DNA from: a virus
Strand: one strand, 5' to 3'
Virus record (IMG/VR): IMGVR_UViG_3300008113_008484
Span: 1-41,677 of that record
Length of the DNA stretch: 41,677 nucleotides
Shown here piece by piece: positions 1 through 41,677 of this stretch. Below the pieces are notes generated by a model, which saw nothing but the letters and a program-made list of their open reading frames with translations, had not been told where the DNA came from and searched no databases. Made by a program: the position numbers and the translations under genes. Every line of letters starts with the position of its first letter. Position 1 is the stretch's first letter.

Positions 1-118
1 ACAGACACGACATAAATATTGAGGGGATATCCGGGGGAAGATTGCTTACTTCTATGGTTAGATCTCTTGGGAAAAAATAATCAATTAATCTTAAATTTAG
101 ATAAAGGGGGGAATCCAA
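1..118 (-). CDS. Possible partial gene running off the left edge
   Basis: After the stop of the giant structural gene (TGA at 83-81), a different minus-strand frame stays open to the window edge and reads like protein (…TIEVSNLPPDIPS…). No ATG occurs in this frame upstream of position 13. A TTG at 118-116 lies just after a GGAGG stretch but with only three bases of spacing, so the start is unsure: TTG at 118 (overlapping the upstream gene by 38 bases) or ATG at 13-11. Elsewhere in the window TTG and GTG starts do appear to be used. The position suggests another baseplate or tail gene. The product is not recognisable from so little sequence. Confidence 0.3.
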   Translation of the reverse strand, partial: MDSPLYLNLRLIDYFFPRDLTIEVSNLPPDIPSIFMSCL

Positions 119-3100
119 GTTCCTCCCTATTATAATATATAGTTCTGAGCAAATAATCTTCAGGATTAACTATCTCAGGCTTAAGATCACCACCAAAAGC
201 TTCTTTATGGTCTATAACTCTTATTTTACCTCTTTCCTCGGTCTGATAAATATTTCCGTTAGCATCTTGTAATTCACAAGAAATAGTGTAGAACCCAGGA
301 TTAATAAAAGTCCATATGAAATAAGGAGTTTTTCTAAGCTTAACAATCACTTGGTTTGTCTCGGTATCGGTTAAAGTCCATATATGATCTTTCTTACCAG
401 GTATTAACGAATCTATAGGATTTATAAACACCGTCGTAGCAACAGGAACCTCAAATTCGTTAGTATAGAATTTTTCTTCCTTCCAAGACCAAGAATGTGA
501 ACCTAACCAAGATTGAATAGATCCTATTTTTTCACCATTTCTAAATCTTTGTTTAGGTATTTTACCAAGGAAAGCATCTAAGCTACCTCCTGGAGGTGAC
601 ATGACAATATAAGGAGAAAAATCTGCTTCTCCCTCAAAATATCCCGTGATGTAAATATTTTCTTCCTTGTCCATAACTAAATCAGCACCTGAATCGTTAT
701 TCATACCACCTGCAGTTACTATATCAACTAAAGTACCATCCTTGTTAAATTTAGCCAAATAGATATCAGTTCCGCCTCTAGAATCTATCTCCTCTGGTGA
801 AAAATAAGCAGGAGAGGTGTATGATCCTGTAATATAAACATTCTCTTCAGAGTCACTCTCTATATCATGAGCAGTGTCACCAGATGTTCCTCCACACATT
901 TTCATCCATACAAATTTACCAGTAGACAATAATTTAATGACAAATATATCGGTAGTTCCAGGGAATGAGGACAATGTCTGATTCTCAGCCTTAATAGTCC
1001 CATCAAAAGAACCTGTTACTAATACATGTCCCTTAGGATCTATACAGATAGATGTACTACCAAAAGAAGTGGATGAATCATAAGCAAAATTGCTTGCCCA
1101 TAAACATTCACCGTTACCAGTATAAAACTTGGAAATGAACATATCTGGATTACCAACCCCTGTTAATTGTATTTCTCCAAAATCTATGGAAGTTTCGAAA
1201 GTTCCTGTAAGATAAAGGTATTCTTCTCTAAGAACTGCTATCTCATATGCCTTAGAATATGTGGTGTTGCTTAGTTGTTTAGCCCATATAAAGTTAAGAG
1301 TAGAATCCAATTTTGCAATAAATCCAGAATCTTGAGAAGGTGACTCAAGAGTAAATATTCCAAGATTTAATGTTCCTTGGAATCCTCCGCATATAAATAT
1401 ATTTTCATACTTATCGACTTTGATATCACCTATAAATTGATCAGGTGTTACAGGTAAATTTATTGTATTAAGCAAAACTCCATCAGAATCATACTTATTA
1501 ATTTCTATAAATCCAGTAACGCTATTATCACTAACAACGTATATTTTACCAAGATCGTCGGTTATAACAGATCTAGCATAAACAGGTCCGTCTAGAACTG
1601 TAGAAGTTATAGCTCTAGCCCACTGGATAACTCCAGCTTTATTATATTTAGCTATATAAACTCCCTGCTCAGTAGTTGTCAAATAGATGTCTTGTGATCC
1701 TATGTTGTTAACCTCTCCCATAAATATGGTTCCGTTAAAATCACCAATAGCTATAATATCTCCTGAAGGATCTACTGTGACTTTAACACCTTGATCAGGG
1801 TCGCTATTTCCTAGAGTTATTACCCATTCAAAGTTGTCAAATAATTCTCTAGATTTCTTTTGTTGTATTCTTTCTATCTGTGAATTCCTCCAGTAAGCTT
1901 CCTTAGTTGCCTTTCCTTCTAAAATATCTCGTAGAGGAGCGTATAAGAAGACATCGTTAAGGTTCAAAGATGGAAACTGATCTCTTAGGTGATCGATGCT
2001 ATAACGCTGCCAAATCGGCCTATACCAAGAGTTTCTGCCGACGTTAGGCATGATAGGTCTTGTATAATCTGAGTTCAGTGTTATATTATCATTAAAAGGC
2101 CCGACTATGAAGTTAAAACCTAACTGGGATTCTCCTATACCTGAATCGTGTAGATATTCAACCGAAGGTAAAGGTGAGGAGCTATCATGATACACAAAGT
2201 CCCATCCATTAGTTCCTGGAAATTTGGATGTAGCGTGTATATGTGGTATAACATAATCGATCTTTCCTATTTCCATAGAATCTGTCAATATTAATAGATT
2301 CTTAGGAAAAGTCACCTCTTCATTTTTTATTGTTTTCCAAGGTGCAGATAAAGCTATCTTACCTCCTGTACAGGTAGCGGGATCTATTGGAGTTACCCCA
2401 TCATTTCTATAAGATACCTTGGTAAAATAATATCCATCGAAATAATATAATTCAACAGAAGCTGATTCTATAGTAAACCATATATTAGAATTTCCAGTTT
2501 CTACTATACTTCTGAATGTACCCGAACTAAGCTCCGGATTGGTTGAATTATTCCATATTGCCCATCTATTATTATCCCAATATGCTAATCCACTATCAGT
2601 TCCAATCCATTTATGTTGGATTCTGTCTATCTCTATCGAATAAACGTCATCAGAAGGTATACCAGAATTGGTCGTATTGTAGTTTTTAAATTCAACCCCA
2701 TTAAATCTAGAAAGACCATTATCTGTTGCTATCCATAAATACCATCTATTCAATCCATAGAATTGAAGTTTGATATCTCTGATATTATTCGAGGGAAGAT
2801 TAGAATTCGAAGAATTATAAAGAACCCACGATTTAGCATGTGAATCATAGAATAAAAGACCATTATATGCACTGTTACTACAAGTGAAAGCTAGGAATAT
2901 GTCTCCGCTTTGAGAATTTATATCAATTAAATTAACACTAGAGTTAACATTTGGTATTATTTGATTTCCATCGTTATCTACGAAGTCAGAAATAGAATAG
3001 CTCATATTTTCCGAATAATCCTCCTCGTTGATTTTTACTAATGGTTCTAAAGTGTTATTTACACCTATCCATTTAACATCATTTCTATCAATCTTTATAC

Positions 3101-6100
3101 AATTAGTTTTTATCCCGGATCCAGGGATTGGACTATTGCTAGAATCATAGGATATAAAGTTTAATCCATCAAATCTTACAACATCCTCCCCAGTCACCCA
3201 GATGTCGCCATCTCTATCCCATGCTATACCAGTAGGTGTATAAAGTGAAGGAGAGTAGCTAGGTAGCTCAAAGAATTTGGATGTTATATTTTTAGGCCCA
3301 GGATTTGTGCTAAGATCAGGTGATATAGGATTACTATTAGGATAAAAATTATTGGGCAATTCCGAAAATCCTCTAACAATATAATCAAATCTTTTTATAT
3401 TAGGATCAGTTGAATTGTTTAGCTGATCCGCAGCTTCTCTTAGATCCAAGTAATTATTCCCAGGTGAATCGGTTTCTCCAAAAACTATTCCATTAGTTTG
3501 TTGCGAAACTTTAACCCTGTCTCCATACTGTAAAGAATATAAATCAAATCCCCCTAGCCAATCATTATGATAATCGTACATATCCCAGGTATGAGCATAA
3601 GCTTTTTGAAATTCAAAGTCTTCGAATGTATCCCAAGAAAGAGATTTAGTTCCCCAGTACTTCATTGCTTTACTAGGAAGCGAAGAAAAATCAAAAGGCA
3701 AATATTCTTTAGAAGGATTAACACCACCAGTGAATGTAGTGCTAGAAACCGAAGATAATATAGATCCAGTAGAAGAGATTTCTAATATTTTACCATTCCA
3801 TGTAGACCCTTTATCATTAGGAGCTTGTATTGTAATTTTTTTATATCCCGATGTTGATGAATCTACTACGCTTATAACCTTATATTTAGGCAAAAGAACC
3901 GAATTATTAACCTTGCTGTATATTAATCCTGCTGTTGACTCCAGTGTTCCTTGAAAATCACACTCAGCTATAACTAAGGAATCTGCAGTTATTTTTATAG
4001 TTCCTTTTCCGTATGAATAACCACCGCTAATTAAGGTAGTAACAATTTTTGGTATCTTAAATGTGTTAGCTCCTGTTACAGTAATCGGGAATTTACCGTA
4101 TGACGAACCAGATGAATCGTATATCCAAGCACTATCCCCTGTTGAGTATCCATGTGGTGTAGATGTAGTGACAACCGCTAAATCGTATCCACCTCCTGTA
4201 GGGGAACTAACTATATTAATTATATCAACTTTATCGATTCCCAATTCAAAAAATGAAGTTGCTCTAGTTTCTGGTATATCACTGAGAACCTCACAAGATT
4301 GACCCTCATCGAAGTTGTTAGAATATTCAGGGTAGTTATTTATAAAATCAGAGAGCGAAAGTGTTTTGTTGGTATTTTCAACAGGGAATATCCATTGTGA
4401 AGGATAGCTATCCCATTTTAAAATAGTATTATCCCAATCGTAATATTCGGATTCTCTATATCTAGTAAGAGAATTAAGTTCTATACCTCTCTTCTCTACC
4501 TTTATTACATTCTTTTTTATACCAACAGAAACACAGTTTAAAGTGTCCCATAATCTACATCTCACCTTGTATTCCCCATCATAAGGAAGGAAATGTACTA
4601 AAGTGTCTAGTTCAGGTAAAGAACCTCTGGTTTGAAAAAAATATGGCCTTCCGTCATCCTTACTTATGGTCCATTCTATTTCATAAAAATCAAGATATGG
4701 TAATCTACCCCACGAATAGAATCCTCCTTTTTGTACATAGTTTTGAAAATATTTGAAATCGTATGTACCTGATCTAATATTTGTTGGTATCACAGACCAA
4801 TTTGAATATTCTCCAGATCCTCTAGTATAGATAAGATTTACTGTAAGATCCCCTGTTCCTGAATTATAGCCGGAATTAGTAACATATCCCATTGTTAGAT
4901 TACCAGGCGAATCCACAGATTCTATTCTTACGAATATAGCATCAGAAGAAAGAGGCTTAAACCAATTTTTTCCAGATCCTATATTTAGTGTTAATGTTGA
5001 AGGAAAATCCGTGGTTAGTTCTATACTATCTGTGCTATAAGCTTTTTGTGAAGGTGTACCGGGATTAGCAGATGTTGTACTTGTATAGCTAGCTATGCTT
5101 ATCACTGTGCTAGATATAGTTGGATCCAATCCTTCCCAAGTTTGCGACAAATCGTCCCATGATAAATCAAAAGTTTTATCCTGTATTATAACCGGACATC
5201 CAGCAGGGAAGACATAATCATTTCCGTTAGAAAACAACTTATATCCAGGGTAATCGTAATCTCCATCTCCTAAGTTCTTAGGCATTTCATCATTACTAAA
5301 ATCTTGATAATATTTATTAACAGCTGTTATTAATGAAGGTATACTAGAAACGGGATACTCCTGAAAATCTGAGTATGGATTAACGGTATTACCATAGTAG
5401 CTAATTCCCCTTTCAGTTCCATTAATATTAGGGTATAATAGTGATTCTTGATTGGGCTTAGTGTAAAAAGGTCTAAGATCCTCGACGTATCCTTTCTCAG
5501 GATAAACAGTGAAATCAACCTCGATACCAGCTTTTATGGAATCTATACCTATAGTGTCTGTCCATCCTCTAGTCTTATAGATATTAAAATATACACCCTC
5601 TCCTGTTATATCAATTATTCTTGCATTTAAAGGAAGATAATCTTTTTTAAGTCTTTCCCTTAATCCGAAAAGCTTAATTAAAACCTCCTCAGGGCTAAAA
5701 AGGAAAGCATCTTCAACGATAGGGTATCCATATTCATCTTCTTCTCCCTCCTCGTTCTCTCTGTTTATGTCATAAAATAAACCAAATAAGGATGTCTTTT
5801 TATAAGATTTAGAAGGAAATATTTGCTCTAGTTGTTTCTTTAAACCGAAAGATCCGTCTTTTCTCTTACCGTATATCTCTACCTGTTTAAACTTTCCCTC
5901 GTTCTCGTCTTTTATTAAACTGCTTATTAGCTGTAAAGAGTTTTGACCATCAATATTAGTTTTTGAAAGCTGTGCAAGGATTTTATTATTTTGTTGTAAT
6001 GCAGTAAGTGTTTCTGCATCATCAACTTTTATATTTAACCAATATTCTTTGATTCTAAGATCATAATATCCGAAGAATTTGATAGCATTGAAAAGAGATT

Positions 6101-6839
6101 TATAAGATCCTAGATAAGGAAATATATCCTCGCCTGCTAACAATAGTTCCTTTCTTTTTCTATTAATCTCCTCAAAGTTGGGAAATGGCTCCTTGATGTC
6201 ACTGTCCCTTAGTAACAGTGAATCAGATGGACTGAATTCTCTACCGAAGTTACCAAGTGTAACAGATAATCTACTGTCTTCACCTTCTACCTCCCCGTGA
6301 AAACTTACTTTAAGTATAGTTACTGGATTATTAGGATCTGTACAATCCTCAAATATCAAATTTCTATCATAAATCCCTTCATTCTCAGAATTTAATGCTA
6401 TATTAATCTGCATAGAGGATGATGTAATATCGTCCGTTACGACTATACCACTAGGAGATGCTATAATGTCTCCCGGAACAACCTCTGGATAAAATTCAAC
6501 ATTTTTGGTCTTAACTAATATTGGAGCATCGAGTGCTGAATCTACCCCAAGTTCATAGGTATAAATTATAGAAGAAACGTCTGTTTTTCCATCAAAATCT
6601 GACTCCCATCTAGTTTTCCAAACAGGAGATCCTGGACTAACCTCGATAGAATGCGGATATCCATATTTTATTTCGGAAGAGGAATTTAAAAATTTCTCTA
6701 TTACAAATATATGCTCTATCTCAAATAGTCTTTCCGAAACTACAGGGAAAAGAATTGATCCTTCCCAGTATTCCCCGTTGAATTGAAAATTATATTGATT
6801 CCCTTTTTTATCAAAGAATAAAAGATTCTGAATAGTCAT
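81..6839 (-). CDS. Giant virion protein with two beta-propeller blocks (putative baseplate/fibre)
   Basis: A 2252-residue protein directly downstream of the gp6-like and gp25-like baseplate genes, so very probably a virion component at the baseplate periphery. Residues about 1195-1470 contain repeats of the Reg_prop kind (motifs such as HKWIGTDSGLAYWDNNRW and IWVTGEDVVRFDG). Residues about 1670-2095 contain a second, SBBP-like series (repeating units around GHVLVTGSFDGT and NVYITGSY). Both are expected to fold as beta-propellers. Segments near 720-800 and 2110-2215 look like PKD/Ig-like beta-sandwiches. The N-terminus is acidic with no signal peptide or membrane segment. In T4 this position is held by gp7 (about 1030 residues), but I see no clear gp7 similarity. 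The propellers may bind receptor or glycan; that is inference. The start ATG follows a weak AAGG. Only one base separates it from the upstream gene. Confidence 0.8.
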   Translation of the reverse strand: MTIQNLLFFDKKGNQYNFQFNGEYWEGSILFPVVSERLFEIEHIFVIEKFLNSSSEIKYGYPHSIEVSPGSPVWKTRWESDFDGKTDVSSIIYTYELGVDSALDAPILVKTKNVEFYPEVVPGDIIASPSGIVVTDDITSSSMQINIALNSENEGIYDRNLIFEDCTDPNNPVTILKVSFHGEVEGEDSRLSVTLGNFGREFSPSDSLLLRDSDIKEPFPNFEEINRKRKELLLAGEDIFPYLGSYKSLFNAIKFFGYYDLRIKEYWLNIKVDDAETLTALQQNNKILAQLSKTNIDGQNSLQLISSLIKDENEGKFKQVEIYGKRKDGSFGLKKQLEQIFPSKSYKKTSLFGLFYDINRENEEGEEDEYGYPIVEDAFLFSPEEVLIKLFGLRERLKKDYLPLNARIIDITGEGVYFNIYKTRGWTDTIGIDSIKAGIEVDFTVYPEKGYVEDLRPFYTKPNQESLLYPNINGTERGISYYGNTVNPYSDFQEYPVSSIPSLITAVNKYYQDFSNDEMPKNLGDGDYDYPGYKLFSNGNDYVFPAGCPVIIQDKTFDLSWDDLSQTWEGLDPTISSTVISIASYTSTTSANPGTPSQKAYSTDSIELTTDFPSTLTLNIGSGKNWFKPLSSDAIFVRIESVDSPGNLTMGYVTNSGYNSGTGDLTVNLIYTRGSGEYSNWSVIPTNIRSGTYDFKYFQNYVQKGGFYSWGRLPYLDFYEIEWTISKDDGRPYFFQTRGSLPELDTLVHFLPYDGEYKVRCRLWDTLNCVSVGIKKNVIKVEKRGIELNSLTRYRESEYYDWDNTILKWDSYPSQWIFPVENTNKTLSLSDFINNYPEYSNNFDEGQSCEVLSDIPETRATSFFELGIDKVDIINIVSSPTGGGYDLAVVTTSTPHGYSTGDSAWIYDSSGSSYGKFPITVTGANTFKIPKIVTTLISGGYSYGKGTIKITADSLVIAECDFQGTLESTAGLIYSKVNNSVLLPKYKVISVVDSSTSGYKKITIQAPNDKGSTWNGKILEISSTGSILSSVSSTTFTGGVNPSKEYLPFDFSSLPSKAMKYWGTKSLSWDTFEDFEFQKAYAHTWDMYDYHNDWLGGFDLYSLQYGDRVKVSQQTNGIVFGETDSPGNNYLDLREAADQLNNSTDPNIKRFDYIVRGFSELPNNFYPNSNPISPDLSTNPGPKNITSKFFELPSYSPSLYTPTGIAWDRDGDIWVTGEDVVRFDGLNFISYDSSNSPIPGSGIKTNCIKIDRNDVKWIGVNNTLEPLVKINEEDYSENMSYSISDFVDNDGNQIIPNVNSSVNLIDINSQSGDIFLAFTCSNSAYNGLLFYDSHAKSWVLYNSSNSNLPSNNIRDIKLQFYGLNRWYLWIATDNGLSRFNGVEFKNYNTTNSGIPSDDVYSIEIDRIQHKWIGTDSGLAYWDNNRWAIWNNSTNPELSSGTFRSIVETGNSNIWFTIESASVELYYFDGYYFTKVSYRNDGVTPIDPATCTGGKIALSAPWKTIKNEEVTFPKNLLILTDSMEIGKIDYVIPHIHATSKFPGTNGWDFVYHDSSSPLPSVEYLHDSGIGESQLGFNFIVGPFNDNITLNSDYTRPIMPNVGRNSWYRPIWQRYSIDHLRDQFPSLNLNDVFLYAPLRDILEGKATKEAYWRNSQIERIQQKKSRELFDNFEWVITLGNSDPDQGVKVTVDPSGDIIAIGDFNGTIFMGEVNNIGSQDIYLTTTEQGVYIAKYNKAGVIQWARAITSTVLDGPVYARSVITDDLGKIYVVSDNSVTGFIEINKYDSDGVLLNTINLPVTPDQFIGDIKVDKYENIFICGGFQGTLNLGIFTLESPSQDSGFIAKLDSTLNFIWAKQLSNTTYSKAYEIAVLREEYLYLTGTFETSIDFGEIQLTGVGNPDMFISKFYTGNGECLWASNFAYDSSTSFGSTSICIDPKGHVLVTGSFDGTIKAENQTLSSFPGTTDIFVIKLLSTGKFVWMKMCGGTSGDTAHDIESDSEENVYITGSYTSPAYFSPEEIDSRGGTDIYLAKFNKDGTLVDIVTAGGMNNDSGADLVMDKEENIYITGYFEGEADFSPYIVMSPPGGSLDAFLGKIPKQRFRNGEKIGSIQSWLGSHSWSWKEEKFYTNEFEVPVATTVFINPIDSLIPGKKDHIWTLTDTETNQVIVKLRKTPYFIWTFINPGFYTISCELQDANGNIYQTEERGKIRVIDHKEAFGGDLKPEIVNPEDYLLRTIYYNREELGFPPLSKFKIN

Positions 6840-6840
6840 C

Positions 6841-7086
6841 TTACCTTACGTATTTATTATTTTTGGGCACTGTATAGTTGAAGTAATTTTTAATATATTT
6901 AGTTGCTTCGAACCAATTATAAACAACCTTTTCTATACTAGCCAATATATCCATCCTGTTTTTATCACCACCCAACACTGGATTAGATAAAGTTTTCTTA
7001 AATATTTCCCCTTCATATTCGAATCCCACGTTAGATCTTATATCGTTCTGAGATGACATAAATTCATACCAACTTTTCTTTTCCAT
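6841..7086 (-). CDS. Small unknown protein between gp6-like and giant gene
   Basis: An 81-residue soluble protein of unknown function, rich in aromatic and charged residues, ending in a basic tail (KNNKYVR). It is squeezed between the gp6-like baseplate gene (one base gap upstream) and the giant propeller gene (one base gap downstream), so it is translated as part of the same late operon. An AGGA lies about eight bases before the ATG, one of the better Shine-Dalgarno sites in this window. There are no cysteines and no hydrophobic segment. A small baseplate adaptor or an assembly chaperone for the giant protein would fit the location, but nothing in the sequence proves it. Confidence 0.7.
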   Translation of the reverse strand: MEKKSWYEFMSSQNDIRSNVGFEYEGEIFKKTLSNPVLGGDKNRMDILASIEKVVYNWFEATKYIKNYFNYTVPKNNKYVR

Positions 7087-7087
7087 A

Positions 7088-8785
7088 TTAATTTCCTGAT
7101 TTTAATGATCCTTTAAGTAGATTATTAACCCTAGAGTTATAAGTATAAGGAACAATAGATCTAACATCAATATTGACTGAAGATAGACTTTCCATTCCAG
7201 ATCCTAGATCGTAATATATTCCATTTCTATCTTCCCACCCTCCTGATATAATAACTATCTCATCCTTTCCAATCAAGATATCACCGAACTCGTCGAATCC
7301 TATATCTGGTGAATTTGGATTTTGTCTTTTAGCATCTTCATTTGACTGGCTAACAAAATACAGGGAAACTGAATCTATACCTTGGATTGCCTCTATTGCA
7401 GCAATTAAATCTGATCTAGGTATTTTGTCTCTTCTCCTTATGTTCAAGAAATAATTACTCAATGTATTAACTATAGTTGTTTTTATGGTATCTGGATCAT
7501 TTCCTTCAAATATAGTTATCGCTATATTTACCACGTACTTCTTTATAATTGGGTCAAGTATCTTAACATCTGTCGTAACTATTTTTTGTCCGCTCTCGTC
7601 AAGTAATTGATAGATACGATCTCTTTGTGGCTTTGTTAACTTAAACCTAGACAAAGGAATATCAAAATAGCTTTCGTTACTTTTAAGAGTTAATTGGATA
7701 TCTGGAACTAAGATAAGGTATATCACGTTATCGTCTCCGATATATTGATCATCGAAGGTTGTAAAAGCTTCTATGATAGAGAATTGACCAAATTTTTCAA
7801 AGAAAGTTATGTAGTTGGTAGGATTAGCTAAAACAAAACTTCTGGAAGTTTTAGGGGCTATCAATCTTGTTAAATCTACAGATTCTTGATTAGCTCCCAT
7901 TTGAGGAGGTATAGTACAAGTGATTTGTAATACATCTGAAAGAGTTATAGGATTACCATATAAATCTGTTCCCTCTGAATCAAAACTGAATATAGCTTGC
8001 GAAGCATCCTCTACAAGTATATTACCAGATGCTCCAGTAGATTCTAGATACGTTACCTGTATAATAGATCCTGCCGGTGGCGGGAATCCAAAATCGTTAG
8101 TACCAAAGAATACATCAACACCAGAAATTATAGAACTCTTAACCAAATATCCGAATCCATTTCTAGGTATATCATAGAGGGAATCGTATCTTTTCCATTC
8201 TACTCCGTTAACTTTAACGGACACTTCGAAATTTTCTATACTCGAAGTACCTCTTGAGGATATATTATAGCTTTGAAGTTTTCCTCCATTACCTGTGTAT
8301 TGATTGGTATTTAAATTACCTTCGATTATGGAGCAATTTAATTTATCAGTAGGATCTAAATTTAATCTGGTATACTCCTGAGGGAATTTTAACAAATATG
8401 TTTTCCCGTTATTTAAACATTTTACCTCGGAATTTTGTGGAACCAAAACTGCGCTTCCTCCTATATCTTCGAATTTTTTACCGTTCCATTTAATAGAAAC
8501 TTCTCCCTTTGCTGATATTGACCTTGTAGGGTTGTGTCCTGCTAAAGTTGCAAGACCATAAATCGAAGATTCCCTTGTTGCTGTATTGATATTCAATTCA
8601 GTTATCGAATCTTCAATAAAGAATAAAACAAATTGTGAAAGGTTGTCAAGTACGAATATTATCTGTCCCCAAACAGATGCAACAGTAAAAAGTTGATTTG
8701 ACATTCCATATCTTGCCTGTATTAGCTCGAAAGTCTGCGCTAATAAATCTGATATCTTGGCTCTGTTCTTTTGTAATAAATCCAT
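7088..8785 (-). CDS. Baseplate wedge protein, gp6/baseplate-J-like
   Basis: A 565-residue protein with the layout of T4 gp6 / baseplate J proteins, which form the ring of the contractile baseplate wedge. The N-terminal helices contain the characteristic stretch at residues 69-90 (ATRESSIYGLATLAGHNP), matching the 'rxs.y.lA..lGy.p' signature of the family. A beta-rich middle follows, then a C-terminal alpha/beta part (about 410-480, with NIRRRDKIPRSDLIAAIEAI) typical of the J domain end. It sits immediately after the gp25-like gene, as in many myoviruses. T4 gp6 is 660 residues, so this is slightly short. Function in the inner baseplate is known for the family; identity here rests on motif and context. 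Confidence 0.85.
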   Translation of the reverse strand: MDLLQKNRAKISDLLAQTFELIQARYGMSNQLFTVASVWGQIIFVLDNLSQFVLFFIEDSITELNINTATRESSIYGLATLAGHNPTRSISAKGEVSIKWNGKKFEDIGGSAVLVPQNSEVKCLNNGKTYLLKFPQEYTRLNLDPTDKLNCSIIEGNLNTNQYTGNGGKLQSYNISSRGTSSIENFEVSVKVNGVEWKRYDSLYDIPRNGFGYLVKSSIISGVDVFFGTNDFGFPPPAGSIIQVTYLESTGASGNILVEDASQAIFSFDSEGTDLYGNPITLSDVLQITCTIPPQMGANQESVDLTRLIAPKTSRSFVLANPTNYITFFEKFGQFSIIEAFTTFDDQYIGDDNVIYLILVPDIQLTLKSNESYFDIPLSRFKLTKPQRDRIYQLLDESGQKIVTTDVKILDPIIKKYVVNIAITIFEGNDPDTIKTTIVNTLSNYFLNIRRRDKIPRSDLIAAIEAIQGIDSVSLYFVSQSNEDAKRQNPNSPDIGFDEFGDILIGKDEIVIISGGWEDRNGIYYDLGSGMESLSSVNIDVRSIVPYTYNSRVNNLLKGSLKSGN

Positions 8786-8786
8786 T

Positions 8787-9158
8787 TTATATTATTTTAA
8801 TTCCTAGTATCGGGTTACCTTTTATGGCAAAATCTATTATACAAGCATCTCTAGTTTCTCCTCTAAGAAATCCAACCTTAAATTGAACATCAAAAGCAGA
8901 TGAAGCTAGCGGTACATATGTAAGTAAATGAATCTCTATCGCTCTGCTTAGTGTTCCTTCATCAACCTCGAATTCGAATATAAGCCCCTCGAGATCTATA
9001 CCAAAATAAGGATCTCCTAGAACCTCTCCTGGTCTAGTAAGCATACAATTCTTTATCATACCAATTAGAATCTCTACTTGGTCATCAGTATGAAGAAGAC
9101 CTTCCTTGTAATTAGGATCGTCTGGGTTTCTTGGATAAATCTCTGAAAATCTTGCCAT
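8787..9158 (-). CDS. Baseplate wedge protein, gp25-like
   Basis: A 123-residue protein of the GPW/gp25 family, a lysozyme-fold-derived baseplate wedge component that links the baseplate to the sheath. The family signature is plain at residues 41-61 (TRPGEVLGDPYFGIDLEG followed by LIFE), including the conserved R-P-G-E and FG..L. T4 gp25 is 132 residues, so the length fits. It precedes the gp6-like gene with a one-base gap, the common myovirus order. The ATG has no Shine-Dalgarno sequence (leader ends AGAACAAG). An 83-base gap upstream carries a TATAAT-like box and a stem-loop, so expression could be partly independent of the genes before it. Confidence 0.9.
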   Translation of the reverse strand: MARFSEIYPRNPDDPNYKEGLLHTDDQVEILIGMIKNCMLTRPGEVLGDPYFGIDLEGLIFEFEVDEGTLSRAIEIHLLTYVPLASSAFDVQFKVGFLRGETRDACIIDFAIKGNPILGIKII

Positions 9159-9182
9159 CTTGTTCTATATATTCGATATCAA

Positions 9183-9188
9183 ATTATA
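9183..9188 (-). promoter_or_regulatory. TATAAT-like box upstream of the gp25-like gene
   Basis: On the minus strand TATAAT occurs 30 bases before the gp25-like ATG, inside one of the few real intergenic gaps (9159-9241). No convincing -35 element lies at the usual distance. Short inverted halves GATAT/ATATC flank the area (about 9174-9189). In such AT-rich DNA this could be chance. Confidence 0.22.
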
Positions 9189-9229
9189 TCAAATAATGGC
9201 AATCTAATATCTGTTAGGTTTAGAAATGA

Positions 9230-9254
9230 AAGAGCTAAAAATTAATTAGCTCTT
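9230..9254 (-). terminator. Perfect 9-bp inverted repeat at a gene end, possible terminator
   Basis: AAGAGCTAA (9230-9238) pairs exactly with TTAGCTCTT (9246-9254) around a 7-base loop. The hairpin covers the stop codon of the 198-residue gene, as expected for a terminator or mRNA-stabilising 3' structure. The bases after it on the minus strand are T-rich but interrupted (TCATTTC), and the stem is low in G+C, so termination would be weak at best. Confidence 0.35.
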
Positions 9255-9838
9255 ACCATTCCAAGTTTAGCTATTAAAGAGTTAATAACAGAACCTATTA
9301 AAGTACCACCATTAACTTCCACAGGTTTTCCTGCATCATCCTTAGGTAATTCTTTACCAGGTTTTTCTGGTATTTTTATTGCTTTTAATTTAGGATCTTC
9401 ACTTAATATTTTTATTATCCCGTTAAGAACACCTTGATCTATCATTCCAGACTTAGCAAAAGGTTTAGAAACTTTAACCATAGCATTCATTAGTCCTGAA
9501 TCCATTTTATCATAAAGTCTCAGAATAACCTTTCCTTGGCTCATATTATTATCTAAAGCCATTCTGTCTATTAGACCCATTATATCTTTCTTAACAGGTT
9601 CCATTATTCTATCAACTGCTGCTTTGTTTTCTGGTGTTCCAGCTTTTTTCTTTGGATCCTTAGCATCCTCTGTTGGATTTAAAATTTCGCTTTTATCCGC
9701 ACCACCAGTACTAGCAGATATAGAATCTACTAATCCTTTAAAATCGTCCTTATATTTAGTAACAAGTTTAAGATATCCTATATCATTTTTTTCTGCTTCG
9801 AATAGCTGATATCCATTTGGACTTAATATATGTTTCAT
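9242..9838 (-). CDS. Unknown protein in baseplate operon
   Basis: A 198-residue protein I do not recognise. It begins MKHILSPNGYQLFEAE, has a lysine/proline/aspartate-rich linker (about 55-75), helical central segments, another proline-lysine linker (about 155-172), and a final amphipathic helix (LIGSVINSLIAKLG). There is no signal peptide, cysteine or transmembrane segment. It lies between the connector-like 245-residue gene (six-base gap upstream) and the gp25-like gene, so a minor virion or assembly role is likely. The leader is purely A/T (…AAAATAAAATATT-ATG) without a Shine-Dalgarno sequence. The stop codon is inside a perfect inverted repeat. Confidence 0.7.
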   Translation of the reverse strand: MKHILSPNGYQLFEAEKNDIGYLKLVTKYKDDFKGLVDSISASTGGADKSEILNPTEDAKDPKKKAGTPENKAAVDRIMEPVKKDIMGLIDRMALDNNMSQGKVILRLYDKMDSGLMNAMVKVSKPFAKSGMIDQGVLNGIIKILSEDPKLKAIKIPEKPGKELPKDDAGKPVEVNGGTLIGSVINSLIAKLGMVRAN

Positions 9839-9844
9839 AATATT

Positions 9845-10582
9845 TTATTTTAATGTATATATTTCCTTTTCTGTAGTACCTAATGTTTGGATATTACTAG
9901 CATTTATTTGAACCCCTCCGGGAAGATTATAAGTAAAAGTACCAAGTAACCTACCAATATTTATTTTGGCTTCAGCAAGACAATATCTTACAAATAATTC
10001 GTCGTCATATAGGCTTTCTTCTGGGATATCTATATAAGCTCTAACTCCAACGTCAGTTCCTGTAAATTGAGAAGTTGAATTACCCCCGTCAGTTTGGTAA
10101 GTTCTGTTTGGATCCCTACCATTGATAGTAAGTCTCTTAGTATTCTTGTTGTAACCGAAAGCGTAAGTTTCTAAAAGATATGCCTTAGCAAGATCAAAGA
10201 AGGAATATAATACAGTTCTATAAACCAAGTTGTCCCCTGCAAAAGGAGAAAGCATAAGCTCTGATCCTAATAATTTAGAATCTCCAAAATCTTTATCTGG
10301 TGTGCCTATTAGACCTGATCCATTAACCTCTCTAACTTCATAAACAGATCTAACACATTGTGGTAATTGTATTTGTCTAGTTGCTCTAAATGCTGGTGTA
10401 GAAAAAAGTTCTCTGCCTAAAACAAATATCCTATCCTCTACAGCATATTGATAGTTGTCATAAAAATATGCTCTAGCTCTTTTTATAATCCTTTTAATCT
10501 CCTGCTCGTTAAGATTATAAGGAAGTGCACAAGAATGAGAAATCTCATCCTTTATTTCCTGGATTAAGTCAGCTTCTGTCAT
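9845..10582 (-). CDS. Putative neck/baseplate structural protein
   Basis: A 245-residue protein. The N-terminal helices begin with TEADLIQEIKDEI. The C-terminus has the pattern LAEAKINIGRLLGTF…NLPGGVQINASNIQ…EKEIYTL. From memory, similar 'LPGG…N…I…EKE' endings occur in neck or connector-like virion proteins of T4-related and jumbo phages, so I call it structural, but not with enough certainty to name it. The middle holds a beta-rich part with many aromatics. It is separated by six bases from each neighbour and lies in the baseplate operon. Another baseplate wedge component is the main alternative. No enzymatic motif is visible. Confidence 0.6.
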   Translation of the reverse strand: MTEADLIQEIKDEISHSCALPYNLNEQEIKRIIKRARAYFYDNYQYAVEDRIFVLGRELFSTPAFRATRQIQLPQCVRSVYEVREVNGSGLIGTPDKDFGDSKLLGSELMLSPFAGDNLVYRTVLYSFFDLAKAYLLETYAFGYNKNTKRLTINGRDPNRTYQTDGGNSTSQFTGTDVGVRAYIDIPEESLYDDELFVRYCLAEAKINIGRLLGTFTYNLPGGVQINASNIQTLGTTEKEIYTLK

Positions 10583-10588
10583 GGCTTT

Positions 10589-12031
10589 TTAATTATTTGA
10601 ATCGAATTTTATTCCAGGGATACCTGAAGGCTTCGAATTATTGTCAGAGAATCTTGCTGGTGTAGATGGTTCATCACCTTCGTTTCTGTTAGGGAATTGT
10701 AATTTTTTAGAACTTCCTTTTAACTTCTTGTCGTCTTCACCTTCTTTTACTATCTCTGTATCTGGAGATATTGTTGCAAGTTTTCCTATAAATCCAGATC
10801 TGATTATACCGCCGAATACTTCACAGTTGATCTCTTTATCTTTATTATCGATATAGCTATCATGTACGGTATTAGTAAAATATAAATCAGAAACCATAAC
10901 CTTACATCTGTTAATCTCGTTATTTGCTAGGAGATCACACTCCTCCATTGTGGAGTCGTTAAGTTTGGTATTGAATAATCTGCAATTTAATAAGTTTCCA
11001 GAGATTTCACCATCAAGTATATCATAATCCTTTAGAAGGTATGCTTTCGGTGTTTTAACGTCTTTTAATTGGAATTTACCAAGGGTACTATCATAGTTTA
11101 CTAATCCCTCTTTTATATTATTCTCAACTATAACATCATAAAGAACTTCTCTTATATTAATGAAGAAAGATCTCAATATTTGAGGATCTGATCTAAGATC
11201 TATCATAACATTCATGTGAGGATAGTTCTTCTGGAATGATTCAGGATCAACAAATGTAGAAGCACTCTTGTAGATCTCACTAAGAACCATTTTTAGAATC
11301 TTAAGATCATTTTCAGTGAAAGAGTCGTTGAATTGTAATACACCAACAGTATAAGTTATTATGTAATCGATAACTTCTTTTACTGATGAATATTTTTTCT
11401 GATAATCTTTACCTCCTAAGTATCTAACTTCAAAATATCCTTCAGGAAGCTTTAAGAAATTGACACCCATGTTTTTTTCTAGTGGAACGTCGAAAAGATT
11501 TTTGTCTATAAAAGCAACGTTACTAGGATCAACAAATTTATTAGCAGGTATAATCCTCTTTATAGATTTAGCATAAAGAGAGCCAACTCTATCTGGGAAT
11601 TTTTGATAAACAACATTTTCATCAAATCCTAGAATAAATTTAAGAATGTTTAATTGGGATATCGGTGGGACATCCGGATAAATCGAGGTATCTATACTTA
11701 CACCAAATTGGAACGCACATTTTTTATCTGTGTATCCATTCTCGTCTATCCATTTTAATGTTTTGATAAGAATTACGATAGCCTCAAAATAAGGAAGAGG
11801 ACCCGTGATGAATTCAACCATCTTGGATCCTCCTGAATAATCCGGTTCTAATTTAAAAATATCCTTAGTTGGTTTAAACTTGGAATGATATTTATTAAAT
11901 AGAAGTATTTTCTTACCTAAAACTTTTCCTAGGCTATATGTTATCTCATTTCGATTTAAGTTGCTATAGAACTCAAATTCAAAACCAAGCTTAGCCGAGT
12001 AGAAAAAATCATTAGAAAGTAAATTAGCCAA
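10589..12031 (-). CDS. Amidoligase-like protein with pentapeptide-like tail
   Basis: A 480-residue protein that resembles the GCS-like amidoligases, which form amide bonds between carboxylates and amines using ATP. The N-terminus has LGFEFEF (Glu18, Glu20), then MVEFITGPL (Glu73, matching the usual ELvSpPL) and YFEVRYLGG (Glu201, Arg203, matching the EfRlf motif). The usual central H-x-H is replaced by CAFQFGVS (about 105-112), so catalysis may be altered or lost. Residues about 330-410 look like irregular pentapeptide or beta-helix coils (CRLFNTKLNDSTMEECDLL), followed by a low-complexity polar tail. The start is TTG at 12031; no ATG occurs before residue 71. It begins four bases after the S1-like gene, which suggests coupled translation. 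Role in a baseplate operon is unknown; peptide tagging of a protein or cell-wall peptide modification is possible. Confidence 0.65.
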   Translation of the reverse strand: MANLLSNDFFYSAKLGFEFEFYSNLNRNEITYSLGKVLGKKILLFNKYHSKFKPTKDIFKLEPDYSGGSKMVEFITGPLPYFEAIVILIKTLKWIDENGYTDKKCAFQFGVSIDTSIYPDVPPISQLNILKFILGFDENVVYQKFPDRVGSLYAKSIKRIIPANKFVDPSNVAFIDKNLFDVPLEKNMGVNFLKLPEGYFEVRYLGGKDYQKKYSSVKEVIDYIITYTVGVLQFNDSFTENDLKILKMVLSEIYKSASTFVDPESFQKNYPHMNVMIDLRSDPQILRSFFINIREVLYDVIVENNIKEGLVNYDSTLGKFQLKDVKTPKAYLLKDYDILDGEISGNLLNCRLFNTKLNDSTMEECDLLANNEINRCKVMVSDLYFTNTVHDSYIDNKDKEINCEVFGGIIRSGFIGKLATISPDTEIVKEGEDDKKLKGSSKKLQFPNRNEGDEPSTPARFSDNNSKPSGIPGIKFDSNN

Positions 12032-12035
12032 TTTT

Positions 12036-13145
12036 TTATTTCTCTATTAATTGTACTTTGAGTGTAGAACTATCTACGCTCAAGATTGAACAATTAACCT
12101 CTTGCCCAACCTCATATTCTTTAATTGAGCCTACTAATTTTTCCTTTTCGATAAGTCCGCTTAAACCATTTTCCATTTTCACAAACACACCGAAGGTCTT
12201 AATCTTAGTAACCTCTCCTCTATATATTTTCAATTCAGTATTTTCCCCTAAAATCTCTTCAGAAGAATCCTTCATTTCTTGGATGGCTTTCATTTTTTCG
12301 TTTGCTTGTGAAACAGAAAGTGTTATTCTTTGTGGATTTTTGATGTCTATAACATAGAATTCTACAACATCACCAGCTTTTAATTTTTCTAAATTTTCTC
12401 TGTTGCTGTCGTCCATAGGAATAATTCCTGTATAGATCTCTTCCCACTCTACAAAAACACCACTGTTAGATGCTCCTGTAACTGTTCCTTCATATTTAGA
12501 AGCGAATGATAAATTTTGTACTTCCTTATCGATAATTTTCTTAAGATACTTTTTGAAAGAAACAACGAAGATATCTCTTTTCTGGTCATAAACTTCTACC
12601 ATTACGTGTAATTCCTTACCTACATAATCAGCGAAGTGAATGATTCTGTTAGCTGCTGCCAAGCTTCCAGGTAAGAAACATTCGATACCAGAAAGATCTA
12701 CCATAAATCCTCCGTTACAAACATTCTTAACTTTAACTCTGTAAGCACAATCTTCATCCTTGATAGATCTGTGTAACTCTCTTTTTAAAGATTTTTCGTA
12801 TCCTGCTGAAACAGAACCGTTAAAAGAACCTCCTTTATCTTTATGAATTACAACATCAAGAACCTGACCTTTTTCCATATCTACAGAAGGGAATCCCATT
12901 TTTCTCATGTGCTTCTCCTCCTTATTAGTATCAATAACTATGGTCTGCCCGAATGAAGTTTCAGCTAAAGCAATTCCCTTCTCAGCGTCAAAAGAATTAA
13001 CAACAACTCTTTCGAATCCATTGTTAGTCAAGTCCTTACCAGTAACTACTCCCGATACATCAGGGAAAGAGGAATCGTAAATATCTTTTAGTCTATCTCT
13101 CTCGGTAGTGTCGTATTCAAAAGAACTAAAATTTTTATTTTTCAT
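12036..13145 (-). CDS. Ribosomal protein S1-like RNA-binding protein
   Basis: A 369-residue protein with tandem S1 (OB-fold) RNA-binding domains: residues 133-198 (NGGFMVDLSGIECFLPGS), 217-280 (NSGVFVEWEEIYTGIIP) and 307-369 (TFGVFVKMENGLSGLIEKEKL). A diverged copy lies at about 29-115. Bacterial bS1 has six domains and about 557 residues in E. coli, so this is a shorter version. bS1 binds A/U-rich leaders and helps the 30S subunit start on mRNAs without a strong Shine-Dalgarno. S1-like genes are known from some large phages. Many genes here have weak or no Shine-Dalgarno, so a role in favouring phage mRNAs is plausible (inference). RNA decay or a virion role are alternatives. A TATAAT promoter-like sequence and a palindrome precede it, suggesting separate control from the surrounding baseplate genes. 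Confidence 0.88.
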   Translation of the reverse strand: MKNKNFSSFEYDTTERDRLKDIYDSSFPDVSGVVTGKDLTNNGFERVVVNSFDAEKGIALAETSFGQTIVIDTNKEEKHMRKMGFPSVDMEKGQVLDVVIHKDKGGSFNGSVSAGYEKSLKRELHRSIKDEDCAYRVKVKNVCNGGFMVDLSGIECFLPGSLAAANRIIHFADYVGKELHVMVEVYDQKRDIFVVSFKKYLKKIIDKEVQNLSFASKYEGTVTGASNSGVFVEWEEIYTGIIPMDDSNRENLEKLKAGDVVEFYVIDIKNPQRITLSVSQANEKMKAIQEMKDSSEEILGENTELKIYRGEVTKIKTFGVFVKMENGLSGLIEKEKLVGSIKEYEVGQEVNCSILSVDSSTLKVQLIEK

Positions 13146-13165
13146 ATTATTTGGGTTTGTATTAA

Positions 13166-13196
13166 ATTATAGTGCAATATTGCTTTAAAATTCCAA
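13166..13196 (-). promoter_or_regulatory. Candidate promoter for the S1-like gene
   Basis: On the minus strand a perfect TATAAT (13171-13166) lies 20 bases before the ATG, with TTGGAA (13196-13191) 19 bases upstream of it. The spacing is slightly long for a sigma-70 promoter. The box is part of ACTATAAT, which recurs in two other intergenic gaps (near 19480 and 26225). The predicted leader would be about 14 bases and has no Shine-Dalgarno. Confidence 0.42.
13174..13183. promoter_or_regulatory. Palindrome GCAATATTGC, operator-like
   Basis: A perfect 10-base palindrome, GCAATATTGC, sits between the -35-like and -10-like elements upstream of the S1-like gene, where a bound dimeric repressor would block RNA polymerase. 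It is the most G+C-containing piece of an otherwise A/T leader. No second copy was noticed elsewhere in the window, so its binding partner is unknown and chance cannot be excluded. Confidence 0.3.
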
Positions 13197-13211
13197 GAAA
13201 TTTCCACATTT

Positions 13212-16200
13212 TTAAAACTTTTTTTCATTCCAAGCTGTTTTTATTTCAGATTTAAGTTCCTTTATTGGATAAGCAGGATCAGATAAAGATCCGAAGAAAA
13301 ATTTAAATAATCCAGAAACGTCCGCAGCGCTTCTTAAAAATTCATCTATATAGGCAACGTAGTAAGAATTTCTAAGGCTCATTCTTCTCCAAACAGGATG
13401 ATCGTCATTCATTAACATAGGATTTAATAAATTCAATACACCTCTTCCCATAAGAATAGTTAACGGCCAAGGAAGCTTTGAAATCACATCCGCAGAAGCC
13501 TTTAGTTTAGGAAAAACTACCAAATCAGAGAGCGGAGTTTTTGGTTGGCTCTTGTAATATTCCCAGAAATTACCTTGAGGCATCCTAGCAAATGGAGGAG
13601 ATCCTAAACCTATAAGAGCCTGCTCTATAATATCCGTAGGTCTTGCATTGGGCAATATCTTTTTATTCAGAATATTAAATATAGGAGGTAAATTCTCAGC
13701 ATTAGGATTTATAAGGTTAGTTATAATATTTTTAGATATTTTCTGTATATCAAGAGGACCTAAGTCAGTAAATCTAGTAGAGAATGGATCGTTTATTTCT
13801 GGAATATTGGCTTCAAGAACACCATTTTCCATCGCTTTATCTAACAAATCTATTAATACACTTTTTATATCCTTTCCTTTTATTTTTATTTGTATCACTC
13901 CACCTAATCCGGGTATTTGTAGAAATGAATCTTGCTTGGGTGGGAATTTTACAGGAAACTCAAAAGCTGCAACAGCATTACCGAACTTACCATTTAAACT
14001 TTCCAAACAAGCCAATGTTCCTTTAGGATATGGATATCTAGATATTAAAGGTTCTTCAGCATCTAGAGGTCTAACCGGATCGAACTGACTGATAGCACTT
14101 AATCCAAGTTTTCTCGATATAATCTTTTTTAAATCCTTTACTCTTATAATAACAGAAGGATCCTCGCCATTATATCTAACATATTTAACAAAGTCATCAA
14201 TAGTATACTCAGTTCTTGCTAGCCCTTTTATTATCCTCTCCATCATATCCTTTATCTCCGGATCTCTTCTCTTAAATAACTTTAATTTTATAGGTGCGGA
14301 ATTAGTTATCTTAACAGGAGGGAAAGTTATTTCACCTTCATATTCCCCAAGATCTATTATAGAGAATATCCCTTCTCTTAATTTTTTTATCGTTGATATC
14401 TTATTACCCCACAGGATAACTGCGGTAATTATAATAGATGCTCTCCTTATTGGTCTCACTAATTCCTTGAACTCATCGTCTGTCATAAATCTAGGGTCTC
14501 CACTCTTTCTCAGAAAAAGTTTACTAGAATTTGCTACATCTAGATTCTCTATAGCATATCTAGGAGGACAAACAATCTTCATTAATTTCAAGGCCTCTCT
14601 CATCTCTTCCTTAAAATCTATAAAATTTGGACATTTAATGGGAACTAGACTAGTTTTCATTTCCTTTAATATTCTCATAGATCTAAGTATACCAGATATG
14701 TCTATTTTTAATCGACTCTTGCCTTTAGGAAAATATATGTCCTTCGGTGTTGGAATAGAATTCTTTAAATAAGTTTTTATTGTGTTTCTTAAAACAATCT
14801 TTCTCTCTCCAACTATACTATTTAGGGTAGCAACATCTGTGGTAAGATCGGGGAACTTTATATTATCGTCCAGTGCAAATTGATTCTCATACTGACGAAC
14901 CTTATCAAATATCTGATTCTTTAAGGCAAGTTCCTTAGTTTGTAAATCTCTTACCCCTTGCATATTTCCAGGAGGAGTAATAGTATCCATTATTTTAGAA
15001 AGATTCGCTTTTAAATCTTCTAAAACTCTATCCTTCGAATCTAAGTTATCTTTACCAAATCCAGGAAGAGGTAATAAATTATCAGGAATACCATAAGTTA
15101 ACATCTGCTTTATTTTCTCAAACGGGTCTTTTATTTTGGGATCAGATTTTCTAGGAATAAATCTCGGTCCTCTAAGTCCAGTAAGAAAGAATGATCCACC
15201 AGTTAAAAATTCTTTTATATAAACTAATGGTGTTGGCATAAACCCTCCAATGAAAGGAATAAAAATAACCATCAATCCTAAATTAAAAGGAAGCGGTATA
15301 AGTATAGGTTTAATTATTGTCCATATCATAGGTAAGGGTATCCTGATATAAGGAGCTCCGTCAACTGGGTTAGGTATAGGAATAGGTATAAAAGCAGGTG
15401 GTAAGTATCCAACTGGCCAATATTTTAATCCAAGTCTAACCGATGGACCACCTACTAAGAAAAACTCTTTCTTTTCTATAGGTGGTAATCCATTAGGAAA
15501 TGGCATTAGACCAACCTTAGTAACATCCTTACAAAATTGTTGCCACCAACATCTTTGAAAAATCGTAGGGCAGTCTGAACTCGGCGGACAAGACTTAAGA
15601 TAGTTTGGGGTCTTAAAATCAGATCCCGCTTTACCACAACACGGAGGTGGACAATTCTCAGGATCAGATCCGCTAGCTTCTGCTCCTCCACCTGCACCTG
15701 CAGCGGCATTTCCTCTTCCTGAAGGTCCTCGTCTTGAACCCGCACCGCAATCAATTCCAGAGAATTTTTTTTCTATTCCCTCAGGAGATATACTATCATT
15801 TAATTCAGCAATCTTCTGTGCTGCAAATAGCATTGTTTCTTGAATATCCTCATATTTTTTCTTAACGTCAAAATAATTCTCGAATATCCTTATTCCTACA
15901 GCTTCATTCTTAGAAAGAGCCTCAGCCAAAGAAGTAGCAGCTTTTCTTGCCTCTTTTTTTAGTTTATCTATGGCAGGTACTATATGAATATTTTTTGCTT
16001 GTCTGTATTTAGCATCCCACTTTGGCTTAAAATTGCTATTAAATTCAACAAATACAGGATTAGGATCACCTTCATCAGTAAACCCGGCAGGTCTAAGTTT
16101 AGCTGGATCTCTAGAGTTGTTATCCCCTCTTTCAGCAGCACTAAAGAAAAGCCAATTAGAGGAGGATTTCTCTATTAATTCCCCATAAAGAATTCCTCTA

Positions 16201-18530
16201 TCTTCTACTATATCTTTTATTATAGATTCCTTAGAATCATCTGTATCAATAATTTTTTCTAAAAAATCATAAAAATCTGCAACATCTTTTTGTCCTCGAA
16301 TTAGATTATTTATTTTTAAAGATTGATAACTTATTAGAAAGCTTGGAATCCTTCCTGCTAAAAGCCCTCCATTATTTGCATACTCATTTCCCAATCTAAT
16401 TAGCGGTAAATCTGGTATATTCACAGTAACTGTAGATTCAGTGCTTCCTTTTAAACTAAATTTAGCAGGTTTTTCAGTTTCTATATAGGGTATAGGATTT
16501 CCATAATCCGTAGGTAAAGAAAGTTTTATTATCAATTCACCCCGACTTTTAGAAATATCAGTTTCATATCTAACAGAGAATTCTTTAAGTAAATCTAGAA
16601 ATTTATGGCCCTTCAAAACCCTGTTGGCTTCTGACAATGTATCTTCTCCCTGTCCATAAGGATCCGAAAGATCTATCTTGTCCGGGGTGAACAGTTTCTC
16701 TAGATCTTGTATATTTACTGTCTTTTTCTTTCTTTCTGACAATTTATCTAATGAGGCCTGAAGTAGATTTTTAGTCTCACTAAAATCAGATTTTAATTTA
16801 TCTATGAATCTTTTCTTCAGCAGATAATCTCTTATTATATCCTTATTAGAAGATATAATAGTAACGGCAGTGCTTATAGGCCAAGAAGAATTAGAATCGT
16901 CATAAATTATAATCTCATTATTTCTGTCTATTCCTTCTTTTATAAATTTTTTCAATTCTTTCTCTGTAAGATCGAGAACTGCAATATTTATATTGAATAT
17001 TTTATCATTGAATATTTTAAATGCACCAAGAAAATCTTTTTTATCGTTAGAATAATCTCCTTGCTCTTGTAATATTTGCTCGCTATAGTTCGATAATTGG
17101 TCTCGGTATGTTAATGCCTGAATTGCTATCCCGAGATCGCTATTGGCTCCTACAGTACCATCGGAAGCATTTTTTTTCCATTCACTAGCTAACGTTTTAT
17201 GATATTCATATATCGCTTCATAATGATAAAGTATCTCTTCCAAGCTTCTCTCGATCGATTGCCATCTAGAAAGCTTTTTTATCTCATCTTGTAGCTGATC
17301 CGTTTTTTGTAATGCAGCATTTAAACATCCTTCGATAGCTTCGACATCAACGTCTTCCGTAACTGGATCTGGAACCTCAATAGGATCTTCAAGAGGGGAT
17401 TGAGGTATATCTGATTCTTCTATAGGATCACAAAATTCTTCAGTAATCTGTTCAAATTTTTGTTTAGTAGCAATAGGGTCTCCTGTTATTGGATCCTCAG
17501 GTATACCAGCAAAACAATCATCGTTAATCTGCACAGGATCATCTCCATCGGGATAAAAATTACCATCAAATTCGTCAAAAGTACCAACATCTATAATTTC
17601 GTCTAAATTAATTTCTTCTTCCTCGTCAAGTTCATTATTCCTAGCTCCTCTACTAAAATCTCTAAGATCCAATGATTTATTAAAATCACATGGTTTTGCA
17701 TTAGCATATTGATCCTTAAGTAATTTGTTTATCTTCTTTATTAGTTTATCGAAGCTAATTTCCTCACCACCTATTTTTACATGGACTATTCTAGTGCCAG
17801 CCATTATAAAGACTAGAGGTATTTTAAAACCAAGTACATTCAGTTTTCTTTTCTTTTTTGCACCAGAATTAGAAGGCTTACCAACAATGATTGGATCTAG
17901 GTTATCAAATATTCTCTCGTTTATTCTATCTAGTAATTCCGGATTTTTATCTCTTAGATATTTTGTTATTCCTGAAGAGGATCTGCCACGTGTTATATCT
18001 GAAGAACCTCTTCTAGATTCTATTCCTGATATAGAACCACTTTTTCCTACTACCGCATCAAGATTAATATTAGTAACAGATACACCTATATCACTTTCAG
18101 TTACAGGGGAATCATTTTTAAATTCATCAGAATTTATCAATGAGTCATATAAAGTAGGCTCATCATTTTTTAGGGTCTCTAATATTATTGCACTATAAAG
18201 TTGGTCTCCCTCATAATTACAAGCTAACTCTTCAATCCTCTCCATCGGTATTGGAGGAGGTCCTGGTTTTAAGCTCTCGATAACTGAATCTACATCTTTC
18301 TGTGTCCTCCCCAATTCTCTCTCAAATCCCTCTTTGGTCTGTATATCGTCGTAAGGAAGATTCAGAGCCTCGTCACCAGTAGTTAAATTTTCCCCGGTAA
18401 TTACACTTCTTGCCTGGTCATCAATAGTTAAACTTCCTCCAGCAATTATACCTATTACCTGTTCAGAGGTTATACTAGAAAAGTCCATGTCCATTAATCG
18501 GTCTATCCTAGATCCTATTCTATCTGCCAT
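13212..18530 (-). CDS. Very large virion protein with hydrophobic Pro-rich belt
   Basis: A 1772-residue protein I cannot assign to a family. It lies directly after the OB-fold spike gene, so it is probably a tail or baseplate component. Visible parts in order: an acidic linker (about 295-345), a coiled-coil-like helical region (about 400-620), a glycine/serine-rich linker with a cysteine cluster (about 925-980, including PPPCC and two more CPP/CPT motifs), and a strongly hydrophobic proline-rich belt (about 1020-1125, e.g. LPPAFIPIPIPNP and LPMIWTIIKPILIPLPF). A mixed alpha/beta C-terminal third follows. The belt could insert into a membrane or pack inside the tail. Tape measure is an alternative because of the length, but the helical content is too low overall for me to favour it. 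Twelve bases separate it from the spike gene. Confidence 0.75.
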   Translation of the reverse strand: MADRIGSRIDRLMDMDFSSITSEQVIGIIAGGSLTIDDQARSVITGENLTTGDEALNLPYDDIQTKEGFERELGRTQKDVDSVIESLKPGPPPIPMERIEELACNYEGDQLYSAIILETLKNDEPTLYDSLINSDEFKNDSPVTESDIGVSVTNINLDAVVGKSGSISGIESRRGSSDITRGRSSSGITKYLRDKNPELLDRINERIFDNLDPIIVGKPSNSGAKKKRKLNVLGFKIPLVFIMAGTRIVHVKIGGEEISFDKLIKKINKLLKDQYANAKPCDFNKSLDLRDFSRGARNNELDEEEEINLDEIIDVGTFDEFDGNFYPDGDDPVQINDDCFAGIPEDPITGDPIATKQKFEQITEEFCDPIEESDIPQSPLEDPIEVPDPVTEDVDVEAIEGCLNAALQKTDQLQDEIKKLSRWQSIERSLEEILYHYEAIYEYHKTLASEWKKNASDGTVGANSDLGIAIQALTYRDQLSNYSEQILQEQGDYSNDKKDFLGAFKIFNDKIFNINIAVLDLTEKELKKFIKEGIDRNNEIIIYDDSNSSWPISTAVTIISSNKDIIRDYLLKKRFIDKLKSDFSETKNLLQASLDKLSERKKKTVNIQDLEKLFTPDKIDLSDPYGQGEDTLSEANRVLKGHKFLDLLKEFSVRYETDISKSRGELIIKLSLPTDYGNPIPYIETEKPAKFSLKGSTESTVTVNIPDLPLIRLGNEYANNGGLLAGRIPSFLISYQSLKINNLIRGQKDVADFYDFLEKIIDTDDSKESIIKDIVEDRGILYGELIEKSSSNWLFFSAAERGDNNSRDPAKLRPAGFTDEGDPNPVFVEFNSNFKPKWDAKYRQAKNIHIVPAIDKLKKEARKAATSLAEALSKNEAVGIRIFENYFDVKKKYEDIQETMLFAAQKIAELNDSISPEGIEKKFSGIDCGAGSRRGPSGRGNAAAGAGGGAEASGSDPENCPPPCCGKAGSDFKTPNYLKSCPPSSDCPTIFQRCWWQQFCKDVTKVGLMPFPNGLPPIEKKEFFLVGGPSVRLGLKYWPVGYLPPAFIPIPIPNPVDGAPYIRIPLPMIWTIIKPILIPLPFNLGLMVIFIPFIGGFMPTPLVYIKEFLTGGSFFLTGLRGPRFIPRKSDPKIKDPFEKIKQMLTYGIPDNLLPLPGFGKDNLDSKDRVLEDLKANLSKIMDTITPPGNMQGVRDLQTKELALKNQIFDKVRQYENQFALDDNIKFPDLTTDVATLNSIVGERKIVLRNTIKTYLKNSIPTPKDIYFPKGKSRLKIDISGILRSMRILKEMKTSLVPIKCPNFIDFKEEMREALKLMKIVCPPRYAIENLDVANSSKLFLRKSGDPRFMTDDEFKELVRPIRRASIIITAVILWGNKISTIKKLREGIFSIIDLGEYEGEITFPPVKITNSAPIKLKLFKRRDPEIKDMMERIIKGLARTEYTIDDFVKYVRYNGEDPSVIIRVKDLKKIISRKLGLSAISQFDPVRPLDAEEPLISRYPYPKGTLACLESLNGKFGNAVAAFEFPVKFPPKQDSFLQIPGLGGVIQIKIKGKDIKSVLIDLLDKAMENGVLEANIPEINDPFSTRFTDLGPLDIQKISKNIITNLINPNAENLPPIFNILNKKILPNARPTDIIEQALIGLGSPPFARMPQGNFWEYYKSQPKTPLSDLVVFPKLKASADVISKLPWPLTILMGRGVLNLLNPMLMNDDHPVWRRMSLRNSYYVAYIDEFLRSAADVSGLFKFFFGSLSDPAYPIKELKSEIKTAWNEKKF

Positions 18531-18542
18531 CTTATTATTTTT

Positions 18543-19472
18543 TTATACTCTTCCTATTCCGCTAGTACCACTAGTACCGCCAGTTACACCAATAGAATCA
18601 AGAGTAGCTCTTGCTATAGCACTTAATAAGTTATTAGATGTACCAGCAGGGGATTCCGGATTAAGTGGATTAACAGGATATTCGTTAAAGTTATCTCTAG
18701 TAACCCTAACAGTTTGGCTAGTTGCTAACTGCTCGAAACTTGAAGCTAGTGTAGAATTAACTCCTGGAGTAGCAGGTATTTTACTATCCACAGATATTGC
18801 TAATTTTTTTAAGAAATCCCATAGAGGTTCAGCACAAACAGCAGAGAAAAGAGGACTATGTCCAAGATTTGTTGTTTTACCGTCCACCCAAACTTCTTCA
18901 GAACTATGTTTAATTCTAGTAATAGCAGTATTTTCTATCTCCTGGTCAGCATACTTAGTTATTTTACCGCCCTTTAATTCTATTGATGAAGTGTCGTCAG
19001 CATGCGTAATAAGTATAGAATTATCGTTTCTTATAATTATTTTAGAGTCCTTTAGATCTATAACTAATCCCTTCTCGACAGTATAGAACATTTTTAATCT
19101 TTCTATACCATCATATATTAAGGAGTGTGCACCATCATAACTATTTCTTATCTCTGCTATTAGGTCAGGAGATAATTCCTGAACAGCTTTATATTCGGGG
19201 CTATAATAGTTACCGTTATTGAATTGAACATGAACAACAGATCCAAGCTTAGGAACTGACATTCTTCCAGATCCTCCCCTTATACCGTAACTTTGTTCAA
19301 ATCTTTGATGTGCCCAAGGTAGATCCTCGTCTGGAATATCCTCGAATACACCAAATACCTTGATCTTTGCTCTTCCTCTAAATTCGGGATCCTTGTTATC
19401 TACAACAACTCCCAAATAATGAGAGATATCCGTATTCGGTCTCTCTAATCTATTTCTGTCTACTAGTCCCAT
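18543..19472 (-). CDS. Baseplate central spike protein, gp5 OB-fold type
   Basis: A 309-residue protein whose N-terminal OB domain (residues 18-98) matches the gp5/VgrG spike family: YLGVVVDNKDPEFRGRAKIKVFG, then DIPDEDLPWA and PKLGSVVHVQFNNGN. In T4, gp5 trims with the gp27 hub and carries a lysozyme domain and a beta-helix needle. Here no lysozyme domain is present. Residues about 120-200 form a short repetitive beta region (VIDLKDSKIIIRNDNSILI) that could be the needle. The C-terminus is low-complexity Gly/Thr/Ser. It is next to the hub-like genes, consistent with a central spike. An ACTATAAT box lies 11 bases upstream of the ATG, so a transcript from it would have almost no leader. Confidence 0.85.
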   Translation of the reverse strand: MGLVDRNRLERPNTDISHYLGVVVDNKDPEFRGRAKIKVFGVFEDIPDEDLPWAHQRFEQSYGIRGGSGRMSVPKLGSVVHVQFNNGNYYSPEYKAVQELSPDLIAEIRNSYDGAHSLIYDGIERLKMFYTVEKGLVIDLKDSKIIIRNDNSILITHADDTSSIELKGGKITKYADQEIENTAITRIKHSSEEVWVDGKTTNLGHSPLFSAVCAEPLWDFLKKLAISVDSKIPATPGVNSTLASSFEQLATSQTVRVTRDNFNEYPVNPLNPESPAGTSNNLLSAIARATLDSIGVTGGTSGTSGIGRV

Positions 19473-19477
19473 TTCTA

Positions 19478-19485
19478 ATTATAGT
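19478..19485 (-). promoter_or_regulatory. ACTATAAT box before the spike gene
   Basis: Minus-strand ACTATAAT lies in the 35-base gap before the spike gene. The box ends five bases before the ATG, so a start seven bases downstream would yield a leaderless transcript. A second TATAAT lies a few bases upstream (about 19496-19491). No clear -35 element is visible. Confidence 0.33.
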
Positions 19486-19507
19486 AAAAAATTATAATTG
19501 TTTTCAT

Positions 19508-22069
19508 TTATGATGAAGGATAACTTCTTCCTAAGTTAGTAGGTCGAGGTTGTGAAACTTGATCGTATTCGCTATCATTTACTCCAGGATAAGACCTTCC
19601 CTGTCCTCCCAAGTCTGATCCTGGAACATTAGGGTAAATATCACCCATGTTAGCTCCCATAGTATAAAACTTGTTATCTTTATAAACTCTATCTGAATAT
19701 GAAGGATTATTGTTAACCACAGGATCGTTACTATAAGCATCGCCCATCGGTTCCTCTCTCCTAGGATCCGGATCTTTATAAGCTCTTTGTTCGAGCAATG
19801 TAGGATACGTATAAGGATTGTTACTATAAACATCATCCATGACAGGAGGAGTTGTAGGTCCAGGTTTATCATATTCTTTACCACTAACATTAGTATATTG
19901 AGGCGGAAGATTATTATAAGCCGTACCTAGAGTATTAGTATTTACCGGTGTTTCTGGCGGATAAACATCTTCGATAACTTTAGAATATTGTCTATCTGGT
20001 GCACCTAGATCAGTTCCTGGTACATTAGGATATACGTCACCGGAAGCTGGCGGATAAACCCTAGCAGGTACTCCTGAATCTTTTCCAGGTACATCTTTAT
20101 ATTCATCTGCGTTAACAGCAGGATATTGATTTTTTTCAGGTACACTAGGGTACACATCTCCAGATGCTGGGGTATAAACCCTATCAGGTACTCCCGAATC
20201 TTTTCCAGGAACACCCTTATATTCATCGGATTTGTTAGTAGGATATTGATTTTTTTCAGGTACAGTAGGATATACGTCACCAGAAGGCTTGGGATAAATT
20301 CTCCCAGGAGCCCCTAAATCTTTTCCAGGTACTTCTTTGTACTCATCAGATTTATTTGAAGGATATTGTGGTTTTTCTGGTACTGTAGGATAAGTATCTC
20401 CTAAATTAGAACCTGCAGGTCCTCCGGCAGAAGATCCATAGGAATTTCCAAGATTTTGTTGAGTCTGTGAAGGGGTTCCCGTATACGCATCCTCATTCAA
20501 TGTTGGATATGCTCTTTCAGAAGGACCTCCTAGACCCTTAGCTTGAGGTGTATTATCTGCAAAAGGATTAGGTATACCACCTTTTAAAGTACTGATTAAA
20601 CTCTGTGCGCTACTGGTAGAAGCTCCAATATTTAGTCCACCCATACCGTAAATGTTACCAAGTAAAGCACCTTGTAGCATAGAAACACCTTGGTTTTTAA
20701 GATCGGCAACAGTATTAGTTATAAAGTTAGATGCAAGCTGTGCAAAATATTCACTAGGATTTGGATCCGTAGAAAAATCTAAGCTGCTAACTCCCTGTGT
20801 TCCATCATAATCATAATCGTTATAATCCTTTGTAGGAGATCCCCATACATCTGACAAAACCATGGATTTTATATTATCATCTTTTTTCAGAACATCAGAA
20901 AGTAAATTAAACTGAAGTTTATAGTCTTTTACTCTTCCAACATGGATCTTGAATTTACTACTAACAGCTGTACCTCCCTTGTTATCTATGCTCTGAGAAT
21001 AAGGATAAGAATCATCGAAATCGAATTCACATTGATCAAATTGATATATGAAAGCATAAGGTCCCATAGTATAGCTACCAAATTTATCTTGGTATTCAGA
21101 TCCCTGACCACCCGTGCTTTTTTGTAATATTCCCTGTGTGTTATTTAAAAATCCTGTCTGTGAATTAAAGCTATCTAAGAAATTAGCGGCATTGGCAACA
21201 GAAGGTATTGAAAATGGATTTAAAACATCGTTAATGTCATTCTTTAATTGTATGTTTCTTATCTCAGTAACAACTAACCACATTCTAAACTTCCTAAGGT
21301 TCTCAGGAACCATCGTTCTATGATATGTATAGTCATAAATAGCTTTTCTATACAATTCAGAAAGTGAGAACATCCTCATGTCTATAGACTCTAAACAATC
21401 GATAGTTAATGTTCCCATTCTTTGTGGCTTTCCTCCTGGCTTATGTAGATTCTTTATATCTACTTTAAGAAGCTGATCCAATCCACTAACCGATTGGAAG
21501 TAATAAGGGCATTTTTCGTTTACAAATGATAGACCCTTCTTAAAAGCCTCCAGCATTTCCTGTCTCTTCTTAGATCTCTGAAACAAGTATTCTTGTGCTC
21601 CATAATAAGCTACACCACCACCGTTGATGTTATAGTTCCCCTGATCTCTCGTAGGAATACCTTGTTTACTACCATAAAAGAAGTCCATATCCGAATAGAA
21701 ATTACCAGCATTTTTACCCTCTATGGCGGTTAGAGGAGATATAGATGCTGTATTTACAAGTGTCTTATCTTCTGGATTAACACCAAAGATATCACCTGAT
21801 AGATTTCTTATATCCTGGTCGGAAGCAACTTTGTTTAACGATCTAAATAGAGGTGACGGAGCAAGAAATGTCTCCGGATCTAGATATGAAGTATTACCAA
21901 AATCAAATATAAATTTAAAATGTAGGTATGTAGGATCTTCCTTTTTACCATATTTTGTATTTGATACACCTTTTAAGAAAGTTTCTCTTTGATAATCTAT
22001 CTTCCTATTAAGAACGTCGTCCTTATTTGGTATAACCTTATCTCCTAGACTTGATAAAAAATCCGCCAT
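19508..22069 (-). CDS. Tail tube/baseplate protein with repeat-rich C-terminus
   Basis: An 853-residue protein with two contrasting halves. The N-terminal half (to about 480) is globular; residues about 220-290 and 335-395 (YAFIYQFDQCEFDFDDSYP, then FKIHVGRVKDYKLQF) resemble the beta-rich proteins at the tube/baseplate junction, but I would not name the T4 counterpart. The C-terminal part (about 500-853) is tyrosine- and proline-rich. It contains three 40-residue tandem repeats at 560-679 with the core YPxVPEKxQYP…DEYKxVPGKD, plus looser versions on both sides. Such a tail is probably extended and could act as a spacer, scaffold or glycan-bearing arm. It lies between the hub gene (10-base gap upstream) and the spike gene, so a central baseplate position is likely. 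Confidence 0.72.
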   Translation of the reverse strand: MADFLSSLGDKVIPNKDDVLNRKIDYQRETFLKGVSNTKYGKKEDPTYLHFKFIFDFGNTSYLDPETFLAPSPLFRSLNKVASDQDIRNLSGDIFGVNPEDKTLVNTASISPLTAIEGKNAGNFYSDMDFFYGSKQGIPTRDQGNYNINGGGVAYYGAQEYLFQRSKKRQEMLEAFKKGLSFVNEKCPYYFQSVSGLDQLLKVDIKNLHKPGGKPQRMGTLTIDCLESIDMRMFSLSELYRKAIYDYTYHRTMVPENLRKFRMWLVVTEIRNIQLKNDINDVLNPFSIPSVANAANFLDSFNSQTGFLNNTQGILQKSTGGQGSEYQDKFGSYTMGPYAFIYQFDQCEFDFDDSYPYSQSIDNKGGTAVSSKFKIHVGRVKDYKLQFNLLSDVLKKDDNIKSMVLSDVWGSPTKDYNDYDYDGTQGVSSLDFSTDPNPSEYFAQLASNFITNTVADLKNQGVSMLQGALLGNIYGMGGLNIGASTSSAQSLISTLKGGIPNPFADNTPQAKGLGGPSERAYPTLNEDAYTGTPSQTQQNLGNSYGSSAGGPAGSNLGDTYPTVPEKPQYPSNKSDEYKEVPGKDLGAPGRIYPKPSGDVYPTVPEKNQYPTNKSDEYKGVPGKDSGVPDRVYTPASGDVYPSVPEKNQYPAVNADEYKDVPGKDSGVPARVYPPASGDVYPNVPGTDLGAPDRQYSKVIEDVYPPETPVNTNTLGTAYNNLPPQYTNVSGKEYDKPGPTTPPVMDDVYSNNPYTYPTLLEQRAYKDPDPRREEPMGDAYSNDPVVNNNPSYSDRVYKDNKFYTMGANMGDIYPNVPGSDLGGQGRSYPGVNDSEYDQVSQPRPTNLGRSYPSS
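20033..20392 (-). repeat. Three 120-bp tandem repeats inside a tail gene
   Basis: Three in-frame units of 120 bases (20273-20392, 20153-20272, 20033-20152) encode three 40-residue repeats with the core YPxVPEKxQYP and DEYKxVPGKD. A partial fourth unit (YPNVPGTDLGAPDRQY) follows. Differences between units are mostly single substitutions, so they arose by duplication and remain similar enough to recombine and change in number. Confidence 0.9.
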
Positions 22070-22079
22070 TTCTTTTTAA

Positions 22080-23696
22080 TTATTTTTTACTATATATGTC
22101 GTTCTTAACTTTCTGTAAACTCTCCTGTAGTAACGATGAAGCATTTTTTACAAGATCGTTAAAGTCTGCGTCGAAAAGCTTAGGATCCAATGATATAGGC
22201 TCTGATGAAAGACCAGGGTTTAATGACCACTGTTTTTTTCCTAGTATCATAGTTTGATACATCCCATACTCATCATATTCTATTGTAAATCCTAGAACTA
22301 CGTAGTTACCAGAAAGGAATGCGTTAACCATTCTCTTATCTCCAGGAGTAGCAAGAGAAGATGCTTGTCCTCCAGCAGGACTATACTTAGATGAAGATGC
22401 CATGGTACTACTACCTTCAGATAGTATAACTACGGGAAAAGTTTGGCCTCTGTATAAAAAAGGAGTCCATTTAGCATTTTTAACCCTTAATAATATTTTA
22501 TAAGAATCATTCCGGTTAAGTATGTTTTGTACAGATGCTTGTTGAAAATTTTCATGTACATTTTCAAAATACATAGTACCGATGTAAGTTTTCTTTATCT
22601 CCTCCCTATATAATTTTTCACCAAGTCTTCCCTTGTTTAATACGTCTCTACCTCCAAGATTTTTATTCGTAATACTTTCTATATTATAGCCAACAAATTT
22701 ATTTTTTGGTCTATCTGAAACTAGCTTGTCGTCGTAAAATTGTATTCTTTGAAAATATCCCAGATCCTGGTTTATTCTACCAGCATTCTGTTCCAATGCA
22801 AGATCTCTAATGAAGAGAGGAGATTTTGTAAATTGACTAGAGTTAGTAAGCAATAGTGGAATCTCAACCTCCATAGTTTCTGTTCCTCCTACCTGATCTC
22901 CGTAGTCTTCAGTACCATAAGCTACCCTCATTGTTTCTAACGTGTCGTTCTTCTCGTCAAATTGTTTTTTGAGATTGACAAAATTTATATTATAATACTG
23001 ATCTATCCAGCAATCAAAATAATCCTCATCGCTTATCCAAGCTCCGTTAACAACATGTCTTATTAATGTCTGATAATCTATATTGGGAGAAAGCCAATTC
23101 ATTTCGTCATTAGTCTTTGTCTCGTTGGAAGCATATCCCAATTTCAATTCTTCAGCTATTTTAATAAGAACGTCAGTGCTATTTCCTTTATAAACTTTAG
23201 ATATGTTCGTATAAAGTTTAGGAATTCTTATTTCTGCCATTACAGTGTAGCTCTGAAATCTACCAGAAGAAGCTTCATAGTTATCATAAGGCTGGTGATT
23301 CAGATTAGAAATAACTTCATTTATAATGAAGTCCATCCTAATTGGCTTAAATAATTCACCTACAGGTCTTATATAAATCGATACAATATCACCATCTTTA
23401 GGAAAAGATGTAGTTATGAATTTTTCATCTATGGTAACAAATCTAAACATCAGGGTGGGTTTAAATCCAGTGATGTCTAATTTAAAAAATTTGAGTCCGC
23501 TTACATGGTGTGAGTTTATCTTTATTAAAGGCTCTACGAATCCAAAATATTTTTTCTGTGTATTATTTACTTTTCTGTCATTAGCTTCTATATCACCCTT
23601 CTGATTAGACGTATCAACAACGCTAAGATCATCTAGAACTATATCAGGATTCCTGTATTGTAATATTGCTTTTCTTGTATTAAACTCTGTCGCCAT
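22080..23696 (-). CDS. Baseplate hub protein, gp27/gpD-like
   Basis: A 538-residue protein resembling the hub proteins on which the spike trimer sits (T4 gp27, Mu gp44, P2 gpD). The supporting stretch is residues about 172-240, with STDVLIKIAEELKLGYA, NWLSPNIDYQTLIRHVV and DCWIDQYYNINFVNL. This is the typical order of 'helix binding, sticking to Y-x-T/L-I, then a beta strand with …N.v.L' seen in hub domains. The second half is beta-rich and ends in a coiled helix (SSLLQESLQKVKND). Neighbours fit: a LysM protein upstream (four-base gap) and a tube-like protein and OB-fold spike downstream. Similarity to gp27 in this family is usually structural rather than sequence-level, so the call leans on context. 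Confidence 0.68.
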   Translation of the reverse strand: MATEFNTRKAILQYRNPDIVLDDLSVVDTSNQKGDIEANDRKVNNTQKKYFGFVEPLIKINSHHVSGLKFFKLDITGFKPTLMFRFVTIDEKFITTSFPKDGDIVSIYIRPVGELFKPIRMDFIINEVISNLNHQPYDNYEASSGRFQSYTVMAEIRIPKLYTNISKVYKGNSTDVLIKIAEELKLGYASNETKTNDEMNWLSPNIDYQTLIRHVVNGAWISDEDYFDCWIDQYYNINFVNLKKQFDEKNDTLETMRVAYGTEDYGDQVGGTETMEVEIPLLLTNSSQFTKSPLFIRDLALEQNAGRINQDLGYFQRIQFYDDKLVSDRPKNKFVGYNIESITNKNLGGRDVLNKGRLGEKLYREEIKKTYIGTMYFENVHENFQQASVQNILNRNDSYKILLRVKNAKWTPFLYRGQTFPVVILSEGSSTMASSSKYSPAGGQASSLATPGDKRMVNAFLSGNYVVLGFTIEYDEYGMYQTMILGKKQWSLNPGLSSEPISLDPKLFDADFNDLVKNASSLLQESLQKVKNDIYSKK

Positions 23697-23700
23697 TTTT

Positions 23701-24306
23701 TTAACGTTTAAAAATATTCTTTTGTGCTAATTTTGTTTTTATATCCGTAACAGAAACATTTTTTGCTGCTTTACTTCTACACTGACCTATATCAGGACCA
23801 AATAACAATCTTCCCTCTTGTACCTGTATCTGTTGCTGACCTTCTTGTAAAATATTTGGAGGGAGAGGGACGCTAGCAAGATTTGATATATTTTTAGAAT
23901 TTAAGTATTCTAATCTATCTGCACTTACTTGTGATATTTTATCCTGTAATTCTTTTCTGAATGATCTTGCCTTTTGTTTCTGATTATTGGCTTTTTCTGC
24001 ACTTGCATATAGATCATTAACCATTTCATCGCCAGGAATGAATAATATTTCGCCTCTCTTCAAAGTTAAAGCATTAGATATATTGTTAAGCTTAAGAATT
24101 GTTCCAACTTTTGAAGAATCTGTCATATAAAGTATCGAAACAAGATCACCTCTCATTTCAGTCTCATCTGATACAACCGCAATGCTCTTTATCGTGTATC
24201 TCACCTGTCTAGAATTCCAACAAGGAGATAAAAGATCTAAATAAGACTCTCCGGTATTTGGATTAGTGAAATAAGGTTTTCTTTCTATTATATCAATCGC
24301 TAACAT
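23701..24306 (-). CDS. LysM-like baseplate protein (gp53-like)
   Basis: A 201-residue protein with a LysM-like core at about residues 50-92 (VGTILKLNNISNALTLKRGEILFIPG), the shape found in T4 gp53 and in small tail proteins that bind the hub or tube. T4 gp53 is 196 residues, so the length matches. The C-terminal half is helical and polar, with glutamine-rich (EGQQQIQVQEG) and basic stretches. It lies between the tube-initiator-like gene and the hub gene with gaps of 14 and 4 bases. In contractile tails such proteins join wedges or connect the tube to the hub rather than digesting cell wall. No catalytic residues are visible. Confidence 0.65.
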   Translation of the reverse strand: MLAIDIIERKPYFTNPNTGESYLDLLSPCWNSRQVRYTIKSIAVVSDETEMRGDLVSILYMTDSSKVGTILKLNNISNALTLKRGEILFIPGDEMVNDLYASAEKANNQKQKARSFRKELQDKISQVSADRLEYLNSKNISNLASVPLPPNILQEGQQQIQVQEGRLLFGPDIGQCRSKAAKNVSVTDIKTKLAQKNIFKR

Positions 24307-24320
24307 ACTATTGAGATTAT

Positions 24321-26210
24321 TTAATTTCCTGTATTTAATCCAGGATTATTTACTCCTCCAGTGGCACCGACAAGAGCAGTAGTAAGTGGAGATATATTTT
24401 CGTTTGTGATATCGTAAATATCTTTGCCTTCCGTATCGTTAGGGAATCTACCTTGTGTAGTAACCCAAGCTTTTGTAGATTCACCGCTTGCTACTAATTG
24501 ACCAAGATATAATCTTCCTTTACCTCTGTTAAAGTATGATTCGTAATCACCTCTATGTCTTTGTCTTCCTGGAGCCAGTGAGATAACTGCAGTCATCTCT
24601 GTAGGAAAATCATCAGGTCCTAATTCATCATTAAATGATATCTTAACGCCTTTACATACCAAGTTTCCTATCATAGCTATAGGATTTAAAGGATTTCCTA
24701 CTGTTAAATGCCATTCACCTACAGGATATCCACTTAACATTATAGGCGAATAATAAACTTTCTTCAAGAATAGATCAGAGATCATAACAGACAAAGATTT
24801 ATAAAGCTTAGAATTAGGATCTATACCCTTACTCGGATCGCTGATAAAATTCTTAACACTGTTTGCTAATTCTGTCATTTCATCTGACATTTTCTTTTCC
24901 GCTTCGTATTGCCTGTCTACCTCACCCTTAGAAAACATTTTAGAGACTATTGTTCTAATATATGCCATAGGATCAGTTATTGATTGTGCATATCCTTCAG
25001 GACCTCCAGGGAATCCCATACCTAGATTAGTCTGATTTAGTCTTATTTCTGGAGCTAGAAACTGTCCATAATCAGAACCCATGGATAGTATATTTGTCAT
25101 AAGATCCAGAAATAATAATCTGGAATTAACCTCACCAGCGGAGCTAAGTGTATAATGGAAACTTAAACTAAACTCATCAACCCCACCAACAAATCCTTGT
25201 TTTCTCACCATCATCTTTTCTACGGTGTTAACATTAACAAATATTTTCTTAGATAATGGTCCGTCCGCTGCTACAGCCTGCTCCAATAGAGCTCTTTGTA
25301 ATTTCGATTGGTTTCTTTCAGGTGTAAGAAGAGTTCCTGTTAGCTTATCTAGCTGATCAATATTAGTATCAGATAATCCGTTTCCATCTCCACTTGTAAT
25401 GGCAGATTTTATTAGATCCCCGTACGGTGAATTCATCAAACCAGGATCTCCGGTATTCTCTTCTATTAAAGAAGATTGAGATTCCATAGAAAAATTTAAA
25501 CCGGTATTTATTCCTATTATAGTATTTAAAGAGTTTCCTGTGTCTCCTCCAAAATATGTTACGAGTTGACAAAGAGGTAATGATGTATTATATTTATTTT
25601 GCCTATCTTGGATTTTTTCTAATCCTTCGATTTTTTTCTTTTGATATACTGGTTTTCCGTCTGGACCAACTACGAAATCACCAACATTATCATTTGCTAA
25701 AACCTTTAAAGAGTCTAATGTAGGATAAGCAAATCTTCTTAATGTAAGCATTCTATTATTTGGTATTATTCCGTAGTATTTACAAAATATAAAATCCTTA
25801 ACGTTATAAACCTGACCTCTATAAGGACTATTAGGATCCAAATATCTAGGTTCCTTTGAATTACCAGTAACAGTAGATATTATTTGTTTCGCGGTAGGAT
25901 TTCTAGATACCTGAGGTGTTACTTTCTTTAGATACTTATTTTGTTCGGTTAAAGAGTAGTTCATCCCTCTACCTAGAACGTAATAAGCAAACAGACCTCT
26001 ATATACGCCATCCGACGTAGCAGCATCATAAAATAAACTCTTAGGTAAACTTTTAATCTCAGCTAACTCGTAAGTAGCAAAAGTTTTATCTGCGGGATTA
26101 GTGTATATTACCCCGTTGGTAAAATACTGTACCTGACTTACTACCTCACCACCTTCTGTTGGTGTTTTTATAGTACCAAGATCCTTTGGTGTTACTGCCG
26201 GTGTTGCCAT
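24321..26210 (-). CDS. Putative tail-tube initiator/baseplate tube protein
   Basis: A 629-residue protein, probably part of the tube-initiating complex on top of the hub (the place of gp48/gp54 in T4). The best clue is the C-terminal beta domain (about 484-570: GYPVGEWHLTVGNPLNP, then a VKISFNDELGPDDFPTEM stretch and RGKGRLYLG), which has the pattern of tube-like domains in which a strand pair 'GEWHLTVGNP' precedes a conserved 'ND.LG.dd.P' loop. The N-terminal part has no recognised domain. It starts the tail part of the operon, with a 41-base gap and promoter-like boxes upstream, and precedes the LysM and hub genes. Sheath or tube proper are less likely given the size. Confidence 0.6.
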   Translation of the reverse strand: MATPAVTPKDLGTIKTPTEGGEVVSQVQYFTNGVIYTNPADKTFATYELAEIKSLPKSLFYDAATSDGVYRGLFAYYVLGRGMNYSLTEQNKYLKKVTPQVSRNPTAKQIISTVTGNSKEPRYLDPNSPYRGQVYNVKDFIFCKYYGIIPNNRMLTLRRFAYPTLDSLKVLANDNVGDFVVGPDGKPVYQKKKIEGLEKIQDRQNKYNTSLPLCQLVTYFGGDTGNSLNTIIGINTGLNFSMESQSSLIEENTGDPGLMNSPYGDLIKSAITSGDGNGLSDTNIDQLDKLTGTLLTPERNQSKLQRALLEQAVAADGPLSKKIFVNVNTVEKMMVRKQGFVGGVDEFSLSFHYTLSSAGEVNSRLLFLDLMTNILSMGSDYGQFLAPEIRLNQTNLGMGFPGGPEGYAQSITDPMAYIRTIVSKMFSKGEVDRQYEAEKKMSDEMTELANSVKNFISDPSKGIDPNSKLYKSLSVMISDLFLKKVYYSPIMLSGYPVGEWHLTVGNPLNPIAMIGNLVCKGVKISFNDELGPDDFPTEMTAVISLAPGRQRHRGDYESYFNRGKGRLYLGQLVASGESTKAWVTTQGRFPNDTEGKDIYDITNENISPLTTALVGATGGVNNPGLNTGN

Positions 26211-26221
26211 ACATTAATCTT

Positions 26222-26259
26222 ATTATAGTATTATATATACCCTATTTTTTATTAATCAA
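26222..26259 (-). promoter_or_regulatory. Candidate promoter for the tail/baseplate operon
   Basis: On the minus strand TTGATT (26259-26254) is followed after 18 bases by TATAAT (26235-26230), and a second box ACTATAAT ends at 26222, 12 bases before the ATG of the tube-like gene. This gap separates the small-gene stack from the tail genes. The ACTATAAT form is shared with the gaps near 13170 and 19480. Confidence 0.42.
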
Positions 26260-26575
26260 TTAAAACGACATCGCAAAAATCATGTTCTAAAATATCCACG
26301 ATTTTTTGTTTTAAGAGATCAATAAATAGATCAGTAGGACTATCATATACTATAACAAGATTGACTCCGGATGTTATCTTAGATTTTGAGCTAGAGATTT
26401 TCTTGTGTAGCCATTCCTCGAATATGTATTGTCTTATTTCATTCATACACGAGGGGGTAAGGTTGTTAGATTTAAACCAAAGATTAACGTCTATAATATG
26501 AAAAGTTCCACAGTTTTCCTGATTGAAACTTTTGGCTCTTTCCATCTTAGGAACTATAAAAGATTTAATAGACAC
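26252..26575 (-). CDS. Small unknown protein
   Basis: A 107-residue protein without a recognised family. It has an aromatic/polar N-terminal part, a helix (SCMNEIRQYIFEEWLHKKI) and an alternating beta/helix C-terminal half (VNLVIVYDSPTDLFIDLLKQKIVDIL) ending in valine- and aspartate-rich VVLID. There are three cysteines but no CxxC pair. It begins with GTG at 26575; the first ATG lies only at codon 11. It follows a 56-codon basic gene by seven bases and precedes the tail operon promoter region, so it is the last gene of the small-gene stack. Confidence 0.6.
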   Translation of the reverse strand: MSIKSFIVPKMERAKSFNQENCGTFHIIDVNLWFKSNNLTPSCMNEIRQYIFEEWLHKKISSSKSKITSGVNLVIVYDSPTDLFIDLLKQKIVDILEHDFCDVVLID

Positions 26576-26582
26576 TATAAAA

Positions 26583-26753
26583 TCAGTTATTTTTTTTACG
26601 GTTTCTTTGTTCTGTTAGGTTTCTTAATCTAAGTAAGTTACCCATAGTTTTGGATCTTTCCTTAGATTCTTCGTTATTCTTGTCTTTATTCTTACCAAAA
26701 AGACCCAATTCTTTTGCGATCTTTCTTCTTTCTTTTCTATTCGGTAGATTCAT
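26583..26753 (-). CDS. Small basic protein (56 codons) overlapping the Nudix gene
   Basis: A 56-codon gene that starts with ATG at 26753 inside the last codons of the Nudix-like gene (17-base overlap) and ends with TGA at 26583. The product starts MNLPNRKERRKIAKELGLFG and stays highly basic with a polar middle and a final RLRNLTEQRNRKKNN. I support it because the tight overlap, purine-rich upstream sequence (GAAGAAGAG) and otherwise empty space match its neighbours. Very short Lys/Arg-rich proteins of this type are common in phages and may bind nucleic acid or protein. No function can be assigned. Confidence 0.6.
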   Translation of the reverse strand: MNLPNRKERRKIAKELGLFGKNKDKNNEESKERSKTMGNLLRLRNLTEQRNRKKNN

Positions 26754-27300
26754 TCTCTTCTTCTTTTTGGGTGAAAATATCTTTAAAAGTTTTAATAAAA
26801 AGTGTACAAACTAAAGAATCGTCAAGATTTAAAGCATCCTCGACAGATATTAGTTCGAATTTTGTATGTTTTTCTGCTTTAGACCCGTCAGTTGTTTTTT
26901 CCCCTGACACCAATCCGGTAATATTAACAGCGAAACATGGATTAGAATTAAGAACCATCTTTGATGTATATAAACTTCCTAAGAAATCCCATCTCTTTAG
27001 CTCTTCAACTTTAAATCCAGATTCTTCCTCTAATTCTCGTACTGCTGTTTCGAATATATTTGAGTCATCATCGTCCTGTGATCCGGTAATTAAGGTCTTA
27101 GACATTCCGCCAGGTCTCTGGTCAAGAACTTCTGAGATGATCCCGATCTTATCAGGCATTCCCTTATCGTTTACTGTGTATGGCATTATTATAACACCAG
27201 GATTTATCTGTCTTATGAACAGATGCCCATCAATTTCAACGACTTCTTTATTCTTCGTCTTTTGGAGTACTGTTTGATCCGCTTTTTCGTAAAGTTCCAT
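26737..27300 (-). CDS. Nudix-like hydrolase
   Basis: A 187-residue protein with the second half of the Nudix box at residues 85-96 (TAVRELEEESGF; REUxEExGU satisfied by Arg88, Glu89, Glu92, Glu93, Gly95). The first half (GX5E) is degenerate: after Gly73 comes an acidic DDDD stretch and Ser80 stands where Glu is usual, so metal binding may be altered. Nudix enzymes cleave nucleoside diphosphates linked to another group (e.g. NDP-sugars, NAD, RNA caps). Given the nearby glycan genes, an NDP-sugar or dinucleotide substrate is possible but not shown. Its 5' end overlaps the upstream gene by 53 bases, an unusually long overlap, and its 3' end overlaps the 56-codon gene. The C-terminus is glutamate-rich. 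Confidence 0.68.
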   Translation of the reverse strand: MELYEKADQTVLQKTKNKEVVEIDGHLFIRQINPGVIIMPYTVNDKGMPDKIGIISEVLDQRPGGMSKTLITGSQDDDDSNIFETAVRELEEESGFKVEELKRWDFLGSLYTSKMVLNSNPCFAVNITGLVSGEKTTDGSKAEKHTKFELISVEDALNLDDSLVCTLFIKTFKDIFTQKEEENESTE

Positions 27301-27868
27301 TTGATTTGTATATATCTCTTATATTTATTCTTAAACTTTCTTTTATCAATTCTATATCCAAATCTCTAACCACGAATTCGATAATTTCTTCCTCTGCGTC
27401 CTCAAAAGAACTATTAAGAACATTGTAAAGATTCTTTGTAGGTAAGTTTAATTTTAAATTAATTCCAACTTCGACCCAATTAGGTTTTTGTTTTTCTAAT
27501 AAGCTAACTATAGGATTATCTGGTAATTGTGGTTTACTTTTACTGTCAGCAATCATTACATTTCTTACAGGTAGCTGTTGTGTTATGGGTTCGCTGTGAA
27601 CAATAGCAGAGGAATCTATTTGTATCATATATTCCTCCAGTAAAGCATAATTGATTCTAGTTCCTCCTTTGAAGTTTATCCAAATTATTCCTGTAGTAGG
27701 ATCCTTAAACACATTCTCATATTCACAAACATCACCACTGTTATCACCTTTAGTCCATTTATAAATGAAAGGCTTAAGTTCTCTATCAAGAACCTCAATG
27801 TCTATTTCTTCTATATTTTCCATATTCTTATTTTTTGCTCCGAATATTTTTTTTAGTAGATTCCACAT
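27248..27868 (-). CDS. Unknown protein with overlapping ends
   Basis: A 206-residue protein without a family that I recognise. The N-terminus is basic (MWNLLKKIFGAKNKN), then an acidic segment (MENIEEIDIEVLDRELKPF), beta-rich middle and helix-rich C-terminus with a charged, Ser/Asn/Lys-rich tail. It overlaps the upstream 86-residue gene by 41 bases and the Nudix-like gene by 53. An alternative start at Met16 (MENIEE, position about 27823) would remove the upstream overlap entirely, so the true start is uncertain. Location between a small unknown gene and a Nudix enzyme gives no direct function. Confidence 0.55.
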   Translation of the reverse strand: MWNLLKKIFGAKNKNMENIEEIDIEVLDRELKPFIYKWTKGDNSGDVCEYENVFKDPTTGIIWINFKGGTRINYALLEEYMIQIDSSAIVHSEPITQQLPVRNVMIADSKSKPQLPDNPIVSLLEKQKPNWVEVGINLKLNLPTKNLYNVLNSSFEDAEEEIIEFVVRDLDIELIKESLRINIRDIYKSNGTLRKSGSNSTPKDEE

Positions 27869-28088
27869 CTTCTACTGTTTTAATTTTTGTAAATCCTTCT
27901 TTTCCTAGGCTAGTAAGCCAGCCATCCAAATCTTTTTCTATTATCCAAGTATCTTCGTACTTTGTACTTCCGATACTATTTATAATAAGTATATTGTCCA
28001 TATAAGATACTTTATGTCTAGTTATTTCGAGATATGTCTTTCCCTTATCCTTTTCTAGAACTAGCTTGTATCCTTTTTCTATGTTCAT
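27828..28088 (-). CDS. Small unknown protein downstream of TATAAATA
   Basis: An 86-residue basic protein with a beta-rich N-terminal part (YKLVLEKDKGKTYLEITRHKVSYMDNILIINSIG) and a lysine-rich end (TKKNIRSKK). No known domain is visible. It is the first gene after the glycan cassette. A perfect T4-type late promoter box, TATAAATA, ends five bases before the ATG; if used in the T4 way, transcription would start on the A of the ATG and give a leaderless mRNA. The 3' end overlaps the next gene by 41 bases when that gene's first ATG is used. Confidence 0.6.
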   Translation of the reverse strand: MNIEKGYKLVLEKDKGKTYLEITRHKVSYMDNILIINSIGSTKYEDTWIIEKDLDGWLTSLGKEGFTKIKTVEDVESTKKNIRSKK

Positions 28089-28093
28089 ACTAT

Positions 28094-28101
28094 TATTTAT
28101 A
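28094..28101 (-). promoter_or_regulatory. TATAAATA, T4-type late promoter box
   Basis: TATAAATA is the T4 late promoter consensus recognised by a phage sigma factor (gp55). It lies in the 39-base gap between the methyltransferase gene and the 86-residue gene. With T4 spacing, the start site would coincide with the A of the ATG at 28088. The same octamer also occurs within coding sequence in this AT-rich window, so the match alone is weak. Confidence 0.33.
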
Positions 28102-28127
28102 GATCAATTCGAAAAATAATTTCAAAA

Positions 28128-28748
28128 TTAAACCTCTGTATAATTTTGATACATGGATTCGAATTCATCTACTGAAACAAGACCTAATATCTCATTTCTA
28201 TTATTTGTAAAGTAATCCCAAGAAACTGCTAAATCTGGAAAAGCATTTAATGTTTCGTTAGTCTCCCTAGTTAAAATACCAACTCCCCAATCAGAATTAA
28301 CAGTAACAAGTTTTAGATCGTTTCTATACAATCTTAACTTTATCAAAGAAAGATATACTGTTCCGTTCCAATCACCGTTAGCAGGAGCTGTAAAAACAGG
28401 TGATTCTGCAGCATGAAATTTAGTAGGCGGATTACAGTCATGTAAAACTATAGTACCTCCTTCTGCAAGACGATCTAATGAATTCTTTATGTCCTTATCA
28501 ACCTGGTGATCTAGGTGTAATCCATCGATAAAAACTATATCAAATTTAGTGTCAGCTTCTAAGCTTTCAAAAAAAGAATCAGATGTCATGATATGGGTAG
28601 TGTGCTCTGAAACTGGAGCAGGGTCTACACCAATTTTATTTGCACAGCATATATGTTTGAAACATTCTCCGTCTCTTACTCCGATTTCTAGATAATTTGT
28701 ATAACCCTTACTCTCGATAATTCTGTTTATTATTTCGTATCTATACAT
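28128..28748 (-). CDS. SAM-dependent methyltransferase (class I)
   Basis: A 206-residue class I SAM methyltransferase of the Methyltransf_24 type. Motif I is LEIGVRDGE (residues 20-28), a VDPAP acidic loop at about 41-45 follows, and the post-motif strand is FDIVFIDGLHLDHQVDKDI (69-87) with EGGTIVLHDCNP (96-107). Enzymes with this motif set often sit in polysaccharide clusters and methylate sugars, although small-molecule targets are known too. It is the final gene of the glycan cassette in transcription order, two bases gap from the 72-residue gene, so a glycan or NDP-sugar substrate is the best guess. No signal peptide or membrane segment; cytoplasmic. Confidence 0.8.
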   Translation of the reverse strand: MYRYEIINRIIESKGYTNYLEIGVRDGECFKHICCANKIGVDPAPVSEHTTHIMTSDSFFESLEADTKFDIVFIDGLHLDHQVDKDIKNSLDRLAEGGTIVLHDCNPPTKFHAAESPVFTAPANGDWNGTVYLSLIKLRLYRNDLKLVTVNSDWGVGILTRETNETLNAFPDLAVSWDYFTNNRNEILGLVSVDEFESMYQNYTEV

Positions 28749-28749
28749 G

Positions 28750-28968
28750 TTATTGTCCTATGCTTTTTAAATATTTTAAATAATTTCTTCTAGTTGTCAA
28801 CTTATATAAATTTTCATTTACAAGTTTTATGTAACTTTCTGTAGAAAGTCTTTTGGATTTATACATTCTAGTTAAAGTCTCTATAGAATCTATCGATTCT
28901 CTTATAGAACTTACACTAACGGATCCTGTTTCTTTTTTAACCATCTTATTTTGTTTTACAAATTCCAT
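28750..28968 (-). CDS. Small helical protein in glycan cassette
   Basis: A 72-residue, mostly helical, lysine- and serine-rich protein without a recognised domain. It overlaps the end of the preceding glycosyltransferase gene by 13 bases if it starts at 28968. A second in-frame ATG (Met9, position 28944) would remove the overlap and leave an 11-base gap. The downstream methyltransferase follows with one base between them. Whether it is a regulatory or accessory peptide for the cassette cannot be judged. Confidence 0.55.
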   Translation of the reverse strand: MEFVKQNKMVKKETGSVSVSSIRESIDSIETLTRMYKSKRLSTESYIKLVNENLYKLTTRRNYLKYLKSIGQ

Positions 28969-29660
28969 TTTTCTTTAAACAAAGGATAAGAACCACTAGT
29001 CATATTGTACATCTGGTTATAATCCTTAACTACAGCTTCAGTTGTTTTTCCTATGTTTTTATCATGATGTACTACAACAGAATCTGTAACTAGTGCATGT
29101 TTCAAACCGTTTTTCCACATTTCCATCGCATAGTCGTTATCACAATACCAATGTGTGAATCTCTCATCAAGATCCCCTATCTTATCGTAGATTTCTCTCT
29201 TGTGAACTATACACCACCCGGACAATTGTTTTCTTATTTCATATCCTTTTAATAATCCGGTGTTTTCGAATATTCCATATAGAGGCTGTGTCATCGGACA
29301 TAATGGAGAAAATGATATAACCTCTGGGTTTTTATTAGAAGCTTCTATAATCTTACTAAACCATCCTTTTTTAAACTCTAAATCATTATTACATAGAGCA
29401 ACCCAAGGTGCGTTTCCTTTCTTTCTCCCAAAATTTAAAAACTTGTGATATCCATAAGGAAGGGGAGCTTCATAAGTTTTTATGTTTGGTGCATTATCCC
29501 AGCTAAATCCTGGTTGGGATTCAACAACTATAATATTAAAAATTTCTGAAGAATTTTCTTCGGACAATAATAATGAGCTTATACAATTCTTTGTTAGCTC
29601 CTTACAATAATCATCCTTAGCGTAACTGACTATTACTATATCTAAGATTTTATCCTGCAT
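28956..29660 (-). CDS. GT2-family glycosyltransferase
   Basis: A 234-residue GT-A fold glycosyltransferase of the GT2 type. The start LDIVIVSYAKDDYCKELTKNCI is the nucleotide-binding strand and helix. NND (residues 91-93, in ALCNNDLEF) replaces the DxD metal motif as in many rhamnosyltransferase-like GT2 enzymes. The acceptor region has LSGWCIVHKREIYDKIGDLDERF and WYCDNDYAMEMW (about 145-182), like the usual 'G.c..ikR..f..iG.fDe.f….ED.d…r'. No transmembrane segment, so a cytoplasmic enzyme that adds one sugar from a nucleotide donor. Its start overlaps the kdsA end by 11 bases. Donor and acceptor are unknown. Confidence 0.85.
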   Translation of the reverse strand: MQDKILDIVIVSYAKDDYCKELTKNCISSLLLSEENSSEIFNIIVVESQPGFSWDNAPNIKTYEAPLPYGYHKFLNFGRKKGNAPWVALCNNDLEFKKGWFSKIIEASNKNPEVISFSPLCPMTQPLYGIFENTGLLKGYEIRKQLSGWCIVHKREIYDKIGDLDERFTHWYCDNDYAMEMWKNGLKHALVTDSVVVHHDKNIGKTTEAVVKDYNQMYNMTSGSYPLFKEKWNL

Positions 29661-30486
29661 CGTAAATTGATCTTGCTTTAGATATTATACTCTGTAATTT
29701 TGAAAGTTCCAACATATTTTCAGAATCTGACGGAGAAAGATCTGGATAAGGATGTGTTTCTATGAATAATCCATCCGCATTCATAGCTGCTCCATACTTA
29801 ACCATGTCCTCTATATAATCACCCTGCCCTCCTGTTTTTCCTTGTGTTCCGTTAGGTTTCTGTAGACTATGTGTACAATCTAAAACAACCGCAGAATTTT
29901 TACAATATTTTTTAAGTTTAGAAATAGAAGTGACATCAACAACTAAATCATTATATCCAAACGAGTTTCCTCTTTCGCATATAATCATACGATTACCACC
30001 AGATTTATAAAATTTGGATTCTATAAATGAACATGCTTCATGAGAAAGGAATTGTCCCTTCTTCACCATAGTGATTTTTCCTGTACTTGCACAAGCCTCG
30101 ATAAGATCAGTCTGTCTACAAAGAAATGCAGGGATCTGCAAAATATCAACACTCTGTGCAACAATTTTAACCTGTGATGCTTCGTGAACATCGGTTATAG
30201 TTGGAATACCTACGGATTCTCTTATCCTAGAAAGTATTTCTAAGGATCTATCCATATCTATTCCTCTGAATCCTTCAGGAGATGTGCGATTAGCCTTGTC
30301 CCAACTTCCTTTAAATACAGGAAGGAAATTGTAGAGTTTTGCTACTCTTTTTAATTCTAATGCAATCTCGTAGCAAGTATCCCAGCTCTGTATAACGCAA
30401 GGACCTGCTATTAACAATTTAGATCTTTTATTACCTCCAGACTTGTAAAAATCAAGATCTAGATTTCTCACCGTTATATCCTCCAT
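29650..30486 (-). CDS. kdsA: 3-deoxy-D-manno-octulosonate 8-phosphate synthase
   Basis: A 278-residue KdsA, which condenses phosphoenolpyruvate and D-arabinose 5-phosphate to KDO-8-phosphate, the committed step to the inner-core LPS sugar KDO. Conserved blocks: LIAGPCVIQS (25-34), FKGSWDKANRTS (58-69), ITDVHE (97-102), QIPAFLCRQTDL (117-128), ERGNSFGYNDLVVDV (171-185) and ETHPYPDLSPSDSEN (243-257). Cys30, His206, Glu243 and Asp254 match the metal ligands of the metal-dependent (class II) enzymes; E. coli has Asn in place of that Cys. Length matches the family (284 in E. coli). It overlaps the KdsD-like gene by 35 bases, so the two consecutive steps are probably translationally coupled. KDO phosphatase (KdsC) and CMP-KDO synthetase (KdsB) are not seen in the window and would come from the host or another part of the genome. 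Confidence 0.96.
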   Translation of the reverse strand: MEDITVRNLDLDFYKSGGNKRSKLLIAGPCVIQSWDTCYEIALELKRVAKLYNFLPVFKGSWDKANRTSPEGFRGIDMDRSLEILSRIRESVGIPTITDVHEASQVKIVAQSVDILQIPAFLCRQTDLIEACASTGKITMVKKGQFLSHEACSFIESKFYKSGGNRMIICERGNSFGYNDLVVDVTSISKLKKYCKNSAVVLDCTHSLQKPNGTQGKTGGQGDYIEDMVKYGAAMNADGLFIETHPYPDLSPSDSENMLELSKLQSIISKARSIYDAG

Positions 30487-31030
30487 GATGTAGCTTTGAA
30501 TATTCTTTCTTAGTAAAATGTCTTCCCATCAATCCAACAACTATCAAATCACATATTACAGACATACAAGTAGTAGAAGTTGTTGGAGTTAATCCAAGAG
30601 GGCATATCTCCTCTACTGGACCAAATTCCAAGAAGTCCGCACATTTAAGCGATATCTGTTCTGTGCTTTTTCCCACTATTGCAAATATGTAATTGCTATA
30701 CCCTAAATTATGGATCAGATCTATTAATTCCATAACTTCTCTAGTTTTACCAGAGTTGCTAAAAACCAATATAGCATCGCCAGGTCTCACCATTCCTAGA
30801 TCACCGTGTTGAGCTTCTGCTGGATGTAAAAAGAAAGCAGGATTCCCAGTAGAACATAGGGTAGTCGCAAATGTATGTGCTATCTGTCCTGCTTTACCCA
30901 TTCCAGAAGTTATTATTCTACCATTCTGGCCTTTGTAATATCTAATCTGTCTAATAAGGTCTTCTATACGATGTACAGGTATTTGTTTAATAAATTCTAT
31001 TTCTTTTTCTATAAGTTCATTTAAATTCAT
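30452..31030 (-). CDS. kdsD: D-arabinose 5-phosphate isomerase, SIS-only
   Basis: A 192-residue SIS-domain isomerase converting D-ribulose 5-phosphate to D-arabinose 5-phosphate, the substrate of KdsA. The family hallmark HPAEAQHGDLGM (69-80) is present, as are TSGMGKAGQIA (41-51, with Lys46) and SNSGKTREV (about 90-98). E. coli KdsD (about 328 residues) has two C-terminal CBS domains; here the protein stops after the SIS domain. CBS-less versions are known in some bacteria. The next gene is kdsA, overlapping by 35 bases, which strongly supports the assignment over other SIS sugar isomerases. Cytoplasmic. The missing CBS part probably removes regulation, not catalysis (inference). Confidence 0.9.
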   Translation of the reverse strand: MNLNELIEKEIEFIKQIPVHRIEDLIRQIRYYKGQNGRIITSGMGKAGQIAHTFATTLCSTGNPAFFLHPAEAQHGDLGMVRPGDAILVFSNSGKTREVMELIDLIHNLGYSNYIFAIVGKSTEQISLKCADFLEFGPVEEICPLGLTPTTSTTCMSVICDLIVVGLMGRHFTKKEYSKLHHGGYNGEKSRS

Positions 31031-31048
31031 CGAATAAAAGATTAAAAA

Positions 31049-32044
31049 TTAGCGTAAAGATTTTACACCCTGTAATACGTCCATCCAATGGTCGCACATT
31101 TCGTGTAACATTTCAGTAAAAGTATATGTAGGTTCCCATCCTAGTTCTTTTCTTGCCTTAGTTGAATCTCCTTTTAAATATGGTAATTCCTCCGGTCTTA
31201 AAAATTTAGGATTCTGAACAATATATTCTTTATAATCAAGATCCAAGTAAGAAAAAACAACTTCACACATATCCCTAACGCTGTGCGTTTCCATAGTAGA
31301 AACAACGAAATCGTCAGCTTTATCGTGATTAATTATCTTGTGCATAGCCTTAACATAATCCTTAGAATGACCCCAGTCTCTATACGAATCCATGTTACCC
31401 ATTTCTAACTTATCAGCTAATCCTAATTTTATCTCACAAGCTCCTTTCACAACCTTATTTGTTACGAAATTAGATCCTCTTCTTGGAGATTCGTGATTAA
31501 ATAGTATACCATTGCAAGCATGTAATCCGTATGCTCTTCTATAATGTCTAACTATGTTGTATCCAAAAACTTTACTGCATCCGTACGGAGAAACAGGGTT
31601 CATTGAAGTTGTTTCCCTTTGGAATCCGTCATCGTCAACAGATAGTCCAAACATTTCGGAAGAACTTGCTTGGTAAAATTTAGAATTAGGAACGATTCTT
31701 TTGTATGCCTCTAACATGTTTATAACCCCTATGGAGTTAGATTGTACAGTATACTGAGGAACATCGAAACTGATTCTAACATGGCTTTGAGCACCTATAT
31801 TGTATATTTCGTCGGGCTTAACATCAGTCAATAATTTTTCAATGGATGTCTGATCTGTAAGATCCCCGTAGTGTGTAAAAAGATATGGGTTGTCCAAAAC
31901 CGGAACTAATCTCGCCGATTGATTTTCTGATGTAGAATTTCTTCTAACCATCCCATGGACTTCATAATCCATAGATAAAAGATATTCAGCTAAATAACTA
32001 CCGTCTTGACCGTTTATCCCTGTGATAAATGCTCTTTTTTTCAT
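31049..32044 (-). CDS. gmd: GDP-mannose 4,6-dehydratase
   Basis: A 331-residue extended short-chain dehydrogenase/reductase that turns GDP-D-mannose into GDP-4-keto-6-deoxy-D-mannose, precursor of GDP-fucose, rhamnose, perosamine and related sugars. Evidence: NADP-binding ITGINGQDGSYLAEYLL (7-23), YQASSSEMFG (124-133), YGCSK with Tyr154 and Lys158, and the Gmd-typical LFNHESPRRG (about 181-190), plus GNMDSYRDWGHSKDYV. Length is in the family range (E. coli 373). The leader is A/T-only (…AATAAAAATTA-ATG) and a weak terminator-like hairpin precedes it. Genes that could use its product nearby: a DegT-type aminotransferase (perosamine route) and GT10/GT11 fucosyltransferase-like enzymes. No GDP-fucose synthase is visible in the window. 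Confidence 0.96.
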   Translation of the reverse strand: MKKRAFITGINGQDGSYLAEYLLSMDYEVHGMVRRNSTSENQSARLVPVLDNPYLFTHYGDLTDQTSIEKLLTDVKPDEIYNIGAQSHVRISFDVPQYTVQSNSIGVINMLEAYKRIVPNSKFYQASSSEMFGLSVDDDGFQRETTSMNPVSPYGCSKVFGYNIVRHYRRAYGLHACNGILFNHESPRRGSNFVTNKVVKGACEIKLGLADKLEMGNMDSYRDWGHSKDYVKAMHKIINHDKADDFVVSTMETHSVRDMCEVVFSYLDLDYKEYIVQNPKFLRPEELPYLKGDSTKARKELGWEPTYTFTEMLHEMCDHWMDVLQGVKSLR

Positions 32045-32059
32045 TAATTTTTATTATTT

Positions 32060-32080
32060 AAAAAAACACATAAAGCGTTT
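32060..32080 (-). terminator. Weak terminator-like hairpin before gmd
   Basis: Between the aminotransferase-like gene and gmd, AAACGC (32080-32075) can pair with GTGTTT (32069-32064) around TTTAT, followed by a short T run (32063-32060) on the minus strand. One pair is G-U and the stem is only six base pairs, so partial termination or mRNA processing is the most it would do. Confidence 0.28.
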
Positions 32081-32085
32081 ATATT

Positions 32086-32694
32086 TTATATTTTAGATTC
32101 TCTAAAAAATTTCATTTGTGTTAAATCTGGCCAGTCTGTGTATATCCATTTCCTAGGCTCAGTCTCTATTGCTTTATCTATTTTAGATAAACCTATCTCA
32201 GCGGATTCAGGTGTCATATAATAATGAAATCCGAGTGTATCTATATCCTGGTCTCTCCAAGGAACATTTGGAAGTCTACCATCATAGCTCATCTTCTTAA
32301 GAATCTCGTAATCTTCCTTATTGTCACAAAGGATCATTCCACCTCTTCCTATACTTAAATGTTTCTGGTATTGAAAACTTAGACACATAAAGGTATTTGG
32401 TATATACGAATCTTTTTTCCATAGAACTGCAGCATCTATGATTCTTTTATCTCCGTAATTTAGTGTATAGTAATCTTCCCAAACTTCATCTCTCCATTCT
32501 CTTTCCAATCCCATTTTTTCTGCTAGGAAGGGAACAGAAAGATAAGTTCTCTTAGGAACATTTATTTTTTTCTCACCAGTGTATCTTAGACATAATTCTA
32601 TACCGTGGGTACAGCTATCAACTGCAACCGCATATGGTGACCCAAAGAATTCTGATATTCTTTTTTCTAATTCTTCTACAGCTTTAAAACTCAT
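32086..32694 (-). CDS. Short DegT/DnrJ/EryC1-type aminotransferase-like protein
   Basis: A 202-residue protein with the core of PLP-dependent sugar aminotransferases: FFGSPYAVAVDSCTHGIELCL (16-36), the cofactor-contacting Asp in RIIDAA (Asp87) and the PLP-lysine motif SFQYQKHLSIGRGGMIL (106-122; Lys111). The family is normally about 370 residues. The stretch between the second strand and Asp87 is compressed, and the C-terminal domain is replaced by about 60 residues. Catalysis is therefore uncertain. If active with the adjacent Gmd, it could make GDP-perosamine. Because key PLP residues are kept, I read it as a reduced but functional homologue or partner subunit rather than a random pseudogene. 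No frameshift is visible in nearby sequence. Three bases separate it from the DUF1796 gene. Confidence 0.75.
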   Translation of the reverse strand: MSFKAVEELEKRISEFFGSPYAVAVDSCTHGIELCLRYTGEKKINVPKRTYLSVPFLAEKMGLEREWRDEVWEDYYTLNYGDKRIIDAAVLWKKDSYIPNTFMCLSFQYQKHLSIGRGGMILCDNKEDYEILKKMSYDGRLPNVPWRDQDIDTLGFHYYMTPESAEIGLSKIDKAIETEPRKWIYTDWPDLTQMKFFRESKI

Positions 32695-32697
32695 ATT

Positions 32698-33399
32698 CTA
32701 TCCATTAATTTGTTCTAATGTTATTCTATCCTCTGATATATCATAACTTTTTATGATACTAATATAATTTTCGTTGTCGATCGAATCTCCAAATAATCCA
32801 CCAGTAAAACTATCATGGTATATGTTTAATAACCACACATCATAATCCTCGGATTCTAACAATTTCCCGTATCCTCTAGATCCGTAATCCAACCCGATAA
32901 AACAAACACGGAATTCTTTCATACCATGGACCTCTCTAAGAGATCTTACTATTTCCTCGCAATTCTCTATGGTTATATCGTTCTCCCATCTGTTAAACGT
33001 ATAATTAAATAGAGTCGGATAGTTTTTAAGTTTTTTGAATCTCTCCTTGCATTTTAAGAAATGATTATAATCTTTCTCGGTATTTAAATCATGATGAGGA
33101 AATATAGCACCATGAACGTCGGTGATATCCGGATCGTAAAATCTATTCGTAGTCCTTATAGAACTCTCCAATCTTTCTCCTGTTTCTGGATCTATAGTTA
33201 AATATTCACAATAGAGACTAATATTATTATCGGGGTTCAGAATTTCATTAAAATCATCATTAAGTATATGAATCAAATTTTTAACTTTCAGAGTATTCAT
33301 AAAATCAAAAAAACCTGAGAATTCTCTGTAATTGTAATACTTCAGAATGTCAGAATTTTGACATCTACTACCTAAACTATGTACAGTTTTAAATTTCAT
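32698..33399 (-). CDS. DUF1796-type putative papain-like cysteine peptidase
   Basis: A 233-residue protein matching the DUF1796 family, described as putative papain-like cysteine peptidases. The start VHSLGSRCQNSDILKYYNYREFSGFFDFM fits the family pattern SLGx.C….l…..PFDw, with Cys13 as the likely nucleophile. A partner His/Asp is not obvious; HHDLNTEKDYNHFL (about 101-114) holds candidates. Such genes are often found in polysaccharide clusters with glycosyltransferases, so it may act on a glycan or lipid acceptor rather than on a peptide. It overlaps the GT10-like gene by four bases (coupled translation). The biochemical role of the family is unproven. Confidence 0.72.
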   Translation of the reverse strand: MKFKTVHSLGSRCQNSDILKYYNYREFSGFFDFMNTLKVKNLIHILNDDFNEILNPDNNISLYCEYLTIDPETGERLESSIRTTNRFYDPDITDVHGAIFPHHDLNTEKDYNHFLKCKERFKKLKNYPTLFNYTFNRWENDITIENCEEIVRSLREVHGMKEFRVCFIGLDYGSRGYGKLLESEDYDVWLLNIYHDSFTGGLFGDSIDNENYISIIKSYDISEDRITLEQING

Positions 33400-34247
33400 A
33401 TTTTTATACCTAAAGCCTTTTTGACATTTAATACCATAGTCTCGTCTAACGACCTGTAATTCATAGATAATTGATAATTCTCCTCAACAGCCTCTATCAT
33501 TGAATTGTAAGTATTTTCATTAATCCCGTTACAAATTTCGATTATCTCGGGAGCACTTTTAGCAATAAACATACCATCAGAATTAAAGAAATCCCCTATA
33601 TTGGAAGGTCCATAATAAATAGGTATAGTTCTAGTTTGAAAACAATCTATTAATTTCTCCGAAAAGGCATTGCTTATCTTGTTCGTATTTTCAATAGCTA
33701 TGTGGAATTGGCTATCGAACATAGGTGTTTTTGTATCCCCAAGAACCAGATGATCTCCATAGTTAACCTCCGAAATTGGTGAGCTACTGCTTAAATAGAA
33801 TTTTTTATTTATATTTATTTCTTCCCTTCTAGTAAATAATTCCCATCTTACAGCGTATCCTTCTAATCCGGGAAGATATTCTGACAAATGCTTATTACCA
33901 AATACTGATGACACGTTAAATTCCTTTACCGATGGTTCATATCCTCTAACCCAAGTGGTAGGAGTAACAGAAACAATAGAATTTTCAAATGTGTCCAATA
34001 TATCCTGATGATATGTAAATATGTAGCTATAACAATCCTTATGAGTATTAAAATACTCAAGCATACTATTCTTTAAGCTTTCAAAAGGCTCTAAAATTGC
34101 AATAATTCTAAAAATATTATCACCTATGGGATCATTTGGCATTTGATCAACATATATGTGAACCTCTTTTGCATAATCTATTTCTCCAATTTTAGAAAAA
34201 TTGGCTCTTGTCCATCCTGGAGGAATATGTAAGAATATATTATTCAT
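33396..34247 (-). CDS. GT10-like (fucosyltransferase-type) glycosyltransferase
   Basis: A 283-residue protein whose C-terminal half has the donor-binding signature of GT10 enzymes (alpha-1,3/1,4-fucosyltransferases): FHIAIENTNKISNAFSEKLI then IPIYYGPSNIGDFF (181-220), matching F.iA.EN….…(v/f)teKl…….vPvy.G...i.d.f. The N-terminal half is diverged. Members use GDP-fucose; with Gmd in the cassette a GDP-linked deoxysugar donor is plausible, but other donors are used by distant relatives. No membrane segment is visible. The start overlaps the PhyH-type gene's end by eight bases and its own end overlaps the DUF1796 gene by four. Confidence 0.78.
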   Translation of the reverse strand: MNNIFLHIPPGWTRANFSKIGEIDYAKEVHIYVDQMPNDPIGDNIFRIIAILEPFESLKNSMLEYFNTHKDCYSYIFTYHQDILDTFENSIVSVTPTTWVRGYEPSVKEFNVSSVFGNKHLSEYLPGLEGYAVRWELFTRREEININKKFYLSSSSPISEVNYGDHLVLGDTKTPMFDSQFHIAIENTNKISNAFSEKLIDCFQTRTIPIYYGPSNIGDFFNSDGMFIAKSAPEIIEICNGINENTYNSMIEAVEENYQLSMNYRSLDETMVLNVKKALGIKI

Positions 34248-35145
34248 TCGCCAAATAAGTCTTTATATTATCATCGTCGCTACACCATTTCTTCGCATAT
34301 TGTCCTTCTAGAGGTCTAGAAAACATAGGATGATAATGTTTTTGACATCCCTTAAAAAAATAATGATTAGCCTGTGTTAATCTTGTTTTATTGAAATCTG
34401 TAACACCCTCTACGTTACATCCACCATGTAACATATTCGAAGCCCATATTAAAGCCTGGCCTTTCTTAAGTTTTACTATATAGTCTTCCGCTTTTTTAGC
34501 TTTTATAAGATCGATAAGAAAAGATTCGTATTTTTCATAATTAACTGCCTCCCCGTTTTCTATATCATCCGGGTGTGGTAAATTTAAATTATGATACTCG
34601 TATAAATTCCATTTATGACTTCCAGGTACTATTCTAAGAGACCCGTTAGTTTCGTCAACATTCTCGAAAGCAACCCAAACTCCAACCATCCATAAAGCAG
34701 GTACTGTGTGAAAATGTATAATATCACTATGCAAAGGCTGGTTACTTCCTTTTATAAAATTAATAGTAGAGAAAGGAAATGCCTCTTTGCCATAAAGAAA
34801 TTTCAAAGTTTCCAGAACCTTATTGTTCATTGTTAATTCTGCAATGTTTCTGCTCTTTCTCCAGTGTTCAAATATTCTTTTACTCTCAGAATAAGTAAAA
34901 TGATCCGCATGATATTTAGTTGATTCATCTCTTAATGCTTCGTACATATCATCGACTATACCAGATATCTGATTATCATCCAATTCAAGATCTATTATTA
35001 AATATCCCTTCTCGTGGTAATGTATACACATTTCTTTCTGCTCTTCTGTTAATGTTGTGTCATTTTCGAGCAATTCATAAAAAAATGGGGATTCTATCCA
35101 CGGTATGTCTAGTGCCTCCTTATCCTTAAAATAATCAATCTTCAT
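34240..35145 (-). CDS. PhyH-family 2-oxoglutarate/Fe(II) dioxygenase
   Basis: A 301-residue PhyH-type oxygenase. The iron triad is visible: His139 and Asp141 in QPLHSDIIHF, and His240 in NMLHGG, with Arg255 (TRLTQ) as the probable 2-oxoglutarate anchor; VPGSHKWN (173-180) is also typical. Such enzymes hydroxylate small molecules, lipids or carbohydrates. In this cassette a hydroxylation on the sugar or on its acyl substituent is a reasonable proposal, not shown. It overlaps the LbH-acyltransferase gene by 11 bases and the GT10-like gene by eight. The leader contains the end of the upstream gene, so translation is probably coupled. Confidence 0.86.
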   Translation of the reverse strand: MKIDYFKDKEALDIPWIESPFFYELLENDTTLTEEQKEMCIHYHEKGYLIIDLELDDNQISGIVDDMYEALRDESTKYHADHFTYSESKRIFEHWRKSRNIAELTMNNKVLETLKFLYGKEAFPFSTINFIKGSNQPLHSDIIHFHTVPALWMVGVWVAFENVDETNGSLRIVPGSHKWNLYEYHNLNLPHPDDIENGEAVNYEKYESFLIDLIKAKKAEDYIVKLKKGQALIWASNMLHGGCNVEGVTDFNKTRLTQANHYFFKGCQKHYHPMFSRPLEGQYAKKWCSDDDNIKTYLANE

Positions 35146-35665
35146 AGTTCATTAATTTTTTTGCGCTTTCGATTATTCTTTCTTTTTCCCGCTTTTTAAT
35201 AGGTTTTGCTGGGCTTCCTGCATATATTGTCCAAGGCTCGGTATCTTTAGTTACTAAAGAATTAGCACCTACTATACACCCTTCACCTAAAGTTACTCCG
35301 GGTAAAACCGTACAATTAACACCAAGAGTAGCATACCTTTTAAAAATCACGGGTTTATTTATTACTGTTCTATGTTCTATAGGAACAACCGGTGATATTA
35401 ATCCCTGTGTAAAATCATCAGTAGCACAAACTATTCTACTTCCAGATCCAATATTTGTGAAATCCTCCATAACTAAAAGTGCAGGACCACCTCCAATAAT
35501 AGAGACACTCGGCGCAATATGTATATAGCTTCCCATTTTTAGTTGTGTAGAAATATAAGTCCATTGGTCTATCGATATATGATCTCCCATTTCTACAAGT
35601 TCAGGTCTAGCAATAACTGCTAGATCACTTATTCTTACGTCTTCTCCTTTTTTCATTTTATTCAT
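35135..35665 (-). CDS. Left-handed beta-helix acyltransferase (LbH type)
   Basis: A 176-residue hexapeptide-repeat transferase. Repeats of the [LIV]-G-x-x-x-x kind run along the chain, most clearly ATLGVNCTVLPGVTLGEGCIVGANSLVTKD (about 111-141), followed by the usual YAGSPAKPIKKRE end. Such enzymes transfer acetyl or other short acyl groups from CoA or ACP to amino or hydroxyl groups of sugars. The neighbouring FabH-like gene (overlap of eight bases) suggests the donor might be an acyl-ACP made locally instead of plain acetyl-CoA. The acceptor may be an amino sugar formed by the nearby aminotransferase; inference only. Cytoplasmic. Confidence 0.84.
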   Translation of the reverse strand: MNKMKKGEDVRISDLAVIARPELVEMGDHISIDQWTYISTQLKMGSYIHIAPSVSIIGGGPALLVMEDFTNIGSGSRIVCATDDFTQGLISPVVPIEHRTVINKPVIFKRYATLGVNCTVLPGVTLGEGCIVGANSLVTKDTEPWTIYAGSPAKPIKKREKERIIESAKKLMNYED

Positions 35666-36602
35666 AATTTACTATTAAAGATCCCCATGTCCATCCGGAT
35701 CCAATAGCAGTTAATAATATTTTTTCACCTTTCTTGATCTCACCATTCTTTATTGATTCGTCGAGAGCAACAGGTATAGATGCACCAGCAATATTTGCGT
35801 ATCTATCCATAACTGTTTTAACCTTTGAGAATGGGATATTATTTTTTTCTGCTATTATTTTTAAAATATTTATACTGGGCTGATGCGGAACCACCATACT
35901 TATATCATCTATACTAAGATCAGTTTCTTCTAAAACTTCATTGATCGATTCAGGAAGTACCTTTATTGCTTGATCCCATACCTCTTTACCTCTCATGATA
36001 AAAGGAGAATCTAACGGCATTACGAAACCTGTCATACCAGTACCAGATCCATTAGATTTTATTTTACTGTAGATCCACCCCTTTTCAGACTCACCTATGA
36101 TAACTGCTCCTGCTCCATCGCCGAAGAACACACTGTGTTGATCACCAAAATCAGTATGAGTTGAGTATGACTCTGTAGCTATTACCATTATATTTTTAAA
36201 AGCACCTGATGATATCAGAGAACTTCCTAAAGTTATAGCATAAACAAACCCAGAACATACCGCGTTTATATCAAATGAAGGAATATCCCTAGTTATACCG
36301 AGTTTTTTATGTATTGTACAAGCGGTAGATGGAGAAATTTTCTCAGGGCTAGATGTCGCAACTATAATCATATCTATATCTTCTTTGCTCATACCAGAAT
36401 CATCAAGGACTAAAGCTGCCGCCTTATATCCCATCTCAGAAACAGTATCATGAGCGGAAGATATTCTTCTTTCCTTTATCCCAAGTTTATTAAATATCCA
36501 CTCATCTGTAGTATCAACTCTTAAAGATATCTTCTCGTTAGTCAATACATTATCTGGAAGATATGACGAAGTTCCTTTTATAGTTACGTTATTGTATTTC
36601 AT
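35658..36602 (-). CDS. FabH-like 3-oxoacyl-ACP synthase III
   Basis: A 314-residue ketoacyl synthase of the KAS III family, which condenses an acyl-CoA with malonyl-ACP. The catalytic triad is complete: Cys116 (DINAVCSGFVYA), His240 (VVPHQPSINIL) and Asn270 (RYANIAGASIP). TTDEWIFNKLGIKERRI (31-47) and GDGAGAVIIG (161-170) are also typical. Length agrees with E. coli FabH (317). In polysaccharide clusters such enzymes can start the acyl chain that is later attached to a sugar. A housekeeping fatty-acid role is less likely in a phage cassette with acyl-transfer and SDR genes around it. I leave the symbol empty because the substrate is unknown. Confidence 0.93.
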   Translation of the reverse strand: MKYNNVTIKGTSSYLPDNVLTNEKISLRVDTTDEWIFNKLGIKERRISSAHDTVSEMGYKAAALVLDDSGMSKEDIDMIIVATSSPEKISPSTACTIHKKLGITRDIPSFDINAVCSGFVYAITLGSSLISSGAFKNIMVIATESYSTHTDFGDQHSVFFGDGAGAVIIGESEKGWIYSKIKSNGSGTGMTGFVMPLDSPFIMRGKEVWDQAIKVLPESINEVLEETDLSIDDISMVVPHQPSINILKIIAEKNNIPFSKVKTVMDRYANIAGASIPVALDESIKNGEIKKGEKILLTAIGSGWTWGSLIVNYE

Positions 36603-36608
36603 TTATAA

Positions 36609-37403
36609 TTATAATTTTATCCAGCTATCCGGAACTATATCAAAATCCGGATATCCTGGATCTATCTTTCCGAACCATTTCTTAGGTGCAATAACTTTTT
36701 TATTGTCATTCTTATTTAACCATGCTCCCCACCACGAAAAACTAGAACTGGATATTATGTTATGCTTACACATAGACATTAAAAATAATTCAATGTAATC
36801 CTTGTCGTCAACAAAGCTAAATTTATCTCCTAAGAAATTATTCTTAGCATATTCAACATCGTCGCTAAATACAATGTATTTATCAGCATTAACAATATCC
36901 ATTGCTGATCTGTACCATTCCGTATTTTTAGTGTGGTGCTTACTATCTTGATCCAAGGAATAATCACCCCTTCTAACATGAATAGCACAAGTTTCTCCTT
37001 CTAGAAGATGTCTATACTTTTCTATTTTTTCTAAAACAAAATCAGAGGGTTCAAAAATGTGTAATATGTGATCTCTGTTCGTAAAATATTTTTCTGTTTG
37101 AAAATATCCATGATAAACCGTTCCATCTCTATATTCCATCGGTTTATAATTAAATGGATAAAACATCCTACTCGTAGCATCTCCTTGATCGTTCCATTGA
37201 AAATTTCTAAATATTTTCAGATATTCTAATGTTGACACATCAGAATTAGGATAGATTCTTGCTCTATCATCTTGAACTTTAGTCAAATGTTCCTTAACAT
37301 TAGGAAAATATGCTTTAGTGTTATTTGCCTTAGCTAAATTTTCAATAGCTGCAATAACGAACATCATATTACCTAAACCACCTAATATACTTCCTCCAAT
37401 CAT
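36609..37403 (-). CDS. GT11-family alpha-1,2-fucosyltransferase-like enzyme
   Basis: A 264-residue GT11-type glycosyltransferase. Key motifs: GGLGNMMFVIAA (8-19), the donor-binding HVRRGDY (142-148), YIVFSDDVEYAK (176-187) and the closing SSSSFSWWGAWL (218-229). GT11 enzymes transfer L-fucose from GDP-fucose in alpha-1,2 linkage to galactose-type acceptors. Gmd is in the cassette but the second enzyme for GDP-fucose (GDP-fucose synthase) is not in the window, so the donor would depend on the host or on genes outside. The protein is soluble. Six bases separate its stop from the FabH-like start and one base separates it from the cupin gene. Confidence 0.93.
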   Translation of the reverse strand: MIGGSILGGLGNMMFVIAAIENLAKANNTKAYFPNVKEHLTKVQDDRARIYPNSDVSTLEYLKIFRNFQWNDQGDATSRMFYPFNYKPMEYRDGTVYHGYFQTEKYFTNRDHILHIFEPSDFVLEKIEKYRHLLEGETCAIHVRRGDYSLDQDSKHHTKNTEWYRSAMDIVNADKYIVFSDDVEYAKNNFLGDKFSFVDDKDYIELFLMSMCKHNIISSSSFSWWGAWLNKNDNKKVIAPKKWFGKIDPGYPDFDIVPDSWIKL

Positions 37404-37404
37404 A

Positions 37405-37815
37405 TTACAAGAAAACTTTATCTAATTTTTGTCCCTCATAAGGTCCTGTTTTGTATTCATAAACAATTGTGTCATCCTCTAAGATTACGTAAGTATGTCC
37501 GCCATAAAGAGTGAAACTAGCATCTCCAGGGTATAATATGGGTTCTGCTATTATTGTGTCGTCTATATCATAAAATATACATTTAACACTTCCTTTTATA
37601 ACTACCCAAGATTCTTGTGCTATCTGAGCATCGTAGGATCTTTCTTTAGTTATGTGTTTATGCGGAGGAAATGTTTTTCCCTCCTCCATTTTTAAAGTTG
37701 CACACTGAATGAAATTATTTTCAGGAACAACTTCCGTTCTTTTCTCGATTTCAGATAATCTGTTGATTATATGAAGAAGTTTTCCTTCTTCTACCTTAGA
37801 ATAAATCTTTTCCAT
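37405..37815 (-). CDS. Cupin-fold protein of polysaccharide clusters
   Basis: A 136-residue single-cupin protein. PPHKHITKERSYDAQ (50-64) supplies His52 and His54, ESWVVIKGSVKCIFYDID (68-85) contains the strand with the conserved Glu, and LYPGDASFTLYGGHTYVIL (94-112) provides the second histidine (His107). The ending DDTIVYEYKTGPYEGQKLDKVFL resembles cupins that occur in O-antigen and capsule clusters, some of which are sugar isomerases or epimerases and others only metal-binding accessory proteins. No function is proved for this type. It is close to the SDR gene (three-base gap), suggesting a shared pathway. Confidence 0.78.
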   Translation of the reverse strand: MEKIYSKVEEGKLLHIINRLSEIEKRTEVVPENNFIQCATLKMEEGKTFPPHKHITKERSYDAQIAQESWVVIKGSVKCIFYDIDDTIIAEPILYPGDASFTLYGGHTYVILEDDTIVYEYKTGPYEGQKLDKVFL

Positions 37816-37818
37816 ATT

Positions 37819-38532
37819 TTATTTTTTAATTTGAAATGGTCTAACTATTATTTCACTTATATTCATACCATCCTCTACCTCTATAGTATTCATAATCTGA
37901 GATGCTACCCATTCAGGGGTCATTCCATTTTCAAAACTAGGTTTAAATTTATTTAACAACTCTTCATTCTTTGTTTGACTTATGAAAGGAGTGTTAACCG
38001 ATCCTGGACTTATAGTAGTTACTCTTATTTTTTTAGAAAGCTCAGCTCTTAAGCTTTCACTTATTGCTAGAACAGCGTGCTTAGTAGCGCAGTATACACC
38101 AGATTCAGGAAAAACGTGGTGTGATGCAACAGATCCTAAATTTATTACCTGTCCATTAGATTCTATCAAATGTGGAAGAAAATAATGAAGAACACTTAAA
38201 ACACCCTTGATGTTTACATCTATCATCTGGTGCCAATCGTCAAGGTTAGAATCTATTAGCTTATCAAATATTCCTATTCCTGCATTATTCATAAGAACAT
38301 CTATTCCTCCCATCTTTTCTAGAACTGAAGATAATAAATTCTGTACATCAGAAACACTAGTAACATCAACTTTCATGTAAAATGTTCCAGGATTATTTTC
38401 TGTTAATTCTTTTAATTTAGCTTCATTCCTACCAGTTACAAAAACAGAATGCCCATTTCTTATAGCATGTTTAAATGTAGCTTCACCTATACCGCTAGTT
38501 GCTCCTGTTATAAGTATTCTTTTTTTATTCAT
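37819..38532 (-). CDS. Short-chain dehydrogenase/reductase
   Basis: A 237-residue classical SDR. TGATSGIG (9-16) binds NAD(P), NNAG (82-85) stabilises the sheet, and Ser134, Tyr147 and Lys151 (GSVAS and YCATK) form the catalytic triad; ISPGSVNTPF follows. Enzymes like this reduce a keto group on a sugar or on an acyl carrier substrate. With a FabH-like synthase nearby, a FabG-like 3-ketoacyl reduction is a candidate; a sugar ketoreductase is the alternative. Arg34 in VTGRN suggests NADP preference. Its ATG shares one base with the stop of the GT25 gene (TAATG), showing translational coupling. Confidence 0.92.
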   Translation of the reverse strand: MNKKRILITGATSGIGEATFKHAIRNGHSVFVTGRNEAKLKELTENNPGTFYMKVDVTSVSDVQNLLSSVLEKMGGIDVLMNNAGIGIFDKLIDSNLDDWHQMIDVNIKGVLSVLHYFLPHLIESNGQVINLGSVASHHVFPESGVYCATKHAVLAISESLRAELSKKIRVTTISPGSVNTPFISQTKNEELLNKFKPSFENGMTPEWVASQIMNTIEVEDGMNISEIIVRPFQIKK

Positions 38533-39200
38533 TATCTTATATGTTTAGTATTATCTTTAAATTTTCCTTCCATCCAGCTGTAATCCGCATAAGCATCATG
38601 TATATCACTATGATTACTAACTTGTACAGCAGTTATTGGATATGTGCAATAGCTTTTAAAATTCTCCTGTCCAAAATCAGAAAGCCAAACGTCTATTATG
38701 TCTATTTTTCTCTGATTGAAGTTATCAAGAAAATAATCATAGAAGCTCTCATGATAAGCTATAGCATGTGTAGCATAGCCTTTCTTCAGTATTAAAAGAT
38801 TATCGTCTTCTTTTTGTAAAGGAATATGGGTATTGCTTCCCAAATAAAATAGAGACCATTCTCTAGAAGATAATTGTTCTACAGATTTATCTATTGAATC
38901 TATGTTTATAAATTCAACATCATCTTCTAAAACTAGTATAGATTTTAACCCCTCTTCTTTAGCTTTCTTAATTATATTAATATGAGACAGCAAACATCCA
39001 TAAAGTGGTACTTTTATTTTTTCTGTATCTTTAGTGTACGGGATATCTTCAGAAGGATCGGGTATAATGCCCGGGAATCTTTCTACTAGATCAAGAACTC
39101 CGTTCTTTTCGAAAATTTCGTTACATCTATCTAACCTATCCTTTCTTTTGTCTAGATTTATTAAAAAAACTTTATCAAAATATTCAAATGCTTTTCTCAT
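38532..39200 (-). CDS. GT25-family glycosyltransferase
   Basis: A 222-residue GT25 enzyme, the family of LPS galactosyl/glucosyltransferases (LgtB/LpsA type). Evidence: VFLINLDKRKDRLDR (11-25), the acceptor-side YGCLLSHINIIKKAKEEGLK (67-86), and the metal-binding LEDDVEF (91-97). The second half has WSLFYLGSN and GYATHAIAYH, also typical of the fold. It belongs to a continuous string of glycosyltransferase genes and overlaps the upstream GT2/GT7-like gene by 17 bases. The likely acceptor is an LPS-like or other cell-surface glycan; a glycan on a virion protein cannot be excluded. Confidence 0.92.
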   Translation of the reverse strand: MRKAFEYFDKVFLINLDKRKDRLDRCNEIFEKNGVLDLVERFPGIIPDPSEDIPYTKDTEKIKVPLYGCLLSHINIIKKAKEEGLKSILVLEDDVEFINIDSIDKSVEQLSSREWSLFYLGSNTHIPLQKEDDNLLILKKGYATHAIAYHESFYDYFLDNFNQRKIDIIDVWLSDFGQENFKSYCTYPITAVQVSNHSDIHDAYADYSWMEGKFKDNTKHIR

Positions 39201-40191
39201 CTTCTTTTTTTATATTTTTAGCCATATGGTATATAAATTCTTCCTTATCTCTAGGGCTCATATTTTTAAACCACATATAGATACGGTTTTGCATACCCAT
39301 ATCAGGATTATCAGATCCATTAGTTCTAGGATGATCCATATGGAAAGATTCGATAAGAGGAGCATTGCATCCACCCATACCAACTATAAACTCCGCCTTG
39401 TGGTAGAAGAAAGCATCTTCACAAGAGTAGCTATGAAAGAACTCCGCATCGAATCCACCTATTTTATAGAAGCTATCGGAGCTTATAAATATCGAACCAC
39501 CGGGTGCACCTGGAGTGGAATAAGGGGATTCTGCAGATCCTGGTACAACCGAATCTATTGCAGTTCTACCAGATAATATTCTCATGGTGAGATCGTTGTT
39601 CATAACAACAACCTTTCTTCCTCCAAATGCTTGCAATGCGGAACCGCTAGGAAAGTTTTTAAGATTTGAAAATAGATCAGAGAAGAAAGATTTTGTTACT
39701 AATAAATCTATATCATGGAAAAGATAATATTTAGCCTTATTGGAAAATAATGCTCCCACGTTCATAGCTAAGCATTTATTGAAATACTCGCCGAGATTTT
39801 TTCTTATCCAGATGTGATTTGTTTTGTCTTTGCAAATTTCTTTATGGGTTGTTACATCATTATGTTCTACGAATGTTATCGAATAAGTTTTTTCTTTGAA
39901 CTCTTCCATAGATTTCAACAAATGATCTACGAGAGGCAAATTGAAATTCTCTCTTCCTTTAACTGGGATTATTACTGAAACGTCAACATCTCTATCATCA
40001 ATAATATTAAATTCACATGATTTTTTAACAGAATCGTAATTTATCTTCCTGCTTTCGTATATTTCTTTTATGTTACTACCTGTCATTTCTAAATTTTCAT
40101 CTTTATTTATTTCTGGTATGACCCTTCTAGAATCCTGTCTTCTAGGGGTATCTGATCTTCTTTCTCTGCTTACTAATTGTTTTCTTATCAT
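39184..40191 (-). CDS. GT2/GT7-like glycosyltransferase with basic N-terminus
   Basis: A 335-residue GT-A fold glycosyltransferase. A basic, arginine-rich leader (MIRKQLVSRERRSDTPRRQDSRR, shown in part) precedes the enzyme domain and is not a signal peptide. The domain starts with VSVIIPVKGREN (71-82), has the metal motif DID (160-162) in FHDIDLLV, and ends with GAPGGSIFISSDSFYKIGG then CEDAFFYHKAE (Glu258-Asp259), like the GT7 C-terminal domain. The leader could bind an acidic partner or membrane surface. Overlaps: four bases with the upstream GT2 gene and 17 with the downstream GT25 gene. Donor sugar unknown. Confidence 0.85.
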   Translation of the reverse strand: MIRKQLVSRERRSDTPRRQDSRRVIPEINKDENLEMTGSNIKEIYESRKINYDSVKKSCEFNIIDDRDVDVSVIIPVKGRENFNLPLVDHLLKSMEEFKEKTYSITFVEHNDVTTHKEICKDKTNHIWIRKNLGEYFNKCLAMNVGALFSNKAKYYLFHDIDLLVTKSFFSDLFSNLKNFPSGSALQAFGGRKVVVMNNDLTMRILSGRTAIDSVVPGSAESPYSTPGAPGGSIFISSDSFYKIGGFDAEFFHSYSCEDAFFYHKAEFIVGMGGCNAPLIESFHMDHPRTNGSDNPDMGMQNRIYMWFKNMSPRDKEEFIYHMAKNIKKEDEKSI

Positions 40192-41003
40192 AAATTAATA
40201 CTAATAACAGTAGGAGATTCAATCTTACCCATTACAGATTCTTTTAATCTATTTGATAGAGCATGCTGATCCATCCTTGTGAATCTTGTAAAAAGGCCCT
40301 CATTCAAATTCAAATTTCTAACATCTTTGCCCCTATGATTTAGATGAGCAGCTTCATATGATATTCGATCCATAGATTCATCGTCTCTTTCGAGAAGGAC
40401 CTTAATCATCTCTGTGGTAGCTTTGTCCTCCCATCCATATCTGAAAAAGTTTTCATTGTATCCACCCATTACGTTCCAAAACCAATCTCTGTTGTAGACT
40501 AGTATTGCGCCATATCCGCATCCTTTAGTCATCGATCTGAACTTAAAAACAGGATCTCTAGGTTCTCCACCTTTTTTTCTGAATAGATTAAAATCATTAG
40601 TTCTTAACCATTCTGTTGTTGGCTCTTCAGAGTTACACCAGTAATATGTTTCTGCTCCTGCTGCGAATTTGCCTTCGAATTTTGAAATTACATCGAAGTA
40701 TTCGTTTTCAAAAACGAAATCAGAATCCATCAGAACTATAATATCTCCTACAGATTGTCTTGCACCAACATTTCTACACCAGCTAAGATTGAAACCTCTG
40801 TTCTGAGGATCACTTATTCCTATATGTTTATAATCAAGTATTGGATTAGACTTCTTATAAAAATTCCCGTCCAGTGTCTGTTCAACTACTATTACTTCGT
40901 AATCAGTAAAAGTCTGGTTCTTTATACATTGAAGGCATTCATTAAAATTTCTATTTCTCTGAGGATCGTTTCCTCCTGTTGGCATAATTACAGAGATCCT
41001 CAT
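40188..41003 (-). CDS. GT2-family glycosyltransferase
   Basis: A 271-residue GT2 glycosyltransferase: MRISVIMPTGGNDPQRNRNFNECL at the start, the DxD motif LMDSDFVFEN (91-100, Asp93-Asp95) and the acceptor-binding VMGGYNENFFRYGWEDKATT (178-197), with Glu192-Asp193 as probable catalytic base region. RGFNLSWCRNVGARQSVGD is also typical of the family. It has no membrane segment. It overlaps the next glycosyltransferase gene by four bases (ATGA-type) and shares one base with the one before it, so all three are coupled. Linkage and donor cannot be inferred. Confidence 0.92.
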   Translation of the reverse strand: MRISVIMPTGGNDPQRNRNFNECLQCIKNQTFTDYEVIVVEQTLDGNFYKKSNPILDYKHIGISDPQNRGFNLSWCRNVGARQSVGDIIVLMDSDFVFENEYFDVISKFEGKFAAGAETYYWCNSEEPTTEWLRTNDFNLFRKKGGEPRDPVFKFRSMTKGCGYGAILVYNRDWFWNVMGGYNENFFRYGWEDKATTEMIKVLLERDDESMDRISYEAAHLNHRGKDVRNLNLNEGLFTRFTRMDQHALSNRLKESVMGKIESPTVISINL

Positions 41004-41677
41004 TATTTTAAGTTTAATTTGTTAAACAATGTCTCGCACATATCTTTGTTACTACTCATAGGTCTGGGTAAATGACAATCTATATATTCAAGTGCATTAT
41101 AGTCATATTTTGGCCATATAACCTTGTCCAATCTTCCGGTAGCATATTTTTCTTCTATCCATCCTCTCTCGAGATGCTTGATTCTAGCAAATCTTTTTCT
41201 AGTTACCTGGTTATAAAAAAACTTCTGATCCGTTCCACTTCTGATGTTCATCCCTTTTAATCGAAGAAGAAATTTCTTATAATCTTCATCATTTAGATCC
41301 AGAACATCGATAAAGCTATTTGTATCTCCAGCTAAATAACACATAGGATATTGCGGATTAGTTCTATACCATCTATATTTAATGATATCAGAACTGTATG
41401 ATATTATACCAGTATCACCAATATATTCAGCATGATTTAGATAATAATCTTTGGATATTGGAAGCATGTCCATATCCGATATTATAAATGGATCATCCAA
41501 TATTCTAGCTGCCCAAAATCTTATACACTGTGCTTGTTGTGCTATATCCCATTCTTTTAAAGACTTAAAATAATAAACCTTCCCGTGCTCGTGAACGTAC
41601 GAGGGAGGTTCATTTTCGTCTATATACAAAAGAATTGGCTCCAATCCAATAAGTGATTTCCACGCTTTTGCAACATA
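41003..41677 (-). CDS. Partial glycosyltransferase-like gene cut by the right edge
   Basis: The frame continues without a stop to the window edge (reading …YVAKAWKSLIGLEPILLYIDE), so the start lies beyond 41677; a TTG at 41644 is unlikely to be the real start. The visible 224 residues include WDIAQQAQCIRFWAARIL, then FIISDMDMLPISKDYY, whose DMD looks like the DxD motif of a GT-A glycosyltransferase. GTDQKFFYNQV and DCHLPRP further on agree with nucleotide-sugar-dependent enzymes. No membrane segment. Its stop shares one base with the ATG of the next GT2 gene. It belongs to the glycan cassette, which therefore extends beyond the window. Confidence 0.72.
   Translation of the reverse strand, partial: YVAKAWKSLIGLEPILLYIDENEPPSYVHEHGKVYYFKSLKEWDIAQQAQCIRFWAARILDDPFIISDMDMLPISKDYYLNHAEYIGDTGIISYSSDIIKYRWYRTNPQYPMCYLAGDTNSFIDVLDLNDEDYKKFLLRLKGMNIRSGTDQKFFYNQVTRKRFARIKHLERGWIEEKYATGRLDKVIWPKYDYNALEYIDCHLPRPMSSNKDMCETLFNKLNLK

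Follow-up and report, generated by a model that had tools for sequence, protein, structure and literature searches.

Ribosomal protein S1 helps ribosomes catch mRNA. In Bacteroidota the anti-Shine-Dalgarno sequence is sequestered; thus, mRNAs must be chosen by some other means, for which bS1 is a candidate, though one that has so far been hard to test. The locus examined here raises the question of what an S1-like gene does amid the baseplate genes of a phage, and what controls it. The window (the whole stretch of DNA that was analysed) is a 41.7 kb virus record, a fragment without a larger assembly behind it. The original prediction held that the phage may supply its own S1 to steer host ribosomes towards its mRNAs, and that the gene may be separately controlled by a promoter with an operator-like palindrome.

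Identity and domain structure of the S1-like protein

The gene is a 369 amino acid open reading frame with an ATG start (12036–13145, minus strand). Its product matched Pfam PF00575 in three stretches (E 7.9e-20) and PDB chains of bS1 at 2e-22. The rpsA model TIGR00717 matched residues 70–366 (E 1.1e-27), with a score of 96.8 bits that lies far below the equivalog cut-off of 577 bits; we thus classed the protein as a phage bS1 homologue and not as rpsA itself. An AlphaFold model based on an alignment of 22 relatives (pLDDT 77.7 on average; pTM 0.49, as expected with domains on flexible links) showed four OB-type domains, of which the first is diverged, preceded by a helix at the N-terminus. 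The top solved-structure match of this model was E. coli bS1 in a 30S mRNA-delivery complex (E 3e-22), and the top viral-model matches were S1 proteins of Virus NIOZ-UU157 and uncultured phages. When its profile was aligned with that of nine bacterial bS1 proteins, the match ran colinearly from the FDW segment at the N-terminus to D4 (probability 99.3, E 7e-21).

All four domains lie on the minus strand. D1 (approximately residues 36–113; 12807–13040) is the diverged OB domain, placed by the model and the profile alignment and missed by Pfam alone. D2 (approximately 133–199; 12549–12749), supported by the PDB match, the model and the profile alignment, carries the bS1 signature GGFMVDLSGIECFLPGSL, whose E. 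coli counterpart is GGFTVELNGIRAFLPGSL. D3 (approximately 213–279; 12309–12509) was placed by the model and the profile alignment, and D4 (approximately 306–368; 12042–12230) by Pfam and the model. D5 and D6 are absent according to both the model and the profile alignment. The protein had been described as having three S1 domains and a further, diverged one, and this description was borne out, the four being D1 (diverged) to D4 of bS1. We concluded that the gene encodes a real, conserved four-domain bS1 homologue consisting of an N-terminal putative anchor segment and D1–D4.

In E. coli S1, Phe5 and Phe9 of the N-terminus stack on uS2, and losing either aromatic ring abolishes ribosome binding (PMC4288201). 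The window protein has aromatics at F6, F9 and Y11 and then a helix at residues 13–26, and we regard this whole segment (13065–13130, minus strand) as a candidate uS2 anchor on the basis of the modelled helix, the aromatics kept in relatives and the E. coli precedent. The corresponding aromatics read FDW in a distant clade of relatives and F-N/D-W in Lak phages, and one Bacteroidota bS1 has NFDWDAF at the same place; the clade member LR756504 shows a weaker pattern. The segment supports ribosome docking by an argument that is positional and partly concerns low-confidence residues (1–10) of the model.

Bacterial bS1 (rpsA of E. coli and Bacteroidota) shares with the phage protein an aromatic N-terminal segment, the order D1–D4 and the FLPGS signature of D2. 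The phage protein differs in lacking D5–D6, in its 21–24% identity to bacterial bS1, in a phage-specific AAANRI directly after the D2 signature, and in forming a separate deep clade. D3 is among its best conserved parts; D4 has degenerated in the distant clade, and Lak proteins lack it.

Distribution and genomic neighbourhood

Searching with the S1 protein matched 33 IMG/VR loci, most at 72–79% identity and eight at 37–40%, with identical gene order wherever a contig shows the order. Because ascertainment bias was to be avoided, loci were also recruited with a conserved neighbour as bait (9845–10582, minus strand; a weak match to head-tail adaptor phrog_211, identified by PHROG search and synteny). 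S1 lay just upstream of the homologue of gene 10589–12031 in 74 of the 79 loci recruited in this way. The other five end too near the bait to show S1; none of the 74 that are long enough lacks it. Among annotated phages, the bait matched 21 records of the collection, namely 15 Lak records and six huge-phage records of 462–735 kb (two of the six have identical length and are possibly duplicates), and S1 was present in all 21. We concluded that S1 is a core gene of a wide giant-phage lineage that includes Lak and related huge phages, and not sporadic cargo. Contigs of relatives reach 230–245 kb and others 462–735 kb; the window is probably part of a large phage with a Bacteroidota host, the host phylum being one that we infer.

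The gene had also been placed in the middle of baseplate genes, and this held: wedge-like proteins are encoded at 7088–8785 and 8787–9158, and a hub-like protein at 18543–19472. Search and synteny identified the upstream syntenic neighbour (13212–18530, minus strand) as a large baseplate-region protein. The downstream syntenic neighbour (10589–12031, minus strand) co-evolves with S1 by synteny and distance comparison. This gene, with a TTG or alternative start, encodes a conserved tail-region protein of the lineage in near-perfect co-evolution with S1, and it had no Pfam or PHROG match.

Such a location could mean that an OB-fold protein was recruited into the tail, as OB folds are also used by baseplate hubs and the place between baseplate-region genes is conserved in all near and distant relatives. 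We consider a virion role very unlikely, however. The window S1 matched no PHROG family, tail families included, and its best structural matches are ribosomal S1 proteins. LR756500 keeps the order S1, 10589 homologue, 9845 homologue; in Lak and the 634–735 kb phages, S1 is kept though it lies far from the homologues of these two baseplate-region genes, which argues that its retention is independent of the baseplate cluster.

Descent and selection

Across 60 loci, S1 distances followed those of the 10589 protein (Mantel r 0.97) and the 9845 protein (0.86). The median dN/dS of S1 in the near clade was approximately 0.08, with dS near saturation, and S1 is under purifying selection. In a tree on shared columns with midpoint root, the phage S1 proteins formed one deep clade in which the window protein, homologous to the S1 of Lak and LR huge phages, is monophyletic with them; branches are long and support for this monophyly is only 81. 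The 31 Bacteroidota bS1 proteins formed a fully supported clade with the phage clade outside it. Recent capture from a Bacteroidota host is therefore unsupported, as the phage gene also tracks its phage neighbours. Bacteroidota S1 paralogues (L241–L244) were considered as a source and did not group with the phage clade. We concluded that S1 is an old core phage gene that descends with the phage.

Several other S1 hits of the phage collection, two records (L044 and L209) among them, were rejected as phage S1 and used only as bacterial references. MT835643 holds a 597 amino acid full-length bS1 of Bacteroidota type, and CAKLQH020000011, an Acinetobacter phage record, has the order cmk-rpsA-himD; both seem to be bacterial DNA. 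A bS21 partner gene was not found in 17 IMG records (fragments), LR756500 or two Lak genomes. Of seven reference huge phages, four have bS21, which makes S1 the more constant gene.

The leader of the S1 gene

The proposed control rested on a TATAAT box, taken for the −10 element of an S1 promoter, and on the palindrome GCAATATTGC, taken for an operator lying between that promoter's two boxes. Both strings are literally present on the minus strand, at 13171–13166 and 13183–13174 respectively. The palindrome, however, occurred in none of the 74 other loci and was also absent from the separately listed relatives; some perfect 10-nt palindrome is found in 17% of shuffled S1 leaders, and the window contains 53 of them. 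At the TATAAT position the relatives have ACTAGAAA, ACTACAAA or ACTAAAAT, the spacing from TTGGAA to TATAAT is 19 nt, and a sigma-70-type promoter scan did not list the TATAAT site upstream of S1. These results led us to reject the palindrome as an operator, given its 0/74 conservation and chance expectation, and TATAAT as a conserved promoter, given the relatives' differing sequence. The two strings are peculiar to the window sequence, and we find this mode of control hardly credible. Since TATAAT is not conserved, the octamer ACTATAAT at 13166–13173 (minus strand), the position of a conserved ACTAnAA core, is only a candidate promoter element.

The relatives share other leader features: CTTGGAAATTTTAA approximately 50 nt before the ATG, the ACTAnAA core approximately 30 nt before it, and an A-rich ACAAACCCAAATAA just before it. 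The element common to them and confined to S1 is TTGGAAATTTT, which in most cases (11 of 15 leader types) forms part of a hairpin, though a weak one. The window has a degenerate copy of the CTTGGAAATTTTAA element, TCTTGGAATTTTAAA (13184–13198, minus strand), in which the second hairpin arm is lost. Leader comparison also showed an A-rich initiation region without a Shine-Dalgarno (SD) sequence, ACAAACCCAAATAAT (13146–13160, minus strand), that is conserved in near relatives.

In MAFFT alignments of near relatives, identity over positions −60 to −1 was 0.79 for S1, compared with 0.68 before 18543–19472 and 0.56 before 8787–9158, both of which also have an intergenic leader. Against the 0.79 of the leader, identity at fourfold sites within S1 itself was 0.50 (pairs below 85% protein identity). 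The MAFFT comparison with other leaders replaced an earlier test with a permissive aligner, which had separated leaders (0.85) poorly from shuffles (0.78). The string TTGGAAATTTTAA occurred once each in eight of 12 long contigs. By coordinates it was the S1 leader in seven of these eight, and the S1 leader of the eighth has TTAGAAATTTTAA.

An inverted repeat, TGGA-N6..14-TCCA, was present in 11 of 15 representative TGGAA leaders with five different spacers; shuffles predict 1.0, and the P value is optimistic because the representative leaders are related. Nine of the 11 fold as small hairpins (z −2.6 or lower). That complementarity is kept at several spacings suggests selection, and a spacer of variable length is easier to reconcile with a hairpin in the RNA than with a fixed operator in the DNA. 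Rfam contained no match in the S1 leader. The S1-specific element of the relatives probably reflects gene-specific control of S1. Separate control thus fails in the form built on the palindrome and TATAAT, and may hold for the family through a different element, the conserved S1-only one.

The S1-only element would also suit a protein that acts on RNA without entering the ribosome, whether on its own leader or on the stability, processing or antitermination of phage mRNA. Many RNA-binding proteins contain S1 domains, and E. coli S1 has extra-ribosomal roles, with RegB and Q-beta replicase among those summarised in PMC13157829. In a generic S1-domain protein, however, the bS1-specific D2 signature, the tandem domains colinear with D1–D4 and the N-terminal anchor segment would be unexpected, and the window S1 has them all. 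An off-ribosome function is, in our judgment, quite improbable.

Similar boxes were seen elsewhere. The sequence GAATATATAGAaCAAG (9159–9176), directly before the ATG of gene 8787–9158 (minus strand), is nearly invariant in near relatives, while the rest of that leader is not. It resembles a phage promoter, placed so near the start that the mRNA might have almost no leader. In the distant clade, GATATATA boxes similar to GAATATATAGAaCAAG precede S1.

Translation signals and proposed role

Adenine made up 0.525 of positions −20 to −1 of the window genes versus 0.359 on the strand, and by position it reached 0.71 at −3, 0.67 at −6 and 0.62 at −12. Strong SD cores (AGGAG, GGAGG, AAGGA, GAGG) were found in none of 37 window genes. 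SD-like 4-mers of any kind preceded four of 36 genes, compared with 1.7 in shuffles. The expectation of A-rich leaders without SD was therefore correct for adenine and for strong SD cores, although the weak 4-mers are not depleted. Well-translated genes of F. johnsoniae have adenines at −3, −6, −12 and −13 (PMC6847099), and the window leaders look like such Bacteroidota leaders. Because a Bacteroidota host already translates leaders of this kind, the leaders alone do not demand a phage S1. Added bS1 in F. johnsoniae doubled initiation on one SD-less mRNA and had little effect on rpsU (PMC9976891), indicating that S1 can select among mRNAs.

Steering of host ribosomes by a phage-supplied S1 remains the best reading of the locus, given the colinear bS1 homology, the universal presence in the lineage and the Bacteroidota-like leaders; only the regulatory half of the original prediction rested on the wrong elements. 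We consider it reasonably probable, from sequence comparison and modelling, that the phage bS1 attaches to the 30S subunit of the host and gives preference to phage mRNAs whose leaders are rich in A and poor in SD sequences. Contact with uS2 would be made by the aromatic N-terminus together with D1–D2, with host bS1 either displaced or still alongside, and D3–D4 would hold A/U-rich phage leaders. Because the gene is carried among baseplate genes, we infer that S1 is made late, and it may help ribosomes choose late phage mRNAs. In relatives, the S1-only leader element probably places S1 synthesis under gene-specific control, possibly by autoregulation. Autoregulation is known for E. coli rpsA. 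That the whole giant-phage family keeps S1 suggests that its role is probably to aid the takeover of host ribosomes by the phage. A stronger version, in which ribosomes come to prefer phage mRNAs because the phage bS1 takes the place of the host protein on their 30S subunits across the giant Bacteroidota phage lineage, with self-control through a hairpin in its own leader in part of that lineage, seems unlikely as a whole.

The absence of D5–D6 suggests fewer mRNA contacts than host bS1 makes, and some clades have a degenerate D4 or none at all, so that the protein may have little capacity to bind mRNA. These same features would fit a truncated protein that fills the uS2 site, has too few domains for mRNA binding and so depresses translation in the host instead of recruiting phage mRNA. 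Late phage mRNAs, however, require the same ribosomes and lack SD sequences, the strong conservation of D3 fits RNA binding, and four-domain S1 proteins work in some bacteria. A dominant-negative role is thus distinctly less probable than steering, and we would be surprised to find it.

Relation to other phage-encoded ribosomal proteins

The general hypothesis is already published. Al-Shayeb et al. proposed in 2020 that rpS1 of huge phages, which rarely have SD sequences, acts in initiation (PMC7162821). The window S1 belongs with that group (LR7565xx, LR745206, Lak): the proteins are homologous, the phages are SD-poor and, probably in the case of the window too, huge, and the same role is proposed. 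That study reported rpS1 in a few genomes; new here are its core status and conserved synteny across a wide clade, the D1–D4 architecture with a candidate anchor segment, the constant location next to baseplate genes and the leader element confined to S1. Mizuno et al. excluded the S1 domain, since non-ribosomal proteins have it too (PMC6375957). Phage-encoded bS21 (Mizuno 2019, PMC6375957; Chen 2022, as cited in PMC9976891) is likewise a copy of a small-subunit initiation protein with a link to Bacteroidota hosts. It is a different protein, however, and was not found in the S1-clade records, though four of the seven reference huge phages have it. The Microcystis jumbo phage PhiMa05 also encodes bS1 (PMC13157829), but it does so alongside five further ribosomal proteins, and the origin of its bS1 was traced to a host resembling Vampirovibrio, whereas the window S1 stands alone and belongs to an ancient phage clade.

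A bS1 that is core to giant phages of Bacteroidota would be a natural, compact tool for the question of mRNA choice. Its core status also suggests that phages of very large size have a basic need to control initiation. Retention in 74 of 74 loci and the S1-only leader element offer concrete, testable handles.

Other genes of the window and its relatives

No tRNA genes were found in the window. The region 28128–41003 encodes glycosyltransferases, a nucleotide-sugar epimerase, and aminotransferase-like and methyltransferase-like proteins, pointing to a cassette for glycosylation or surface sugars. In two huge phages a UVR-motif protein of 129–136 amino acids is encoded directly upstream of S1 (L037:5295–5684 and L040:5094–5504). 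Three phages of 634–642 kb encode S1-domain proteins of 601–646 amino acids (L256:1012–2952, L257:201–2006 and L258:1083–2987) that are RNase R/RNase II-like by their motifs.
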